Source: Sphingomonas cavernae
GTDB lineage: Bacteria; Pseudomonadota; Alphaproteobacteria; Sphingomonadales; Sphingomonadaceae
Reading direction: 5' to 3'
Assembly: GCF_003590775.1 (NCBI RefSeq)
Contig: NZ_QYUM01000003.1
Location: 560,501 to 624,500 of the forward strand
DNA: 64,000 bases
In this document: positions 1 through 64,000 of the stretch, piece by piece
Numbering within the stretch: position 1 is the first letter of the stretch
How the letters are laid out: every line of letters starts with the position of its first letter
Position numbers and translations under genes: made by a program
The notes under the pieces: model-generated
Databases searched by the model: none
What the model saw: only the letters and a program-made list of their open reading frames with translations
What the model was told of the DNA's origin: nothing

Positions 1-1
1 C

Positions 2-1162
2 ACATCGTCGGACGAGAACCTCGCTGTCACCGCGTTGTTCGCGGTGCTCCTTGCCTTCTGGACCACGACGCTCGAGGTGGCGGCGGACGCCTGGCGCATC
101 GAACTCGCGCCGACCCAGGCGGAGCAAGGCCCGATCGCAGCGGCGAACCTGTGGGGCTACCGCACCGCGATGGTCGCGGCGGGGAGTGGCGCGTTGCTGA
201 TCGCCGACCATGCCGACTGGACCATCGCCTATCTCGCCATAGCCGCGGCAGCCTTTCTGCCTTTCCCGATTCTCGCCGCCATGCGCCCCGATCCCGGGCA
301 CGGCGGCAGTCGCTGGCCGGCACTCGCCATCGGCGTCGGCACGAGCGTGGCGATCCTGTTCGCCGCCATGGCGCTGGCCGCGGCGGTCGGCTGGGTGATA
401 TTGGGCACGGCCGCGAATATGGGGATGAGCGACAAGACCAACGTCACGCCCTATGTGCTCGTGATCTGCATGGTGCCGTTCCTGATCATGGCGGCGGCGA
501 TACCCAGGATCCGCACGCTGCCAGCAGCGCATCCGCTTCGGCAATCGGCCGCGATCGGCCCCTATGTCGATTTCTTCTGGCGCTATGCCTATGGCGCACT
601 GCTGCTCATGGCGTTCGTCTCGGTCTATCGGATGGGCGACGTTCTCGCGCTCAACCTGTCCAAGCCGATGATCAAGGAACTGGGCTATTCGCTGAGCGAG
701 ATCGGGCGCGCCGACAGCTATGTGGCGCTTATCGCAAGCATAATCGGCGTGGGGCTTGGCGGCTGGATGGCCGCGCGCTGGCGCTGGGGTGTCACGCTCT
801 CGATCGGTGCGGTCTTCGCCGCGCTGGGCAATTTCGGCTTTGTCTGGCTGGCGCATCAAAGCCCGAGCGAGATGATGCTTTACATCGCTACCGCCGCGGA
901 TCAGTTCGGAAATGGCATGGCGGGCGCGATCTTCGTCGTCTATCTCTCGATGCTGGTGAACCCGCGTTATCCCGGTGCGCAATATGCCTTTCTATCGGGC
1001 TTCGCCTTTCTGTTGCCGCGACTGCTGTCGGGGGCGGGCGGCGCGATGGTGGTGCGGATCGGCTATGACGGCTTCTTCATCCTTTCAGGGCTGGTAAGCC
1101 TTGGCGCGATCCTCTTCCTGCCGTTGATCGCCCGCATCAGGCCAAGGACGGAGAAGATATGA
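2..1162 (+). CDS. AmpG-like muropeptide permease (MFS), 5' truncated
   Basis: This is an inner-membrane MFS protein resembling AmpG, which imports GlcNAc-anhydroMurNAc peptides released by wall turnover. The frame is open to the window edge, so the true start lies outside; the TTG at 35 is only the first in-window start-like codon. An acidic Asp-Ala-Trp segment near residue 25 resembles the conserved DAW motif of AmpG, and repeated hydrophobic spans run to the end. Its stop overlaps the start of the next gene (ATGA), so the two are translationally coupled. Family assignment is from motif and overall pattern; another MFS permease remains possible. Confidence 0.75.
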   Translation, partial: TSSDENLAVTALFAVLLAFWTTTLEVAADAWRIELAPTQAEQGPIAAANLWGYRTAMVAAGSGALLIADHADWTIAYLAIAAAAFLPFPILAAMRPDPGHGGSRWPALAIGVGTSVAILFAAMALAAAVGWVILGTAANMGMSDKTNVTPYVLVICMVPFLIMAAAIPRIRTLPAAHPLRQSAAIGPYVDFFWRYAYGALLLMAFVSVYRMGDVLALNLSKPMIKELGYSLSEIGRADSYVALIASIIGVGLGGWMAARWRWGVTLSIGAVFAALGNFGFVWLAHQSPSEMMLYIATAADQFGNGMAGAIFVVYLSMLVNPRYPGAQYAFLSGFAFLLPRLLSGAGGAMVVRIGYDGFFILSGLVSLGAILFLPLIARIRPRTEKI

Positions 1163-2160
1163 TCGACCAGGCCTTCGCGCCCGCTGCGGCTGCCGTTGCG
1201 GACGGCAGTATTCCGGGCGCGACGCTGGGTATCGTGGCAGCCGATGGCAGGCGCTGGACAAGGACCGCGGGCATGGCAGCGCTGGTGCCCGAACCCCAGC
1301 CCCTGACCGCCGACCACTGGTTCGACCTCGCCTCCGTCAGCAAGGTGATTGCGACGACAATGATGATCCTCGAACTCGCCGAGCGGGGCAGGATCGCGCT
1401 CGACGCGCCGTTGATCGGCGCGATTCCCGATCTGCGGCAATATGACGTCGCCAACGCCGCCGAGCGCAAGATCACCTTTCGCGATTGCCTGGCGCACCGA
1501 ACGTTCCTGCCTGCGGTCGAGCCGATCTACACCTATGGCGACGACCCGGCGCGGCTGCGTGCATTCGTGCTCCAGCGCGAATGGCGGCAGGGCCCGGCCG
1601 TCTATTCGGACATCAACTATATTCTGCTCGGCATCGCGATAGAGCGCATCACCGGCGCGCCGCTGTCCGATTGGGCGCTTGGCTATGGCCTGACCTTCGG
1701 GCCACCGCCCGGTCCCGCGGTCGCCACCGAGCATTGCCAGTGGCGCGGCCGGATCCTCAAGGGCGAGGTCCATGACGAAAACGCCTATGCGCTGGGCGGC
1801 GCGTCCGGCCATGCCGGGCTGTTCGGCACGGTGGACGGCGTATTGGGCTTTGCCGAAGGGCTGCTCAACGGCAGCGGCGCATCGCCCGCGACGCTTGCTG
1901 CAATCCGCACGCGGATGAACGGCGATCGCACCGCGGGGTGGGAGCGCCGTTTTGCGGGCTGGTCGGGCGGCGATGCCTGTTCGGACGAGACGATTGGGCA
2001 TACTGGCTTCACCGGCACGGGCCTGTGGATCGATTTCGACCGCGGCCTTGCCTGGACGCTGCTCACCAACCGCGTCCACCCGACGCGGCACCGCGACAGC
2101 GGCATCTTCGCGCTGCGGCCCGCCACGGGCGATGCGGTAATCGCCGCCTGGCAGGGTTGA
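1159..2160 (+). CDS. Cytosolic beta-lactamase-family serine hydrolase
   Basis: A 333-residue class C beta-lactamase/EstB-type hydrolase. The nucleophile motif S-V-S-K is at residues 59-62. A Tyr-Ser-Asp-x-Asn-Tyr segment replaces the usual Tyr-x-Asn, and a His-Thr-Gly-Phe-Thr-Gly motif near residue 280 stands where the KTG box would be. There is no signal peptide, so it probably acts in the cytoplasm. It overlaps the AmpG-like permease by 4 bp, which suggests that it processes what the permease imports, for example an amide or ester bond in a muropeptide product. The substrate is inferred only from context. Confidence 0.8.
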   Translation: MIDQAFAPAAAAVADGSIPGATLGIVAADGRRWTRTAGMAALVPEPQPLTADHWFDLASVSKVIATTMMILELAERGRIALDAPLIGAIPDLRQYDVANAAERKITFRDCLAHRTFLPAVEPIYTYGDDPARLRAFVLQREWRQGPAVYSDINYILLGIAIERITGAPLSDWALGYGLTFGPPPGPAVATEHCQWRGRILKGEVHDENAYALGGASGHAGLFGTVDGVLGFAEGLLNGSGASPATLAAIRTRMNGDRTAGWERRFAGWSGGDACSDETIGHTGFTGTGLWIDFDRGLAWTLLTNRVHPTRHRDSGIFALRPATGDAVIAAWQG

Positions 2161-2168
2161 GTCCGGCC

Positions 2169-3626
2169 TCAGTTCTCCGCGGCGATCATTTCCAGCACCG
2201 CATCCATCGTCGAAGTCGCGCCGGCATCGCCGGGGACGTCATTGGCGTAGATCGCGAAGACCAGCGTACGCCCGCTCCCTGCAATCATCTGCCCGGCAAG
2301 CGCGTTGGTGGCGTTGAGCGTGCCCGTCTTCGCAAAGACGCGCCCTTCGAGAGCCGTCCCCTTGAACCGGCGTGAGAGCGTGCCGCTGCGCCCTCCGACC
2401 GGAAGCGTGTCGCGCCACGCCGCGCCCCAGGGTTGCGCCCCGATCCAGTGCAGGAAGGTGACGACACCGCGCGGCGAAACGCGATTATAGGTCGACATGC
2501 CCGAACCGTCCGAAAAGTCATAGGCGGTGCGCGGCACCCCGGCGCGGGCAAGCATCGCGTCGATCACGGCTATGCCGTCAGCGATCGAACCGGTGCCCTC
2601 GGTGTTCCCGAGCCGGCGCAACAGCAGCTCGGCGTGGAGATTCTGGCTTTCGACGTTGATGCGCGTCAGATCCTCGCCAAGTGGCGGCGGGGTAAGTTGC
2701 GCGAGCGGCGCGGCGTGCGGCGGTCGCGGCGGTGGCGTCCCCTTGCGCGTGGCCGGATCATCGATGGGCAAGTGCGGACGGTGCCGCGCCACTGCTCCAC
2801 CCGTTACGCGCACGCCGCGCGCCTCGAGCAGCGCCTTCATGCGCCACGCCGCATAATGCGCCGGATCGTCGATCGAGAACCGCAGCCGCTCGGGCGCGGC
2901 CCCGACCGGGATGCTGCCGGTCAGCCGCACGACGCTGCCATTGGGCGCGCGGTCGATGGAAAGATTCTCCTCGCCCGCAGCCACGGTCAGCGCATGATTC
3001 TCGATCGTGTAATAAGGGTGCGCGAGCGCCACGTGCGGCGGCGTGCCCGCGGTGCCGGGGGTCGCGACCAGCAGCAGTTCGTTGTCGTCCAGCGTCAGCG
3101 CCGAGGTGGCGGTGCCGTAGCGCGACGAGATGTTGTTCCAGCTCATTCCCGGGCTCCAGCGCTCATCGGGAAACAGCGTGTCATCGCCGACAATGTTGCC
3201 GACGATGCGCGTCCGTGCCGCAACCGCATCGGCCAGCGCGGCAAGGCAATTGGCCGCGCAATCGGCGGCGCTCGAAAGCCGTGCATCGCCTCTGCCGATC
3301 AGGACCACATCGGGTGCGCCCGGGCCGTCATCGTCCAGCCGCACAGCCGCGCCACCATTGGTGTCGGGCTGGTCGAGCGCACTGAGCGTCGCATAGGCGG
3401 CCGCGGTCGTGAAGATCTTTGTGTTGGACGCGGGTATGAAGCGGTCGTCGGGGGAGATCGCGATCAGGTCCTTGCCGTCCGCGGTTGTGACGACCAGACC
3501 GAAGCGCGTTCCAGGGCCTGCCTTGGCCAGTCTGGCCTCGATCCGTGCCTGGAGCGGGGGCTGGGCCACGGCCGGTACGGCCGCGGCCGCGAGGAAAAGC
3601 GCAAGCGCTGGTCGCAACAGGATCAT
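2169..3626 (-). CDS. dacB: D-alanyl-D-alanine carboxypeptidase/endopeptidase (PBP4 type)
   Basis: A periplasmic class C low-molecular-weight penicillin-binding protein that removes terminal D-Ala and cleaves cross-links in peptidoglycan. The 485 residues are close to E. coli PBP4. It has an N-terminal signal peptide (hydrophobic stretch ending Ala-Val-Ala-Gln), the S67-N-T-K70 nucleophile motif, the Asp-Gly-Ser-Gly-Met-Ser signature and a Lys-Thr-Gly box near the C-terminus. It converges on the upstream serine hydrolase with an 8 bp gap. Its products (D-Ala and trimmed peptides) fit the wall-recycling theme of the neighbourhood. Confidence 0.93.
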   Translation of the reverse strand: MILLRPALALFLAAAAVPAVAQPPLQARIEARLAKAGPGTRFGLVVTTADGKDLIAISPDDRFIPASNTKIFTTAAAYATLSALDQPDTNGGAAVRLDDDGPGAPDVVLIGRGDARLSSAADCAANCLAALADAVAARTRIVGNIVGDDTLFPDERWSPGMSWNNISSRYGTATSALTLDDNELLLVATPGTAGTPPHVALAHPYYTIENHALTVAAGEENLSIDRAPNGSVVRLTGSIPVGAAPERLRFSIDDPAHYAAWRMKALLEARGVRVTGGAVARHRPHLPIDDPATRKGTPPPRPPHAAPLAQLTPPPLGEDLTRINVESQNLHAELLLRRLGNTEGTGSIADGIAVIDAMLARAGVPRTAYDFSDGSGMSTYNRVSPRGVVTFLHWIGAQPWGAAWRDTLPVGGRSGTLSRRFKGTALEGRVFAKTGTLNATNALAGQMIAGSGRTLVFAIYANDVPGDAGATSTMDAVLEMIAAEN

Positions 3627-3706
3627 GCCATGACCCTAAGCCCAACCGTGTGAGGCGCAATTGCGCGTGCTCATTCTGAGCGTTGGCCCGCCTATAACCG
3701 TCTGGC

Positions 3707-5803
3707 ATGACAGGGGAGTTCGCGCTTGCAGCGCCACGCCCCGCACTTCAACAGTGGGGCATGGCGTTACTGAGGGGGCTTTGGTTCATACTGTGCGCGG
3801 CGGGGCTGATGCTGGCCCAACCGGCCGCTGCCGACGACCGCGACGCGCTTGCCGCCGCGCTGGCGCTCCCCGTCGCGAGCGGGCTTGCGGGCGCGCGCGA
3901 CGTGCCGCGCTTTGCATGGATCGAAAGCGCGGCTGGCGTGCGCAACATCTGGACCGCCGATCCCGGCGCCCCGGCGCGCAAACTTTCGGCGTACAGCGCC
4001 GACGACGGCCAGCAGCTCTATGACCTGACATTCAGCAACAGCGGCGCGCATCTTGCCTTTGTCGCGGGCGGTGACGGTGAGTTTCCCGATGATGATCGGC
4101 CCAATACGGGCCCGGCGGCGGAGGTCCCTGCGCAACAGGTCTTCGTCGTCGCATGGGATGCCGGCGCGCCTTCGCTGGTGGGTGAGGGGCACTCGCCCGC
4201 ATTCGATCCGCGTGGCGAACGGTTGGCCTATACGCGCAAGGGCGAAGTGTGGATGTGGCACCGCGGTGCCGAATCGCGAAAACTTGCGACGGTGACGGGC
4301 GATGTGACCGGGCTGCAATGGTCCCCGGATGGCAGCCGGCTATTGTTCGTCGACAATCGCGACGATCACAGTTTCGTGGCGGTGCTCGACATTGCGTCGG
4401 CGCGGCTTACCTATCTCGATCCCGGCCTCGGCTATTCGGTCGAACCCATATTCTCGCCCGATGGACGGCAGGTCGCGTTCGTCCGCTATGTCGACCCGCC
4501 CCAGGGCGCGTCGGATGACACGGGCCCCTATTGGTCGATCCGGATCGCTGATGCTGCCAGTGGCGCGGCGCGCGAACTTTGGGCCGCCCCGCCGGGTAAG
4601 GGCGGGCGCTATTACGGCACGCGCAGCCGCAACCTGTTCTGGAGCAGCCGGGGTGAGATCCTGTTCCCGTGGGAGCGCAGCGGCTGGGTGCACGCCTACG
4701 CCATCGACGCCTCAAAAGGCGGCACGCCGCGTGCGCTGACCCAGGACGCGTTCGAGGTGGAGAGCTTTCTCCTCGACGCCACCGGCCGCAATCTGATCTA
4801 TGCGAGCAATGCGGGCGACATCGACCGGCGGCATGTCTGGCGCCAGCGTCTCGACGGCGGCGTGCCCGAGGCGCTGACGCATGGCGACGGGATAGAGAGC
4901 AACCCGACGATCGCGGGCGATGCGCTTGCGGTGATCGCGAGCGATGCGCGGCGTCCGGCACATCCCGCGCTGGTCGCGCGCGCGCTGCAGCCGCTCGGCA
5001 AGGTCGTCGAGGCGCAGGGATTCATTGCGCCCGAGGCGGTGATGTTCACGGCGGAGGACGGCGTCGAGGTGCACGGCCAGTTGTTCCGCGGCCGTGCGAA
5101 CGGCAAGCGACCCGCGATCGTCTTCGTTCATGGCGGGCCACGGCGTCAGATGCTGCTGGGTTTTCACCCATCGGGCTATTATTCGAAAACCTATGCGATG
5201 AACCAGTATCTCGCGTCGCAAGGCTATACGGTGCTGTCGGTCAACTATCGCAGCGGCACCGGCTATGGGCAGGCGTTTCGCGACGCCCGCGATACGGGCC
5301 GGGGCGGTGCGTCCGAATATCGTGACGTGCTTGCCGCCGGGCGCTGGCTCGCCGGGCAGTCCGATGTCGATCCCGATCGGATCGGCATCTGGGGCGGAAG
5401 CTGGGGCGGCTATCTGACGGCACTGGCGCTGGCGCGTGACAGCGCGCTCTTCGCCGCAGGAGTCGATCTGCACGGCGTGCACACGCTGCTGCGAACCGTG
5501 CCGGGCAATCTCTCACCCAAGGCGCAGGAGGCAGCGCGCCAGCTTCAATGGGACAGTTCTCCCATGGCGGCGCTCGATCGCTGGAAATCGCCGGTGCTGC
5601 TGATCCACGGCGACGACGACAAGAATGTGGCCTTCTGGCAGTCGCTGCTGCTGGCGCGCGAACTTGCGGCGCGGCGCATTCCTTTTGAGGAACTGACGTT
5701 CCCCAATGAACGCCACAGCTTTTTCCGTCATGATAGCTGGCTGCGAAGCATGGATGCGACCAGGGCCTTTTTCGACGAGAATCTGAAGGGCGAACCAAAG
5801 TGA
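3707..5803 (+). CDS. S9 family prolyl oligopeptidase/dipeptidyl peptidase
   Basis: An exported serine peptidase with an N-terminal beta-propeller (about residues 60-440) and a C-terminal alpha/beta-hydrolase domain. The nucleophile lies in Gly-Gly-Ser-Trp-Gly-Gly near residue 565, the catalytic Asp in His-Gly-Asp-Asp-Asp, and the His in Asn-Glu-Arg-His-Ser near the end, as in DPP IV-like enzymes. The signal peptide begins best at the internal ATG at 3761 (Met-Ala-Leu-Leu-Arg); the ATG at 3707 adds 18 residues. It overlaps the amidohydrolase by GTGA, forming a two-gene operon that probably degrades extracytoplasmic peptides. Confidence 0.9.
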   Translation: MTGEFALAAPRPALQQWGMALLRGLWFILCAAGLMLAQPAAADDRDALAAALALPVASGLAGARDVPRFAWIESAAGVRNIWTADPGAPARKLSAYSADDGQQLYDLTFSNSGAHLAFVAGGDGEFPDDDRPNTGPAAEVPAQQVFVVAWDAGAPSLVGEGHSPAFDPRGERLAYTRKGEVWMWHRGAESRKLATVTGDVTGLQWSPDGSRLLFVDNRDDHSFVAVLDIASARLTYLDPGLGYSVEPIFSPDGRQVAFVRYVDPPQGASDDTGPYWSIRIADAASGAARELWAAPPGKGGRYYGTRSRNLFWSSRGEILFPWERSGWVHAYAIDASKGGTPRALTQDAFEVESFLLDATGRNLIYASNAGDIDRRHVWRQRLDGGVPEALTHGDGIESNPTIAGDALAVIASDARRPAHPALVARALQPLGKVVEAQGFIAPEAVMFTAEDGVEVHGQLFRGRANGKRPAIVFVHGGPRRQMLLGFHPSGYYSKTYAMNQYLASQGYTVLSVNYRSGTGYGQAFRDARDTGRGGASEYRDVLAAGRWLAGQSDVDPDRIGIWGGSWGGYLTALALARDSALFAAGVDLHGVHTLLRTVPGNLSPKAQEAARQLQWDSSPMAALDRWKSPVLLIHGDDDKNVAFWQSLLLARELAARRIPFEELTFPNERHSFFRHDSWLRSMDATRAFFDENLKGEPK

Positions 5804-7086
5804 AAATCTGGCTTCGCAACATGCTCGCGCTGGTCTGCGCATTCATTGGGATCGCCACGGCCCAAGCCGAGCCCGCGACGCTGATCCGGGGCGCGCGCGT
5901 TTTCGATGGCACGGGTGCACCCGCGAAGCTTCGTGATGTGCTGGTGCGCGGGGACCGGATCGTCGCTGTGGCGCGGCGCATTTCCGCACGCGATGCCGAA
6001 ATTGTCGATGCAAGCGGGATGACGCTGATCCCGGGTCTGCACGATCTGCATATCCATACCCCGCGCGCTGCGTTCGAAAACGCTGAAACGCTCGCTGCCA
6101 CGCACCGGCCCTATCTGGCGAGCGGGGTCACATCGGTGAACGAATATTCGGTTTCGGGGCCAATGCTCGCGCCGATCCGCGCGATCGAGACATCTGCGCT
6201 GGTCGAGGCGCCGCACATGGTCCTCGCGATCCGGCTTGGTGTGCCGCACGGTCACGGCACCGAATCCGAATTCACCAATTCGATCACGACCCAGGTAACC
6301 ACGCCCGCCGAAGCACGCGCAGCAATGGAGCGGCTGCTTCCCTATCGCCCCGGTGTAATCAAGGTTTTCGCGGATGGCTGGCGCTATGCGCGCGATGCCG
6401 ACCTGCCCGACATGGACCTGCCGACATTGAAGGCGATCGTCGATGCCGCGCACGCTGACGGCATCCGTGTCGTGACGCATACCGTCACGCTCGCGGGCGC
6501 CAAGATCGCGGCGCGCGCGGGCGTGGATGCGCTGGTGCACGGGGTGGGGGATGCGCTGGTCGATCGCGAACTCATCCGGCTGATGAAGAAGCATCGCACC
6601 AGCTATGTGCCGACGCTGGCGGTCTATGAGCCGCAGCAGGATCGCAGGCTGCTTCCCGCGGAATGGAGCCGTCTGCGCCCCCGCGACCTCGAGCGCGAAA
6701 CCCAGCGCCGCGCCGAGGCGGTTCAGCCCATCCGCGACTATGAATCGAAACGTTGGCAGATCATGCAGGACAATGTCCGGCTGCTCCACGCGGCGGGCAT
6801 CAGGATCGGCATCGGCACCGATACTGGCATTGGCGGCGTCTATCCCGGCCTTGCAGCACAGCGCGAGATCCGGTTGCTGACCACGCTTGGCTTCACGCCG
6901 CGCGAGGCGCTGGCGGCGGCGACAACCACCAGCGCCCGCATCATGGGCGCGCGAAACCATGGCAGGATCGCCCGCGGCCAGCGCGCTGATCTGGTGCTGG
7001 TGGCAGGCAGGCCCGACGAGCAGATCGAGGATTTGTATCAGGTGCGCCGGACATGGGTTTCGGGACGCGCCGTGAGTTTTGACTAA
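5800..7086 (+). CDS. Exported metal-dependent amidohydrolase (imidazolonepropionase/prolidase-like)
   Basis: A 428-residue amidohydrolase-superfamily enzyme. The N-terminal hydrophobic segment ends Ala-Gln-Ala, consistent with export. The His-x-His metal motif follows Gly-Leu-His-Asp-Leu near residue 80; later metal ligands are suggested by Val-Val-Thr-His-Thr and by Gly-Thr-Asp-Thr-Gly near residue 345. The GTG start overlaps the stop of the S9 peptidase. Relatives often hydrolyse Xaa-Pro dipeptides or cyclic amides, so it may finish what the peptidase starts; the exact substrate cannot be read from sequence. Confidence 0.85.
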   Translation: MKIWLRNMLALVCAFIGIATAQAEPATLIRGARVFDGTGAPAKLRDVLVRGDRIVAVARRISARDAEIVDASGMTLIPGLHDLHIHTPRAAFENAETLAATHRPYLASGVTSVNEYSVSGPMLAPIRAIETSALVEAPHMVLAIRLGVPHGHGTESEFTNSITTQVTTPAEARAAMERLLPYRPGVIKVFADGWRYARDADLPDMDLPTLKAIVDAAHADGIRVVTHTVTLAGAKIAARAGVDALVHGVGDALVDRELIRLMKKHRTSYVPTLAVYEPQQDRRLLPAEWSRLRPRDLERETQRRAEAVQPIRDYESKRWQIMQDNVRLLHAAGIRIGIGTDTGIGGVYPGLAAQREIRLLTTLGFTPREALAAATTTSARIMGARNHGRIARGQRADLVLVAGRPDEQIEDLYQVRRTWVSGRAVSFD

Positions 7087-7093
7087 ATGTCTT

Positions 7094-7143
7094 GAGCACT
7101 TCCTGACCGAAAAACCGGTTCCCACTTTTTTCGGGAAGTGCTC
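7094..7143. terminator. Palindromic element, probable bidirectional terminator
   Basis: A perfect 10-bp inverted repeat (7094-7103 GAGCACTTCC, 7134-7143 its complement) encloses inner arms CGAAAAA (7108-7114) and TTTTTCG (7127-7133). It sits exactly between two convergent genes. It also looks like an interspersed intergenic palindrome of the kind common in alphaproteobacteria. Termination is inferred from position and T-rich arms. Confidence 0.5.
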
Positions 7144-7167
7144 TAACCGCGCTTGGGCGGCCGCTGA

Positions 7168-8010
7168 TCACACATAATGCGGTTCGCCGCGCTCGCGCAG
7201 TTCCTCATAATGGACCAGCGCGGGCTCCTGTCCCAGGGGCACCGGCTCACCCTCGCGGAACGCCCATTCGCCACGATCGCAATCCTCGGCGCGGACATAG
7301 CCGTTGATGTAAAGCCGGCGGCGATGGCTGGATCGATTGGTCCCCGATCCATGCACCAGATAGGGATTCCACAGCGCAAGATCGCCGGGTTCCAGGATCA
7401 CGTCGATCGCGTCGGCGGGCGAGAGCGATGCCGCCTCGAGTGCGGCGTCGCTCATCGCGGTGCCGAGCACATCGGTCGAGCAATCGAGCCCGAGGTCGCC
7501 CTTCAGATGGCTTGCCGGGATGAAGCGCATACAGCCCGTTTCGGGCGTGTGCGGGTCGATGGCGAGCCCGGTCTGGACATAGGATGTCGCAAGGTTCCGA
7601 TACGCCCATTGGGGCTGACGAAAGCGCGAATCCTGATGCCAGGCGAAATCGCCCAGCGCCCCGGGCGCCTTCCAGTGAACCTGGTTGATGATCTGCTTCA
7701 GGTTCGCGCCGAGCAGGGGCTCCAGCAGCCGCGCGAAACGGGGGGCGAGGCGGACCGCGTTCAGGACGGCCTTGTGATAGGACGGCCATTGCACCATCCG
7801 CACCAGCGGTTCGCCATTGAGGCCGGGCGTGACGTTGTAGAACAGGTTCCCGTGCCGGAAGCTGCGGCCGTGGCGCACGCCTTCGTCATGCAACGCGTCG
7901 ATCGCGGCGCCGACCGTCGCGACTTCTTCGGCATTGAAGAACCCGCTGATCACCGCATAACCGTCGCGCTGATAGCGCGACATGAGATCGTCGGAATATG
8001 CGTTCGCCAT
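7168..8010 (-). CDS. Phytanoyl-CoA dioxygenase (PhyH) family oxygenase
   Basis: A 280-residue Fe(II)/2-oxoglutarate-dependent dioxygenase. The double-stranded beta-helix carries the metal motif Trp-His-Gln-Asp (HxD) near residue 145 and a distal His in Leu-Val-His-Gly-Ser-Gly-Thr-Asn near residue 220, followed by Arg residues suited to 2-oxoglutarate. It is the last gene of a compact operon, 7 bp after the symporter. Substrates of bacterial PhyH proteins vary widely. The setting suggests oxidation of an amino-acid or N-acyl amino-acid derivative, with 2-oxoglutarate available from glutamate catabolism; this is inference. Confidence 0.85.
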   Translation of the reverse strand: MANAYSDDLMSRYQRDGYAVISGFFNAEEVATVGAAIDALHDEGVRHGRSFRHGNLFYNVTPGLNGEPLVRMVQWPSYHKAVLNAVRLAPRFARLLEPLLGANLKQIINQVHWKAPGALGDFAWHQDSRFRQPQWAYRNLATSYVQTGLAIDPHTPETGCMRFIPASHLKGDLGLDCSTDVLGTAMSDAALEAASLSPADAIDVILEPGDLALWNPYLVHGSGTNRSSHRRRLYINGYVRAEDCDRGEWAFREGEPVPLGQEPALVHYEELRERGEPHYV

Positions 8011-8017
8011 TGCTCGC

Positions 8018-9262
8018 TCAGGCCTCCGGACGTGATCGATAGATGGCTTCGTCGAGCTCGCCTTCCCAGCGCGCGACCGTGGTTGCCACAGTCAGGTTGG
8101 CGCTGGCGCTGGGCACGGTGCGCGTCATGTCGAGCAGCCGGTCAAAGGGCAGGACGAAGCCGACGACGAGCGCTGTCTGCTCCGGCGCCACGCCGACCGC
8201 CGAGAGCACGGCGGCGAGCATGAAGAGCGAGGCGGAGGGCACGGGCGCGGTACCGAAGGCCGCCAGCGCGCCGGTCAGCAGGACGAGGCCATATACCGCA
8301 GGCGAGAGCGGCGTGCCGAATGCCTGGAGCGCGAACATGCTGAGCAGCCCGACATACATGGCGGTGCCGTCCTTGCCGATGCTGGCGCCGAGCGGGAGCA
8401 CGGTCGAGAAGATTGGCCGGCTGATGCCGAGGTTGTTCTCGGCAACGCGCATCGCGACAGGCAGTGTCGCCGAACTCGACGCTGTTGAAAAGGCAACGAC
8501 GAGCGCGTCAATGATACCGCGGAAAAACGGCAATACCGGAAGGCGTGCGAGCAGCCGCAATATGAGGTTGTGCACGACGACGATCTGTATGAGCGAGCCG
8601 ATCACGACCGCGAGCGCGAGCCAGCCGACATTAACGAACACCGCCGCGCCGTTCGCGGCGACTGCGTTCGCGATCAGCGCGAAGACGCCGAACGGTGTCG
8701 CCTCCATCACGATGCCGACGATCTTGAGCAGCACCGCCGAAGCCGATTGCAGAAGCGCGGCGAATGGCTTGCCTGCTTCGCCAGCGACGACGGTGCCGAC
8801 GCCGGTCAGGATCGCGACGAAGATCAGGGCAAGCATGTCCCCCTTGGCCAGCGCCTCGAAGATGTTGAGCGGGATGATGCCAACGAGCTGCTGATAGGCC
8901 GTGACGGGCTCGCCCAGCGCATGGGGCGCGGCGGTGCCGAGCGGCGCGCCGACGCCGGGCTGGACGAGCGTTGCGACCGCCATCCCGACCGACACCGCGA
9001 TCGCCGTGGTTAGGGCGAACAACCCGATCGTCCGGCCGCCAAGGCTTCCGAGGCGCCTGGGATCGGCAAGCGAGGTGATGCCCGCGGCGATGGTGACGAG
9101 CACGATCGGCGCCACCAGCATGCGGATCGCGCGCACGAAGAGGTCGCCGATGAAAGCGACCGATGGCGCAGCCGACGGCCAGACAAAGGCGAGGACCAGC
9201 CCGAGCGCCAGCCCGCCGAGCACGCGTTTCCACAGCGCTATGGCGAACCAGCCGCGGATCAT
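8018..9262 (-). CDS. Dicarboxylate/amino acid:cation symporter (DAACS, GltP-like)
   Basis: A 414-residue inner-membrane carrier of the glutamate/dicarboxylate family. The HP1 serine-rich loop (Ser-Ser-Ser-Ala-Thr-Leu-Pro, residues 262-268) and the TM8 Asp-x3-Asp-x2-Arg set are present. The TM7 NMDGT sodium motif is replaced by G-K-D-G-T (residues 296-300), and the TM8 Asn and Asp that help bind sodium appear as Ser and Asn. Its ATG overlaps the stop of the deacylase gene. In this operon it is the obvious candidate to import D-glutamate or N-acyl-D-glutamate. Confidence 0.88.
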   Translation of the reverse strand: MIRGWFAIALWKRVLGGLALGLVLAFVWPSAAPSVAFIGDLFVRAIRMLVAPIVLVTIAAGITSLADPRRLGSLGGRTIGLFALTTAIAVSVGMAVATLVQPGVGAPLGTAAPHALGEPVTAYQQLVGIIPLNIFEALAKGDMLALIFVAILTGVGTVVAGEAGKPFAALLQSASAVLLKIVGIVMEATPFGVFALIANAVAANGAAVFVNVGWLALAVVIGSLIQIVVVHNLILRLLARLPVLPFFRGIIDALVVAFSTASSSATLPVAMRVAENNLGISRPIFSTVLPLGASIGKDGTAMYVGLLSMFALQAFGTPLSPAVYGLVLLTGALAAFGTAPVPSASLFMLAAVLSAVGVAPEQTALVVGFVLPFDRLLDMTRTVPSASANLTVATTVARWEGELDEAIYRSRPEA

Positions 9263-10830
9263 GCGCAGCGCCCCGTCGGCTTGTGCGCCAGTGCACGGCC
9301 CGCAGCCCGGCCTATGGGCTTGCCGCCATCGACCACGACCACGCCGTTCACGATGACCGAGCGCACTCCATCGGCGAGCAGCGTCGGCGCGTCATAGGTC
9401 GCGCGTTCGCGATAGCGCCTGGGGTCGAAGACCACGATATCTGCAAAGGCGCCGGCACGCAGATGGCCGCGTCCGTCGAGCCCGAACGTATCGGCGGTGA
9501 GCGCGCTGCTGCGTTCGATGAAATCGCGCAGCGTCAGGACTTTGTCCGCCACGACATATTTGGCGTATTTGCGTGCGAACGACCCATAGACGCGCGGATG
9601 GCCCGTCGAGGCGTCGGATCCCGTCATCACCCAGGGCCGCTTCATGAATGCCGCGATGTCCTGCTCGCTCTGATTGAACGACGCGACGCCGGGATCATCT
9701 TCGCGAATGACCGCGATCGCGGCGGTGATCGCATCCCCGCTATGCGCCTCGGCAATCTTTGCGAGCGTCGCGCCCTTGTGACGCCCGGCGGTGACTAGCA
9801 GCGCGCCCGCGCCGCCGCGCTTGCGGAGGTTTTCGACCATGTCGGTGCGTAAGCGATCGGCAAGCGCTCCGTCGTCGAAGCGCCTGAGCAGCGCTACGCG
9901 CCCGCCATCCTGCGCCCAGCGCGGCACGAGCGAAGCAGCGAGGCTGGTTCCCGACGCCGACCACGGATATTGGTCGGCCGTGACCATCTGGCCTTGCGCG
10001 CGCGCGGCCTCGACGATGCCGATGATCGTGTTCGCCTGCCCCTGCACATCGACGCCCAGCGCCTTGATGTGCGCGATATGGACGGGCATCTGCGCCTGTC
10101 GCCCAACGTCGATCGCTTCCTCGATCGCGGCCTTGAGGCCGATCGAATAGCTCGATTCATCGCGGATATGGCTGTCATAGGTGCCCCCGCGCGATCCCGC
10201 CTCGCGTGCCAGCGCTACGACTTCCTCGCGCCCGGCGAAGCTCTGCGGTGCGTAGAACAGCCCGGTCGAAAGGCCGAGCGCCCCTTCACACATTGCCTTG
10301 GCGACGAGCCCCTTCATGCGCGCAAGTTCGTCAGTGGTGGGTTTGCGATCGGCCTCGCCGATCACTGATTTCCTGATGGGCCCAAGTCCCACATAGGTCG
10401 CATAGTTGATCCCGACCGGCTTCGCGGCCGCCCTGCCCAGCACGCCTGCGACGTCGAGGTCGCCGCCGCCGTCATTGCCGACGAACGCGGTGGTCACACC
10501 TTGCATCAGAAAGGGCAGGATAAGCCGTTCTTGCGCGTCGTCGGAGGCAAGCATTGCGCCCGCATGCGTGTGTGGATCGATGAAGCCCGGCGCTACCACC
10601 ATTCCGCTGGCGTCGATCACTTGTTTCGCATGCACATCGGCACGATGCGTGACCAAGCGGATGCGATCGCCGGTCACCGCGACATCGCCGACAAAGGGCT
10701 CGGCTGAACCCGTGTAGACGGTGCCGCCGCGGATCAGCAGATCAACCTGTTCGGGGGCGGGAGCCGCGCCGAGTGTGGAGATCGCGATCGTGAGCATCGC
10801 CGCCGCACGCGCAATCCTCGGCTTTTTCAT
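9259..10830 (-). CDS. Exported N-acyl-D-amino-acid deacylase (D-aminoacylase family)
   Basis: A 523-residue amidohydrolase of the D-aminoacylase/dihydroorotase-like family, which removes the acyl group from N-acyl-D-amino acids. Seen: an N-terminal signal peptide (Lys-rich start, hydrophobic run to about residue 22), His-Thr-His metal motif in Asp-Pro-His-Thr-His, Asp-Ser-His-Ile-Arg-Asp-Glu, Val-His-Ile-Ala-His-Ile-Lys and Gly-Ser-Asp-Ala-Ser. It overlaps both neighbours by 4 bp. Export places deacylation in the periplasm, apart from the cytosolic acetyltransferase encoded two genes upstream. Confidence 0.85.
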   Translation of the reverse strand: MKKPRIARAAAMLTIAISTLGAAPAPEQVDLLIRGGTVYTGSAEPFVGDVAVTGDRIRLVTHRADVHAKQVIDASGMVVAPGFIDPHTHAGAMLASDDAQERLILPFLMQGVTTAFVGNDGGGDLDVAGVLGRAAAKPVGINYATYVGLGPIRKSVIGEADRKPTTDELARMKGLVAKAMCEGALGLSTGLFYAPQSFAGREEVVALAREAGSRGGTYDSHIRDESSYSIGLKAAIEEAIDVGRQAQMPVHIAHIKALGVDVQGQANTIIGIVEAARAQGQMVTADQYPWSASGTSLAASLVPRWAQDGGRVALLRRFDDGALADRLRTDMVENLRKRGGAGALLVTAGRHKGATLAKIAEAHSGDAITAAIAVIREDDPGVASFNQSEQDIAAFMKRPWVMTGSDASTGHPRVYGSFARKYAKYVVADKVLTLRDFIERSSALTADTFGLDGRGHLRAGAFADIVVFDPRRYRERATYDAPTLLADGVRSVIVNGVVVVDGGKPIGRAAGRALAHKPTGRCA

Positions 10831-11816
10831 TCTTCCCCCCAGAAACCTGGCGCCGGCGGCACGAGCATTCCGTGCGCTTCGGCAACGCCACCGGCGCGAT
10901 CCTCCCGGAGCCAGAGCGGCCCGTCAAGGTCGGCGAAGCCGGAGAGGCGGGCGACGTGCAGCGCTGGCGCGATCGAGAGCGACGAACATATCATGCAGCC
11001 CGTCATCAGTTGCATTCCGCGCGCACGCGCCGCGTCGGCAAGGCGCAGCGCCTCGGTCAGTCCCCCGGACTTGTCGAGCTTGACGTTCACTGCCTGATAG
11101 CGCCGCGCGACGACATCGAGATCGTCCGTCACGTGGATGGCTTCGTCGGCGCAGATTGGCACCGACGACCTGAAGCCCTCGAGCCACGCGTCCTCGCCCG
11201 CGGGCACCGGTTGTTCGAGCAGCGCGACGCGGCATTGCAACAGCACGTCCTGCAGTTTTTCGGTAAGTGCCTCGTCCCAGCTTTCATTGGGGTCGACGAT
11301 CAGGGCCGCGTCCGGCGCGGCGGCGCGGACCGCCAGGATCTGCGCCGCGGGATCATTGGCGTCGACCTTCACCTTGATCAGCGGCGCGTCGGCGATCGCG
11401 GCCGCCGCGCGCGCCATCGCATCGGGTGTATCGATGACGACGGTGAGCGCGGTCGGGAGTCGTCCGGGGGGCGGTGCGCCGATCATAGCGGCGACGCTCG
11501 AACCGGAAAGCCGCGCCTCGAGATCCCACAGCGCGCAATCGAGCGCGTTGCGCGCCGCGCCCGGCGGAAGCAGGGTGAGCAATGCGGCACGATCGGCGCC
11601 GTCCTCCACCGCGCCGCGCACGCTCTCGATCATCGCCAACGCGCTTTCGACGCTTTCGCCATAGCGCGCATAGGGAACGCCTTCGCCGCGCCCGCTGAAC
11701 GCGCCGTGCGCGATCGTAACCGAGACGACGTCAGCCTCGGTCTTCACCCCGCGCGAAATGCGAAAGGGTGATTTTAGCGTGAAGCGGTCGTGGCGGGCTT
11801 CGAGACGTCGTTGCAC
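10827..11816 (-). CDS. dgcA: Enolase-superfamily epimerase (DgcA / L-Ala-D/L-Glu epimerase type)
   Basis: A 329-residue mandelate racemase/muconate-lactonizing enzyme relative. Visible catalytic elements: Lys-Val-Lys near residue 145, metal ligands in Asp-Pro-Asn-Glu-Ser, Leu-Leu-Glu-Gln-Pro and Cys-Ala-Asp-Glu, and the second-barrel Lys in Lys-Leu-Asp-Lys-Ser-Gly-Gly. The family includes L-Ala-D/L-Glu dipeptide epimerases and DgcA, which racemises N-acetyl-D-Glu to N-acetyl-L-Glu. Direct pairing with a DgcN homologue favours DgcA. The GTG start lies 43 bp inside the upstream gene; its stop overlaps the deacylase start. Confidence 0.82.
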   Translation of the reverse strand: MQRRLEARHDRFTLKSPFRISRGVKTEADVVSVTIAHGAFSGRGEGVPYARYGESVESALAMIESVRGAVEDGADRAALLTLLPPGAARNALDCALWDLEARLSGSSVAAMIGAPPPGRLPTALTVVIDTPDAMARAAAAIADAPLIKVKVDANDPAAQILAVRAAAPDAALIVDPNESWDEALTEKLQDVLLQCRVALLEQPVPAGEDAWLEGFRSSVPICADEAIHVTDDLDVVARRYQAVNVKLDKSGGLTEALRLADAARARGMQLMTGCMICSSLSIAPALHVARLSGFADLDGPLWLREDRAGGVAEAHGMLVPPAPGFWGEE

Positions 11817-12814
11817 AGCAGTTCATCCATGATCGTATCGAGGCCGAAGCGCATCGGATCGGTGCAGGGAAGGTCGAAAGCCAGCGCGGTCTCATCGCAC
11901 AGCCGCCGCGCCGACGCCTCGTCCATCGCCGAGGTGTTGAGGCATATGCCGACCGCGCGGACACCGGCGCTGGTGAGCCGTGCCATGTGCAGGTTGAGCT
12001 CAAGGCACTCGCCGAGTCCCGGCAGGTCCCGGCCGGCAATGCCGCGCATATGCGCGCGTGACGGGTCATGGCACAGCACGATCGCCTCTGGTTGGGCGCC
12101 ATGGAGAAGCCCGGTCGAAACCCCCGCGAAGGAGGGGTGGAAAAGCGACCCCTGACCCTCGATCACATCCCAGCCATCATCGTCGCGTGCGGGTGCGAGC
12201 TGCTCGATGGCGCCCGAGATGAAGTCGGCCACGACGGCATCGACGGGAACGCCAGCGCCCGCGATCAATATGCCGGTCTGGCCCGTCGCGCGGAAATCCG
12301 CATGCTTTCCGCGCGCGCGGATCGCCTCGACGAGCGCGAGCGATGTGTACATCTTGCCGACCGAGCAATCTGTCCCGACCGTGAGCAGCCGGTGCCCGGC
12401 GCGCGGGCGGCCACTACCGACGACCAGATCTGCGGGTGGATCGCGCACGTCGAACAACTGCAGCGCATTCCGTCGCGCCGCGTCGACCAGGCGGGGCACG
12501 TCGCGCAGCCGCTGGTGGAGACCGGAGGCGACGTTCATGCCCGCCTCAAGCGCCGCGAGCGCGTCTTCAACGAGGTCGGTTTCCATGGTGCCGCCCGAAT
12601 TGGCGATACCCAGCACGAGCGTGCGCGCGCCAGCCGCCGCCGCCTCGGCCATCGTCAGGCGTTGCAGTCCCAGCGTAAGCGGGCAGTCGTCGTGCCGGAA
12701 TTCGCCCACGCAATCGTGGCGGCGAAAGGTTGCGAGACCTCGCGAGGTCTTGATGCCGACCGAGTCCGTGCTGCGGCCGAGATAGAGAAGATAGGGTGCA
12801 GGAATCATCGTCAT
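11774..12814 (-). CDS. dgcN: DgcN family D-glutamate N-acetyltransferase (DUF1611)
   Basis: A DUF1611-type protein. Characterised DgcN homologues transfer acetyl from acetyl-CoA to D-glutamate. Seen: an N-terminal Rossmann-like part with Gly-Ile-Ala-Asn-Ser-Gly-Gly, a P-loop-like Gly-Thr-Asp-Cys-Ser-Val-Gly-Lys near residue 150, and Glu-Gly-Gln-Gly-Ser-Leu-Phe-His-Pro near residue 220. I chose ATG 12814 (346 aa); a TTG at 12838 would add eight residues. It overlaps dgcA by 43 bp. Together the two convert D-Glu to N-acetyl-L-Glu, feeding ordinary glutamate catabolism. Confidence 0.8.
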   Translation of the reverse strand: MTMIPAPYLLYLGRSTDSVGIKTSRGLATFRRHDCVGEFRHDDCPLTLGLQRLTMAEAAAAGARTLVLGIANSGGTMETDLVEDALAALEAGMNVASGLHQRLRDVPRLVDAARRNALQLFDVRDPPADLVVGSGRPRAGHRLLTVGTDCSVGKMYTSLALVEAIRARGKHADFRATGQTGILIAGAGVPVDAVVADFISGAIEQLAPARDDDGWDVIEGQGSLFHPSFAGVSTGLLHGAQPEAIVLCHDPSRAHMRGIAGRDLPGLGECLELNLHMARLTSAGVRAVGICLNTSAMDEASARRLCDETALAFDLPCTDPMRFGLDTIMDELLCNDVSKPATTASR

Positions 12815-12876
12815 TACGGTAAGGCTCTCGTGCGCCAACCGGGCATAGCGAGTGCACGCGGCGTCATAGCCGCGCG

Positions 12877-13761
12877 TTATGCCCCGTCGATCACCTTCGA
12901 CAGAGTCTTGAGAAATGCCGTGGCGAGCGCAGTCGGCGGTCGGTTGATCAGGAAGAGCGCGTGGACGTCGAAGGTCAGGGACGGCTTGAGCGGGCGCATC
13001 GCGAGCCCCGGCCCAAGCGATGCCTGCGCGGTGAAGCTGTCGACCACGGTGAGTCCTACACCCGCACGCACCAGCGCCGTCGCGATATAGAAGGTGCGTG
13101 CCGACACCACCTCATCAAGCTCGATTGCGAGTCGTTCCAGCTCCTGCGTGAAAATGTGGCCAATCGGCCCACTCGCCGCGACGCTGACCAGCCGGTGACC
13201 GCGCAAGTCCGACAGCTCAAGGCGCGTCGGGGCATTGGGCATGTCCTCCTCGCGGTATAGTACCGCGAGTTCGCCCTCGCTCAGCCAGCGACTGCCGACG
13301 GGTGCGGTCGGCGGCACTTCATAGGCGATCGCGATGTCGGTCTCGCGTTCATAGAGCTTGCGCACGAGATCGTCGTGATGGACGGTCTGAAGGTCGAACT
13401 TCACATCCTCGTGCGTGCGCAGGAAACGAGCGACCGCGATCGGGAGCGCACCGAGCGCGAGCGAGGGGAGCGCCGAGATCCGGAGCGTCCGGCCCGCGCC
13501 GCGTCGCAGATTGCGTCCCGCCTCGCGCAGCGAATAGACCCGGTCCTGGATCTCGCGCACCTCGTCGAACAGCATGTGCGCGTCCTCGGTCGGCACCAGC
13601 CCACCATTGGTGCGCTCGAACAGCGGAAAGCCGAGCAGCGATTCCGCGTGGCGCAGCGTCTTCGACACCGAAGGTTGCGAGATATTGAGCGCGCGCGCGG
13701 CAGCAGTGACCGAGCCGTTGGTGTAAACCGCATGGAAAATTTCGATATGGCGCAGCTTCAT
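12877..13761 (-). CDS. LysR-family transcriptional regulator (DgcR candidate)
   Basis: A 294-residue LysR regulator. The N-terminal winged helix-turn-helix shows Ser-Val-Thr-Ala-Ala-Ala-Arg-Ala-Leu and Gln-Pro-Ser-Val-Ser-Lys, and the rest is a periplasmic-binding-protein-like effector domain. The ATG at 13761 is used, because upstream in-frame sequence is Arg-rich shadow of the preceding gene. It overlaps the serine hydrolase stop (ATGA) and is followed by dgcN after 62 bp. A LysR-type activator of dgcN/dgcA is expected from the published D-Glu pathway; the effector may be D-Glu or a muropeptide product. Confidence 0.88.
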   Translation of the reverse strand: MKLRHIEIFHAVYTNGSVTAAARALNISQPSVSKTLRHAESLLGFPLFERTNGGLVPTEDAHMLFDEVREIQDRVYSLREAGRNLRRGAGRTLRISALPSLALGALPIAVARFLRTHEDVKFDLQTVHHDDLVRKLYERETDIAIAYEVPPTAPVGSRWLSEGELAVLYREEDMPNAPTRLELSDLRGHRLVSVAASGPIGHIFTQELERLAIELDEVVSARTFYIATALVRAGVGLTVVDSFTAQASLGPGLAMRPLKPSLTFDVHALFLINRPPTALATAFLKTLSKVIDGA

Positions 13762-14945
13762 CGTTGCGCGGCCTTGGTGTCGCGCGCGAGCGCCTCCTCG
13801 GTGGCGGTAAAAGCGGACCGCTTGCTCGCCTCGTCTGCGGGAACGTCGGTCGCGAAATAAGCCACGCCCGTGCCGCGTTCGCGATCGACCCACAGCCCCG
13901 AGCGCAGGCCATAGGCGTCGCCGGCATGGCCGAAACGCCGGCGCCCGTCGCCGAACACGTCGTCGCGACAACCCTTTTGCGTGGTTGCAAGGAAGGTCAC
14001 CGCCAGGCCGTAGCTGCAGTAGAAACCCGTATTCCCCATCCCCGTTGACTCATCGCTGCCGGTGTCGCCGTTGCTGCCGTCAAAGGTCCAAAGCGGTTGC
14101 TCGAGCAGTGCCACCGAGCGCGGGCTGAGCAGGGTGACACCGTCCACACTGCCCTGGCCGAGCAGCAATCGCCCGATCTGCGCGAGCCCCCGCGCCGAAA
14201 TGCGCAGGCCACCTTGGGGCGAGAAGATCGCGCCGTTCGTGCCCGGTTGCCACTGCGCCAGGTCGCAGCTCCCGTCGCGTGCGGGCAGGACGGCACATGC
14301 GGGCCTGGCGCCGTGATTGTCGTCGCGCACCGGCGCACCCGCACGATAGAGCACGACCGCGCGCGCCGCGGTTTCTTCCCTGCAGTTCGTCCAGTTGTAA
14401 CAGGCATCGAGCTTCAGCGGCGCAAGGACGAGACGATCCATGAGCAGATCGAAGCGCTCGCCCGTTGCTCGTTCCATGACTGCTGCGATCACGGGGAAAT
14501 TGATGTTGGCATAGCGGAAGAAGGTGCCTGGCGCGTTCTCGGCGTCCCACGCCTTGGTATCGGTGAGCACGTCCTGGAGCCGGGCATCGAGCGGAAGCAC
14601 ATAGTCGACCCCGTCGTTGAGCCCCGAACGGTGCGAGAGCAGCAGCTTCAACGTGATCAGCTGGTCCGGAAAGGCGGGGCTGCGCAGCCGCCAGCCGAGC
14701 AGGTCGGAGACATCGGCATCGAGATCGAGCCGTCCCTCTTCGACCAGTCGCATCACCGCGATCGCGGTCACCAGTTTCGAAATGGACGCCACGCGCACCG
14801 GATCGTCGGCGGTGACCTTCCGGCCACTGGCGATATCGGCGAATCCCGATGCTTGTGCGGCGACCTCGCTTTCCCGATCGAAGGAAACGCGAACAATGGC
14901 AGCGGGTTCGGAAGCTGCGGCAAGCAGCATGGCGGTAAGCAGCAT
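13758..14945 (-). CDS. Beta-lactamase-family serine hydrolase, first gene of D-Glu operon
   Basis: A 395-residue class C beta-lactamase-like enzyme with a short N-terminal hydrophobic segment. Motifs: Ser-Ile-Ser-Lys (SxxK) near residue 55, Tyr-Ala-Asn (YxN) near residue 145, and His-Ala-Gly-Asp in place of KTG near residue 345. Several cysteines in the middle suggest disulfides and therefore periplasmic location. It heads the operon and is coupled to the LysR gene, so it is a plausible D-stereospecific peptidase or esterase generating the inducer; this is inference. Confidence 0.82.
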   Translation of the reverse strand: MLLTAMLLAAASEPAAIVRVSFDRESEVAAQASGFADIASGRKVTADDPVRVASISKLVTAIAVMRLVEEGRLDLDADVSDLLGWRLRSPAFPDQLITLKLLLSHRSGLNDGVDYVLPLDARLQDVLTDTKAWDAENAPGTFFRYANINFPVIAAVMERATGERFDLLMDRLVLAPLKLDACYNWTNCREETAARAVVLYRAGAPVRDDNHGARPACAVLPARDGSCDLAQWQPGTNGAIFSPQGGLRISARGLAQIGRLLLGQGSVDGVTLLSPRSVALLEQPLWTFDGSNGDTGSDESTGMGNTGFYCSYGLAVTFLATTQKGCRDDVFGDGRRRFGHAGDAYGLRSGLWVDRERGTGVAYFATDVPADEASKRSAFTATEEALARDTKAAQR

Positions 14946-15417
14946 GAGCCCAGACTAAACAGAAGGCACCGCGCAGTTCAATGCGCGACGATCGATTCAT
15001 TCCTTGAGTGATTTCGGATGAAGCAGTGCGGACAGCGCTTTGTGCACAAAGCCGAACGCCGGATTGGCCTTAGGTCGCAACCGTTCGAATTGTGCAGAAT
15101 TTCGCGGATCGGCGATGATCGACAGGCTCTCCTAAGCGGAAATGCGAACCTGTTTCGGGGCGAATGAAATGACGACGACCAAGGGGGAAATGCAAGCCTG
15201 CGACTATGCACACGTCTCGACGACGAACGCTGGAGCGAGCAGAATGGCGGCTCCGTATCGCGTCGTTGAACCCGGCGCCAGCGCCACCGACGCCGCAGGC
15301 CAGGGGATTGTGCATGGCCCGCAACGGCCGCAAGTACGACGATCAGGGCGACCGCCATGCGGGTGATCATCGGGCGGTCCTTTCGGGCATCATAACTTGC
15401 AGTGCGGCGTTCGTGGC
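14946..15417. other. Intergenic region, no supported gene
   Basis: A 472-bp gap. A minus-strand reading starting at 15370 begins with a good signal-peptide-like stretch (Met-Ile-Thr-Arg then hydrophobic residues ending His-Ala-Gln) but continues as Arg/Ser-rich low-quality sequence; it may be a decayed small exported protein. The part nearest 14945 is the promoter of the D-Glu operon and contains the palindrome at 15037. Confidence 0.4.
15037..15052. promoter_or_regulatory. 16-bp perfect palindrome, candidate LysR operator
   Basis: GCTTTGTGCACAAAGC is a perfect dyad lying 92 bp before the first codon of the seven-gene operon. A related half-conserved site, ATTGTGCAGAAT (15089-15100), lies about 50 bp further upstream, matching the two-site layout common for LysR regulators. 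The binding protein is inferred to be the LysR encoded in the operon. Confidence 0.45.
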
Positions 15418-16359
15418 TTAGCCGTTCCAGTCGAAGGGTTGCACCTCGGTGCGGCGTCCCAGCAGAAAGGCGTCGGCGACGAGGCGGAAGGGCGTGAGGT
15501 CGGCGTCGCTCTGACGGTTTGCGAGCAGGCGCGCGAAATGTCGGTAGAGCCGCGTATATTCGGGTTCCTCACCGACCTCAACCGCGACGCCGTCGATCGC
15601 CATCCGCGAGGCGCCCATCGACAGCTTGAGATGCCCCTGGTCGGTCTCGACCTCGATATCCCAGGTCTGGGGACCGCGCTGATCGAAGTCGAAGTCGACG
15701 TCGATCGGGACGCCCGAGGTATCGACAAAGGCAAGATCGGCCGCGATCGGTGCGGCGCGATTGGCGGGAAAGCGCAGCTCGGCGCGCTCGAGCATGAAGG
15801 CGCGGGGCAGGATGTGCGTGATCACCGAGAGCGCGTTGATGCCGGGATCGAAGACGCCGATGCCGGGTTCCCAGATCCATTCCTGGCCCGGGTGCCAGAC
15901 ACGCACGTCCTCTTTCCAGTTGACCGCGACGCGGTGGATCGTGCGGCCCTTGAGCCATGCGCGGGCGGGCTCGACCGCGGCGGCCTCGCGCGAATGCCAG
16001 GTGGCGTAGAAGACCCTGCCGGCCTCGCGCGCGAGCTCCGTGAAGGATTCGGCTTCGCACAGGGTCGCGGCCGGCGGCTTTTCGATCATCACGTCGAGCC
16101 CGTGCGCGAGCGCTTCGGCGACGATGGCAAGCCGGCCGCGCGGCGGCGTGCAGATCGAGACCGCCTGCACCTCGGGCATCGCCGCCATCATCTCGCCGAT
16201 CGTGGCGAAGCCGGGAACACGTTCGGGCGGCGTGTGTTGCGTCACACCGGCGACCAGTTCGAAATCCAGGCTCGCGGCCAGTGTCGGCACATGCTGGTCG
16301 CGCGCGATCTTGCCGATCCCGATCAGAGCGATACGTGTCGGGCTCACGGCCGCGCGCAC
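15418..16359 (-). CDS. Gfo/Idh/MocA oxidoreductase, D-galactose (L-arabinose) 1-dehydrogenase type
   Basis: A 313-residue NAD(P)-dependent dehydrogenase. The Rossmann motif is Gly-Ile-Gly-Lys-Ile-Ala, the catalytic Lys lies in Glu-Lys-Pro-Pro near residue 93, and Trp-Glu-Pro-Gly-Ile-Gly-Val-Phe-Asp-Pro-Gly-Ile-Asn matches the aldose-dehydrogenase subgroup. It would oxidise D-galactose (or L-arabinose) to the lactone. It is divergent from the operon that encodes lactonase and dehydratase, so it supplies the first step. Starts are GTG at 16359 or the GTG at 16347; neither has a clear ribosome site. Confidence 0.82.
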   Translation of the reverse strand: MRAAVSPTRIALIGIGKIARDQHVPTLAASLDFELVAGVTQHTPPERVPGFATIGEMMAAMPEVQAVSICTPPRGRLAIVAEALAHGLDVMIEKPPAATLCEAESFTELAREAGRVFYATWHSREAAAVEPARAWLKGRTIHRVAVNWKEDVRVWHPGQEWIWEPGIGVFDPGINALSVITHILPRAFMLERAELRFPANRAAPIAADLAFVDTSGVPIDVDFDFDQRGPQTWDIEVETDQGHLKLSMGASRMAIDGVAVEVGEEPEYTRLYRHFARLLANRQSDADLTPFRLVADAFLLGRRTEVQPFDWNG

Positions 16360-16678
16360 CGGGTGGCAGAAGCGCGGGCGATCACGGTGCGCAGTATGTA
16401 TTCCATAGCGGCTGACACTCCCGGTATCCTCTCCATAATATTGATTCTATTCCAGAAATCCGGAAAGATTTTATTATCTGATATATATGCTTTATATTTG
16501 CCAATTGGGTTGCTATCAAGTGGGAAACCGCTTGGCTGCCACATGCATTGAAGCTGCCACGCCGGTTTGAAACATCACAATGGCGGCCAGCGCGTCGCCA
16601 AGGGGGTAGGATGAAAGTCGCGGCACGCGCTCCGAAAGCGAGCATGATCACGCCAGTTTGCGCGGAGCCTGTTGCGTA
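16360..16678. promoter_or_regulatory. AT-rich divergent promoter region of galactose genes
   Basis: A 319-bp gap between divergent catabolic genes, with an unusually AT-rich core at about 16436-16510. TATCTGATAT at 16475-16484 resembles half of the inverted repeat found before the TonB receptor gene. No gene is seen. Confidence 0.45.
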
Positions 16679-18469
16679 ATGCGTGGGAAAGTCGCCCTTC
16701 GTTCGCGCGCCTGGTTCAATGATATGGCGAACCCCGACATGACCGCGCTCTATATCGAGCGCTACATGAACTTCGGCCTGACGCTCGAGGAACTGCAGTC
16801 CGACCGACCGATCGTCGGCATCGCCCAGACGGGCAGCGACCTCAGCCCCTGCAACCGCCATCATATCGTGCTGGCCGAACGCGTGCGCGAGGGCGTTCGC
16901 GACGCCGGCGGCATTCCCATCGAGTTCACCACGCATCCGATCCAGGAAACGGGCAAGCGCCCGACCGCAGGGCTCGATCGCAACCTGTCATATCTCTCGC
17001 TGGTCGAGGTATTGTACGGCTATCCGCTCGACGGCGTGGTGCTGACGATCGGTTGCGACAAGACGACGCCCGCTTGCCTGATGGCGGCGGCCACGGTGAA
17101 CATCCCGGCGATCGCGCTGTCGGTCGGCCCGATGCTCAACGGCTGGCACAAGGGCGAGCGCACGGGTTCGGGCACGATCGTCTGGAAGGCGCGGCAGATG
17201 CTCGCGGCGGGCGAGATCGACTATCAGGGATTCATCAAGCTGGTTGCATCGTCGGCGCCGTCGACGGGCTATTGTAACACCATGGGCACTGCGACGACGA
17301 TGAATTCGCTGACCGAAGCGCTGGGCATGTCGCTGCCCGGTTCGGCCGCGATCCCCGCGCCCTATCGCGACCGCCAGGAATGCGCGTACCTGACGGGCAA
17401 GCAGATCGTCGAAATGGTGCTGGCGGACCGCAAACCCTCCGACATCCTGACGCGCGAGGCGTTCATCAACGCGATCCGCGTCAACTCGGCGATCGGCGGC
17501 TCGACCAATGCGCCTATCCACCTCAACGCCATTGCGCGCCACGTCGGTGTCGAGCTTTCGGTCGACGACTGGCAGGCCTTCGGCCACGATATTCCGCTGC
17601 TCGTCAACCTTCAGCCGGCGGGCGAGTATCTGGGCGAGGATTATTACCGCGCAGGCGGTGTGCCCGCGGTCGTTGCCGAGCTGATCGGGCAGGGGCTCAT
17701 TCATGAGGGCGCGCTGACGGTCAACGGCAGGACAATCGGCGACAATTGCCGCGATGCCGGGATCGAGGACGAGAAGGTGATCCGGCGGTTCGACGCGCCC
17801 TTGAAGCCGGCGGCCGGCCTTTCGGTGCTGCGCGGCAACCTGTTCGAGGCCGCGGTCATGAAGACCAGCGTCATTTCGGACACGTTTCGCGAGCGCTTCC
17901 TGTCGGATCCCGACGATCCCGAAGCTTTCGAGGGGCGTGTCGTCGTCTTCGACGGGCCCGAAGACTATCACGCGCGCATCGACGACCCCGCGCTCAAAAT
18001 CGACGAGCGGACAATGCTCGTCATCCGCGGGACGGGGCCGATCGGCTATCCGGGCGGCGCCGAGGTGGTGAACATGCGCCCGCCCGCCGCACTGATCCGC
18101 GCGGGCATCGATACGCTGCCGTGTATCGGCGATGGTCGCCAGTCGGGCACCTCGGGCAGTCCCTCGATCCTCAACGCCGCGCCCGAAGCGGCCGCGGGCG
18201 GCGGTCTGGCGCTGGTGAGGACGGGCGATCGTATCCGGATCGACCTTCGCCGCGGCGAGGCCAATCTGCTCGTGTCGGACGAGGAGCTGGCCGAGCGTCG
18301 CGCGGCGTTCGAGGCGGAGGGAGGCTATCGCTATCCCGCATCGCAGACGCCCTGGCAGGAAATACAGCGCGGCATTGTCGGCCAGTTCGATACTGGCGCG
18401 GTGCTCGAGCCCGCCGTCAAATATCAGCGCATCGCGCAGACGCGCGGCATTCCCCGCGACAGCCACTGA
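16679..18469 (+). CDS. IlvD/Edd family sugar-acid dehydratase (D-galactonate/L-arabonate type)
   Basis: A 596-residue Fe-S dehydratase that converts an aldonate to the 2-keto-3-deoxy acid. Cluster-type cysteines appear in Pro-Cys-Asn, Gly-Cys-Asp-Lys-Thr-Thr-Pro and Tyr-Cys-Asn-Thr-Met-Gly, matching the arabonate/xylonate dehydratase branch rather than DHAD. Start ATG 16679 gives the conserved Leu-Arg-Ser-Arg-Ala-Trp-Phe near the N-terminus; the TTG at 16658 is less likely. The stop overlaps the next ATG by one base (TGATG). With dgoK and dgoA present, D-galactonate is the probable substrate. Confidence 0.88.
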
Positions 18470-19329
18470 TGGCCGACGTGCGCGTCATCGAACGCGCCGG
18501 CCGCGACCGGCTGGGGGAAGGCCCGCTCTGGTCGCGACGGCGCAACGCATTGTTCTGGGTCGATATCCTCGGCTGTCGCCTGCATCAGTTGTCGCTTGCC
18601 GATGGCGCGGTACAGAGCTGGACGATGCCGGAGATGACCGGCTGGGTGGTCGAACGGGACGACGCGCCGGGCTTCATCGCCGGACTTCGCACGGGATTTG
18701 CCGAGCTCGAGCTGGACCCGTTCACCGTCCGGCATATCGTCGATCCCGAGCCGGGCCTGCCGGGCAACCGCATGAACGATGCGAAGGCGGATGGCTGGGG
18801 GCGGATCTGGGCGGGCACCATGCCGGTTGCGGCCGACCGGCCGAGCGGGGCACTTTACAGGCTCGATACGGACCGCAGCTGCCACACCGTCGACACGGGA
18901 TACACGATCGCCAACGGCCCCGCCTTCAGCCTCGACGGACGTTTCCTGTACCATGCGGACTCGCATCTGCGCGTTATTTACCGGTTCGCGATCGACGAGG
19001 CAGGCGTCGTGGGCGGCCGCGAGCCGTTCATCGCGTTCGAACCCGAATGGGGCGTGCCCGACGGGATGACCGTCGATGCCGAGGGCGGGCTGTGGATCGC
19101 GCATTGGGGCGCGGGCTGCGTCAGCCGTTTTTCGCCCGAAGGTGTTCGCGAACGCGCCATCACGCTGCCCGCTTCGCAGGTCACGAGTTGCGCCTTTGCG
19201 GGCGAAGCGCTCGACCGGCTGTTCGTCACCTCCGCAGCCGAAGGGCGCGAGGACGAGGCGCTGGCGGGCGCGCTTTTCGAGGTCGACCCCGGCGTGACGG
19301 GCATCCCACCCGCCAGCTTCGGTGGGTAG
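18469..19329 (+). CDS. SMP-30/gluconolactonase family sugar lactonase
   Basis: A 286-residue six-bladed propeller lactonase opening the galactono- or arabino-lactone to the free acid. Metal ligands are suggested by Glu in Gly-Glu-Gly-Pro-Leu-Trp near residue 17, Asn-Asp in Asn-Arg-Met-Asn-Asp-Ala near residue 103, and Asp in Pro-Asp-Gly-Met-Thr-Val-Asp near residue 199. No signal peptide, so cytoplasmic. It starts inside the stop of the dehydratase gene. It bridges the dehydrogenase and dehydratase steps. Confidence 0.88.
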   Translation: MADVRVIERAGRDRLGEGPLWSRRRNALFWVDILGCRLHQLSLADGAVQSWTMPEMTGWVVERDDAPGFIAGLRTGFAELELDPFTVRHIVDPEPGLPGNRMNDAKADGWGRIWAGTMPVAADRPSGALYRLDTDRSCHTVDTGYTIANGPAFSLDGRFLYHADSHLRVIYRFAIDEAGVVGGREPFIAFEPEWGVPDGMTVDAEGGLWIAHWGAGCVSRFSPEGVRERAITLPASQVTSCAFAGEALDRLFVTSAAEGREDEALAGALFEVDPGVTGIPPASFGG

Positions 19330-19404
19330 CCATTGAATGTTGAACTGACCGATATTGCGAGAGGCTGCATCGACAGCCGCCGACACGAGGAGAGGACCGC
19401 GCCG

Positions 19405-20547
19405 ATGTTGAAAAATGCAGTCACGACGACACTGGCCGCCATGGCGCTGGCCACGGGCGCGCCCGCGATTGCCGCGGACTATCAGCGCGCGAGCTTTGGC
19501 ACCTTGCCCGATGGCCGTGCGGTAGAGGCGGTGACGCTGACCAACGGCAACGGCGTCTCTGCGCGCGTGATCGCCTATGGCGCGACGCTGCAGGCGCTCG
19601 AAATGCCCGACCGCGAAGGGCGCAAGGCCGATGTGCTGCTCGGCTATCCGACGCTCGACGGCTATGTCGAGAAACGCGACTATTTCGGCTCCACCGTCGG
19701 CCGCTTCGCCAACCGCATCGCGGGGGGCAAATTCTCGCTCGACGGCAAGCAATACCAGACGACGCTGAACGAGGGCGCCAACGCGCTGCACGGCGGCATC
19801 GCGGGCTTTGATAAGGTGCTGTGGGACGTCGTCAGGGTCACGAGGGGCAAGGCGGCAAGCGTTACGCTGCGCTATGTCAGTCCCGACGGCGATCAGGGCT
19901 ATCCCGGCAAGCTCACGGTCCTCGCGACCTATTCGCTGGACGAGGCGAACCAACTGACGATCGAGTACAGCGCAACGACCGACCGCTCCACCGTCGTCAA
20001 CATCACCAACCACGCATACTGGAACCTTGCGGGCGAAGGTTCACCGGCGGGCGCGATGGGGCATGTCCTCACCATCCCCGCGGACCATTTCACTCCCGTC
20101 AATGTCACGCTGATCCCGACGGGCGAGCTGAAAGCGGTGGAGGGAACGCCCTTCGATTTCCGCAAGCCAATGGTGGTGGGCGCGCGCGTCCGCGATACGC
20201 GCGACGAGCAGATCGTCTTTGGACGCGGCTATGATCACAATTTCGTGATTAGCAAGGCGCCGGTGGCGAAGCCCCAACTGATGGCGCAGGTTTCGGATCC
20301 GGTGTCGGGCCGCGCCTTCGAGATCTGGTCGAACCAGCCGGGCTTGCAATTCTATTCGGGCAATTTCCTCGACGGCAAGGTCGTCGGCAAATCGGGGCAG
20401 GCCTATCGGCAGGGCGATACGGTCGTCTTCGAACCGCAGCTCTTCCCCGACGCGCCCAACCAGTCCGCATTCGCGTCGTCGCGGCTCGATCCGGGTCAGA
20501 CCTATCGCAACACTATCATCTATCGCCTGTCCACCGGGCAGCGCTGA
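19405..20547 (+). CDS. galM: Periplasmic aldose 1-epimerase (mutarotase)
   Basis: A 380-residue galactose mutarotase. The ATG at 19405 follows a GGAGAGG ribosome site and encodes a signal peptide ending Ala-Ile-Ala-Ala, so it is exported, unlike E. coli GalM. Catalytic His residues are seen in Ala-Leu-His-Gly-Gly and Thr-Asn-His-Ala-Tyr-Trp-Asn; the general base is probably the Glu in Phe-Glu-Pro-Gln-Leu-Phe-Pro-Asp-Ala-Pro-Asn. It would interconvert anomers released by extracytoplasmic glycosidases before uptake or oxidation. Confidence 0.9.
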   Translation: MLKNAVTTTLAAMALATGAPAIAADYQRASFGTLPDGRAVEAVTLTNGNGVSARVIAYGATLQALEMPDREGRKADVLLGYPTLDGYVEKRDYFGSTVGRFANRIAGGKFSLDGKQYQTTLNEGANALHGGIAGFDKVLWDVVRVTRGKAASVTLRYVSPDGDQGYPGKLTVLATYSLDEANQLTIEYSATTDRSTVVNITNHAYWNLAGEGSPAGAMGHVLTIPADHFTPVNVTLIPTGELKAVEGTPFDFRKPMVVGARVRDTRDEQIVFGRGYDHNFVISKAPVAKPQLMAQVSDPVSGRAFEIWSNQPGLQFYSGNFLDGKVVGKSGQAYRQGDTVVFEPQLFPDAPNQSAFASSRLDPGQTYRNTIIYRLSTGQR

Positions 20548-20579
20548 AGCCGTACGCATAAAACATCAGGGAGGATACG

Positions 20580-21722
20580 ATGAACGTCGCACGTCCATTC
20601 ATATACGCGCTGGTCGCAGGCGCGAGCCTGTTGGCCATGACGCCCGCGCATGCGCGCGAGATCTGGAGCAAGGAGCAGGCGAACGGCTGGTACGACAAGC
20701 AGCCCTGGCTGGTCGGTGCCAACTACAATCCGTCGAGCGCCATCAACCAGCTCGAGATGTGGCAGGGCGACACCTTCGATCCAAAGCGGATCGATCAGGA
20801 ACTTGGCTGGGCGCAGGCGATGGGCATGAACACGATGCGCGTCTATCTCCACAACATGCTGTGGGAGCAGGACGCCAAGGGACTGAAGCAGCGCATCAAC
20901 CAGTTCCTCGAGATCGCAGCGCGGCACAACATCAAGCCGATGTTCGTGCTATTCGATAGCTGTTGGGACCCTGAACCGAAACTTGGCCCCCAGCATCCGC
21001 CCATTCCCGGGGTGCATAATTCTGGGTGGGTCCAGGCGCCGGGCCGCGCGCGGCTCGAGGACAAATCGCAATATCCCAAGCTGCGCGCCTATGTGGAGGA
21101 CGTGGTCGGCAGCTTCGCCAAGGACCAGCGCATCCTCGCCTGGGACGTCTGGAACGAACCGAGCAACAGCGGCGGCGGCAACTATCCCCAGCATGTCGGC
21201 AAGCAGAAGCTGGTTGAGGAACTGCTTGACGACGTCTTTGCCTGGGCGCGCGACAAGAATCCCGTCCAGCCGCTGACGAGCGGCGTGTGGGAGCATGACG
21301 ACTGGTCGTCGATGGACAGGCTGGATGCGATCGAGAAGATCCAGATCAGCCAATCCGATGTCATCTCGTTCCATGACTATAGCTGGCCGGAGACCTTCGA
21401 GCGTCGTGTGAAGCAGTTGCAGGGCTATGGCCGGCCGATCCTGTGCACCGAATATATGGCGCGCGGCAACGGCTCGACCTTCGACGGCTCGATGCCGATC
21501 GGCAAACGCCACAATGTCGCGATGATCAACTGGGGCTTTGTCGATGGCAAATCGCAGACGCGCATGCCTTGGGACAGCTGGAAGAAACCCTACACCTATG
21601 ACGAGCCGACCATCTGGTTCCATGAGGTCCTGCGCACCGACGGCACGCCATATCGCAAGGCGGAAGTTGACCTGATCCGTTCACTGACCTCGGCGCCCAA
21701 GGGAGTCGTGCCCGAGCGCTGA
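20580..21722 (+). CDS. Exported GH5-like (clan GH-A) glycoside hydrolase
   Basis: A 380-residue secreted TIM-barrel glycosidase. The signal peptide ends Ala-His-Ala. The acid/base Glu lies in Trp-Asp-Val-Trp-Asn-Glu-Pro near residue 188 and the nucleophile Glu in Leu-Cys-Thr-Glu-Tyr near residue 286, the standard clan A pair. It follows galM by 32 bp after a GGGAGG-type ribosome site. Position in a galactose-catabolic operon suggests action on a galactan or arabinogalactan; the exact linkage cannot be told. Confidence 0.82.
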   Translation: MNVARPFIYALVAGASLLAMTPAHAREIWSKEQANGWYDKQPWLVGANYNPSSAINQLEMWQGDTFDPKRIDQELGWAQAMGMNTMRVYLHNMLWEQDAKGLKQRINQFLEIAARHNIKPMFVLFDSCWDPEPKLGPQHPPIPGVHNSGWVQAPGRARLEDKSQYPKLRAYVEDVVGSFAKDQRILAWDVWNEPSNSGGGNYPQHVGKQKLVEELLDDVFAWARDKNPVQPLTSGVWEHDDWSSMDRLDAIEKIQISQSDVISFHDYSWPETFERRVKQLQGYGRPILCTEYMARGNGSTFDGSMPIGKRHNVAMINWGFVDGKSQTRMPWDSWKKPYTYDEPTIWFHEVLRTDGTPYRKAEVDLIRSLTSAPKGVVPER

Positions 21723-21814
21723 GGCTTTCGTCGCGATTCCCTGGAGGGGGGCAGGATATTATCGCCCCGTGGAGGCAACGGCGGTGGCGATGCGGCCATC
21801 TTGCTCCCGATAAT

Positions 21815-21841
21815 TATCATACAAATAATACTTGTCAGATA
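21815..21841. promoter_or_regulatory. Inverted repeat upstream of TonB receptor, candidate FadR-type operator
   Basis: TATCATACAA (21815-21824) and TTGTCAGATA (21832-21841) pair at 8 of 10 positions across a 7-bp spacer. Close copies of the first half occur at 25802 and 31092, before the other two operons of the same pathway, which suggests one shared regulator. Confidence 0.4.
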
Positions 21842-21909
21842 TGGGGCGTTGTGCTCTTGTGGCGTGGAAGCTGGAACTCCAGCGCATCTGAATCGTGGGA
21901 GGAGGGGAA

Positions 21910-24639
21910 ATGTCGTTGAAGAAGCGGATTCTGTATTCGGGCTCGCTGCTGGCCTTGCTCGCAGGCGCGCAAGGCGCATATGCGCAGGAAGGCACCGCTG
22001 ACGAACCGCAGGCCGACGAGATCATCGTCACTGGTCAGCGCGCGAGCCTGGAGGCGGCGAAGGAACTCAAGCGCAATTCGGACCAGGTGATAGAGGCGAT
22101 CGTTGCCGACGATATCGGCAAATTCCCGGACACGACCGTCGCAGCAGCGCTGCAGCGCGTGCCCGGCGTCCAGGTCGTCAACGGCTTCAACAACGAGATT
22201 GAAAGCCCGCTCATTCGCGGCATCGGCGATATCCTGACGACGCTTGACGGACGCGAGATTTTCACCGGTGTCGGCCGCGGCTTTGCATTTCAGGATCTGC
22301 CCGCGGAAGCGCTGGCGGGCGCCGATGTCTACAAGTCGAATTCAGCGAACCTCATCGAGGGCGGTGTCGCGGGCGTCATCAATCTCAAGCTGCAAAAGCC
22401 CTTCAACTTTGAGGACGGCACCACGATCGCTGCTAACGTACGCGGCCTGTATGGAACCGAAGTCGAAAAACTGAGCTGGACCGCCGGCGCGCTGGTGTCG
22501 CATCGTTGGGAAGGTTCGGGCGGTGAGTTCGGCGTGCTGCTGGACGCGTCCTATTCCGACCAGCACTTCAACCGGCCGATCTCGTTCAACTGCGATCCCC
22601 GATCGGCAAACCACGGGCCTCCGGGCGCTACAAACCTCGTCCTGCCAACCTGCGTCGGCGGCCTCACCGATACCGGCAGCTATCAGCGGCCGCAGGTCAA
22701 TGCAGCCTTTCAGTGGCGCCCGACGCCTGAACTGGAGTTCTATCTTGACGGCCTCTTCGCCGGATATCGCGCGAAATTTGGCACATATTTCATCTTCTCC
22801 GACATCTTCGGGGCGCAGAGCATCACCAACGCTCAGGGAACGGATGAATGCTTTTCGGCGCGGGTCGATGGCGCGGGTTTTCGCGGCCGCCTCCCTACGC
22901 CGACCGACCCCGGTGATCCGATCGAAAATCTCTGCTTCGGCAGCTCGGCCACATTCAACAATGTGGCGGGCCTGACCAGCACTCAGGCCAAGACGGGCAA
23001 GACCGACACCTTCGTGTTCGGCGGCGGCACGCGCTACAACAGCGACGCGGTCCATATCGATCTCGACCTGTCCTATGTGAAATCGAAGAACAGCAACCGC
23101 AACATCATCGTCGACATCCGCAAGCAGATCGACACGGTAAACATCCAGGTCGACGACAATGGCCATGGCACCACCGACATGCCTGGCGATCCGCTTGGCG
23201 ATCCCGCTGGCTTCCCCCTTGCGAACAGCCTGTTCCAGGACATCAACAAATCGGACAGCTCGCTGTTCGCGGTCAAGGTCGATGGAGCCTATGATCTGGA
23301 CAGCTTCGTCAGCCAACTCCAGTTCGGCATGCGCTATGGCGATCGCAGTGCGCACTTCCGGTCCAATGCGCCCGGCGGGCCGCCCGCGCCCAACACGCCC
23401 GTTGCTTCGGCGGGGCTGCCGTCCGACTTCCTCATCCTTTCACCCGCGTCGATCCCGTTCATCAACGGTGGCGCGCGCTGGTACACGCCCGACGCGGACT
23501 ATCTGCGCAACAACACCGACGACCTGCGCGTCCTCTACGGCGGCACCGCCGGCGATCCGCCCTTCGATCCGGCGCGCAACTATGACGCAAGCGAGAAAAC
23601 CTATGCGGTTTACGGGCAAGCCAAATACGAGTTCGAGCTCGGTGGCGGCATCACCGTCGACGGCCTTGTCGGCGCGCGCCTGACCCGCACCGATCGCACG
23701 ATTTCGGGCACAGGCCTCGTAAGGCCCGCTCCGACGCCGGCCAATCCCAACCCGCCGGCGGTGTTGACCCCCGTCACGCGCAGCAGCAGCGACAGCGATA
23801 TCCTGCCCAATGCCAGTGCGCGCGTGCGTCTGATGCCCGAGCTGCAGCTTCGCTTCACCTATGCAAAGACGATCGCGCAGCCCCTTTTCGGGAATCTCAA
23901 TCCCGGCCTGACCTATCAGGTGCCGATCAACGCCAATATCCGGCCCAACGGCAGCGGCGGCAATCCCGACCTGCGTCCGCAAAAATCGGACGCCTTTGAC
24001 GCAACGCTCGAATATTATTTCGGCCGCAGCAGCTATATCTCGGCGGCGCTATACTATCGCAAGATCAAGGATCGCATCGTGATCGGCTCTGCTGAGGAAG
24101 AGATCGATGGGATCTTCTACAATATCAGCCGCCCACGCAATCTCGGTCGGGCGAAGCTGAAGGGGATCGAGCTTAGTTCGCAGGTCTTCTTCGACTTCCT
24201 CCCCGAGGGCTTCGATGGTCTGGGCATGATGGCGAATTTCACGCTGGCCGACAGTGAGGTCACGGCGTCCGACGACGAACTTCAGGGCGCGCCGCTGCTC
24301 GGCGTGTCCAAATACAGCTACAATATCGGCGGTCTGTACGAGAAATACGGCTTCACCGCGCGCGTCGTTTACACATGGCGCTCGGGCTATGACGAGTTTC
24401 AGTTCGGCGGCAACGGGTTGCTGGCCCCCGGCGATGGTCCCTGGTTTAACAAGGTCAAGGCCAATGGCCGGCTCGATTTCTCGGTATCGTACGACATCAC
24501 CCCCCAGATCGCGGTCAGCGTCGATGGCGTGAACGTCCTGGGCGGGAAGTATCTCAGCTATTTCGATACCAAGGGCTTCCCGCACGACATCCGTGTCGAC
24601 GACACGTTTTACGGAATGAGTGTGCGCGCGAAGTTCTGA
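21910..24639 (+). CDS. TonB-dependent outer-membrane receptor (carbohydrate type)
   Basis: A 909-residue outer-membrane receptor. The ATG at 21910 follows a strong GGAGGAGGGG ribosome site. Signal peptide ends Ala-Tyr-Ala-Gln; a TonB-box-like Asp-Glu-Ile-Ile-Val-Thr-Gly follows, then the plug domain (Val-Ala-Ala-Ala-Leu-Gln-Arg-Val-Pro-Gly-Val and Ile-Arg-Gly) and a beta-barrel ending in Phe. The Asp-Asp-Ile-Gly-Lys-Phe-Pro-Asp-Thr-Thr plug start is typical of proteobacterial carbohydrate receptors. It is last in the operon and probably imports the oligosaccharides cut by the secreted glycosidases. Confidence 0.93.
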   Translation: MSLKKRILYSGSLLALLAGAQGAYAQEGTADEPQADEIIVTGQRASLEAAKELKRNSDQVIEAIVADDIGKFPDTTVAAALQRVPGVQVVNGFNNEIESPLIRGIGDILTTLDGREIFTGVGRGFAFQDLPAEALAGADVYKSNSANLIEGGVAGVINLKLQKPFNFEDGTTIAANVRGLYGTEVEKLSWTAGALVSHRWEGSGGEFGVLLDASYSDQHFNRPISFNCDPRSANHGPPGATNLVLPTCVGGLTDTGSYQRPQVNAAFQWRPTPELEFYLDGLFAGYRAKFGTYFIFSDIFGAQSITNAQGTDECFSARVDGAGFRGRLPTPTDPGDPIENLCFGSSATFNNVAGLTSTQAKTGKTDTFVFGGGTRYNSDAVHIDLDLSYVKSKNSNRNIIVDIRKQIDTVNIQVDDNGHGTTDMPGDPLGDPAGFPLANSLFQDINKSDSSLFAVKVDGAYDLDSFVSQLQFGMRYGDRSAHFRSNAPGGPPAPNTPVASAGLPSDFLILSPASIPFINGGARWYTPDADYLRNNTDDLRVLYGGTAGDPPFDPARNYDASEKTYAVYGQAKYEFELGGGITVDGLVGARLTRTDRTISGTGLVRPAPTPANPNPPAVLTPVTRSSSDSDILPNASARVRLMPELQLRFTYAKTIAQPLFGNLNPGLTYQVPINANIRPNGSGGNPDLRPQKSDAFDATLEYYFGRSSYISAALYYRKIKDRIVIGSAEEEIDGIFYNISRPRNLGRAKLKGIELSSQVFFDFLPEGFDGLGMMANFTLADSEVTASDDELQGAPLLGVSKYSYNIGGLYEKYGFTARVVYTWRSGYDEFQFGGNGLLAPGDGPWFNKVKANGRLDFSVSYDITPQIAVSVDGVNVLGGKYLSYFDTKGFPHDIRVDDTFYGMSVRAKF

Positions 24640-24710
24640 ATATCGGTGGCCGGCGCGCGTCGCGAGCTCCGGTCATCCTCTCCCCCGGCGGAAAGATATT
24701 CCGCCTTTGT

Positions 24711-24746
24711 TGCGCGGATGGGTTTTCCCCGTCCGCGCATTTTTTT
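24711..24746 (+). terminator. Rho-independent terminator after TonB receptor
   Basis: A 12-bp stem (24711-24722 with 24728-24739, one G-T wobble), 5-nt loop and a run of seven T at 24740-24746, located 72 bp after the receptor stop. Confidence 0.85.
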
Positions 24747-24917
24747 CGGACGCGACGATGTGGACTTGGCCGAACGCGGCGCGCTTCGATCGGGCGTGAT
24801 CGTGCAACTGCGTCCTATGGACGCCAGCCCGCGCATTGGGCCGAACTGCTTCAATATTGTCGGTGGTCGCCTTTCGCTGGGGAGGCGCCGTGATCCGGTT
24901 TCGTCAAGAAAAATGCC

Positions 24918-25655
24918 CTAGCTCGCGGTGCCGGGCGTTTCCGACGTCTCGATCAGGTCGATCACATCGCCGATGAGCCGTTCCATCGCGGCACGCGCGC
25001 CCATGATGTCGCGGGCGACGATCGCGTCGCGCACTGCGGCATGCTCGACGATATTGGCGGTACGCCCGGCGATCCGGTTGGTGAAGCGGATCGATGTTCT
25101 GAGCGCAGTGCTGACGACGTCGCGGAACTGCGCGTAAAAGGGATTCCCGGAGGCGCGCAGGATGGCGACGTGAAACGCGATATCGGCCTCAAGAGGATCG
25201 TCCAGGCCTTCCTCGGCGGCTTCCATGCGCTGCAAACCTGCAGAAATGGCCTGAAGCTCGTTGTCGGTCGCGCGCGCTGCCGCGAGTGCCGCAGCCTGCG
25301 GTTCGATAGCGATCCTGAGCTCGCTGAACTGCCGAAGAAGGTCGATCGAGAATTTCCGCTCGAGCAGCCATTTCAGCACGTCGGTATCGAACAGGTTCCA
25401 CGCGCTCACCGGTTGGATGATCGTGCCCTGGCGCGGTCGCGCGCTGAGTAGTCCCTTGGCGGTGAGCATCTTCACCGCCTCGCGCGTCACCGAACGGCTG
25501 ATGCTGTGCTGCTTGGCGAGCTCGGCCTCGGTGGGAAAGGCTTTGCCGTCATACGCGCCGATCACGATTGAGCGCCCCAGCGTGTCGAGCAGGCCGTGGG
25601 TGAGATTGCGGCCAAGCTGCGTGCGCATATCCGTCGGATCGCCGTCAACCACCAC
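24918..25655 (-). CDS. FadR/GntR family regulator with FCD domain
   Basis: A 245-residue regulator. The winged helix-turn-helix (Phe-Pro-Thr-Glu-Ala-Glu-Leu-Ala, then Ser-Arg-Ser-Val-Thr-Arg-Glu-Ala-Val-Lys) is followed by an all-helical FCD domain with Asp and His residues suited to metal and ligand binding (Ala-Asp-Ile-Ala-Phe-His). I place the start at GTG 25655 after a GGGAGG site (or GTG 25652); upstream in-frame residues look non-coding. It lies between the two halves of the galactose locus and is the likely pathway repressor, with a sugar acid as inducer. Confidence 0.85.
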   Translation of the reverse strand: MVVDGDPTDMRTQLGRNLTHGLLDTLGRSIVIGAYDGKAFPTEAELAKQHSISRSVTREAVKMLTAKGLLSARPRQGTIIQPVSAWNLFDTDVLKWLLERKFSIDLLRQFSELRIAIEPQAAALAAARATDNELQAISAGLQRMEAAEEGLDDPLEADIAFHVAILRASGNPFYAQFRDVVSTALRTSIRFTNRIAGRTANIVEHAAVRDAIVARDIMGARAAMERLIGDVIDLIETSETPGTAS

Positions 25656-25801
25656 TTGTCCTCCCACCCTTTGGCAAAGATTCGTAATCAATATTTCCTT
25701 GGCCGCGATTGCCCGACAGTTTCCTTGAAGGGAAGCCGCCACGAAGCAAGGCCATTTCAAATCTGATCTTACAGCAACTGATTAGGTGGACAAGTCTGAT
25801 C

Positions 25802-25811
25802 AATCATATAA
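25802..25811. promoter_or_regulatory. Candidate operator half-site AATCATATAA
   Basis: Located 68 bp before the symporter start; differs at one purine/pyrimidine-independent position from TATCATATAA at 31092. Significance rests on recurrence before co-functional operons. Confidence 0.3.
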
Positions 25812-25878
25812 ATGGTTCGAGGTGTGATGTAGGCTGCTCGCGGAACAAAGGTGGAGCGGGGCTGCACGCCGAGGGAGG

Positions 25879-27474
25879 ATGACTATGAAACTGGCCACGA
25901 TCGACCTGATCGTAGTGTGCGTTTACGCGATCGGGATTTTCGGCCTTGCCCAATGGGTTTCGCGGGACAAGCGGGGTCATCAGAAGGATTCCACCGACTA
26001 TTTCCTCGCATCCAAGGCGCTGCCCTGGTGGGCAATCGGCGCCTCGCTCATCGCGGCGAACATCTCGGCCGAACAGATTGTAGGAATGTCGGGCTCGGGC
26101 TACGCGATCGGGCTTGCTATCGCGTCCTATGAATGGATGGCTGCGCTGACATTGCTGATCGTGGGCAAGTTCTTCCTTCCGATCTTCCTGCGCAACGAAA
26201 TATACACCATGCCCCAGTTTCTGGAGCAGCGTTACGGTCCGTCGATCCGTACATTGATGGCAATCTTCTGGCTTATCCTCTATGTGTTTGTGAACCTCAC
26301 ATCGATCATCTGGCTCGGCTCGATCGCTGTCAATCAGGTCGCAGGGGTCGATCAGGACGTCGCGCTGGTCGCGCTGGGAGCGTTCGCGCTGCTCTATCAG
26401 CTCTATGGGGGCTTGAAGGCGGTCGCGCTGACCGACATTGTCCAGGTGACGCTGCTTGTGCTCGGCGGTCTGCTGGTGTCGGGGCTCACGCTCAGCAAGA
26501 TCGGCGGCGATGCCGGCATCCTTGGCGGCTTTCAGATCCTTACCGCGCGCGCCCCTGATCATTTCGACATGATCCTCACCCCCGAAAATCCGTTCTACAA
26601 GGATCTGCCGGGCCTCTCGGTGCTGATCGGGGGAATGTGGATCGCCAATCTGAGCTATTGGGGCTTTAATCAGTATATCATCCAGCGTGCGCTGGCCGCG
26701 AAAAACCTCTCCGAGGCGCAGAAGGGCGTCGTGTTCGCTGCGTTTCTGAAGCTGCTTATGCCGGTGATCATCGTACTGCCGGGCATCGCGGCGTTGATGC
26801 TCGCGCCCGATCTTGCCAAGCCCGATCAGGCCTATCCGACGATGATGCGCCTGCTGCCCAGCGGCATCCTTGGCCTGGTGTTTGCTGCGCTCATCGCCGC
26901 CATCATCGCGTCGACCGCGTCCAAGATCAATTCGATCGCAACGATTTTCACGCTCGATCTCTACGCCAAGTTCCGTCGGCAGCCGAGCGCGGAAGATCAA
27001 GCAAGCGCCCGGAGCGAGAAGCAACTAGTTTTCGTCGGACGGTGCGCAGCCGCGGTCTCGATCGTCATCGCGACGATCGTCGCGCGTCCGTTGCTTGGAA
27101 AGTCCGATCAGGCGTTTCAGTTCATCCAGGAATTCACGGGCTTCTTCACGCCGGGGATTACCGTGATCTTCCTGCTCGGTCTGTTCTGGAAGAAGGCCAG
27201 CGAGGCGGGCGCGATCGCGGCCGCGGTGGCTTCCGTCGCGCTCTCCTATCTGTTGAAGACATGGTGGCCCGATCTGCCTTTTCTCGATCGGATGGGGGTC
27301 GTCTTCCTTGCAGCGCTCGCGCTGGCGGTAATCGCATCGCTCGCAAGGCCCGCGCGCGCGGAGCGGAACCTGATCACGACCGAGGGGGTGAGTTTCGTCA
27401 CCTCGTCGAGCTTCAACATCGCGTCGGTCGGCGTCATCGCCATCCTCGTGGCGCTCTACGCAACCTGGTGGTGA
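25879..27474 (+). CDS. Sodium:solute symporter (SSS/SGLT family), probable sugar importer
   Basis: A 531-residue inner-membrane symporter with about 14 hydrophobic spans. Seen: Asp-Tyr-Phe-Leu-Ala at the TM1-2 loop, Ala-Ala-Asn-Ile-Ser-Ala-Glu-Gln near residue 60 and the SGLT-like Ala-Leu-Ile-Ala-Ala-Ile-Ile-Ala-Ser-Thr-Ala-Ser sodium region near residue 340. It heads an operon with dgoK and dgoA, so D-galactose or a related sugar is the probable cargo. Confidence 0.88.
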   Translation: MTMKLATIDLIVVCVYAIGIFGLAQWVSRDKRGHQKDSTDYFLASKALPWWAIGASLIAANISAEQIVGMSGSGYAIGLAIASYEWMAALTLLIVGKFFLPIFLRNEIYTMPQFLEQRYGPSIRTLMAIFWLILYVFVNLTSIIWLGSIAVNQVAGVDQDVALVALGAFALLYQLYGGLKAVALTDIVQVTLLVLGGLLVSGLTLSKIGGDAGILGGFQILTARAPDHFDMILTPENPFYKDLPGLSVLIGGMWIANLSYWGFNQYIIQRALAAKNLSEAQKGVVFAAFLKLLMPVIIVLPGIAALMLAPDLAKPDQAYPTMMRLLPSGILGLVFAALIAAIIASTASKINSIATIFTLDLYAKFRRQPSAEDQASARSEKQLVFVGRCAAAVSIVIATIVARPLLGKSDQAFQFIQEFTGFFTPGITVIFLLGLFWKKASEAGAIAAAVASVALSYLLKTWWPDLPFLDRMGVVFLAALALAVIASLARPARAERNLITTEGVSFVTSSSFNIASVGVIAILVALYATWW

Positions 27475-27490
27475 AGATGGGCGATCGATC

Positions 27491-28366
27491 GTGACAGGCG
27501 AATTCATCGCGGTCGACTGGGGCACGACCAACCGGCGCGCCTATCTGATCGATGCGGCGGGCGCGGTGGTCGAAACCGTGCGCGACGATCGTGGCATATT
27601 GGCGGTGGGCGCAGGTGGTTTTGCCGCGGAGGCGGAAGCATTGCGCGCACGCTATGGCCGGCGACCGATGCTGATGGCGGGCATGGTCGGCTCCAATCGC
27701 GGCTGGCACGAGGTGCCCTATGTCGGCTGCCCGGCGACGATCGACGATCTGGCGCGCGCGGCGGTCTGGGTCGAGCCCGGTACAGTCGCGATTGTGCCTG
27801 GCGTCAGCACGTTTGCCGATGACCGTCCCGATGTGATGCGTGGCGAGGAGGTGCAACTGCTCGGCGCCGTTGCCGCCGCGATGACGCCCGACGACGCATT
27901 GCTGTGCCAGCCGGGCACGCACTGCAAATGGGCGTGGATCAAGGGTGGACGGATCGAGAATTTTACGACCGCGATGACGGGCGAACTGTTCGCGCTGCTC
28001 AAGGCGCACAGCCTGCTGGCCGCACAGCTCGATGGTCCCGTTGCCGCCAATGCCGAGTTCCTTGCGGGTGTCGAGGAAGCACGGCGTGGCGATCTTCTCG
28101 CGTCGCTCTTCGGCGTGCGCGCCGCGGCGGTGCTGGGGCAGGCGGCTGCCGGCCGGGGCGCCGCCTTCGTCAGCGGGCTTCTCATCGGTGCCGACGTGGC
28201 GGCGCGGTCGGGCGTTGCGGGCGGCGACATCTATCTGCTCGCCGATCCCGGCCTGGGTGCTCTCTACGGCGCCGCCATCAACGCCTGTGGCGGCGCGCCG
28301 CATCTGATTGACAGTCACGCCGCCTTCGTCGCGGGAATCGTCGAAATCTGGAGGAAATTGCCATGA
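27491..28366 (+). CDS. dgoK: 2-dehydro-3-deoxygalactonokinase
   Basis: A 291-residue ASKHA-fold kinase phosphorylating 2-keto-3-deoxygalactonate with ATP. The phosphate-1 motif Ala-Val-Asp-Trp-Gly-Thr-Thr-Asn follows the start, Pro-Gly-Thr-His-Cys-Lys-Trp near residue 140 and Phe-Thr-Thr-Ala-Met-Thr-Gly-Glu near 157 match DgoK. The GTG start is 16 bp after the symporter; its stop overlaps dgoA (ATGA). Product goes directly to the aldolase. Confidence 0.93.
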   Translation: MTGEFIAVDWGTTNRRAYLIDAAGAVVETVRDDRGILAVGAGGFAAEAEALRARYGRRPMLMAGMVGSNRGWHEVPYVGCPATIDDLARAAVWVEPGTVAIVPGVSTFADDRPDVMRGEEVQLLGAVAAAMTPDDALLCQPGTHCKWAWIKGGRIENFTTAMTGELFALLKAHSLLAAQLDGPVAANAEFLAGVEEARRGDLLASLFGVRAAAVLGQAAAGRGAAFVSGLLIGADVAARSGVAGGDIYLLADPGLGALYGAAINACGGAPHLIDSHAAFVAGIVEIWRKLP

Positions 28367-28998
28367 CCATCCTTGCTGATTTCAGGCGCGCGTTTGAAGC
28401 CTGTTCACTAGTTGCGATCCTGCGGGGCGTGCGGCCCGACGAGATCGACGCGATCGGCGATGTGCTTGTGGACAGCGGCTTCACGCTGATCGAGGTACCT
28501 CTCAATTCGCCGGATCCGTTGCGCAGCATCGAGACGCTCGCGAAGCGGATCGGCGATCGCGCGCTGGTGGGCGCGGGCACGGTGCTGGCGCCGGGCCAGG
28601 TGGATTCGGTGCGTAACGCGGGCGGGGGGCTGATCGTCTCGCCCAACACCAATGTCGAGGTGATCGCGAAGACCGTGCAGGACGGGCTGGTTTCGCTCCC
28701 CGGTTTCCAGACGGCAAGCGAGGCCTTTGCCGCGATCGATGCGGGCGCGCATGCGCTCAAGCTCTTTCCGGCCGAGGCCGCGAGCCCCCGGGTGCTTAAA
28801 GCATTGCGCGCGGTGGTTCCCGCCGCCATGCCCGTGCTTGCGGTGGGCGGGATCACGCCGGAAACGATGCACACGTGGACGGCGGCGGGGGCGACCGGCT
28901 TCGGCCTCGGCTCGGCGCTTTACAGCGCGGGCATCGATGCGGCGACCGTGCGCGCCAACGCGCTGGCATTCTTGACCGCCTTGCGCGCTGGGGCCTGA
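28363..28998 (+). CDS. dgoA: 2-dehydro-3-deoxy-6-phosphogalactonate aldolase
   Basis: A 211-residue class I KDPG/KDPGal aldolase giving pyruvate and glyceraldehyde 3-phosphate. The substrate-gripping Glu is in Ile-Glu-Val-Pro-Leu-Asn-Ser-Pro, the phosphate loop in Val-Gly-Ala-Gly-Thr-Val, and the Schiff-base Lys in Leu-Lys-Leu-Phe-Pro-Ala-Glu. Asn-Ser after Pro-Leu is typical of DgoA rather than Eda. It completes the oxidative galactose route with the kinase, dehydratase, lactonase and dehydrogenase nearby. Confidence 0.93.
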   Translation: MTILADFRRAFEACSLVAILRGVRPDEIDAIGDVLVDSGFTLIEVPLNSPDPLRSIETLAKRIGDRALVGAGTVLAPGQVDSVRNAGGGLIVSPNTNVEVIAKTVQDGLVSLPGFQTASEAFAAIDAGAHALKLFPAEAASPRVLKALRAVVPAAMPVLAVGGITPETMHTWTAAGATGFGLGSALYSAGIDAATVRANALAFLTALRAGA

Positions 28999-29011
28999 CC
29001 GAAGGCCGGGC

Positions 29012-30055
29012 TTAGTTTCCCGAGGGGCGCGAAAGCGGTTCGTCCGGCCCGACCGGTTTGCCGAACACCGGCGCGCCCGCGGCGTCGAATTCGACCTTCT
29101 GGATGCGGGGCGAGCGCTTTGGCGTGCACTGCATGTCGGGGCCAGGATTGGCGTGGTAGATGATCCAGGTCTCTTTGCCGTCTGGCGAGGTAAAGAAGCC
29201 GTTGTGCCCGGGCGCATAGACGCCGTTCTCGGGCGCCTTGGCGAAGACCGGCTTCGGCGACTTCGTCCAAGCCCCCGCATCGAGCGGGTCGCTTCCCGCG
29301 GGCGCGCGGAGCAGGCCGAGTGCATAGTCGTCCGACCAGCAGGCACTTGCCGAATAACTCAGGAACAGGTCCCCCTTGGGGCCAGGCAGAAATTCGGGGC
29401 CTTCGAGGATCTGGCGGCCGCCTTGGCGTTCCCATTGCAGATCAGGACGCGCGATGATCGTCTCGTTGCCCGCAAGCGTCCAGGGATTGCTCATCCGTGC
29501 AATCGAGAGAACGCTGTCGGGGCCCACATAGGGCGAATAGACGAAATAGCGCTGCCCGCGATAGCTGAAGGTGGTGCCGTCGATGCCGGTGTGCTGCGTA
29601 TTAATCCTGCCGCGGTCGATCCACGTACCCTCGAGCGGATCGTCAGCGCCGTTCTCCAGCACGAAGACGCCGCGATGCGCGTCATCGTCATGGCCGCTCT
29701 CGGCCGCCGTGTAATAGATATACCATTTGCCATCGATGCGATGAAGCTCGGGTGCCCAAATGGAGATCGCGTTGGGCCCCGTCTTCGGCGGCGTCCACAC
29801 CGTCTTGCGCTGAGCATTGGCAAGGTCCGCAATGTCGCGCGTCTTCCAGATCGCGAGCGCGTTGCCCAGCGTGTGCATGTAGTAATATTGGTCGCCTTCG
29901 CGCGTGACCCAGGGGTCGGGTCCGGAATCGAGCAGCGGGTTTCGGAAATGGCCGGCCACCGGCCCGGCCTGCGCGTGCGCAACGGGCAGCGTGGTCGCGA
30001 CGCTGGCGAAGGCGATGAGGGCGAGGGCGGATCGCGGAAGTCGCATGGTGATCAC
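29012..30055 (-). CDS. Secreted GH43 family glycosidase
   Basis: A five-bladed propeller glycosidase of family 43 (arabinofuranosidase/xylosidase/galactosidase group), 347 residues. The signal peptide ends Ala-His-Ala-Gln. The three acidic residues of the family are visible: base Asp in Ser-Gly-Pro-Asp-Pro, pKa-modulating Asp in Gly-Ile-Asp-Gly-Thr, acid Glu in Leu-Glu-Gly-Pro-Glu-Phe. The GTG at 30055 overlaps the stop of the upstream gene; an ATG at 30046 behind AGGTG is equally possible. It likely trims side chains of a plant polysaccharide. Confidence 0.87.
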   Translation of the reverse strand: MITMRLPRSALALIAFASVATTLPVAHAQAGPVAGHFRNPLLDSGPDPWVTREGDQYYYMHTLGNALAIWKTRDIADLANAQRKTVWTPPKTGPNAISIWAPELHRIDGKWYIYYTAAESGHDDDAHRGVFVLENGADDPLEGTWIDRGRINTQHTGIDGTTFSYRGQRYFVYSPYVGPDSVLSIARMSNPWTLAGNETIIARPDLQWERQGGRQILEGPEFLPGPKGDLFLSYSASACWSDDYALGLLRAPAGSDPLDAGAWTKSPKPVFAKAPENGVYAPGHNGFFTSPDGKETWIIYHANPGPDMQCTPKRSPRIQKVEFDAAGAPVFGKPVGPDEPLSRPSGN

Positions 30056-31068
30056 CTGTTCGGAAAGGCTGCGAGGATTGCGTCATATTGCTTGCGCGAG
30101 ATCGCGATCATCGAGCCATGGCGAAGGCCCGCGGGCATCTCGTAGCGGTTCCACTCGGGAACGCCGCTGTTCCCCGACACCTGGTACCATGGTCCTTCGA
30201 GCCGCGGCGCCATCGAGAGGCCATAGCTCGTCCCCGCATATTGCTCGTAGTAGAGATACCAGTCGGCGCCGTTGGGCGCGCGGATGATCGTCGGTGCCTC
30301 CCGGAAATTGGGACTGAGCGGCGGACCGGGTTCGGGATAGGGGCCGAGCATATCCGGTGCGCAACTGATGCGGATCGTCTTGCCCGTCGTCCAGTTGTAC
30401 GAGGGATAGCGTTCGTCCTTGATGATTGCGCAATAGCCCCCTTCGGGATTGGGCTGAACGATTGTGTCGATCGTGGCCATGTCCCAGGAAAACAGGCGCC
30501 GCGGCTGCTTGTCGAACCGGACAAGATCCTTCGACACCACATAGAGCGTGCGCTGGCTCGCCCAGTATCGTTCGGGATCCTCGTCCGACCCGGGCACATT
30601 GGGGGTGTGCCAGGTTAGCAGAAACTGCTTCGAGGGCTTGTCATAATAGAGCTTGGGCGCACCGATCCGTTGCAAGGCGTGTGGCTGGCCGACCGCCTTC
30701 CGGAGATTGGGGCGATAGGTACCGAAGGATTTCCAGTTGACGAGATCGTCGGAGACCCAGAAGCGGATTTCGGGATCGTCGTCACTCTTGTTGCCGACAA
30801 GATAATAGCGACCGTCACCACCTTGCGCGATCGACGCGTGCCCGTGATAATCGGCCGATACAGGCCGCCCGCCATTGACCTGGGTCCAGTGAAGTCCGTC
30901 AAGGCTGATCGAATAATAGAGGATGCCGTAGCGCTCCTTCGTCATGTGGGCGAGGAGATAGGCTGAATCACTTTCCGCAGCCGATTGCCCGGCCGGCGCC
31001 GCAATGGCCGATGATATCGCGCCCGTAGCCAGTACCAATAGCGCGAATCCGGCCACTCCCCTCAGCAT
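30052..31068 (-). CDS. Secreted GH43-like beta-propeller protein
   Basis: A 338-residue exported protein; the ATG at 31068 follows a GGAGGG site. After the signal peptide (Ala-Ile-Ala-Ala) it has propeller-like repeats with Trp/Tyr-rich strands such as Ser-Asp-Asp-Leu-Val-Asn-Trp and Tyr-Leu-Tyr-Tyr-Glu, and an acidic Phe-Arg-Glu-Ala-Pro-Thr-Ile motif near the position of the GH43 acid. The usual Asp-Pro base motif near the N-terminus is not obvious, so it may be a distant family member with a different base. It is co-transcribed with the GH43 gene. Confidence 0.65.
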   Translation of the reverse strand: MLRGVAGFALLVLATGAISSAIAAPAGQSAAESDSAYLLAHMTKERYGILYYSISLDGLHWTQVNGGRPVSADYHGHASIAQGGDGRYYLVGNKSDDDPEIRFWVSDDLVNWKSFGTYRPNLRKAVGQPHALQRIGAPKLYYDKPSKQFLLTWHTPNVPGSDEDPERYWASQRTLYVVSKDLVRFDKQPRRLFSWDMATIDTIVQPNPEGGYCAIIKDERYPSYNWTTGKTIRISCAPDMLGPYPEPGPPLSPNFREAPTIIRAPNGADWYLYYEQYAGTSYGLSMAPRLEGPWYQVSGNSGVPEWNRYEMPAGLRHGSMIAISRKQYDAILAAFPNR

Positions 31069-31091
31069 AAGACATCCCTCCAATTATTATT

Positions 31092-31128
31092 TATCATATA
31101 AGTCATATACATTGGTTGTTGTCAAATG
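31092..31128. promoter_or_regulatory. Candidate operator before GH43 operon
   Basis: TATCATATAA (31092-31101) and TTGTCAAATG (31119-31128) echo the two arms seen at 21815-21841, with the spacer longer by 10 bp (17 rather than 7), about one helical turn. They lie just before the GH43-like operon start. Confidence 0.35.
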
Positions 31129-31161
31129 CGGCCAAAAATGTGCCATCCGTGAGTTCGGGAT

Positions 31162-31378
31162 CGGCCCGCTCCATCACAGGGATAAGCTCACCGTATTCGT
31201 CGCTCACTGTTACTGTGAGCATCTCGAGATGATCGAAGAAGGATGCGTGGCTCTTTTCGGCGATCGCAAGCCGGCCGACACGCTCATCGGCGTAGCGACG
31301 CCCTCACCCGACCGGGCGCTGCTGGCAACGGCGGAACTGCACCCTCCTCACCATATACGGCCAGAGAAGCGCGCATGA
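31162..31378 (+). pseudogene. Rid (YjgF) family C-terminal fragment
   Basis: An in-frame stretch reads Lys-Leu-Thr-Val-Phe-Val-Ala, then Val-Ala-Leu-Phe-Gly-Asp-Arg-Lys-Pro-Ala-Asp-Thr-Leu-Ile-Gly-Val-Ala and ends Ala-Thr-Ala-Glu-Leu, the order of a RidA-like C-terminal half. No start or N-terminal half is present. The assignment is from pattern alone. Confidence 0.4.
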
Positions 31379-31523
31379 AGCGGATATCCGAGGACACCCT
31401 TTCTTCAGCCGTGAGCCCTCGACCGAGACAGGGTCGAGGATAGCCGAAGCTGCAAATTACAGCGATATCGATGTTCGGGCGAGATGATGTTCGATTACGC
31501 GCCCTCACCGAACCTCGGTATAA

Positions 31524-31763
31524 ACATATTCGTGCTGGCTATCCCGGATAGCCAGCGTCCGCGCCCCATCCCTGGTCAACAACGCGATGAGCAGCCGGAC
31601 CTATGTCGACCTCGGCGCGCAGTTCAAGGTACAGGAGCGACTGACCTTCTCGGCCAACGTCAACAACCTGTTCGACGTCGCGCCGCCGCTCTCGACCGCG
31701 GGGCCGATCCACTATGACGCGATCGGCACCTATTTCTCGGTCGGTGCGCGGCTCAAGTTCTGA
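31524..31763 (+). pseudogene. TonB-dependent receptor C-terminal remnant
   Basis: The last roughly 65 codons of a beta-barrel receptor survive, including Ser-Arg-Thr-Tyr-Val-Asp-Leu-Gly-Ala, Asn-Val-Asn-Asn-Leu-Phe-Asp and a terminal Arg-Leu-Lys-Phe stop. In-frame stops occur upstream (31521) and no plug or signal sequence is found. It is the end of a lost receptor gene and still precedes its terminator. Confidence 0.75.
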
Positions 31764-31807
31764 CGGTTGCGCAGGGCCCCGCCGTCCGGCGGTGCCCCAC
31801 GCTTTAG

Positions 31808-31850
31808 AAAAAGGGGCGGTGCGGAAACAGTCCGCACCGCCCCAAATTTT
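31808..31850. terminator. Strong bidirectional terminator
   Basis: A perfect 13-bp stem (31813-31825 with 31831-31843), 5-nt loop, A-run on the left and T-run on the right. It serves the dead receptor on the plus strand and the dipeptidase on the minus strand. Confidence 0.88.
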
Positions 31851-31885
31851 GATTCAGGAAAGTCTGCGTCGGATCGCGCGCAGCG

Positions 31886-33181
31886 TTACGGCTGGGCGGC
31901 CGCGCCCGTCATCTCTCCCGATAGCGGCGGTTCGCCCGCCATCGATGCGGCCACCTTCTCGGCGGTCGCCATCACCCGCAGGACGTTCTCGCCCGCAAGT
32001 TTCGCGACATCCGCGTCGCTCCATCCGCGTCGCATCAGCTCTGCGAATAGGGCAGGGTAGGTCGTCACGTCTTCCAGGCCGCTGGGAAGTGCGTTGCCAA
32101 CGCCGTCGAAATCCGATCCCAGGCCGACATGGTCGATACCCGCCACGCGGGCGATATGTTCGATATGGTCGGCCACCTGCGAAAGCGTGACCTTGGGTGC
32201 TGGATGCTTGCGCTGCCATTCGGCGAAGGCCGCCGCCGCCCGTTCGGGCTGGCCGATATAGAGCCCGCCAAAGGGTGGCGCGTTAAGCCGCGTCCGTTCG
32301 GCCGCGGCATCGGAAGACCAGCGCCGATACGCCTCGGACACATAGCTGTTGGCGTAGTTCACCATCACCACGCCGCCATTGGCCGCGACCAGCTTCAGTA
32401 CCTCGTCGGACACGTTGCGCGGATGATCGTTCACGGCACGCGCGTTGGAATGCGAATAGATGACGGGCGCCCGCGAAACGCGCAGCGCGTCCTTCATCGT
32501 CGCTTCGCTGACGTGGCTCAGATCGACCAGCATGCCTAGCCGGTTGAGTTCATGGACTACGGTTTCACCGAAAGGCGTGAGTCCGTCATGCTTTGGATTG
32601 TCGGTTGCCGAATCCGCCCATGAGATGGTCCGGGAATGGGTGAGCGTAAGATAGCCCGCCCCGAGATCGTGATAGGTGCGCAGCACCGACAAACTGCCGT
32701 CGATCTGGCCGCCCCCCTCGACGCCGATCAGCGACGCGATCTTGCCCGATGCATGGATGCGCCGGACGTCCTCCGCTGTTCGCGCGAGTGCAAAATCGTT
32801 GGGGTAGCGCTCGACAAGCCCGTGCACGACGTCGATCTGCTCAAGCGTCTGCTTGATCTGTTCGAGCCCGGGCAGATCGGCGGACACATAGACCGACCAG
32901 AACTGCCCGCCCACCATGCCGCGGCGCAATCGCTCTATATCGGTATTATAGGGGACTGGCTTGGCGGCGAGGCCTTTTCGCAGATCCAGCGCCCAGAGCT
33001 TTTCCCCCTCCCGTTCGCGCAGTGCCTCCGGCCAGTCATTATGCCCGTCGATCAGCGGAGTCGCCTTGAGCACCCCCGCCACGCGAGCTTCATAGTTCTG
33101 CGCATAGACAGGCTGCGCAACGGCGATCAGCGCCGCCAGGGAGACAAGACTTCGGACACTCTTCGCGAATGTTGCGGCCAC
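31886..33181 (-). CDS. Exported membrane-dipeptidase family peptidase (M19)
   Basis: A 431-residue renal-dipeptidase-like zinc enzyme. Signal peptide ends Val-Tyr-Ala-Gln. Zinc ligands are in Asp-Gly-His-Asn-Asp, the bridging Glu in Gly-Val-Glu-Gly-Gly, and later His residues in Asp-Leu-Ser-His and Ile-Tyr-Ser-His-Ser-Asn. M19 enzymes cleave dipeptides, often with a C-terminal D-residue, which suits the wall-peptide theme at the start of the window. Two serine-hydrolase genes lie upstream on the same strand. Confidence 0.92.
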   Translation of the reverse strand: MAATFAKSVRSLVSLAALIAVAQPVYAQNYEARVAGVLKATPLIDGHNDWPEALREREGEKLWALDLRKGLAAKPVPYNTDIERLRRGMVGGQFWSVYVSADLPGLEQIKQTLEQIDVVHGLVERYPNDFALARTAEDVRRIHASGKIASLIGVEGGGQIDGSLSVLRTYHDLGAGYLTLTHSRTISWADSATDNPKHDGLTPFGETVVHELNRLGMLVDLSHVSEATMKDALRVSRAPVIYSHSNARAVNDHPRNVSDEVLKLVAANGGVVMVNYANSYVSEAYRRWSSDAAAERTRLNAPPFGGLYIGQPERAAAAFAEWQRKHPAPKVTLSQVADHIEHIARVAGIDHVGLGSDFDGVGNALPSGLEDVTTYPALFAELMRRGWSDADVAKLAGENVLRVMATAEKVAASMAGEPPLSGEMTGAAAQP

Positions 33182-33220
33182 TCTGATTTCCTTGATTGGG
33201 TAAAGCTTTTGCGACGATGC

Positions 33221-34789
33221 CTATTTCGCCGACGGCGCGACGGGCGTGAAGAGCAGATCATGATAGTCGTAGCTGAAGTCGGCAAGTGGGGAGACCGCCT
33301 TCATCGTCACGCGCTCGACCTTCCCATCGGCGTTGAGGCCGAAGGTGACATAGGCCGGCTCGATCGTCTTGTCGTCGAACCGCGTGATGAAGGTGTCATA
33401 CTGAAAATGCTTGAGCCGCCCGCCCATGCGCGGGGTCGACTTGAAGTCAACGGTCAGCCCCGCCTTGTCGCGCGCGACCGAGATATTGCCGTACCAGGGA
33501 TCGGCGAAGGTCCCGACATAGCGATCGAGCGAAAGCGACGGGCCGACACCCGCGGGCCTGGCCGCGGTTGCCTTGAAGAGCGCCAGACCCTTGGCGACCG
33601 ACTGCTTGCGGACCTCCGCATATTTGGCGGGCCAGTCCTCGCTCGGGAAACCGAGATAATGGTCGAGCAGCTCGTACATCAGGCCGCGAATGACGTGGCC
33701 GTCCTCGCTGTTGATCTCGATCGAAAAGCCGACATTCTTTTGGGGCAGGAGCACCACCGCCGTCAGGAACCCGAACACCGCGCCGCCATGCCAGACGATC
33801 TTGGCGCCGCGATAGTCCTGGACCGTCCAGCCCAGCGCATAGGTGTCGAACATCGACTGGGTGAGCTTGAGCGCTTCGGGGCGCGGAGCGTTGGGTTGCA
33901 GGACAACCGGCTTCCACATCTCGGCGGCCTGTTTCTCGCTGTACAACTGACCTCCGTCGGGCAGCTTGCCATGCGCGAGCTGGAGGGCGAGCCATTTGGC
34001 CATGTCCGACGCGCTGACCGCCAGCCCGCCCGCGGGCGCCGCGTTGCGCGCAAGCTCATCGCGCTCGTTGAGCGGCTCCTGATCGCCAGCGCCGCGCAGT
34101 CCGCCGTTCATCCGGGCATGCGGCATGGCGCGGTCCGCGGCCGCAAAACGCTTCACATCGTCACTGGTCGACGCGAGCATCCCGGCGGGCTTGAACACAT
34201 GCTGCGCGACATAGTCCTCCCAGGTCTGGCCGGTGACCTCCTCGATGAGCTGCCCCGCGACCATGTAGAGGATGTTGTCATAGGCATAGCCGCTGCGAAA
34301 GCTGGTTGCCGGCTTGATGTAGCGCAGGCGTTCGACCGCCTCCTTGCGCGAAAGATTGCTGCGCGGAACGAACAGCAGGTCACCGGCGCCCAGACCCAGG
34401 CCGCTGCGGTGGACGAGCAGGTCGCGGATCGTCATTTCGCGCGTCACCCAGGAATCCCACATCTGGAACCAGGGCAGGTGATCGATCACCTTGTCGTCCC
34501 ACGCGATCTTGCCTTGGTCGACCAGCGTGGCGAGCGCGGCGACCGTCACCGCCTTGCCCGTCGACCCCGTCGGAAAGATCGTGTCGGGGGTCACCGCGTC
34601 CCTGGATCCTAGCTTCTTCTCACCATAGCCCTTGGCGAGCACGGTCTTGCCATCCTCGACGATCGCGATCGCCATGCCGGGAACGCCAGCCGAGGTGCGG
34701 ACCTGCTCGACGCGGGCGTCGAAATTCGGCGGCGGCGCCGCGGCCAGCGGGGTCGAGGCAAGGGCAAATGCCAGTATCAGCTTCTTCAT
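33221..34789 (-). CDS. Exported beta-lactamase-family serine hydrolase
   Basis: A 522-residue class C-like hydrolase with a C-terminal lipocalin-like extension. The ATG at 34789 is preceded by GGAGGT, so the longer in-frame extension is rejected. Signal peptide ends Ala-Ala-Ala-Pro; SxxK is Ser-Thr-Gly-Lys near residue 75; Tyr-Asp-Asn serves as YxN; His-Gly-Gly replaces KTG near residue 335. The C-terminal 100 residues resemble the DUF3471-type beta-barrel tail of such enzymes. Located 39 bp before the dipeptidase; probably peptide or ester hydrolysis in the periplasm. Confidence 0.87.
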   Translation of the reverse strand: MKKLILAFALASTPLAAAPPPNFDARVEQVRTSAGVPGMAIAIVEDGKTVLAKGYGEKKLGSRDAVTPDTIFPTGSTGKAVTVAALATLVDQGKIAWDDKVIDHLPWFQMWDSWVTREMTIRDLLVHRSGLGLGAGDLLFVPRSNLSRKEAVERLRYIKPATSFRSGYAYDNILYMVAGQLIEEVTGQTWEDYVAQHVFKPAGMLASTSDDVKRFAAADRAMPHARMNGGLRGAGDQEPLNERDELARNAAPAGGLAVSASDMAKWLALQLAHGKLPDGGQLYSEKQAAEMWKPVVLQPNAPRPEALKLTQSMFDTYALGWTVQDYRGAKIVWHGGAVFGFLTAVVLLPQKNVGFSIEINSEDGHVIRGLMYELLDHYLGFPSEDWPAKYAEVRKQSVAKGLALFKATAARPAGVGPSLSLDRYVGTFADPWYGNISVARDKAGLTVDFKSTPRMGGRLKHFQYDTFITRFDDKTIEPAYVTFGLNADGKVERVTMKAVSPLADFSYDYHDLLFTPVAPSAK

Positions 34790-34875
34790 TGGACCTCCGA
34801 AAGGCGTGGGCCGCTGCACGGTCGGCGCGTCGCGTCGAGCTTCAGCGGGGAAGGGAAAGCAAGCGGGCGCTGGCA

Positions 34876-36876
34876 TCAGTAGTGCACCGTCATTGCGATC
34901 AGGCCAAAGGTCCAGGCGACGTAGAGCACCGTCAGCGTCGCCACGAGCAGCAGCGCGGCCCACAGCTTGCTTGGCCAGCGACGCTTCGCCTTGAAGACGA
35001 GCCACAGGTTCCAGCCCGCAACCAGAACGGCGCCGACGAAGATCACGAACCCAAGCAATTGCAGCATCCACAGCCACCAGTCGGAGGCCGCCGTCATCAT
35101 GTTGAAATCGGCCATCATCTTGCTGAAGCCGACGGCCCAGCCGACAAGCACCGCGAGAACGAGGCCAGACCCGAGGCGGACGCCGCGATAGGCGAGGCGT
35201 TCGCGACCCTCGAGCGCGAGCGGCGCCTTGTAGTGGCGGCGGACCAGCGCGGCGACGGGCCACAGGATCAGCGTCAGAAGCAACACGCCGAGGCTGAGAT
35301 AGAGCAGCGGCAGGATCCATGACGACGATTGCGAGGCCGGGACACGATCGAACACCATGAATGGCGACACGCCGTCCATGCTCCACCGCACGACCTTGCC
35401 GTCGACGACTTTTGCGGCAAGGCGATCATGGCCATTGGCGTCGCGCCACACGAAGGGAGCGATCTCCACCCATTTGCGGGGCTTGTTGTTAAGTCCCGTC
35501 AGCGCGGGGATGACGAGTTCACCCTTGTCGTTGACCGAAATCGCGGTCTGGCCAAGCAGACCGGCAATGGCGAGGAAATTGGATTCCTCGCGGCGGCTGT
35601 TCCGCCACAGCCCCGTCATCAGTTTCGCATGCTCGGCCGCCGTCTTCGCGTCGACCTTGCCATCTGCGGGCGCAGTCGAGGGGAAATAGCGGTCGGCGAA
35701 GTCTTGGAACAATGCGCCGCGCAGGTCACCCACCGCGCCTTGGGCGCCCGCGCTGTTGAAGGAGATGTAGAAGCCGACATTCTCGTTCATGAAGAGATGC
35801 AGCGAGGTGTGAAAGGCCCGGGTGTCGCCAAGATGCGCGATCACCTGGCGGCCATTGAGGTTGGTTTCGAAGAAGCCGAGCTCCATGCGGTTGAGCGGCG
35901 GCAGAAGCGTCAGCGGGCTATCGTGCATCAGCTTGGCCGTTTCGGGCTTCATGAGGCCCGCGCCCTGATTGAGGTGCGCGATCATGAAACGCGCCATGTC
36001 CGCGCCGGGCGAGGAAAGGCTGCCCGCAGGGGCTGGCCCGATGATCTCGAACTTCGACGGCTTGTCCGACGCGGCGACATAGCCGGTGGCCATTTGCGGC
36101 GCGAGCGCCTTGGGGAGCGGTTGCCGGAAGGTCGACTGGTTCATCCCGATCGGCTTGAAGATATGCTGTTCGACGTAGTCGTCGAACGGCTGCTTCGACA
36201 CGCGCTCGACGACATAGGCCGCGAGCGTGGTGGCATAGTTGGAATAGGATGGCGTCGTGCCGGGCGTGTAAATGCGCTTGGGCAGCGCGTTCCTGCTGTA
36301 ATCGGCCAACGACGTCAGGTTCCTGGGATCGCTGAACATGATGTCCTTGGCGTGATCCTCAAAGCCCGCCGTATGCTGCAAAATCTGCCGCATCGTCGCG
36401 GGTTTTCCGTCCTTGGGCGGAATTTTGAAATCCAGATAGGTGTTCACGTCGGCGTCGAGGTTGATCTTGCCCTGTTCGACGAGTTGCATCACCGCGGTCC
36501 AGGTGAAGAGCTTGGATACCGACCCGGGGCGGAACAGCGTTCGCTCGGGATCGACGGGGGTGCGCTTGTCGACATCGGCATAGCCAAACCCGCGCTGCGT
36601 CAATATCTGACCATCCTTGACGACCACGACAACGGCCCCGGCTATGTCGCCTGTACGAAGGGCGTAGGGCAAATAGCCATCGAGCCAGGTATCGACGTCC
36701 TCCTTGTTCAACACACGCGGACCCGGAGCCACCGAAGTGCTTGCTGATGCTGTGGCGATTGGCTTTGCCGCCGACGGCGGCGCAAGCGTGGGTGTCAGAC
36801 TTGCCCCTTGTGGCATTGCGCTGACGCCGCCTGCCAGCAGCAGCGCAGCGGCAGCAAATAGCTTGATCGAACGCAT
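34876..36876 (-). CDS. Membrane-anchored serine hydrolase with C-terminal TM bundle
   Basis: A 666-residue protein: signal peptide, Pro/Ala/Ser-rich linker, beta-lactamase-type domain (Ser-Val-Ser-Lys near residue 115, Tyr-Ser-Asn-Tyr near 205, His-Leu-Gly-Asp near 380), then four hydrophobic spans over the last 150 residues. The ATG at 36876 follows a GAAGGGA site. This layout (periplasmic catalytic domain plus membrane bundle) is found in a subset of class C-like hydrolases of unknown substrate. It is upstream of another serine hydrolase and the M19 dipeptidase, likely one operon. Confidence 0.85.
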   Translation of the reverse strand: MRSIKLFAAAALLLAGGVSAMPQGASLTPTLAPPSAAKPIATASASTSVAPGPRVLNKEDVDTWLDGYLPYALRTGDIAGAVVVVVKDGQILTQRGFGYADVDKRTPVDPERTLFRPGSVSKLFTWTAVMQLVEQGKINLDADVNTYLDFKIPPKDGKPATMRQILQHTAGFEDHAKDIMFSDPRNLTSLADYSRNALPKRIYTPGTTPSYSNYATTLAAYVVERVSKQPFDDYVEQHIFKPIGMNQSTFRQPLPKALAPQMATGYVAASDKPSKFEIIGPAPAGSLSSPGADMARFMIAHLNQGAGLMKPETAKLMHDSPLTLLPPLNRMELGFFETNLNGRQVIAHLGDTRAFHTSLHLFMNENVGFYISFNSAGAQGAVGDLRGALFQDFADRYFPSTAPADGKVDAKTAAEHAKLMTGLWRNSRREESNFLAIAGLLGQTAISVNDKGELVIPALTGLNNKPRKWVEIAPFVWRDANGHDRLAAKVVDGKVVRWSMDGVSPFMVFDRVPASQSSSWILPLLYLSLGVLLLTLILWPVAALVRRHYKAPLALEGRERLAYRGVRLGSGLVLAVLVGWAVGFSKMMADFNMMTAASDWWLWMLQLLGFVIFVGAVLVAGWNLWLVFKAKRRWPSKLWAALLLVATLTVLYVAWTFGLIAMTVHY

Positions 36877-37468
36877 TGGAAACGGTCCCTTCCCCTTCGA
36901 TGGCTGACCCGAGATTGCATCTCCACAATGCAGCCAGTATCTTTGTGATATTGTTCTAAATAGGACATGATGATCCCAATTAGAAACATTTGTCAATCGA
37001 AGCGTGGGGGCGCTGGGGCTGCATGAAAAACGCCAATCCGACACTCGGTGCTGATGACTTTGCACGGCGACGACGAGATCTCTTTTGCCAACGAGGCTGC
37101 GTAGATTCGATCACGCCAGGCCGTCGCAACTCGCTTCCGCCGCCAGGTTTGTGAATTAAGCGCATTCCGACTTTGACTGAACCGGATGGCCTGAGCCCGA
37201 AATTTTCTAAGCAGGACTTCCAGATATGGCAGGCGCGCCATAGCTGGCAGAAAGGCAAGGTAGGACTGGCCCCACAACAACTTCGAACGGAATGTCAGGT
37301 TGCAGGAACGCTGCTCCTCGACAACGGCGGAATTCTGCCGCTTTTTCAAGTTGGACGCATTAGGGATCAGCAGCATAATTGCTCTCATCCCCAGGGCAAT
37401 TTGCAACTGGCTGATCCGATGTTTGAAAATCAGTGTGTTAGGCCGATTGCGATCGGGTGGAGCGATAT
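36877..37468. other. Intergenic boundary region, no gene recognised
   Basis: About 590 bp. The left part is the promoter of the serine hydrolase operon; from about 37000 the base composition and codon patterns become less GC-biased. Minus-strand readings here have no recognisable domain and may be debris of a lost mobile element. This is where I place the left edge of the accessory island. Confidence 0.4.
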
Positions 37469-37993
37469 ATGGAAATTTCTGTAAGCGACGCCAAAGGGCA
37501 ATTATCTGAACTAATCCGACGAGCCGAAGCGGGCGACGAGATTATCCTGACCCGGTACGGCCAAGCCGCCGTGCGATTGGTGCCCGTCAAGCCGATGACC
37601 AACCAAGAATCCCGCCGAGCTCTGCTCGATGCCATGCGCGCATCCGCCGCCGAGAAGGCGGCCGCAGGCCCTCGCGCCGGGCGCAGTCAGGATTTTCTCT
37701 ATGGCGATGCCGGACAACGCCCTCCAATTTTGGAGAAGCATCGCTGGTGGTCCAATCCTGGCCTCAGCGATCCTGACACAGTGATTGCCACCGTGCTTGC
37801 CGATCCAACGACAATCGACCTCGCTCGCATCATCGGAACCTACGGACTCAGCAGAGTGGAGCGCGTCCGAAAAGAAATCTCGCATGAACTGACGTCTAGC
37901 GAAGCCCGTTGGCTGGAGACATTGTGGGAACCCGTGATACTCGGAGTCCAAGATGCATCTCGAATGCCAACCGGACGCGACCCGGGCAAATAA
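37469..37993 (+). CDS. Phd/YefM antitoxin domain fused to an unknown helical domain
   Basis: A 174-residue protein. Residues 1-65 are a Phd/YefM (prevent-host-death) fold: Val-Ser-Asp-Ala-Lys, then Leu-Ile-Arg-Arg-Ala-Glu-Ala-Gly-Asp-Glu and Leu-Thr-Arg-Tyr-Gly. A Ser-Gln-Asp-Phe-Leu-Tyr toxin-neutralising tail near residue 75 is where such antitoxins normally end. Here the frame continues about 95 residues into a domain with Trp-Trp-Ser-Asn-Pro-Gly-Leu and Glu-Arg-Val-Arg-Lys-Glu. No separate toxin gene follows on this strand. The start follows GGTGGAG. Confidence 0.7.
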   Translation: MEISVSDAKGQLSELIRRAEAGDEIILTRYGQAAVRLVPVKPMTNQESRRALLDAMRASAAEKAAAGPRAGRSQDFLYGDAGQRPPILEKHRWWSNPGLSDPDTVIATVLADPTTIDLARIIGTYGLSRVERVRKEISHELTSSEARWLETLWEPVILGVQDASRMPTGRDPGK

Positions 37994-37999
37994 TCGTGC

Positions 38000-39790
38000 T
38001 CAGATCATTTTCCCCTCGCGACGGGAAACGCCGGAGCAGGTCCTCACCTGCTCGCCATGCAGATCAGCCCCATTTGCCAGATGACCAAAAACAACCCTAT
38101 CGGCCGTCGGCCGACACCAACTCACGTCATGAAGCCTGGGTAGGTTATGTGCAGCTGCATGTCTGTGCGCTCGGGCTAAGCTTGTACGGAGACGCATGGA
38201 AATTTCGACTGACGCGATCTGCTGCTTTGCGATTTCCAGGACGCACGAAACCGGGAGATCCTTGCAGTGCGCAGTAGAGTCAAATTGCCGCAGCAGGTGG
38301 ATTGTCTCTCCGGGCGGCAGATTAAAAACCTCCCCAGCATCGACGCGCGTCATCACCTGCGCATAAGGAAAATCGCGATATGCAGTCGGGTCGAACTCCA
38401 GATCTCTCAGCACCGCGACATGGTTTTTATCGACGATGATGCGTCGACTCCATGCACCAGTCAGGTTGTTGATTGCGAAGGGGATCTCGCCATTCAGCAA
38501 TGCCTGCAGGATTGGTCCCCACGGCTTCTGCCTGCCGCCAATTGCTTGAACGGCCCGATGAAGGGCGATGCTCTTCCCGTTTAGTTGAGGGTGCGCTTGC
38601 TCGAGCAGGCGCCGCTCCAACGCTTCCAAAGCTTCCGTTGTCGTTTGAGGGGCGCCGTATCGCGCCTTAAAGAATTGGTGATCGAGCAACGGGAGTACGC
38701 CGAGGGCCATCAATTGCTCGACGCCATGACACGAAATGCCCAATCGCCGTGCTGCGCTCCGAAGGTCGCATCGCCGTTTGATATCGGTAGCGATCGCTTC
38801 GATTTCGGCTTCGACAAAGCCTTCAAAAATGAACGCCGTGCCCAACGCAACCCGGGTCTGGAAAATGCCGGCGCGTCGAAGATCAGCCACAGGGCCGGTT
38901 GCTAAGCCTAGGCGGTTGGCAACATCGCGGATGCGTAACACACCCTCAACCGGCGCATCGCCAACCCCGGCCTCGATAAGCAAATTACTGCAGAGTGTCT
39001 CAACGAGCTGTGCGAACGCCACCGACACATGCTCAGATTTGCGAAGAGCGAGGAATTGCATTGTCGCACCACCGTTCCCGTCCGAATGTCTCGCCTTGCG
39101 GTTATGCAGTCGCTCTTTGATGATATTTTCCACGCTCGACGGCCAATCTAGAAGTAGCTCGACTGTTTTCGCCAGCGCTCGTGCGAGACGCGGAGCATCC
39201 TTGCTGCTCCATTTATCCCGTCGAGCGGTGAATTTTTGATCGATTATTGAAACAAGGCGCAGGGAGAGTTCGAACAGGTCGGCGGGAGAGAGATGCTGCA
39301 GTTCTTCGCCACAAGCCAGCTTGCTGCGTTCTCGCACCTCGGCTGAATGACTCACGAAGCCAGCGAGAATTTCAAGCTGGGGACGGATCTCGGGGGCTAC
39401 CTGCTCCGCGCGAATTTGCCGCAAATCGCCGGCACAGTGGTCGCAGCGCTCCAGGCCGCTTGCATGATACCATCGCTGAATCTTGTGGCAGATCTCGCAT
39501 GTGTCGACGAGATAGTCCCAACTTTCAGGGCAGAAGCACAGCGGTTGCAGCTGCCAAATGGCACGATGGTGCGCTGATGACGCCAAGGACGATGGAGAGA
39601 AGCGGCGAACCTTGGTGCGCAGGTCTCGACGTTCGATTGTTGATCCGAACCATTCAAGAATGTCGCCCTTAGCATCGGTTGGCGGGTGGGCGCGGAGTAT
39701 CAATTCGCTCACATCTACCTGCAGCGCCTCTGCCAAACCAGGCAATTGCTCCCATCCTTGCGTGGCTACGGTGGGTCGATGGCCATACAC
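38000..39790 (-). CDS. Orphan TniQ-like protein, possibly N-terminally truncated
   Basis: A 596-residue protein. Near residues 85-125 a zinc-binding pattern (Cys-Phe-Cys-Pro-Glu-Ser-Trp, Cys-Glu-Ile-Cys, Cys-Asp-His-Cys-Ala-Gly) resembles TniQ proteins, which act in Tn7-like target choice. The rest is helix-rich with HTH-like repeats. The only start is GTG 39790, and an in-frame TAG lies nine codons before it, with similar open sequence beyond, so the natural N-terminus may be lost. No TnsA/B/C homologue is nearby. The function may be regulatory or vestigial. Confidence 0.5.
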   Translation of the reverse strand: MYGHRPTVATQGWEQLPGLAEALQVDVSELILRAHPPTDAKGDILEWFGSTIERRDLRTKVRRFSPSSLASSAHHRAIWQLQPLCFCPESWDYLVDTCEICHKIQRWYHASGLERCDHCAGDLRQIRAEQVAPEIRPQLEILAGFVSHSAEVRERSKLACGEELQHLSPADLFELSLRLVSIIDQKFTARRDKWSSKDAPRLARALAKTVELLLDWPSSVENIIKERLHNRKARHSDGNGGATMQFLALRKSEHVSVAFAQLVETLCSNLLIEAGVGDAPVEGVLRIRDVANRLGLATGPVADLRRAGIFQTRVALGTAFIFEGFVEAEIEAIATDIKRRCDLRSAARRLGISCHGVEQLMALGVLPLLDHQFFKARYGAPQTTTEALEALERRLLEQAHPQLNGKSIALHRAVQAIGGRQKPWGPILQALLNGEIPFAINNLTGAWSRRIIVDKNHVAVLRDLEFDPTAYRDFPYAQVMTRVDAGEVFNLPPGETIHLLRQFDSTAHCKDLPVSCVLEIAKQQIASVEISMRLRTSLARAHRHAAAHNLPRLHDVSWCRPTADRVVFGHLANGADLHGEQVRTCSGVSRREGKMI

Positions 39791-39814
39791 GCGGACCCGC
39801 TCTGTCTGGTCGCT

Positions 39815-39985
39815 CTATGATGCGGTCAGTGAAATTCCGGTCAGGAAGCCGTCCTGATGCCGGTGTCGCGCTTCCTCTGGCGGGGACGAAACCGCCTGGA
39901 CCTCCGCTTCTAGATCAGCCAGGCACAGCCTTAGACGTCGGCCTGTTGAGTGTGTGCATCGGCTTTGGCGGACGCACTGCTCAAA
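39815..39985 (-). pseudogene. Open stretch in frame with TniQ-like gene, ended by TAG
   Basis: A 56-codon open stretch without a usable start codon ends at the TAG at 39815-39817, in the same frame as the following TniQ-like gene. Its residues (Leu-Ala-Asp-Leu-Glu-Ala-Glu-Val and Asp-Gly-Phe-Leu-Thr-Gly-Ile) look coding. It is either the cut-off N-terminus of that gene or the end of a separate small protein. Confidence 0.3.
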
Positions 39986-40078
39986 CTATAGCGAACGGAA
40001 AGAAGGACGCATGCCAATAGTCTTTGGCTCGACGGGAAGGATGATCGTTGTGCTGCTAGATTTTGGCGAGGTCGTCTC

Positions 40079-40465
40079 ATGAGCGGACGGCATCATTCAC
40101 GTCCAACCGGCGCCGACGAAGATCGCGAATGCCAAGACATCCGGGAGACATTGAGTCGCATTGGCGACAAATGGAGCGTCCATGTGATCGGCTCGCTGAT
40201 CGAGGGTCCGATGCGTTACAATCGGCTGCGTCGAGCGGTGAGCGGGATTTCGCAGCGCATGCTCACCCTAACACTCCGACTACTCGAGCGCGATGGGCTG
40301 GTGAAGCGAGACGTACTCCATACCGCTCCGCCGACGGTCGAATATCAACTGACCGCGCTCGGCGAAACATTGATTGAGCCAATCCGTGCCCTATCCCATT
40401 GGGCACGGGAGTATCGTCACGAAATCAGGGACGCGCGGTCGAGTTTCGATTCACGATCTGGCTGA
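40079..40465 (+). CDS. HxlR-family transcriptional regulator
   Basis: A 128-residue winged-helix regulator. Hallmarks: Ile-Gly-Asp-Lys-Trp-Ser-Val near residue 32, Met-Arg-Tyr-Asn-Arg-Leu-Arg-Arg, Gly-Ile-Ser-Gln-Arg-Met-Leu-Thr and a wing with Val-Glu-Tyr-Gln-Leu-Thr. It converges on the SDR genes, which such regulators often control. Start follows GAGG. Confidence 0.9.
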   Translation: MSGRHHSRPTGADEDRECQDIRETLSRIGDKWSVHVIGSLIEGPMRYNRLRRAVSGISQRMLTLTLRLLERDGLVKRDVLHTAPPTVEYQLTALGETLIEPIRALSHWAREYRHEIRDARSSFDSRSG

Positions 40466-40502
40466 CCTGCCGCCCGCATGCGTCGCATTGTCCCATTCCG
40501 AA

Positions 40503-41360
40503 TTACCGAGCCAGGATGAAGGCCGAGGGCCCACCCATTGTGTCTCGATAGGACAAGGGCTGTTTTCCGTCGATGTCGCTGATGCCGTAGCGTGCGCCAA
40601 GCTCGGCGCCGATTAGCGTCGATCCTGACAAGCTCATAAGGGCGGGATCTTCGTGCAGCGCGTTCAGGACGCATGCGCTGAATTCCGGGTGCTCGAACGT
40701 CGCAAAGCGCTGCTCCAGCGCGGCGCGCGCCTCGCCTTCAGGCGCCGACGCTACATAGCTTGCGACTTCGTCGGAGTAGATGAGGCCGGGCCAGAAGGAC
40801 ACGCACGCGACGCCGTCCGGTCGCAGATCTTCAGCCATGTCGAAGCTCATCTTATCGGTCCCGGCCTTGGCCGCGCCATAGGCCGGCCCGTGGAAATAGC
40901 TGACCGCGCCGTAGAAGGAGATGTTTGCGATCAGGCTGCCTGGCGTCTCCACCATCAACGGCGCCGCCAGATAGGCCATGATGTAGTTCGTCCGGAGACC
41001 GACATCGATCATGTCACTGACTTCAAGCGGCTTCTTCCAGAAGGGTTCGGCACTGGTCAGCGCCTTCGCCACCACGGCGGCGGCATTGTTGACGAGAATG
41101 TCGAGCCTGCCCTGCTCGTTCCGGATCCTGTCGACGAGCGCCTGAACCGAGGCCCGGTCCCGTTGATCGACCGAAACGGCGATTCCCCTGCCGCCGCCGG
41201 CGTCGACCTGCGCCGCAGTTTGCGCCAGCAAGGCAGCGCTTTCGTGCCGGCTGGTTAGATAGACTGTCGCGCCCAGCGCACCAAACTGCCGCGCGATGCC
41301 GCGCCCCAGGCCCCGGCTCGCGCCGGTGACAAGTACCACCTTCGATTGAGTCATCGGCAT
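40503..41360 (-). CDS. SDR family oxidoreductase (DHRS1-like)
   Basis: A 285-residue short-chain dehydrogenase. Thr-Gly-Ala-Ser-Arg-Gly-Leu-Gly cofactor motif near residue 12, Asn-Asn-Ala-Ala near 91, catalytic Ser in Asn-Ile-Ser-Phe and Tyr-Gly-Ala-Ala-Lys near 160. The Arg after Ser suggests NADP. Follows another SDR gene by 27 bp on the same strand; with the convergent HxlR gene this looks like a small aldehyde/ketone stress module. Confidence 0.88.
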   Translation of the reverse strand: MPMTQSKVVLVTGASRGLGRGIARQFGALGATVYLTSRHESAALLAQTAAQVDAGGGRGIAVSVDQRDRASVQALVDRIRNEQGRLDILVNNAAAVVAKALTSAEPFWKKPLEVSDMIDVGLRTNYIMAYLAAPLMVETPGSLIANISFYGAVSYFHGPAYGAAKAGTDKMSFDMAEDLRPDGVACVSFWPGLIYSDEVASYVASAPEGEARAALEQRFATFEHPEFSACVLNALHEDPALMSLSGSTLIGAELGARYGISDIDGKQPLSYRDTMGGPSAFILAR

Positions 41361-41387
41361 TGTATCCTCTCGTCTATGGAGCGATCG

Positions 41388-42188
41388 TCAGCCGGCTTTC
41401 GCCTTGTCGATGGCCATTTTGGTGCCCTTGCCGACAAGCCCGATCCTCTTGCGCTTCGGTATGACGCCAAGGAACCGGATCATGGCGCGATTGGTCCTGC
41501 CAGGCACATAGACAGGGCCTTTGTCGATATTGGCCAGTGCTTGTTCAGCCACCGCCCGCGGCGTCATCACGTTCGACATCTGTTGCGCATCAAAGCCCTG
41601 GCGCCTCAGATTCTCGGTGTCCGTGGCGCCAGGGGCCAGCACCAGCACGTTCACGCCATGAGGTTTCAGCTCGTCCCAGATGGCTTCGCCGAGCGAGTGC
41701 ACATAAGCCTTGGTGGCCGCATAGGCGCCGGACCACGGCGAACTGATGAAGCCTTCCACCGAGCCGGTGAGCACAATTCCGCCCCTGCCACGCTCGATGA
41801 GCCGCGATGCAAAGGCATTGGCGATCAACGTGGGCGCACGCACGTTGACGTCGATGAGTGCGCTCAGCTGTTGACGGTCCTGCAGGTGGTGCAGCCCCTT
41901 GAAGCCGAAGCCGGCATTGGAGATGACAAGCCCGACATCCTTGCTCTTCGTGGCGTGGAGGAGGCTTTCCGTGAACTCGGGAGCCGCAAGATCGAGTTCC
42001 ACTGCTTCAATTTCGATACCGTGCTGCGCGCGCAGGCTTGTAGCCAAACTCTCCAGCCGGTCCTTGCGCCGGGCGACGAGCACCAGGTTGAGCCCTCTCT
42101 CGGCGAGGAGCGATGCGAAAGCCTCTCCTATTCCGGAGGAAGCACCGGTCACCAGGGCCCACGGCCCGAAGCGCTGTGTGAAAGTCAT
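41388..42188 (-). CDS. SDR family NAD(P)-dependent oxidoreductase
   Basis: A 266-residue short-chain dehydrogenase of the classical group. Thr-Gly-Ala-Ser-Ser-Gly-Ile-Gly near residue 14, Ser-Asn-Ala-Gly near 90, catalytic Ser in Leu-Thr-Gly-Ser-Val and Tyr-Ala-Ala-Thr-Lys near 155. The C-terminal tail is basic (Pro-Lys-Arg-Lys-Arg). First gene of a two-SDR unit; substrate unknown. Confidence 0.88.
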   Translation of the reverse strand: MTFTQRFGPWALVTGASSGIGEAFASLLAERGLNLVLVARRKDRLESLATSLRAQHGIEIEAVELDLAAPEFTESLLHATKSKDVGLVISNAGFGFKGLHHLQDRQQLSALIDVNVRAPTLIANAFASRLIERGRGGIVLTGSVEGFISSPWSGAYAATKAYVHSLGEAIWDELKPHGVNVLVLAPGATDTENLRRQGFDAQQMSNVMTPRAVAEQALANIDKGPVYVPGRTNRAMIRFLGVIPKRKRIGLVGKGTKMAIDKAKAG

Positions 42189-42494
42189 GCCAATCCCGGA
42201 TTATCTCACCGATCATGGACATATAGTCCGACGCAGGCCGCGCAATTAGGCATGTTTTTGACGCCAGGGTACAACAATGTTCCCTTTCGCCGGCATAGGC
42301 GTTTCTTCCATCCAAATCTGGCTTAATAGCGGTCGGACCTGCTGCCGCTGGCAAAGCCTGCTGCCATCGTTACCGAGCGGCTTCGCAGAAATGGCATAAA
42401 TCGATCATCGATTCCGATCTACATCATTGAAATAATTCCCGTTATCCTGCTCTCTCCAAAAGTCGCAATTTGCAGGATAACTGGTCATTTCCGA
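42189..42494. other. Intergenic region, no gene seen
   Basis: A 306-bp gap upstream of the SDR pair, relatively AT-rich around 42390-42480. It must hold the SDR promoter; no repeat or small gene is recognised. Confidence 0.4.
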
Positions 42495-42869
42495 TTAAAG
42501 TTCGGGATCGGAATCCTTCAGTTTGATCCGGACCTTTGAGAAATCGATGTGCTTGAAGGCGAAATTCCGATCACTCAACTCAGCTGGACTGATCCGGCCT
42601 GCTTGTAGATCCGCGTCGTCATTCTGTCTGCTAAGCTGCTTTTGCTTCTCCCGGTCCGGCACATCTGACGCGGCCGACCGCGTGGTCTCGCCGATAGTCC
42701 GGGACCAACGCCGATAGGGCAGTTCGCCCTTGGCAATCTCCGCCGCCAGATCCGCGGGATAGCCTTCGCTAACGAGCCAGGCCGGCACATCGGTGACATC
42801 GGCTGGCATCGCCTTGGGGAAGCCGTATCTCCACCCTTCTGGTGGATCGATCATCGTAACAGTGGTCAT
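42495..42869 (-). CDS. Conserved-type small hypothetical protein
   Basis: A 124-residue protein. The start (Asp-Pro-Pro-Glu-Gly-Trp-Arg-Tyr-Gly-Phe-Pro-Lys) followed by Trp-Leu-Val-Ser-Glu-Gly-Tyr-Pro and Pro-Tyr-Arg-Arg-Trp is a pattern I associate with small uncharacterised alphaproteobacterial proteins carried on accessory DNA. The C-terminal half is charged and probably disordered. No function is proposed. Confidence 0.6.
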   Translation of the reverse strand: MTTVTMIDPPEGWRYGFPKAMPADVTDVPAWLVSEGYPADLAAEIAKGELPYRRWSRTIGETTRSAASDVPDREKQKQLSRQNDDADLQAGRISPAELSDRNFAFKHIDFSKVRIKLKDSDPEL

Positions 42870-43226
42870 TCGACCTCATAACACGTCCGGACTGATCTCG
42901 ATATCAGATGTGATGGCGCGCATCTGTCCGATAGAGCAGCCGGGCCACTACATTCTTTGTCGAACATTGCGGAAAGTCCAGATCCGAGCGACCGAGAAGT
43001 GATAGCTGCTTCGTTGATGGGCGCATTCAGCTCCAGGAAGGTCCGCTACGTCGGACGTTCCGGAAAGTCCGGATTTGGACGACCCGAGGGCGATAGTCGC
43101 CCTCGGCAAACGTGTGACGCACTCAGCGCCCGGAAGATCCGCTATGTCCGACTTTTCGGTCAGGAAATTTAGGCGCCGGATACCCCCATCGAAGACTGAC
43201 GGCTTTCGAGCGAACCGGACCGGTTC
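42870..43226. repeat. Imperfect tandem repeat in gap downstream of NTPase pair
   Basis: Two related segments recur with a 90-95 bp period. GGAAAGTCC-AGATC with a following GACCGAG is found near 42965-42996 and, changed, near 43055-43088. GAAG-TCCGCTA-GTC is found at 43037-43057 and again at 43132-43152. No gene is seen in the 357 bp. Confidence 0.5.
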
Positions 43227-46200
43227 TCAGTCTGCCGTCCGATGGCGGACAGCGAATACGGTGTTAGCGATCACCGCCCGCGTTGCCTCGTTCTCCTGCC
43301 CGCACCACGCCGACATAATGTCGAGATCGACGCGCCGGCTATGCTCCTGGAGAATCTCACCGGCCAGACGGAGTGCGTCCTCGCTTGGAGCCTGTGTCAC
43401 CCACTCCCGCAACGCTGTGGCGATCGTCTCCCAAGCCACGCCTGCTTCGAGCACAGCTTCGATCTCGTGTGACACGAAGTGCATATCGGCGGTCAGACGG
43501 TCAAATAGTCTGGGCAGGCGGGCCTCGTTCCAACAATTGCGCGAGTCCGGAAGCCGGGGGTCGAACAGCCGGCGTCGCAGCTCGAACCATCCGACCTCAT
43601 TGCAGCCTTCTGCTAGCCAATCGAGATCCTTCTCCTCGATAAGATCAAAATAAGGCTCGAGACCCATGATCTGCTCGGGTCGCGTCAGTCCCGGATGCCC
43701 CTGCTGCTTAATTCCAAAATGCATTGTCAGAAACTCGAGCACCTTAGCGGGCTCTGGTGCCACGGCAATCGCTTGGGCTGCCCGCTCGAGCAACAGTGGA
43801 CTGGCTACGTACAAAGCCGCCTGAACAAATTGCGAGGAGTCTGAAACCGCCTCCCAGTGCTGAAGCAGCATGGCCTCCGCAGTGTCCCGGGGTAGCCGAA
43901 TGAGCGCGTTAAACAGACTATGGTCAATATCAAAGACCAGATTGGGTTCGGCGGCAATCTGGGCGGAGCGTTCATCTAATGCCCGCTGCAACGCGATCGT
44001 CAGGTCTTCGGACCATGTGGTACGCGTGAACTGCCACCAGTAGCGACGCTGGTCACTGCTAAGTTTAGGGAGAAGCTGAGGGATGGCCGTCGTGTCACCG
44101 CGCTCGAGCCGATGTCTGAGGATCCGATCGCAGAGCAAGACATCGCTCTGCCACTCTCGGAGATGGCCGAGATCGTCTTCACCCCAGCTAGACGCCCACA
44201 GATCAAACGCGGCGATCCGTTCATGCGGATCGGCAGCGGTATTCTGCCAATAGGTCCGCAGCAGCGCACGACTGTCGGTCGACATGTGGATGCCATATTC
44301 GTCGCGATAGCGCTGCCAATGGTCCTGCCCATTGCGAAAATTGAAGAAATACGATTGTTCAGATCGCTCCCTGGCCTGCGCCATCGCTCGAATGCAGAAG
44401 CGAATTGCGGCCGGATGGTCGACGGCATGGAGTAAATAATAGATTTGCCAGGACAGGTCGGCGTGAGCGCCGCGCTCAACAAGATAGTCGATCGCCGGTC
44501 CAGGCGGCCGCCGTTCAAATTTCCATCGGATCCCGCTCCCCGCCAGTTCGTCGCGCGGTGAGGGCTTGGAACCGTTACGTGTCTGCGGCAATGCTGCCCA
44601 AGCAGAGCAAACCGGGCCGAGCACGCTTTCGGCATCCTGCGATATGCAGCAGAAAGCGAAGGCCCATAGATAGTCATCGAGCCGCTCGCCGCGATCGTCG
44701 TCCGCCGCCCACGATGTGCTGATGGCTGGAGACAGCCGCGGATCGGCGACGCTGCCCGCCAAGTTGAGCAGAGCCTCGCGGATACTCCCTTCGATGGCCC
44801 TGTCTTGCAGGCGTGACGCGAGCTGCACAACAAGGGTATCGGCGTGGCGCAGCTTGGCATGCTCAATCTGACGTTCACGCCATTGGGCGCGATAAAATTG
44901 CGGTTTCAAACAGTCCTCGATACCCGCGTCGAGATCGCCGTTGCGAAGACGAGCCATGCGACTGTGCGCGGTGCTTTCGGGAAGTGCCTTCGCGAGCACC
45001 ACAATGTCGGGCCCCTCGGCCTCCATCAACACCGCCGCAATCTCGCCGCGGAGCGAACGCTGATCATATCCTCGGTTTGACTCCGCGGCCAACCACTGCT
45101 CCGCTACGGCGAGCAGCTTCGATCGCGCCGGCGAGCCGTACTCGGCCCGACGCAGCGCATGGAAGATGGCGAGCGGATTTTTCCGACAGACCCGCTTGAG
45201 GAAGGCGTCCGCGCCAACGTGAGAAAGCACGAGATCGCCGAACACCGCTGCGAAGAACGGATCCCCAACAATATCGTCGCCGAGCGCGTCAGCATCGAGA
45301 AGCGCGGCGGCCGCCTCGACCAGCAAATGATCGCGAACCCGATCATGTCGAAATCCCACTTTCTGTCGAGCCGAGCTGCCCTCCAGGCGCACGACTTCGC
45401 CGTGGGCGACCAACTGGCGTAGCGCGTGCAAGCTGGGACTGATGGTCGACCATCCCGTGACGTCGTTCCACGATGGCGCCAGCCTGCGCCGCTGCAACAT
45501 TTGCTGGGTCATTTGGAGGAGCGCGACGTGAAGCTCGCCCGCCGGGATTCCCGTGCGGCTCTCGCAGCGCCGCAGCGAGCGTTCGACGAAGTCCGAGATC
45601 ACCGCATCGGGCGTCGATGTGGCGCCAAACGCATGTAGCCCGATCAGCAGCGGATCGTGCCCTAAGGCCGTGGAGAGCGCATAGCTTGCTGCGGTGCTGA
45701 TAGGATGATCAACCGCCTTGGCTTTCGCCTCGAGCGCCGCGATGCCGTCCTCGGGTGTGAACGGCTTCGGCTGGACAAGCATCGGCTCGACAAGGCGGCG
45801 CGCTTGCTCGGAAAGGCCGTTCATCACCCGAGGCCAGACCGGACAAAGGATCCGCCAGGTCGGCGAGCCCCGATTTTCCTCTCCGGTCGCCTCGCCAGCC
45901 CATCGTGCCACTTTCTCAATCGCGCGGGACGGGTTGACTGCATGGTTGATGTCTTCGATCAGTAGCAGCACTGGCCTGGCTGCTGACGCCAACGACATGG
46001 CGCTCGACGATTCCGCGAGAGAGGGGTGCAGTCGCCGCAGGCTGGTCATCACGGCGCCGCTCAACGACGCGGCCTCTTCGACCACATCTTCCGCGATTAT
46101 CAACGCGAATCCGCCGCCTGCGATCCAATGGTTCATCGCGCGGAGACAGGCGACCGTCTTCCCCGATCCCGACTCGCCCAGCACAAAGCTGATCGGTTGT

Positions 46201-46850
46201 CGGGATTGGACGAGCTGACGATCAAGCTCGCGCCCAATCCACGTGCGCGATGAACCGGACGGCACGAGAGTCGCAAAGCTGGCGCGCGACAGGTCAGCGA
46301 GAAGGTCGGGAGACAGGAGCTCCTGCTCGATCCCAAGCAATGTTCGACGAATCCACTGACCGGTGGGATCAGTGTCGAGCACGCGAGCCAGACGAACCCG
46401 CGACCAGATTTCGACCGTGATGCCGAAGGCCGCGCCCAGCGCCACTGCATCCCGCACCAACTGCTCATCGGGCTCCCGGTTGGTGGTGAGAAACAGCGTC
46501 GTCGCAAGACTGGGTGTGCGGCGCCGTTCGTGTGCAACGATCTCTGCGGTCTTAGCGATGTCGCCTAGGCGTGCCTTCTTCTCGCCATTGGATTGAGTGA
46601 GCCATTTCGCCCTTAGGTCGCGCTCAGCAGCGGTAGTGTGGTGGGCGATAACCATGTGAGGTGGCTCCGCATCCCGGACAAAGCCGATATTGTCGACCGG
46701 CGAAGCGCGCGTTTTTCCCGCTGCGTTCACCCCCTGTTGGGAGAGCGCGGCACAGAATGGCTCAGCATGGTGCAAAACGGCGAGCGCAAGTTGCTCGAAC
46801 CGGCCTTCATCGGTGATCTCGGCGAGCGCCTTGGTCGTTCGCGGGTCCAC
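43227..46850 (-). CDS. Mrr-like nuclease-STAND NTPase (downstream member of pair)
   Basis: A 1207-residue three-part protein. An N-terminal restriction-endonuclease-like domain (about residues 1-150) shows Glu in Gly-Arg-Phe-Glu, Asp in Pro-Val-Asp-Asn-Ile and a core strand ending His-His-Thr-Thr where a Lys is usual. A P-loop NTPase follows: Walker A Gly-Glu-Ser-Gly-Ser-Gly-Lys-Thr at 225-232, Walker B Leu-Leu-Leu-Ile-Glu-Asp at 295-300. The last 700 residues are helical, TPR/HEAT-like, and would sense a ligand. I use GTG 46850, four bases after the upstream stop; a TTG at 46889 would overlap it. The architecture is that of Avs/STAND antiviral proteins. Confidence 0.75.
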   Translation of the reverse strand: MDPRTTKALAEITDEGRFEQLALAVLHHAEPFCAALSQQGVNAAGKTRASPVDNIGFVRDAEPPHMVIAHHTTAAERDLRAKWLTQSNGEKKARLGDIAKTAEIVAHERRRTPSLATTLFLTTNREPDEQLVRDAVALGAAFGITVEIWSRVRLARVLDTDPTGQWIRRTLLGIEQELLSPDLLADLSRASFATLVPSGSSRTWIGRELDRQLVQSRQPISFVLGESGSGKTVACLRAMNHWIAGGGFALIIAEDVVEEAASLSGAVMTSLRRLHPSLAESSSAMSLASAARPVLLLIEDINHAVNPSRAIEKVARWAGEATGEENRGSPTWRILCPVWPRVMNGLSEQARRLVEPMLVQPKPFTPEDGIAALEAKAKAVDHPISTAASYALSTALGHDPLLIGLHAFGATSTPDAVISDFVERSLRRCESRTGIPAGELHVALLQMTQQMLQRRRLAPSWNDVTGWSTISPSLHALRQLVAHGEVVRLEGSSARQKVGFRHDRVRDHLLVEAAAALLDADALGDDIVGDPFFAAVFGDLVLSHVGADAFLKRVCRKNPLAIFHALRRAEYGSPARSKLLAVAEQWLAAESNRGYDQRSLRGEIAAVLMEAEGPDIVVLAKALPESTAHSRMARLRNGDLDAGIEDCLKPQFYRAQWRERQIEHAKLRHADTLVVQLASRLQDRAIEGSIREALLNLAGSVADPRLSPAISTSWAADDDRGERLDDYLWAFAFCCISQDAESVLGPVCSAWAALPQTRNGSKPSPRDELAGSGIRWKFERRPPGPAIDYLVERGAHADLSWQIYYLLHAVDHPAAIRFCIRAMAQARERSEQSYFFNFRNGQDHWQRYRDEYGIHMSTDSRALLRTYWQNTAADPHERIAAFDLWASSWGEDDLGHLREWQSDVLLCDRILRHRLERGDTTAIPQLLPKLSSDQRRYWWQFTRTTWSEDLTIALQRALDERSAQIAAEPNLVFDIDHSLFNALIRLPRDTAEAMLLQHWEAVSDSSQFVQAALYVASPLLLERAAQAIAVAPEPAKVLEFLTMHFGIKQQGHPGLTRPEQIMGLEPYFDLIEEKDLDWLAEGCNEVGWFELRRRLFDPRLPDSRNCWNEARLPRLFDRLTADMHFVSHEIEAVLEAGVAWETIATALREWVTQAPSEDALRLAGEILQEHSRRVDLDIMSAWCGQENEATRAVIANTVFAVRHRTAD

Positions 46851-46854
46851 GGGA

Positions 46855-49800
46855 TTAAGCGACCTTGCCCGGTTGGTGCCCGAGTGCAAGCCAGGCCGGC
46901 TGTGCAGCGGTCGGCCACGCGCTGGCGCAATCGATATCCGGATGGTTGGGCTCGGTCATCGGTTTACCGTAGCGGTCGCGCAGATGATCGACCGCCTGGA
47001 GGCACGATCGAATATGCGCAGCTTCTGGATTTGCAAGTAGTTGATGAAATGCAGCTTGCCTGAATTTCGGCAGCGGCGCCCCTTCCAATTCAAAGGCGTC
47101 GGTAATCCCTTCGACGGCCAGGCGCGACACCGCGGCGTGTTCGAGTCGATCGACCAGTACCCGAGCGATCACGTCGCCCGAGGGAGCGGCCGCATACGAC
47201 AAGAGCACCATGGCTTCGCCCTCGTCCATCGTTTGCGCAATCGCGTCGGCAATCGCCGCACGCTTGCCCGGATGCTCGATATTCCCGAGCAGGCTAATAG
47301 CCCGCGTCCGCGCCTCCGTTGAACGCGCCAAGGCGGTCGCCAGCGCAGTGCGCAAAGCAAAGGAGTCGCGCCAGGTCTTCGGATCTTCGGGTGCGCCGAT
47401 CACGGCATCGAATAGGGCGTTGGCAGCTTCAGCGCTGCCTATCCGCGTCATCGCCTCCGGCCAGCCATCGCGGATAAGTTCTGGCGATCGCTGTATGAGC
47501 TCGATCAGCGCTCCGACTGCGGTTGGGGAAATCGAGTGGCCGATGGCAAAAACCAGGTTCCGCAGACGGTATTGCCGCCGCATCTCGACCGGGAGCTCGT
47601 CGAATACGGGGAGCACGGCTCGCACATCGTCGGAGAAGGCGATGAGGCGAAACCAATCCTCTATTCGCCAATAGTCATTGTCATGAACCCATTTCATTGC
47701 CGCGAGCGCCACAGCGGCAGCAGCAATCCCGTGACGAACGATATGCGCCGGCAGCGCTTCCCCGCGCTCGGAAAAGGCCTTGCAGAAATCGCGCAGCAAG
47801 CCGTTATCCTTGCCGGCTTCGATCAGCGCCACGAGGGCCGGGCCGCGATCGCCATAGTTCATCAGCGTCACCGGACCCGCTAACTGAAACGCGCGCGTAA
47901 TCGCATCAGCGGTTCCCTCCGCGACCAGCGCCTCGATCCGGTCGATGATCTTCGCGGCGATGGGATGAGGTGGACTGGCGCGCCGTTCGATCAATCGGGC
48001 CCGCCGTGTGCCAAGATCGTCCAATTTGGGGCCCATCGGGCCGCGTGGCGCCGGATCGATCTCGAGCAGCTGTCCAAGCACGATCGCCGCATCATGTTCG
48101 AATGTCGGGTCATCGATGCGTGTTGTCATTGCGTCGATCACGGCGTCGCCACCGATCCCAAGCATCGCGCCGCGATATTGATTATCGTAGCCCATAAACG
48201 CTTCGCTGGCGCGAGTTCCGTGCGGGTTGACGGCGTACTCGGCACGTTCAGCAGTCTGTCGCGTTCGATCGCGATCCCACAACGACATCAATGGCAGCAA
48301 TAAGGCTTCGCTTCCTATCCGCCCGATCAGCCTGGCGAGCTCGGCGAGGTCCCAGCGCGGGAGTTGGTCACCTGAGCCCAGCAGCAAGGCGACCCAGTCT
48401 TGCGCCCGCTCGATCAAAACATCTTTGTGGGCGATAGGAATTGCAAACGCGCGCTCCTCGTCGCGTCCGCGCCAATCGGCCAACATCGATGCCAGGATCG
48501 CCGCCTGCGCCGCGCTTTGCGCAGGGCGAGACAAGACATCGGTAATCAAGAGATCGAGACGGACGCTGCGCAGCACATCGCGCACTTCCTGGGTATCCGG
48601 GCGGCGTAGCGCCCCCCGGTCGCCGGCGCAGCCCATCATGTGATCGATCAGCGAAGCGACGCAATCACGCCCCAGAAGCTGCGCGGCGATTTGACGGCGG
48701 TAGTAATTCTCGTCCTTTGATTTGGCGATGACGAGCAGCTGCGCCTGCTCAGCCGGCTCGACGCCATCTAGATAGGCATCCACGGGATAAGGAAGGGGAT
48801 CGCCGTTTAGCAGACGGGCAAGCAGTATCGATTGGAAGAGCGCCGGAAACCGCGCGAACAGCTTTTCTTCCAGCTGATGGCTAGCCCAGTGATTGTCGGT
48901 CTTGAGATCGAGTGCCACATTGACGATCTGCGTTGGTGGCGCACAGTCGAACTCAAGTGCAAGATGTGTCCATTCGAAGCCTTCGGCGTGATCGAACCGG
49001 TCTCGGCGATAGCTCTGCCAGCGCTCGCGATGCGCCGAAGTCAGGCATTCCGGCTCACGGCCCCGAGCCAGCTCTACCCACATTTTGTCGGGCAAGCTTT
49101 CAAGCAGGCCTTCGAGCCGGGTCCGCTCATCCCGGAAATCGAGATAGTCGATGACGCCGGCAACAACATTGGCGCTGGGATCGGTTGCCGCGGCACGAAG
49201 CGCGAGCGCCAAACTCGCGTTGTCGCCTTGCTCAACGAGATCGATCAGCAGCACGCGGCGTGTCTGATCCTTGAGTGCGGGGAAGCGCAGCGCCCACTGC
49301 GACTCAAGCGCGCTGATGGGAAAGCTTCGTCCCGTGCGATGCAGGTCGAACGCCAGCTCACCGCTTTTTTCAAGCGCGGCCCATAATGTCGCGCCGAACT
49401 GCCCAAGGCCGGTTGCGAGCATGAAGGGTATCGCGCGCGATGAATCTTCACCTTTCCAGCGCTCGGCGAACGCGATGATAGCCTCGTCGAGGCTCCGGCC
49501 GACACATTCTCGCGATAGGCGAAACATATCTGCCGCGAGAAACGGTTCGATCCCGAGCGTCGTCAGTATGAGCGCCCGCAATGGCACCGCAGCGGCCTTT
49601 GACCGGGCGACGCGTTCGACAGCAAACAGAACGGCGACCGCCCAGAAGGGGGCGTTGATCACCTTGCTCAGAGACTCGTTGATCAGGCCTTCCTGTTGGG
49701 ACTCGATCATCCTCGCCACGCGAAACGAGGCGAACCACTCCTGAATCAGCTGATGCTGCAGTCCGATCGTTCGTTCGCCGGGAGCCCCTATGCCGACCAG

Positions 49801-51636
49801 CAAGTGATGGCTGACAAGCAGGTCGAGCACCGTCTGAGGTGATGCCGGCTGGGTCAGGAACTGCTGTGCGCGGAGGTTGCTCGCCACGGCCGCTATCGTG
49901 GGAAGCAGGGTCTCTTCTGGACAGAAAGTAGTCCCGGCATTCATTAGCTCTTCGGCGATCGCCTGCAGAAAGATGCGATGTTGACCGTCAAGCGCCACAC
50001 GCAGCTGCTCGCGCCGCGCCGGGGTCCCACCGGCCTCAGCCACCAGACGGGCGATAACGGTCTCGCGATCGGTCGGCAGTGTTCCGCTCGCACCCTGCCG
50101 CAGGATCGCAGCGAGAAAGAGAGGCGTGCGCAAAAGTGGACGTAGCGTCGGGACGGAGCGCGCACGCCCGATCAGATCATGGCCGGCAGGACCTACCAAA
50201 CGTGCGGCCACGTCGAGCTGTCGATCGCGATCGAAGGGGAGCACCTCGAGAGTGGCTGCCGGCGAAAACGGAGCGGCCGTCCCCGTCCGAGTCGCGATCA
50301 CCAGCGGCATCGAGGGATAGTCACGCCGCAGGGCGTCGAGTTCAGCCCACGCCCATTGCCGCTGTTCAGGGTTAAGCTCGTTCCAGCCGTCCAGCAAGAG
50401 AATGAGCTGCGCGGCGTTCGCCAGAGTGGCAAAGCCGCCTTCTGACAGCGCGGCAAAGCTTCCCTTACCGCACAGCTGCGACACGATCGAGTCGCCGCGC
50501 AGTGCCAGATAGGGTAGGCTCCGCACGATCGGGACAATGTCGGGCTGCACGAGCAGCATGACCGCGATTTGCTGCAAAGCACTCGTCTTGCCGGCGCCCG
50601 GCTCGCCGACGAGGATGACGGAGCGGGCCGCGCGCAACTCGGCTTCGACCTCAGTGAGCTGGACAATTCTCTCGGGTGCATCGGCTTTAGCGGCATCGCG
50701 TGTGCCGAAAACCGGATCGATCAGCTGTGCTTGGTCGCGCTCACGAAACGCTGCGAGTTCCGGCTCGGCGCCACGACGCCCGGCCTGTAATGCCTCGACG
50801 GCCTGATCCGGCAGCGCCGCTAGGCGGGTGCCGAAGCGATCGCGCAGGAGCGAAACCGTCTGCACACTATCGAGGCGCACGGCGCGGACGTTGAGCTGTT
50901 TGGCGAGGGCCTCGAGGATCGCGAAAATCTGGGTCGGATTGGCGCCGTCGGACGGTGCGACCTGGCGAAGCTGGTCGATCGCACGGAGGCGATCGGCTCC
51001 ACGATCGCTGGTCGCTTCCAGGCGGCCGAGCACAAAGTTGCGCCAGAAGAAATGCATGTCCTCCGCCGTCGGGGCAGAGCCGAGCTCCCTCGTTAGGATC
51101 ACCTTCACCGTCTCGTGAGCCTTACGTTCCGCCAGCCCCATCTGATCTGCGACGGCTGCAGTGAAGGCCGCCGGATCGGCCTCTAGACGGGCCTGGTCGC
51201 TGAGCTTTTGGCACGCATAGTGATTGGCTGCGGCAAGGATCTCGCTCAACCCGCCGGCAAGGTCGCGGCCGTCGACAAAGTCCGGCAGTTTCATGGTCGT
51301 CCAGGCTTCGGCCACGATCTGGGCAAAGTCTGTGTCCTCGCCTTTAGAGATGGCGAGGCTTCGCTTCAGCTGGAGGTCGAGCGTGCCGCAGCGGCCGGCA
51401 TCGTCTTCCCATTCAAGCACGACATCGTCGAGTGGCCGTCCAAGCGCCTTTTGCTGTACCGCGACACTGGTCACAATGCCCGGGCAGCCCGGCGCATGCG
51501 ATCGGGTCAGAAGCGCCGCAAGATAGGCCGCGATGCAGGCATGCTCATAGCTTGTGCCGACGCCGCCAGTCGCTTCCGGCGAGGCTGCGCGGCCCGTCGA
51601 AACGGCGTCCGACGCATCGTCGGAGAGCGCGTCCAT
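46855..51636 (-). CDS. Cap4/PD-(D/E)XK-like nuclease-NACHT NTPase (upstream member of pair)
   Basis: A 1593-residue protein. Residues 25-120 look like a PD-(D/E)XK nuclease: Glu in Ser-Tyr-Glu-His near 32, Asp-Asp at 70-71, Gln-Leu-Lys at 89-91. A NACHT-type NTPase follows: Walker A Gly-Glu-Pro-Gly-Ala-Gly-Lys-Thr at 344-351, Walker B Leu-Leu-Leu-Asp-Gly-Trp-Asn-Glu at 413-420. About 1000 residues of alpha-helical repeats form the C-terminal sensor. The ATG at 51636 overlaps the stop of a small upstream ORF (TAATG), which supports that start over GTG 51708. It resembles bacterial NACHT/Avs defence proteins. Confidence 0.78.
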   Translation of the reverse strand: MDALSDDASDAVSTGRAASPEATGGVGTSYEHACIAAYLAALLTRSHAPGCPGIVTSVAVQQKALGRPLDDVVLEWEDDAGRCGTLDLQLKRSLAISKGEDTDFAQIVAEAWTTMKLPDFVDGRDLAGGLSEILAAANHYACQKLSDQARLEADPAAFTAAVADQMGLAERKAHETVKVILTRELGSAPTAEDMHFFWRNFVLGRLEATSDRGADRLRAIDQLRQVAPSDGANPTQIFAILEALAKQLNVRAVRLDSVQTVSLLRDRFGTRLAALPDQAVEALQAGRRGAEPELAAFRERDQAQLIDPVFGTRDAAKADAPERIVQLTEVEAELRAARSVILVGEPGAGKTSALQQIAVMLLVQPDIVPIVRSLPYLALRGDSIVSQLCGKGSFAALSEGGFATLANAAQLILLLDGWNELNPEQRQWAWAELDALRRDYPSMPLVIATRTGTAAPFSPAATLEVLPFDRDRQLDVAARLVGPAGHDLIGRARSVPTLRPLLRTPLFLAAILRQGASGTLPTDRETVIARLVAEAGGTPARREQLRVALDGQHRIFLQAIAEELMNAGTTFCPEETLLPTIAAVASNLRAQQFLTQPASPQTVLDLLVSHHLLVGIGAPGERTIGLQHQLIQEWFASFRVARMIESQQEGLINESLSKVINAPFWAVAVLFAVERVARSKAAAVPLRALILTTLGIEPFLAADMFRLSRECVGRSLDEAIIAFAERWKGEDSSRAIPFMLATGLGQFGATLWAALEKSGELAFDLHRTGRSFPISALESQWALRFPALKDQTRRVLLIDLVEQGDNASLALALRAAATDPSANVVAGVIDYLDFRDERTRLEGLLESLPDKMWVELARGREPECLTSAHRERWQSYRRDRFDHAEGFEWTHLALEFDCAPPTQIVNVALDLKTDNHWASHQLEEKLFARFPALFQSILLARLLNGDPLPYPVDAYLDGVEPAEQAQLLVIAKSKDENYYRRQIAAQLLGRDCVASLIDHMMGCAGDRGALRRPDTQEVRDVLRSVRLDLLITDVLSRPAQSAAQAAILASMLADWRGRDEERAFAIPIAHKDVLIERAQDWVALLLGSGDQLPRWDLAELARLIGRIGSEALLLPLMSLWDRDRTRQTAERAEYAVNPHGTRASEAFMGYDNQYRGAMLGIGGDAVIDAMTTRIDDPTFEHDAAIVLGQLLEIDPAPRGPMGPKLDDLGTRRARLIERRASPPHPIAAKIIDRIEALVAEGTADAITRAFQLAGPVTLMNYGDRGPALVALIEAGKDNGLLRDFCKAFSERGEALPAHIVRHGIAAAAVALAAMKWVHDNDYWRIEDWFRLIAFSDDVRAVLPVFDELPVEMRRQYRLRNLVFAIGHSISPTAVGALIELIQRSPELIRDGWPEAMTRIGSAEAANALFDAVIGAPEDPKTWRDSFALRTALATALARSTEARTRAISLLGNIEHPGKRAAIADAIAQTMDEGEAMVLLSYAAAPSGDVIARVLVDRLEHAAVSRLAVEGITDAFELEGAPLPKFRQAAFHQLLANPEAAHIRSCLQAVDHLRDRYGKPMTEPNHPDIDCASAWPTAAQPAWLALGHQPGKVA

Positions 51637-51830
51637 TATGCCGTGCCAGCTAGCAGATGGTCGACCAATGCCTGAGCCTGGTCGCTCAGCCGCGCTCCGG
51701 AAACGCACGGACGGCGTCGAAACATGGAGGCTGGACGATCAACTGGATTTGGGCGGCTAACCAAGGCATCCTCAATTGCCGAGTTGGGTGTGCTAAGTGT
51801 CCGGTATTGGACGGGAGCGGGCACGCGCAC
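51636..51830 (-). CDS. Small ORF translationally coupled to NACHT NTPase
   Basis: A 64-residue reading with GTG start at 51830, five bases after the stop of the next small gene, and a TAA that shares its last base region with the NTPase ATG. The C-terminal half (Arg-Leu-Ser-Asp-Gln-Ala-Gln-Ala-Leu-Val-Asp-His-Leu) is amphipathic helix. Coupling at both ends argues that it is translated; no domain is recognised. Confidence 0.45.
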   Translation of the reverse strand: MRVPAPVQYRTLSTPNSAIEDALVSRPNPVDRPASMFRRRPCVSGARLSDQAQALVDHLLAGTA

Positions 51831-51834
51831 GCCC

Positions 51835-52053
51835 TCAGGCGACCTGCTCGTATCCAGTGGCACGCAGCATTTCGGCTGGGTCCGCCACCTCGCCATGAAG
51901 GGTGACATAGATCCAGAGCGCGGCATCCTCCTCTCGAACGTCGACATCCGGTGAACCCGGCTGATTGATGTTGCCGAACCTGGGGCAGCCCTTTGCCGTC
52001 TCCTCATCTGAGAAGCGATCGTCGAATCGTCGGCGGTAAGCATGTGTCGTCAT
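51835..52053 (-). CDS. Small acidic hypothetical protein at head of NTPase operon
   Basis: A 72-residue protein, acidic, with Phe-Ser-Asp-Glu-Glu-Thr, Asp-Val-Asp-Val-Arg-Glu-Glu-Asp and Leu-Trp-Ile-Tyr-Val-Thr-Leu-His-Gly. Codon choice looks coding. It begins the minus-strand run that leads into the two giant NTPases and may be a regulator or cofactor of them; this rests on position only. Confidence 0.55.
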   Translation of the reverse strand: MTTHAYRRRFDDRFSDEETAKGCPRFGNINQPGSPDVDVREEDAALWIYVTLHGEVADPAEMLRATGYEQVA

Positions 52054-52662
52054 GCATTCATCCTATGCGACCGCGCGACTCTGGCAAGCAATGGTAGCGT
52101 CGCACATCAGCTGAGCATCTGGATTACAACCTCGTGTTTTGGCCCACGACAGGAAAGGCTTGAGCCACGGTCATCTAGACGGGTGAGTGAAAGTCAGCTT
52201 TATGACCGCTGGATTCCGAAACCGGCCTGACAGAAAGCGGCCATCAGCCGTCGGGCAACACCTGAACGAATGGAAGATTCGGGCAGCGAGATTTCGGTCC
52301 GGAACGTCCGAAATAGCGGCCCAAGCAGTCACCGACAGGGCGGATGAACCTACGGCAGCAATTGGTGACGTCGAAATGGCAACTGAATATCGGCAAAGTC
52401 GGCGAAGGGGGTCAAGCAAGTTTGCCGTGACCGATCCCACTGCATCGCGCGAACTGTGCCGTCTGAATGAATTTTTGACGTTTTTGGAAGCCGACACTTC
52501 CATCGCGCCCGACAGCCACACTTCCGGCGTGAGCTGGGACCCACCCTCAGTTCGCCGCCATAGAAGCGAAAAGTGATTTTGGCGTGAGCGGATGTTTAGA
52601 CCTTCGCGACACCCGCCAACCTAGATTGCGTTTATTATCAGGTTCGACAGGTAAACGATGCG
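52054..52662. other. Divergent intergenic region between NTPase operon and HEPN gene
   Basis: About 600 bp holding the promoters of both sides. A plus-strand reading at 52187-52576 is open but low in complexity and rich in Arg/Ser; I do not accept it as a gene. Confidence 0.4.
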
Positions 52663-54018
52663 ATGAACAAGCGTGCAAGCATGGAGCAGAAGCTAGCCGA
52701 GATCGTGCGCTTCTGCCACGACAAGGTGAAGGAGCTACGCTCAACTGATCCCAATGACATCCCACTGCGTGATCGTATGGCGCATTTCGCGCCTATCTCA
52801 GACCGGTCAGGCGAAACCTATGTTGAAGTGGGCATGGAAGCTCGAATCCGAATCCAGGAATGGTGCTTCGAATATCTCAAGCGCCGTGCTTGGACTCATC
52901 TCATTAGCGTGTCGCAGTGCGCCGACCGCGTCGAAGAGGCGATCGCTTTCCGGTTCTTCAAAACCAGACGAGTGGCTGAAATCGGTGCGATCGCCAAGCT
53001 GGTCTCGGCGCTAGACAAGTCGATCCAGGCGGACGTGAAACCGCATCGCTATCTCTGGCTCTGCCACATCTGCTTCGGCACCAACCCTGGCGAATTTTGC
53101 ATCGGCACGGTTCGATTCCGGCCGACCGCCTTGTGCGGCAGTGAAGTCGAAGCCGCGATAGGATCATGGCGATCACCGGTCGAGGAAGGTTTTCGCGCTC
53201 GCGTCGAAGAGCACTACCGTTCATTTGGCTGGATTGCTGACGTCACAGTCGAGACTGCTGATCGGGCGGCTGCGAAACGGATGTCACTTTTGGCCGCCCA
53301 GACGGCGCTAACAGTCATCAAACTGTTTCTGTCGGATGGAGGAAGCGAAAGCCGCATTCGCATGGCTGAACAGCCAAATTACCTGCTCGACCGCGCAGAG
53401 CTCTACTTCATTGGCCCGGAGCCACATCTGACATGGCATCAAGATGGTGGCCAGGCTTCGTTCGCAGAGACGTGGTGGGAGAATCTCAACCAAGGGGATA
53501 ACGCCATTCGGCTGCGCGCGCTCGACCGCGTCGTCTGCGCGGTGAGCAGGCCTCAAGAGCAGACCTTTCTCAAACTCAAATATCTGAACGCGTTGCGCTG
53601 GTTCAATGATGCTTCAATCGATGTATATGCTGGCTCCCGGATTGCGAAATTCGTGACCGTCCTTGAAACGCTGACCGGTTGCAATGAGCGAGATCAACTG
53701 GCCGAAGCGGTCGGTGATCGAGTTGCCTATATGTTAGCCGGCTGGCCGGATGAAGGTACGCCGGAAGACATCCGCACGAAGGTCAAACGTATTTACGTCG
53801 TGCGCTCCGAGCTTCTGCACGGGGTGCGAGATCCGATCGGTCTCGAGCTCGGCCGCATTGCCGTCGATGCCGCGCATGTCGCGCATATGACGCTCGTCGC
53901 CTTCCTTGATCTCATGATTCATATCGGCGTCGACCGCGATGACTATGACCATGCCAAACTAATCAGGGACTTTGCCATTACTAAGGGCAACGTCCAGAGG
54001 ATGGCCGGTGGTGTGTGA
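52663..54018 (+). CDS. HEPN-domain protein, ApeA-like candidate abortive-infection RNase
   Basis: A 451-residue protein. The C-terminal third is helical and contains Arg-Ser-Glu-Leu-Leu-His (R381-x4-H386), the catalytic R-x4-H signature of HEPN ribonucleases, within Val-Val-Arg-Ser-Glu-Leu-Leu-His-Gly. The N-terminal two thirds have no recognised domain. This layout recalls ApeA and other single-gene HEPN defence proteins that cut tRNA or mRNA on infection. It stands divergent from the NTPase operon. RNase activity is inferred from the motif. Confidence 0.6.
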   Translation: MNKRASMEQKLAEIVRFCHDKVKELRSTDPNDIPLRDRMAHFAPISDRSGETYVEVGMEARIRIQEWCFEYLKRRAWTHLISVSQCADRVEEAIAFRFFKTRRVAEIGAIAKLVSALDKSIQADVKPHRYLWLCHICFGTNPGEFCIGTVRFRPTALCGSEVEAAIGSWRSPVEEGFRARVEEHYRSFGWIADVTVETADRAAAKRMSLLAAQTALTVIKLFLSDGGSESRIRMAEQPNYLLDRAELYFIGPEPHLTWHQDGGQASFAETWWENLNQGDNAIRLRALDRVVCAVSRPQEQTFLKLKYLNALRWFNDASIDVYAGSRIAKFVTVLETLTGCNERDQLAEAVGDRVAYMLAGWPDEGTPEDIRTKVKRIYVVRSELLHGVRDPIGLELGRIAVDAAHVAHMTLVAFLDLMIHIGVDRDDYDHAKLIRDFAITKGNVQRMAGGV

Positions 54019-54427
54019 GCAACTGATTTTACCAGGAGTGGCCGTTCGATAACCGCCCGGCGAATGACGAGCCTTGGTCGCATCCGGACTGGCGGGTCTT
54101 GGCGTGCGGCGCCAATTGGCGCGGGGTAGCCACATGCTCGGTGGCGCCAGCAAGTCGGGCGTTCGGTTTGACGTGGGCGTGATCCGAAAGCCGCCATTCG
54201 CCCGGCACCCATGCCATAGCTCAAGTTGGCCGGGGAGCGGTCGCGCTGGACCGCCGGGGTCGTGAGAAAGTGGACCGTCTGGGATTGGGATCGGTGAATT
54301 CGGGCCCGAACGGCGGCCATGTCGGGGTTGCCGGGTTCCTCTTCGAGGACGTAGAGCCGGACGCGATCCGATCTCGGTGCCTTTTACTGGATTCAGGAAG
54401 TCTTCAGCGTAAACGCCAGCCCACTCG
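54019..54427. other. Intergenic region, no gene seen
   Basis: A 409-bp gap between convergent genes. Several frames stay open by chance but none has a ribosome site or recognisable residues. Confidence 0.4.
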
Positions 54428-55528
54428 TCAGTCTTCGCAAATGATGTCGAGCAGGAATTGAGCCAGCCGTTCTTCAAGCGCCTTTTGCTCCTCGATAATC
54501 AGCTTGCGCCCATCGGTTGGGCCAACCGTTTCGTCGAAGATCGTCTCTATCGCTGCCCCCCGCGAGCGCTCTTGGGCTATGCCGATAACGCGATTGATGC
54601 GCTCAACCATGTCGGTCTGGAATGCGGGGTCGCTCAGTTGATGCGATGCCGACCAAGGCAGCTTTGCCAGCACTGCCTCGTCGATCCTGACACTTGCCTC
54701 TTTGCCGGTCAAAATGTCGATCGCATAGGTCTCCCGTATAGGCGTCGAGCCAGCATAAGGCAGGATCACAGCCACGCTCGCGATGCCGAAATATTCAACG
54801 AAGGCGAGCATCAGCCCCGCCTTTGGGTCACCGATCAGCGCGAGAATATGCGACACCTCGCCATCTACGTCGAACCAGCGCGGCTGGTGCCAAAGGAAGG
54901 TGTCGGGCGGTAGAGGCACGGGATCCGGCTGGGGATCCAACGAGGCGACATACGTGGCGAGCTCTGGATGGGGCGTGAAGCCGCGGTGCGCCGCAAAGAT
55001 GCTGGCGGCAACGTAGGCGGCCGGAAAGGTCGAGGCCGGACCGAGTTGGAGCTGACCGCGCAACCTCCCGGGGCGACTGTGCTGCACCGCCGCCTGCCGC
55101 ACCACTGCGTCGATGTCGAAATCGGGAAAGCGTGCCCTGACTCGGCCCAGCAGCGTTCGCAGCTCCGGCACCGTCCGCGCCGAGACCTGCACTATGACCG
55201 AGCGATCGGCCAGTACTTCCATCGAGAACTCGGGGCGCGTGAGCGTCAGAGGCTTGCCAAAGGCGACCTCGTAAGCACGGCCACTTGCGTCGGTCATTCT
55301 TACGGGGGAATTGGATCCGCGATCGCGCGAGCCATCAAGCAAGCTCATGATCGGTTCGAATGCGCGAACGAGGGCAAGGTCGACGGAACCATTGAGAATG
55401 CCGTTGGCGTCGCCGCATAGCAGCCCCTTGGGCTTTAGGCGCCCACCGATAGCGCTCGGAATGACGTGGGCGCGGGAGTCGTTTTCGTCGGTGACCGGGG
55501 CCCCGGTGATCAGGCAGTTCTTGGTCAT
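54428..55528 (-). CDS. HNH-like protein with degenerate zinc knuckle
   Basis: A 366-residue protein. Residues 4-50 follow an HNH endonuclease plan: Cys-Leu-Ile-Thr-Gly, Ala-His-Val-Ile-Pro-Ser-Ala-Ile-Gly-Gly, then Leu-Cys-Gly-Asp-Ala-Asn and Gly-Ser-Val-Asp. Each usual Cys-x-x-Cys is reduced to one Cys, while the core His and Asn remain. The remaining 300 residues have no recognised domain. ATG 55528 is preferred over GTG 55576. It could be a defence nuclease or a catalytically dead relative. Confidence 0.6.
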   Translation of the reverse strand: MTKNCLITGAPVTDENDSRAHVIPSAIGGRLKPKGLLCGDANGILNGSVDLALVRAFEPIMSLLDGSRDRGSNSPVRMTDASGRAYEVAFGKPLTLTRPEFSMEVLADRSVIVQVSARTVPELRTLLGRVRARFPDFDIDAVVRQAAVQHSRPGRLRGQLQLGPASTFPAAYVAASIFAAHRGFTPHPELATYVASLDPQPDPVPLPPDTFLWHQPRWFDVDGEVSHILALIGDPKAGLMLAFVEYFGIASVAVILPYAGSTPIRETYAIDILTGKEASVRIDEAVLAKLPWSASHQLSDPAFQTDMVERINRVIGIAQERSRGAAIETIFDETVGPTDGRKLIIEEQKALEERLAQFLLDIICED

Positions 55529-56046
55529 GAATGGCTTGTTCTTCTTCAATGGAAGACCGTCCCTACACTGCCCCACCGTTGCCGAGCATTATTAGCGTTC
55601 GTCGGACCGCCAGTTAGACCCATCACCTGCTGTTCCCGTGGCACGGTTGGATTGAGTGCGCGCGGAACGATCGGTTTCCGGAGCCGTACGCACACCCCCG
55701 GGGGCGACGAGGAAGGACCCAGCCCGGCTTCGGTGAACCGGTTCGATGAATGGCGGGTTACGGGAAGCGTGTTCGATCCCGTAAACGACCGTTTTGTCGG
55801 CGACAGCGGCTAGCTCACTTGGGAGGCGACGTTGTGCGATATCTCGGCGTGGACGCCGAAGATGCCATCTCCCCTGCAGAAAGTATCGAGACCTGAGCAA
55901 ACCGGCTCCTCGCCTGTAGCGAGGAGCTGGAACGATATGCGTCGACTTTTTGGCTATTCGGATTTGCCTGTGGAATCGACGTCCCAGAATTGACCTGTCG
56001 CCCCATACCATATACATACAGAACGTATATCCAAAGGAGTAAAGAC
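55529..56046. other. Intergenic region ahead of VapBC
   Basis: About 520 bp with no supported gene. The right end carries the toxin-antitoxin promoter and operator at 56010-56030. Confidence 0.45.
56010..56030. promoter_or_regulatory. Inverted repeat, probable VapB autoregulatory operator
   Basis: ATATAC (56010-56015) and GTATAT (56025-56030) flank a 9-bp spacer immediately before the AAGGAG ribosome site of the antitoxin gene. Confidence 0.5.
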
Positions 56047-56280
56047 ATGCGGGTCACTCGATGGGGTAACAGTCTTGCGATCCGCCTCCCTGCAGCGGTC
56101 GTTGAGGCACTCGCGCTCAAAGAAGGCGATGATATCGAGGTTCGCATCTCCGGTGACCGGGCGTTCACCATAGACCGCGACCAGACCCGTGTTGCTGCGC
56201 TAGATAGCATTCGCAGATTGCGCCGCCCCCTTCCTGCGGACTGGAGCTTCGATCGAAACGACGCGAACGAGCGTCGCTGA
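56047..56280 (+). CDS. vapB: AbrB/MazE-fold antitoxin (VapB type)
   Basis: A 77-residue SpoVT/AbrB swapped-hairpin protein: Arg-Trp-Gly-Asn-Ser-Leu-Ala-Ile-Arg-Leu-Pro near the start and Glu-Gly-Asp-Asp-Ile-Glu-Val. The C-terminal tail (Pro-Ala-Asp-Trp-Ser-Phe-Asp) would wrap the toxin. ATG 56047 follows AAGGAG; the toxin start follows its stop with no gap. Confidence 0.9.
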   Translation: MRVTRWGNSLAIRLPAAVVEALALKEGDDIEVRISGDRAFTIDRDQTRVAALDSIRRLRRPLPADWSFDRNDANERR

Positions 56281-56700
56281 ATGGCGAAAATATTCTTAGA
56301 TTCTAACGTCGTGATATATGCGTTCACTGACGATCCTCGGTCTAGCGTTGCGGAAACGCTCCTTTCCGCCGGGGCCGATCTGAGCGTCCAGGTTCTGAAC
56401 GAGTTCACCAATATTGCACGTCGCAAGCTCAACTTCGACTGGAGCCAGATCGACGAGGCTTCAAAGGCGATCAGAGTGCTGGCCCGGGCCACCCATCCTG
56501 TTGATCTGAAAATGCATGAAAGCGCGCTAGCACTGGCACAGCGTTACGGGTTCTCTTTCTACGATGCACTGATCGTCGCTGCCGCGCTGCGTGCGCGTTG
56601 CGATATTCTCCACTCCGAGAATATGCAGGACGGTTTGATGGTTGAAGGCATATTGCGGATCGTGAATCCTTTCAGGAATTCAACACAAAAATCCGAATAG
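56281..56700 (+). CDS. vapC: PIN-domain toxin (VapC type)
   Basis: A 139-residue PIN ribonuclease. Acidic centre: Asp7 in Phe-Leu-Asp-Ser-Asn, Glu in Leu-Asn-Glu-Phe, Asp in Phe-Tyr-Asp-Ala-Leu and a final acidic Ser-Glu-Asn-Met-Gln-Asp. All are intact, so the toxin is probably active. Directly follows its antitoxin. Confidence 0.92.
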   Translation: MAKIFLDSNVVIYAFTDDPRSSVAETLLSAGADLSVQVLNEFTNIARRKLNFDWSQIDEASKAIRVLARATHPVDLKMHESALALAQRYGFSFYDALIVAAALRARCDILHSENMQDGLMVEGILRIVNPFRNSTQKSE

Positions 56701-56756
56701 CCATTTTTTTGCGTTCAGTTCATACGGCTCGCGCTTCTCTGCATGGGAGCCAATGT

Positions 56757-56978
56757 TCAGCGATACTGCTCGGCTTTGCGCTGCCTGAAGGCGGTAAAGT
56801 CGAATGGCTCAGGCTCGCCGCTTTCTTCGCCTTCGTTCAGGGCCAAACGAACTTCCGATACCCGTGCGTTCGTTTGCTCGCGGTCGAATTCGAAGTCATC
56901 CCGCGCCGCGTGGCGGAGTCTTCGAGCATCTTTGAGCACGAGTGCCTGCGCGTCCCGTTCCTTATCCATACGTGTCAC
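56757..56978 (-). CDS. Orphan ParD-like antitoxin fragment
   Basis: A 73-residue reading whose C-terminal half matches ParD antitoxin tails: Leu-Asn-Glu-Gly-Glu-Glu-Ser-Gly-Glu-Pro-Glu-Pro-Phe-Asp-Phe. The ribbon-helix-helix N-terminus is not recognisable, and no ParE follows. Start is GTG 56978 or ATG 56969. Probably a residual antitoxin that survived loss of its toxin. Confidence 0.5.
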   Translation of the reverse strand: MTRMDKERDAQALVLKDARRLRHAARDDFEFDREQTNARVSEVRLALNEGEESGEPEPFDFTAFRQRKAEQYR

Positions 56979-57462
56979 TGTCCGGTACCTCTCCCGAATT
57001 GCGAACCTGATGAATCAGTCGGGCCCCAGGGCCACAGGTAGTGACCCTAACACGAAAAACAGTCGCATCCTGCCATCGAGCGATAACTTAAACGGATGGC
57101 GGCTTTCCGGAAGCTCAATGGCGCCGATGAATGTCCTAGTTGGCGGCGGTGGCGGCCACTTCGAAAGCCACCAACAACATTGGTGACCTGTTCAATCCAG
57201 ATCACTACCGTTCGAGAGCGCACGCCATGCAGTAGCGTCAGCGGCTATTGGCTCCGGCCGAAGTGCGTTCCAACGACTGCCGAACGGAAAACCGCCGCCC
57301 GCCCGAATCCTTTGCCAAGGCGGAGGCGATCAGTTGTAAGTAGCTGTTTTTTATAATGCAATTACTTCGTGAGTGAGGAGTGAACTAATACAATGGATAG
57401 CTTCAGAGGAGCACGCCGTTGCACAAACGGAGCAACGATCTTGCGACCTGACACGGAAATGG
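56979..57462. other. Intergenic region up to tRNA-Arg, no integrase
   Basis: About 480 bp on the 3' side of the tRNA gene, where an island integrase would be expected. No gene, and no copy of the tRNA 3' end, was recognised here. Confidence 0.4.
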
Positions 57463-57536
57463 CGCGCCCGGCAGGATTCGAACCTGCGACCCCAAGCTTA
57501 GAAGGCTCGTGCTCTATCCAACTGAGCTACGGGCGC
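57463..57536 (-). tRNA. tRNA-Arg (anticodon TCT)
   Basis: Reads GCGCCCG acceptor strand, D arm GCTCAGTTGGATAGAGC, anticodon stem CGAGC/GCTTG (one G-T pair) around loop CTTCTAA, T loop GTTCGAATC, acceptor CGGGCGC and discriminator G. CCA is not encoded. Its 3' end faces the accessory island. Confidence 0.95.
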
Positions 57537-57648
57537 GCAATGCATGGCCAGCAAAAATGGGCGCGGCTTGGCGCCCGGACCATGCATCAATGACGCACGC
57601 GCATAGCGTGGATTGCATGAGCAGGAAACCTCGATAGTGTGCCGCGCC

Positions 57649-58377
57649 ATGAGCACAGGGGAAACGGGCGCGCCGAAAGCTGTTTCGGCCGGGGCACTTA
57701 CGGGCGGGCATTTCCGCTATTTCGATTTCGTCATGGCGGCGTTCGTCGTCATACTGCTGCTCTCCAACCTGATCGGCGCGGCCAAGCTCTCGACGGTGGC
57801 GGGCTTCACCTTTGGCGCGGGCATCCTGTTCTTTCCGCTGGGTTATGTGATCGGCGACGTGCTGACCGAGGTTTATGGTTTTGCGCGCGCGCGGCGCTGC
57901 GTCTGGGTGGGCTTCGTTGCGATGCTGTTCATGGCGGTGATGAGCTGGGTGGTGGTCGCACTTCCGCCAGCCGAGGGCTGGGGCGACCAGGGGGCCTATG
58001 AGGCGGTGTTCGGCAACACCTGGCGGATCGTTTTCGCCTCGCTTTTCGCCTTCTGGGCGGGCGAATTCGCCAACAGCTTCGTGCTCGCCAAGATGAAGAT
58101 CTGGACCGAGGGCAAACATCTGTGGACGCGCACCATCGGCTCGACGGTGGTCGGGCAGGGGGTCGACAGCCTGATCTTCTACCCGCTCGCTTTTTACGGC
58201 GTGTGGGAGACCTGGCAGGTCGCCGCGGTGATGGTCACCAACTGGGCAATGAAGGTGGGCTGGGAAGCGGTGCTGACGCCCGTCACCTACGCCGTGGTGG
58301 GCTGGCTCAAACGTCGCGAGGGCGTTGATGTGTTCGACCGGGGCACCGATTTCACGCCGTTCAGCGCGCGCATTTAA
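57649..58377 (+). CDS. yhhQ: Queuosine precursor transporter (YhhQ family)
   Basis: A 242-residue integral membrane protein of the VUT/QueT group that imports preQ0/preQ1 or queuine precursors. Hydrophobic spans begin at Phe-Asp-Phe-Val-Met-Ala-Ala-Phe; family signatures include Phe-Phe-Pro-Leu-Gly-Tyr-Val-Ile-Gly-Asp-Val-Leu-Thr-Glu-Val-Tyr-Gly and Val-Gly-Gln-Gly-Val-Asp-Ser. ATG 57649 is preferred; a TTG at 57613 would add 12 unlikely residues. First gene of core-like DNA right of the tRNA. Confidence 0.88.
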   Translation: MSTGETGAPKAVSAGALTGGHFRYFDFVMAAFVVILLLSNLIGAAKLSTVAGFTFGAGILFFPLGYVIGDVLTEVYGFARARRCVWVGFVAMLFMAVMSWVVVALPPAEGWGDQGAYEAVFGNTWRIVFASLFAFWAGEFANSFVLAKMKIWTEGKHLWTRTIGSTVVGQGVDSLIFYPLAFYGVWETWQVAAVMVTNWAMKVGWEAVLTPVTYAVVGWLKRREGVDVFDRGTDFTPFSARI

Positions 58378-58380
58378 AGA

Positions 58381-58695
58381 ATGAGCCCGCTGCAGCAAGC
58401 CAAGCTGTTCATCGTCATGCATTTCGATCTCGCGAAGGACGCGCTGCACATCTATGTCGGGCTTGCGGTGTTCTTTTCGGTCGCCGCGATCTTCCGGGTG
58501 TCGCTGAAGGACTGGCGACCGCTGCTCGCGGTTCTGATCGTTGCGCTGGCTGGCGAGCTTTGGGATATCGTCGATACGCTGGGCGAGGGCCGCTCGCCCG
58601 AATGGTCGGCCAACTGGAAGGATGTCTGGAACACGATGTTCTGGCCAGCCGCGATCATGTTGATCGCGCGCCACACCCGACTGCTGAAGCGCTAG
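58381..58695 (+). CDS. Small inner-membrane protein of unknown function
   Basis: A 104-residue protein with about three hydrophobic segments (residues 22-40, 46-62, 85-96) and Asp/Glu-rich loops. Starts 3 bp after yhhQ, so co-transcribed. It may be a VanZ-like membrane protein, but the match is weak. Confidence 0.7.
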   Translation: MSPLQQAKLFIVMHFDLAKDALHIYVGLAVFFSVAAIFRVSLKDWRPLLAVLIVALAGELWDIVDTLGEGRSPEWSANWKDVWNTMFWPAAIMLIARHTRLLKR

Positions 58696-59126
58696 CGCCT
58701 GGTGGTAACTGGCGCCGGCTGCCCTTCGATTTTTGGCAGCGTTTCGTCGATCAGCGCCCAGTGCGGGGCGGAATCGGTCCAGATCGTCGCGCTCGGCCGT
58801 GCGACTTCGGGGTCGTCGAGCGTACCCGCGCGCACGATGATCAGGTGCGGACGCACCTCGGCCTCGCTGAACAGCGGTGTGCCGCACGCGGGGCAGAAGC
58901 GCCGATGCATGACGTTGCCGCTGTCGGCATGGCTCTCATAGCCGCGCGTCTCGCCGGTGATCGCGATTTTGTCCGACGGAAAGATCACGTTCACCGTCGC
59001 GTTGCCCGCGGCGAGGTGCTGGCAATCGCGGCACCAGCAGATGCGCGTCGCGATCGGTTCCGCGTCGATCGTGTAGCGGACGGCGCCGCAGAGGCAGCCG
59101 CCGGTAACGGGCAGGGTTGTGGTCAT
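58692..59126 (-). CDS. GFA-family (CENP-V/formaldehyde-activating-like) zinc protein
   Basis: A 144-residue protein with the GFA zinc cysteines: Gly-Gly-Cys-Leu-Cys-Gly-Ala-Val near residue 11, Cys-Trp-Cys-Arg-Asp-Cys-Gln near 32, and Phe-Cys-Pro-Ala-Cys-Gly-Thr-Pro near 80. The role of most members is unknown. ATG 59126 overlaps the VapC stop, so it is expressed with a toxin-antitoxin pair. Confidence 0.88.
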   Translation of the reverse strand: MTTTLPVTGGCLCGAVRYTIDAEPIATRICWCRDCQHLAAGNATVNVIFPSDKIAITGETRGYESHADSGNVMHRRFCPACGTPLFSEAEVRPHLIIVRAGTLDDPEVARPSATIWTDSAPHWALIDETLPKIEGQPAPVTTRR

Positions 59127-59572
59127 TCGGACGCTCCAAACAATGCGCCGATCGCGTCGCGATTGGCGATGGCGAACGGGTTCAGCACGGTAAGGCCGTC
59201 GATGCTCATGCCGTTCTGCAGATCCTCGGACAGAAGGATCCTGGCGCCCGATCGCAAGGCAACCGCACAGATCAGCGCATCGAAAAACTGCATCTTGTAA
59301 CGCGCGCGCAGCCGCTGGGCGGCGATCAGGTCGGCGGGCATGGTCGGCGCGACATCGAAGAGCGCGAGCCATTCTTCGACGCGTTCGAGCGATTGTGCGA
59401 TCGCCGCGGGATTCTTGCGGCCCGTGACATTCAGAAATTCCGCGAGCACTTGAACGGGCACGGTCGCGGGTAGCAGAAAGAGCTGCGAGACCAACTGTTC
59501 GGCCTCGGCGTTGCGCGCATCACCGTCCTGCGCGGCGGCATAGACCAATATATTGGTATCGACCGAGATCAA
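59123..59572 (-). CDS. PIN-domain toxin (VapC type)
   Basis: A 149-residue PIN RNase. Asp5 in Ser-Val-Asp-Thr-Asn, Glu in Leu-Ala-Glu-Phe, Asp in Phe-Phe-Asp-Ala-Leu and Ser-Glu-Asp-Leu-Gln-Asn-Gly complete the acidic site. Start overlaps the antitoxin stop by 4 bp. Its C-terminal Ala-rich tail is longer than in the other PIN toxin of this window. Confidence 0.92.
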   Translation of the reverse strand: MISVDTNILVYAAAQDGDARNAEAEQLVSQLFLLPATVPVQVLAEFLNVTGRKNPAAIAQSLERVEEWLALFDVAPTMPADLIAAQRLRARYKMQFFDALICAVALRSGARILLSEDLQNGMSIDGLTVLNPFAIANRDAIGALFGASE

Positions 59573-59814
59573 CGGCCGGTGCGTTCTTCGTAGGTCGCGG
59601 GTCCCGTTAGGCCTGGTATGCCTTCCTTCAGCCCTTTGACCGCGCGCTCATAGGCCGCCCGGAATTCGGGATCGTCGAGCTTGCTCGCCTTTTTTGGGCG
59701 AAGTTCGGCGATCACCTTGCCGTTCTTGGTGATGTCTAGCGTCTCGCCCGCCTCTACGCGTGCCAGCGCCTTGGAGACGTTCGCGTTGAATTCGCGCACC
59801 GACATCACGCCCAT
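59569..59814 (-). CDS. Phd/YefM-family antitoxin
   Basis: An 81-residue antitoxin: Met-Ser-Val-Arg-Glu-Phe-Asn-Ala-Asn-Val, Val-Glu-Ala-Gly-Glu, then Gly-Lys-Val-Ile-Ala-Glu-Leu-Arg-Pro. Pairs with the overlapping PIN toxin; Phd with VapC is a common mixed pairing. A perfect palindrome lies just upstream. Confidence 0.9.
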   Translation of the reverse strand: MGVMSVREFNANVSKALARVEAGETLDITKNGKVIAELRPKKASKLDDPEFRAAYERAVKGLKEGIPGLTGPATYEERTGR

Positions 59815-59825
59815 TGTCGCCTCCG

Positions 59826-59846
59826 ATGTTGCAACGGTTGCAACAT
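59826..59846. promoter_or_regulatory. Perfect palindrome, operator of Phd/VapC pair
   Basis: ATGTTGCAAC-G-GTTGCAACAT: perfect 10-bp arms around a single central base, 12 bp before the antitoxin start. The position suits autorepression by the Phd protein. Confidence 0.65.
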
Positions 59847-59862
59847 AAGGGAGGGGCGTGGC

Positions 59863-60528
59863 TTAAGCAACCGCCTCCAGAACGCCCTCGAACAGACGGC
59901 GGCCGTCCAACCCGCCATGCGCGGGTTCGATCATGCGTTCGGGGTGCGGCATCATGCCGAGCACATTGCCCTGCGCATTGAGGATGCCCGCGATGCCGCG
60001 CGCGGCACCGTTGACTTCCTCGGCGTAGCGGAAGGCGACGCGGCCTTCGCCTTCAAGTCTGTCGAGCGTCGCGTCGTCGGCGAAGAAATTGCCGTCATGA
60101 TGCGCGACGGGGATGCGGATTTCCTCGTTCGCCTTGTAACGGCTGGTGAAGATCGACTGGGTGTTCTCGACCGTCATCGCGACGTCGCGGCATACGAAGT
60201 TGAGCCCCGCATTGCGCATCAGCGCGCCGGGCAGCAGCCCGGTTTCGGTCAGGATCTGGAAGCCGTTGCACACGCCGAACACGGGCACGCCGCGTTCTGC
60301 CTCTGCTACCACGGCGCGCATCACGGGGCTGCGTGCGGAGATCGCGCCCGAGCGCAGATAGTCGCCATAGGAAAAGCCGCCCGGGATACCGATGAAGCCG
60401 AGGCCCGAGGGCAACTCGGTGTCGGTGTGCCAGATCATGTCGGGCTTGCGCCCGGTAACCTGCTCAAGCGCCACCGCCAGGTCGCGGTCGCAGTTGGAAC
60501 CGGGAAAGACGATGACGGCGGTCTTCAT
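59863..60528 (-). CDS. purQ: Phosphoribosylformylglycinamidine synthase, glutaminase subunit
   Basis: A 221-residue class I glutamine amidotransferase that supplies ammonia for FGAM formation in purine synthesis. Nucleophile Cys in Gly-Val-Cys-Asn-Gly-Phe-Gln near residue 87, His-Pro-Glu in Met-Pro-His-Pro-Glu-Arg near 196, and the start Ile-Val-Phe-Pro-Gly-Ser-Asn-Cys-Asp. Starts 4 bp after purS; works with PurS and the separate PurL. Confidence 0.97.
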
Positions 60529-60532
60529 GGGC

Positions 60533-60766
60533 TCAGGCTCCCCGCTCGATGCGGTAATTCTCGATCACGGTGTTGGCGAGGAGCTTCTTGCACATCTCCT
60601 CGATCTCGCCGTCGGTGACGGTCTCGGCCAGGTCGAGCTCGATCAGCTTGCCCGCACGCACGTCGTTCACGCCCGAAAAGCCCAGGCTCTCCAGCGCATG
60701 GTGGATCGCCTTGCCCTGCGGATCGAGCACGCCGCCCTTCAGAGTAACGAAAATGCGGGTTTTCAT
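60533..60766 (-). CDS. purS: Phosphoribosylformylglycinamidine synthase subunit PurS
   Basis: A 77-residue bridging subunit: [12 protein letters not shown] near the start, Gly-Lys-Leu-Ile-Glu-Leu-Asp and Lys-Leu-Leu-Ala-Asn-Thr-Val-Ile-Glu. Length and motifs are those of the family. It links PurQ to PurL. Confidence 0.96.
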
Positions 60767-60824
60767 GGGTCGAGTCTCGCTGGGTTGGGATTTGGCGGCT
60801 CTATGGCCTCGCTTGCGCGCAGGT

Positions 60825-63695
60825 TCAAGGATTCACTTTGGCCGGATCGGGAAGGATGCGGATTCTGAGCGCGGATGCCTGCGCGAGCCAGCGCTGCGCC
60901 GCCTGCTGAAGATCGGCGGCGGTGATCGATTCATATACCGGCCGCGCCTGCCGAAACCGCTCGATCCAGCGCGGCTCGGTCTGCGCCTCGTCGAGCAGCG
61001 CGATCCATGCGCCATTTTCGCGCCGGCTCTTGTCGATGCGCTCGAGGATCGGCTTGCGCGCGCGCAGCATCAGGTCGGCACTGACGGGCTCGGTGCGCAG
61101 CTTTTCGGCGATCGCGTCGACCGCGGCCTCCACTCTGGCGATGTCCTCGACAGCGACATTGCTCGACGCAACCAGTTGCCCGAAGCCGGGATAGGCCGAC
61201 GAAGTGCTCGAATAGGCGACGGGTGAATAGGTCGCGCCCAGCGTCTCGCGCAATTCCTCAGTCAGCATCAGCCCCATCACCGCCGAGAGCATCGACAGCG
61301 TCGCGTCGGTACGGAAATCGGCATTGTCGGTGGTTGGCCAATAAGCCATCGCCATCGCCTCATCGGACTTGCCTTCATGGAACAACACGGCAGGCACGCG
61401 GTCGACCGGGAAGGATATCTGCCGTGCCTCTGTCAAACGCGCTGGGGCCGCATCGCGCAGCGACAGCGCACCGAAGGTGCGCGCGACAATGTCGATCGCG
61501 GCCTGCTCGTCGATATCGCCGACGATGCCGATCTCGATGGCTCCGCTGGCAAAGGCGCGCGCGGTCGCCGCCTTCAGTTCGGCCATGTTGCGCTGCTGGA
61601 GAAGGCGAAGCGGCGGCGTGCCGAAGCGCGGATCGCCGCTGGTGATGATCGCGGGCACGTCACGCGCCGCGACCGCGCCCGGCGACGCGTCATAGGTGTC
61701 GTAGAGCACCGGAATCCGGTTCTGCCATTGCCGGTCGCCGTCCGCGCGAAAGCCCGGCGCCAGCATATAAGCCGCAAAGATCTGCATCTGGAGCTCGAGA
61801 TCCTCGGGCGTGGTGATCGTCGTCGTGCCGAAATATTCGTCGCTCGCGGCGAGCCCGAGCGTGACCGAACGCCCCGCGGTGATCGTCTGCAACTCGTCGA
61901 GACTGTGCGCCACGAGCCCGCCGGAGGCGAACGCGCTGTTCATGAACATGCGCAGGCCCGGCTTGTCCTTGTTGAATTCGAGTGCACCGCTGCCGATCCG
62001 GAGCGAGACGCGGACGCGATCCCGTTCGAAATCGGTCTTCTTGATGTTGAGCCGGACATTGTTGGCGAAACGGATGGTGCGGATATCGAGATCGGCGATG
62101 CGGCTGTCGGTCGCCACCGCGCCGGGATTGCCGAAATCGCGATACGCAAAGGCTGCGCGTTGGGCGTCGGCGATGGGTAGCACCTCGGTCGAACGGCTTT
62201 CGTCATAAGCGGCGAGGATGGCGGCTGGCGCGTCCGGAATCGCCTTCTTGCCCGCAACATGCACCTGGGGATTGGCGCCCGTCCATATGGCGCGGAAGGC
62301 CGTATTGACCGCATCGAGCGAGATCCGCGGCGCGAAGGTGTTGAACTGTTCGAGCCGCCAGGCGGGTGTCGTCACCACCAGATCGTCGTCGATCGCACTG
62401 ACGAGCGCATCGGCCAGCGCCTCGCTACGCCGCGTCGCCGCCTGGCGCGCGCCATTCTCGAAGCCGTGGCGCAGATTGGCCATCTGCTCGTCGAGCTCGG
62501 CCTGGGTGAAGCCATAGCTGAGCGCACGGCGCAACTGGCGATCGGCGACCCCGACTGCGCTCTGCCAGTCGTCACCCTTGGCGCTGATCTCGATCGAGGC
62601 GAGCTCGGCCGCGCCGAACAGCGTCGTATAGCTCGCCGATCCGCCGATGATTGGCGGATCGGCCTGCCGCGCCAGCTTGGCGAGGCGGCGGCTGAGCATC
62701 GCATTGGCGAGCGTCTCCAGGATCGCGCCTTCGCGCTTCCTTGTGCTGTCGGGACTGGTGTCGGCGGGCCGGGTTACGAACAGCGATACCGCCGTCGGCA
62801 CCGCCGGATCGCGAAAATAGGCGGTGCTGGTGGGCCGGTCCGCATCGACCGTTCCGGTCACAGGCTCGGCCTCTGCCGGTCGCCTGGGCTGCCAGTCCGA
62901 AAAGCGCGCGCGGATTTTCGCCTCGATCGCATCGGGGTCGATGTCGCCCGTGACGATCAGCACGGTGCGGTCGGGCCGGTAGAAACTTTCGTAGAGATCG
63001 CGGATGCGTTCTGCGGGCGCGCTGCGGATCACTTGCGGATCGCCGATCGGCATGCGCCGCGCGACGAGCGTTCCGGGCAACGCGAAGTCGAGGAAACTCG
63101 TGAGGCGTCGATAACTGTATTGATCGCGCGCGCGCCGCTCGGAAAGGATGATGCCGCGCTCGCGGTCGACCGCCCTGGGCGCGATGGCGAGCTCTCCCGC
63201 GGTCTCGCGCATCAGCATCAGCCCGGTATCGACGACTTCGTCCCCGGCTCGTGGCAGATCCAGCTTGTAGACGGTTTCGGTAAAGGTCGTGCTGGCGTTG
63301 GTGTCGGCGCCAAAGGCGAGCCCGTTGCGTTCGAGGATCCTGACCATCTCCCCCTCGGGCACATTGGTTGACCCGTTGAACGCCATATGCTCGAGAAAAT
63401 GCGCGAGGCCCTGCTGGTCCTCGGCCTCGGCGGTTGAGCCGACATCGACGCGCATCCTGATCGAGGCAGAGCCGAGCGGGGTCAGATTGCGGCGGATCGC
63501 GTAGCGCATGCCGTTGGCGAGTTCGCCATAGCGCCATTCCAGATCGCGCGGCACATCGCTGCGGTCGAAGCCCCAGGCGCTGGCGACCGGGTCGGTCCGC
63601 ACCACCTCGGGGCGGGGCAGGGGAGCGGGCGACTGACAGGCGGAGAGCACCAATACGCCGGCGCTCGCCAGAAGAATCAGGATGTTACGGATCAC
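60825..63695 (-). CDS. M16 family zinc metallopeptidase, lipoprotein
   Basis: A 956-residue pitrilysin/insulinase-type protein. Lipobox Leu-Ser-Ala-Cys20 predicts a lipid-anchored periplasmic enzyme. The inverted zinc motif His99-Phe-Leu-Glu-His103 is intact, and a downstream Glu in Gly-Ile-Ile-Leu-Ser-Glu is positioned near it. The second half is a homologous M16 domain without the motif, as is normal. It probably degrades peptides in the envelope. Confidence 0.93.
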   Translation of the reverse strand: MIRNILILLASAGVLVLSACQSPAPLPRPEVVRTDPVASAWGFDRSDVPRDLEWRYGELANGMRYAIRRNLTPLGSASIRMRVDVGSTAEAEDQQGLAHFLEHMAFNGSTNVPEGEMVRILERNGLAFGADTNASTTFTETVYKLDLPRAGDEVVDTGLMLMRETAGELAIAPRAVDRERGIILSERRARDQYSYRRLTSFLDFALPGTLVARRMPIGDPQVIRSAPAERIRDLYESFYRPDRTVLIVTGDIDPDAIEAKIRARFSDWQPRRPAEAEPVTGTVDADRPTSTAYFRDPAVPTAVSLFVTRPADTSPDSTRKREGAILETLANAMLSRRLAKLARQADPPIIGGSASYTTLFGAAELASIEISAKGDDWQSAVGVADRQLRRALSYGFTQAELDEQMANLRHGFENGARQAATRRSEALADALVSAIDDDLVVTTPAWRLEQFNTFAPRISLDAVNTAFRAIWTGANPQVHVAGKKAIPDAPAAILAAYDESRSTEVLPIADAQRAAFAYRDFGNPGAVATDSRIADLDIRTIRFANNVRLNIKKTDFERDRVRVSLRIGSGALEFNKDKPGLRMFMNSAFASGGLVAHSLDELQTITAGRSVTLGLAASDEYFGTTTITTPEDLELQMQIFAAYMLAPGFRADGDRQWQNRIPVLYDTYDASPGAVAARDVPAIITSGDPRFGTPPLRLLQQRNMAELKAATARAFASGAIEIGIVGDIDEQAAIDIVARTFGALSLRDAAPARLTEARQISFPVDRVPAVLFHEGKSDEAMAMAYWPTTDNADFRTDATLSMLSAVMGLMLTEELRETLGATYSPVAYSSTSSAYPGFGQLVASSNVAVEDIARVEAAVDAIAEKLRTEPVSADLMLRARKPILERIDKSRRENGAWIALLDEAQTEPRWIERFRQARPVYESITAADLQQAAQRWLAQASALRIRILPDPAKVNP

Positions 63696-63774
63696 CGATA
63701 CCGGGCTCGCTCTGCATCATGGGACGCGGAAGGAGCACCGAAGCGCGCCGCGCTGTCAATGCCAAAGCCGAGAA

Positions 63775-64000
63775 TCAGGCGGCCGGCCAGCCCTGCATCG
63801 AAGGAAAGTTCGGCAGCGCTGCAATGCGCGCGAGCCAGCGCGTGATGTTCGGAAAGCCCGCAAGGTCGATCCCGCCATCGGGGGCGAGCGCGACATAGGG
63901 GCTGACAGCGAGATCTGCGATCGTCAATCGGTCGCCCTCGAGCCAGTCGCGCGACGCGAGGTGCGCATCGAGCACGGGGAACGCCTTTGCGGTCATCGCA
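63775..64000 (-). CDS. Glutathione S-transferase family protein, 5' truncated by window edge
   Basis: The final 73 residues of a GST C-terminal helical domain: Leu-Ala-Ser-Arg-Asp-Trp-Leu, Leu-Thr-Ile-Ala-Asp-Leu-Ala-Val-Ser-Pro-Tyr (the conserved capping Asp) and Ile-Thr-Arg-Trp-Leu-Ala-Arg. The glutathione-binding thioredoxin half lies outside the window. Confidence 0.85.
   Translation of the reverse strand, partial: AMTAKAFPVLDAHLASRDWLEGDRLTIADLAVSPYVALAPDGGIDLAGFPNITRWLARIAALPNFPSMQGWPAA

Follow-up and report, generated by a model that had tools for sequence, protein, structure and literature searches.

Two adjacent nuclease-STAND receptor genes with exchangeable partners in Sphingomonas cavernae: a candidate defence operon

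Do two giant receptor genes that stand side by side make up one defence system or two? The question is raised by genes A and B on the reverse strand of a 64,000-nucleotide stretch of the Sphingomonas cavernae genome, here called the window. Single-protein Avs and bNACHT receptors are already known, Avs4 being a single-gene system, and plant paired NLRs are two complete receptors encoded side by side. No report of operons with two complete nuclease-STAND receptors and exchangeable partners was found in the literature covered, outside of which lie most subscription journals and bioRxiv. Our analysis suggests that A and B are probably two co-operonic receptors of the Avs/bNACHT type (NLR-like STAND proteins), with phage-triggered nuclease heads and exchangeable partners. 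The two genes would be co-transcribed, and the long C-terminal part of each receptor would sense infection by binding a phage product. The ATP-dependent NACHT/STAND module would then drive oligomerisation, which would switch on the N-terminal nuclease head, and the activated head would cut DNA so that the infection is aborted. Precedents for such a mechanism are found in the available parts of the reports on Avs1-4 (PMC12931631) and bNACHT25/32 (PMC12169576).

Architecture of the two receptors

The following features were assigned to the two genes:

46855..51636 (-): gene A, 1593 aa, from ORF and translation; nuclease-type head, NACHT, HEAT-like stretch, NCAB2
51037..51636 (-): nuclease-type head of A, about residues 1-200, with E31, D70, D71, Q89 and K91
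50212..50625 (-): NACHT NTPase of A, residues 338-475 (PF05729), P-loop Lys K350
46912..47145 (-): C-terminal NCAB2 domain of A, residues 1498-1575 (PF22726, E 7.3e-24)
43227..46850 (-): gene B, 1207 aa, from ORF and translation; nuclease-like head, STAND NTPase, helical solenoid
46326..46850 (-): nuclease-like head of B, about residues 1-175, with E19, D53, K82, D97 and K100, and H70/T72 at the (E/Q)xK position
45291..46313 (-): STAND NTPase of B, about residues 180-520, with P-loop Lys K231, D300 and FRHD at 500-503
43230..45263 (-): C-terminal helical solenoid of B, about residues 530-1207, presumed sensor; secondary structure modelled to residue 1200

The initial annotation had described adjacent genes of 1593 and 1207 aa, each with a head, an NTPase and a long tail, and this description holds, for B by a structural model and for A by domains and motifs. 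The NACHT domain of A exceeds the Pfam cut-off (PF05729, E 5.2e-7, 30.1 bits vs 26.7), the NACHT-associated C-terminal domain NCAB2 is present, and K350 is invariant in the four aligned rows. In the head, D70, D71, Q89 and K91 are invariant and E31 nearly so across 15 aligned rows, while no Pfam family matched it and PF14130 (Cap4 nuclease) gave no match at E<=1 across the same rows. A weak hhalign match linked the A head to the heads of family C, the alternative partner described below (E 2.4e-4, probability 43%). Among solved structures, sequence queries with A and with its head profile (A6) returned P-loop or weak matches only, as did the C-head profile (A7), with LmuA at E 0.38. A model of A residues 1-700, built from only four sequences, reached a pLDDT of 44 and is unusable for the fold.

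For B, the AlphaFold model of residues 1-1200 has a mean pLDDT of 84.9 and a head with an alpha/beta core. Its best structural matches in Foldseek were Avs4, SAMD9 and NLRs, at low TM-scores of about 0.2; model residues 1..411, head included, aligned to Avs4, and karyopherin-type solenoids matched from residue 530 onward. Model and Avs4 match together place a nuclease-like head, a STAND module and a helical tail in one chain. At the sequence level, B and its profile (A3) matched solved chains only at the P-loop or as noise, and B had no match at E<=1 to the PADLOC models, Avs included. Homologues of B were found in Bacteria and haloarchaea.

P-loops are intact in both proteins, head residues are conserved family-wide and the pair is under purifying selection. 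The His in place of Lys in the B head, once read as a sign that one head is altered, turned out to be part of a family-wide motif and not a change peculiar to this B: position 70 is H in 17 of 25 aligned rows, E in four, A in three and Q in one, at position 72 T predominates (22 rows, with A in two and G in one), and none of the 25 rows has the canonical (E/Q)xK Lys. Its absence would suit a B head that is catalytically dead or no nuclease at all, leaving A alone to cut DNA, but we consider this improbable. E19, D53, K82, D97 and K100 are identical in 25/25 rows, no other part of B is as well kept as its head according to the selection analysis, and most of the 25 rows come from solitary genes, which would have to bring their own effector.

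Tandem junctions and exchangeable partners

A and B are co-directional and separated by 4 nt. Elsewhere the same pair was found once, in a marine MAG (L043), with 65% identity for A, 68% for B, a 2-nt gap and the gene order AbiEi-AbiEii-A-B. The third intact A gene found (L097, 40% identity) is directly preceded by a gene of family C (about 1300 aa), which is unrelated to B, the two being alike only around the P-loop. All three intact A genes found (3/3) directly adjoin a second nuclease-STAND gene, either B, B or C, although the A-B pair itself accounts for only two of them. A fourth A gene (L102) is a remnant with C about 2 kb off and AbiE genes in between; the head of this C matches PF14130 just below the cut-off. 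At L072 and L115, family C also stands directly before NACHT genes of the HNH type. Co-directional junctions ranging from a 14-nt overlap to a 15-30-nt gap occur in four combinations (window/L043, L061/L064, L072, L115).

On the side of B, a directly adjacent same-strand nuclease-STAND gene stands at 6/31 loci and none at 25/31. At L034, L049, L058, L062, L063 and L064, where B is truncated, interrupted or next to the end of its contig, only the upstream side was in full view. These loci comprise 22 genome loci from a scan with alignment A2, six plasmids, three further genome loci and the window, with L056 dropped as it shares a contig with L034 and a seventh plasmid (H3) left out; a first scan of the genome contigs with B alone as query had found no relative. 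The six neighbours fall into three unrelated kinds, some of them split or remnant. Besides A, they are a Cap4-like-headed STAND of 1716/1715 aa, whose 4-nt overlap with B (ATGA) is seen in L061 and L064 and which survives as a deletion remnant before B in L052, and, roughly 270 nt ahead of a split B in L065, a homologue of PD-lambda-4_A (PADLOC E 7.2e-166).

Where an A-like head sits on another body, a directly adjacent same-strand second receptor was found at 3/13 loci (L061, L064, L078). Among 11 loci with NACHT relatives of the A body in which BLAST showed no A head (L035, L036, L038, L071-L074, L099-L101, L115), only L072 and L115 have one; in L099 a second receptor with a restriction-endonuclease-like head lies 3.5 kb off on the other strand. 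Neighbours were read in 8/20 plasmid records with A relatives and in 5/10 with C relatives, Marinovum among the latter, and the neighbours of A matches in, e.g., G010, G548 and G795 are outside the neighbour counts.

The two genes might form an obligate hetero-oligomer or a sensor/helper pair in which one protein senses and the other executes, as in paired plant NLRs. Junctions of 4 and 2 nt kept across 65-68% identity, ATGA overlaps of 4 nt in a second clade, and the second receptor beside every intact A gene found argue for such a pair, but at 25/31 B loci no nuclease-STAND gene directly adjoins on the same strand, and A partners with families as different as B and C. Moreover, a 67%-identical B (L047) occurs in a genome without an A match, and the B of L043 is closer to this solitary gene than to the B of the window. 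Obligate pairing is, in our view, rather unlikely. The paired system proposed initially survives in part: closely joined tandem pairs of nuclease-STAND genes are found again in other genomes, and all three intact A genes found stand beside a second receptor, but a dedicated A+B unit finds no support, given the exchanged partners, the unpaired B loci and the L047 genome. Adjacency of homologues, which had been set as the test of pairing, is missing at most B loci.

The same unpaired loci and varying partners would fit A and B as independent single-gene systems in a defence island, whose adjacency is functionally meaningless. In G671 an A gene and a B gene are 1.1 Mb apart, and defence-type genes are common nearby, which also speaks for independence. 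On the other hand, the close co-directional junctions in four combinations argue against a meaningless adjacency. So does the order sample, where an A match was found in 2/2 genomes with a convincing B vs 13/396 (p about 0.001, a rough value, as it combines two separate samples and some of the 13 matches are weak and confined to the NTPase). Independence is less likely than not, though less doubtful than an obligate pair. Of eight B-bearing genomes searched for A, three matched, through the own pair of L043, the head of L061 and, in G795, a distant match to the body.

Under the preferred reading of two co-operonic receptors with exchangeable partners, B most likely works alone, because it usually lacks such a partner, whereas A could depend on a second receptor or benefit from it, since all three intact A genes found have one. 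As partners are exchanged, B in general is unlikely to need a fixed hetero-oligomer. A more tentative and rather improbable extension is a set of modular paired NLR-like nucleases, in which a NACHT-NCAB2 receptor with a nuclease-type or HNH head would be combined with an exchangeable B or C in a plant-like sensor/helper network, often beside toxin-antitoxin genes such as AbiE, and perhaps HipBA or RES, that would set expression or serve as a second line.

Relation to known systems

Judged from the model, B appears to share its nuclease-like head, STAND module and helical tail with Avs4 (AVAST type 4; PDB 8dgf), but it has no profile match to the Avs models and an altered (E/Q)xK motif. A and bNACHT25/32 (nuclease heads, clade 6) have in common a putative PD-(D/E)xK-type head motif, a NACHT and a C-terminal associated domain, which is NCH1 in bNACHT25 and NCAB2 in A. 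In the available parts of its description, bNACHT25 is a receptor that needs host DnaJ, and no partner gene is named there (PMC12169576).

Among PADLOC candidates, the M54A component of PDC-M54 (1621-1657 positions) matches A weakly (E 0.0012) and the A-headed STANDs of L061, L002 and L078 better. Its B component, a 496-position model, is far smaller than gene B (1207 aa), and an identity of B with PDC-M54B is ruled out by length; the corresponding model PDLC04703 had no match in the window's genome or in any control genome. A component A homologue of PD-lambda-4 precedes B in L065, but the models of that system do not match the proteins of the pair (P0001 and P0002). In the PADLOC release used, no model spans more than a short stretch of B (window, L043, L061) or C (L072, L097, L102). 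The operon thus draws attention to B and C as two STAND families that, judged by these scanned members, have no fuller model in that release.

Plant paired NLRs offer a loose parallel in that they are likewise two complete receptors in neighbouring genes; unlike them, A and B have nuclease-type heads and probably lie in one operon, and the likeness is one of analogy only. It may be that certain bacteria assemble receptor pairs that are interchangeable, in loose resemblance to these plant immune receptors. If the receptors cooperate, the logic of paired and helper NLRs would have a bacterial counterpart, testable in E. coli; even if they are independent, the operon would represent receptors stacked as cassettes.

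AbiE remnant and surroundings

Two further features lie upstream of A:

51636..51697 (-): leftover 3' end of an AbiEii toxin gene, about 20 codons/61 nt, its TAA overlapping the ATG of A (TAATG)
51835..52053 (-): 72-aa ORF, unsupported as a gene (no Pfam, PADLOC or NCBIfam match, no plasmid match)

The two small upstream ORFs suggested as parts of the system find no support: an AbiEii remnant directly precedes A, and the 72-aa ORF has no plasmid match. From position 51697, the A alignment runs gapless and in frame into the AbiEii of L043, with a protein score of 47 vs a shuffle mean of 33.5 and maximum of 46 (0/200 shuffles reach 47). Both AbiEi and AbiEii precede A in L043, and AbiE genes also stand beside the A remnant of L102, while the window retains only about 61 nt of AbiEii. 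To judge from these alignments, the operon most likely descended from an AbiEi-AbiEii-A-B form that lost its AbiE part in the window.

Pattern searches of viral contigs, which reach close relatives or the patterns used only, found no relative of A or B. Phage records had no match for B, and one 6.8-kb record matched A residues 350-866. No second copy of the tRNA-Arg 3' end, as expected of attachment repeats, was present within the window. The region by the tRNA-Arg nevertheless looks variable in sequence comparison: in G004, the match covers the tRNA-Arg and the DNA on its far side, and nothing matches in the 16.8 kb leading up to it. Defence-type genes, toxin-antitoxin genes among them, are common in the vicinity (AbiEii, Lit, RES and HipA).

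Architecture and nuclease-type heads of the receptor pair

The two receptor genes lie in the window as follows.

51636..46855, minus strand: A, 1593 aa, nuclease-type head, NACHT NTPase and NCAB2
46850..43227, minus strand: B, 1207 aa, nuclease-like head, STAND NTPase and helical solenoid

The initial annotation had proposed two neighbouring giant genes of 1593 and 1207 aa, and these were borne out on the same strand, with 4 nt separating the TAA of A from the GTG of B. Three promoter-like sites near A (two upstream, the third overlapping its start) against 0.4 expected provide weak evidence. In Pfam, the NACHT domain of A (residues 338-475) exceeds the cut-off, HEAT_2 stretches fall slightly below it (E 1.2e-5) and NCAB2 lies close to the C-terminus (E 7.3e-24); B has sub-threshold P-loop matches only. 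Against the PADLOC defence models, A gave weak matches, with PDC-M54A (E 0.0012) covering head and NTPase, and B gave none at E<=1. Relative to L043, a marine MAG encoding both genes, A has a pN/pS of 0.33 and B one of 0.27, ratios that are rough because synonymous sites are near saturation. The best-kept part of B is its first 200 residues (75% to L043, 76% to L047, a locus with a solitary B).

Across the 15 rows of the A head family, D70, D71, Q89 and K91 never vary and E31 hardly does, which we take to be the pattern of a PD-(D/E)xK nuclease with QxK. "Cap4-like" would be only a reasoned label for A, since none of the 15 rows matches Cap4_nuclease (PF14130). Family C is a second STAND family of ~1300 aa with a DD..QxK head that adjoins NACHT genes at three loci.

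Family C members
L097 3496-7416
L072 626-4444
L102 12002-15901
L115 2563-5886

In a profile comparison, the A and C heads align at DD and QxK with E 2.4e-4 but a probability of just 43%, and of two C proteins scanned with Pfam, L102 matches PF14130 slightly below the cut-off (E 5.9e-5) and L097 does not match it. In PADLOC, C proteins have just short head or P-loop matches (LmuA and HamA for L102, mad8 for L072), with none for L097. The likeness of B to C is confined to the surroundings of the P-loop.

In the B head, E19, D53, K82, D97 and K100 are identical in 25/25 aligned rows, window included. At the (E/Q)xK position, residue 70 is H, E, A or Q, and residue 72 is T (22 rows), A (2) or G (1). 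The canonical Lys is thus absent, as initially annotated, but Thr rather than His replaces it, and the alteration is a family trait rather than an individual one, because the position is non-canonical throughout the 25 rows.

Partners of A and its relatives

Three intact genes unite the A head with the A body, namely the window, L043 (65%) and L097 (40% over residues 17-1582), and a second nuclease-STAND directly adjoins all three. The partner is a downstream B in the window (4 nt) and L043 (2 nt), and in L097 a C gene 113-221 nt upstream, depending on the choice of A start. Of a fourth A gene, in L102, only a remnant is left (52% over residues 19-128); AbiE genes precede it and separate it from a divergent C ~2 kb away. 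Among NACHT relatives of the A body lacking its head, 2/11 loci (L072, L115; HNH-type heads) sit directly downstream of a C gene, with a 14-nt overlap in L072 and, in L115, a gap of 15 nt if the start is a TTG and of 30 nt if it is an ATG. Where an A-like head is joined to another body, a directly adjacent second receptor occurs in only 3/13 loci (L061, L064, L078). These low rates argue against generality of pairing.

The L078 partner combines a P-loop with a restriction-endonuclease-like head read by eye; this tandem, on an Azospirillum plasmid, comprises an A-headed STAND (PDC-M54A/Avs4-like, 7998-13205) followed by the partner (13323-16555). In L099, an HNH-type NACHT relative of the A body (7276-11637) lies 3.5 kb from a 1040-aa P-loop protein on the opposite strand (15114-18236), whose initial residues resemble a restriction-endonuclease head.

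Partners of B and a possible mode of action

The survey covered 31 separate B loci, one of them in the window, and at six only the upstream flank was visible in full. The idea of a co-conserved pair held in part: a directly adjacent same-strand nuclease-STAND gene is present at 6/31 loci (window, L043, L061, L064, L052, L065), but 24 others have none. At the remaining locus, L002, an A-headed STAND lies ~2 kb downstream of B with an AbiEii gene intervening. The adjacent partner is A in the window and L043. In L061 and L064 it is a type of 1716 aa whose head is A-like and whose gene overlaps B by ATGA, and in L065 it is a PD-lambda-4_A homologue ~270 nt from B. There (8076-17836) the order is HipA, the HTH-containing PD-lambda-4_A homologue and B, and frame breaks split both large genes in the assembly. 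In L052 the 1716-aa type survives as a deletion remnant beside full-length B, suggesting that B can outlive its partner; in this remnant (9006-9911), which overlaps B, 66 residues of the A-headed STAND are joined to its last ~250 residues.

One clade of the B tree holds the A-paired window and L043, the solitary L047 and L065. Since the L043 B is nearer to that of L047, in whose genome no A match was found, than to that of the window, partners have been lost or exchanged. In a phylum sample of 398 genomes, A matched 18 and B 6 (3 convincing), with the window's genome the sole one in common. In an order sample of 396, A matched 13 and B 4 (2 convincing), and both convincing B genomes fall among the 13, although a distance of 1.1 Mb separates the two genes in G671. 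We favour a reading in which B would function independently and A possibly uses a partner. Single full-length B homologues on haloarchaeal plasmids (L004, 28% identity; L006, 25%) extend the family across Bacteria and Archaea.

In published work, Avs1-4 nucleases are described as recognising phage packaging proteins and then cutting the genomes of both phage and host, which brings about altruistic death (PMC12931631). A second study sets out the same tripartite logic and shows that bNACHT25/32 require their DNase head (PMC12169576). By analogy, the C-terminal parts of A and B would act as sensors, their NTPases would drive assembly and their heads would cut. The component parts are of known kinds, and the new element is the recurrent tandem with swapped partners; no report of paired nuclease-STAND operons was found in the partial literature collection searched.

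Toxin-antitoxin genes and a possible variable region

In L043, AbiEi (PF09407, E 6.8e-12) and AbiEii (PF08843, E 1.6e-23) lie upstream of A, with TAATG and GTGA at the AbiEi-AbiEii-A junctions, and the AbiE genes at the L102 A remnant are 73.7% and 71.4% identical to them. Gapless similarity between the window and L043 extends from A into the final ~20 codons of AbiEii; the window stretch starts at 51697 and finishes with TAATG on the A start. Its protein score of 47 exceeds all 200 shuffles, but the top shuffle reached 46, so the case for an AbiEii remnant leans heavily on its location and reading frame. Other toxin-antitoxin genes near such receptors are HipA before the PD-lambda-4_A homologue and RES before C in L110, and in L111 AbiE lies upstream of C with an IS110 between. 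On the L110 Caulobacter plasmid (390-4919 and 7995-11891), a further P-loop protein, whose head looks nuclease-like by eye, lies ~3 kb from the C gene.

The receptor pair seems to sit in a tRNA-bordered variable region. Within window positions 57458-60269, a tRNA-Arg and the DNA beyond it match L098, a genome of the same genus, and the DNA before the tRNA does not. Divergent from A, a 451-aa gene (52663-54018) without a Pfam match carries an RxxxxH motif (RSELLH) and has a weak PtuB-like PADLOC match (E 0.024).
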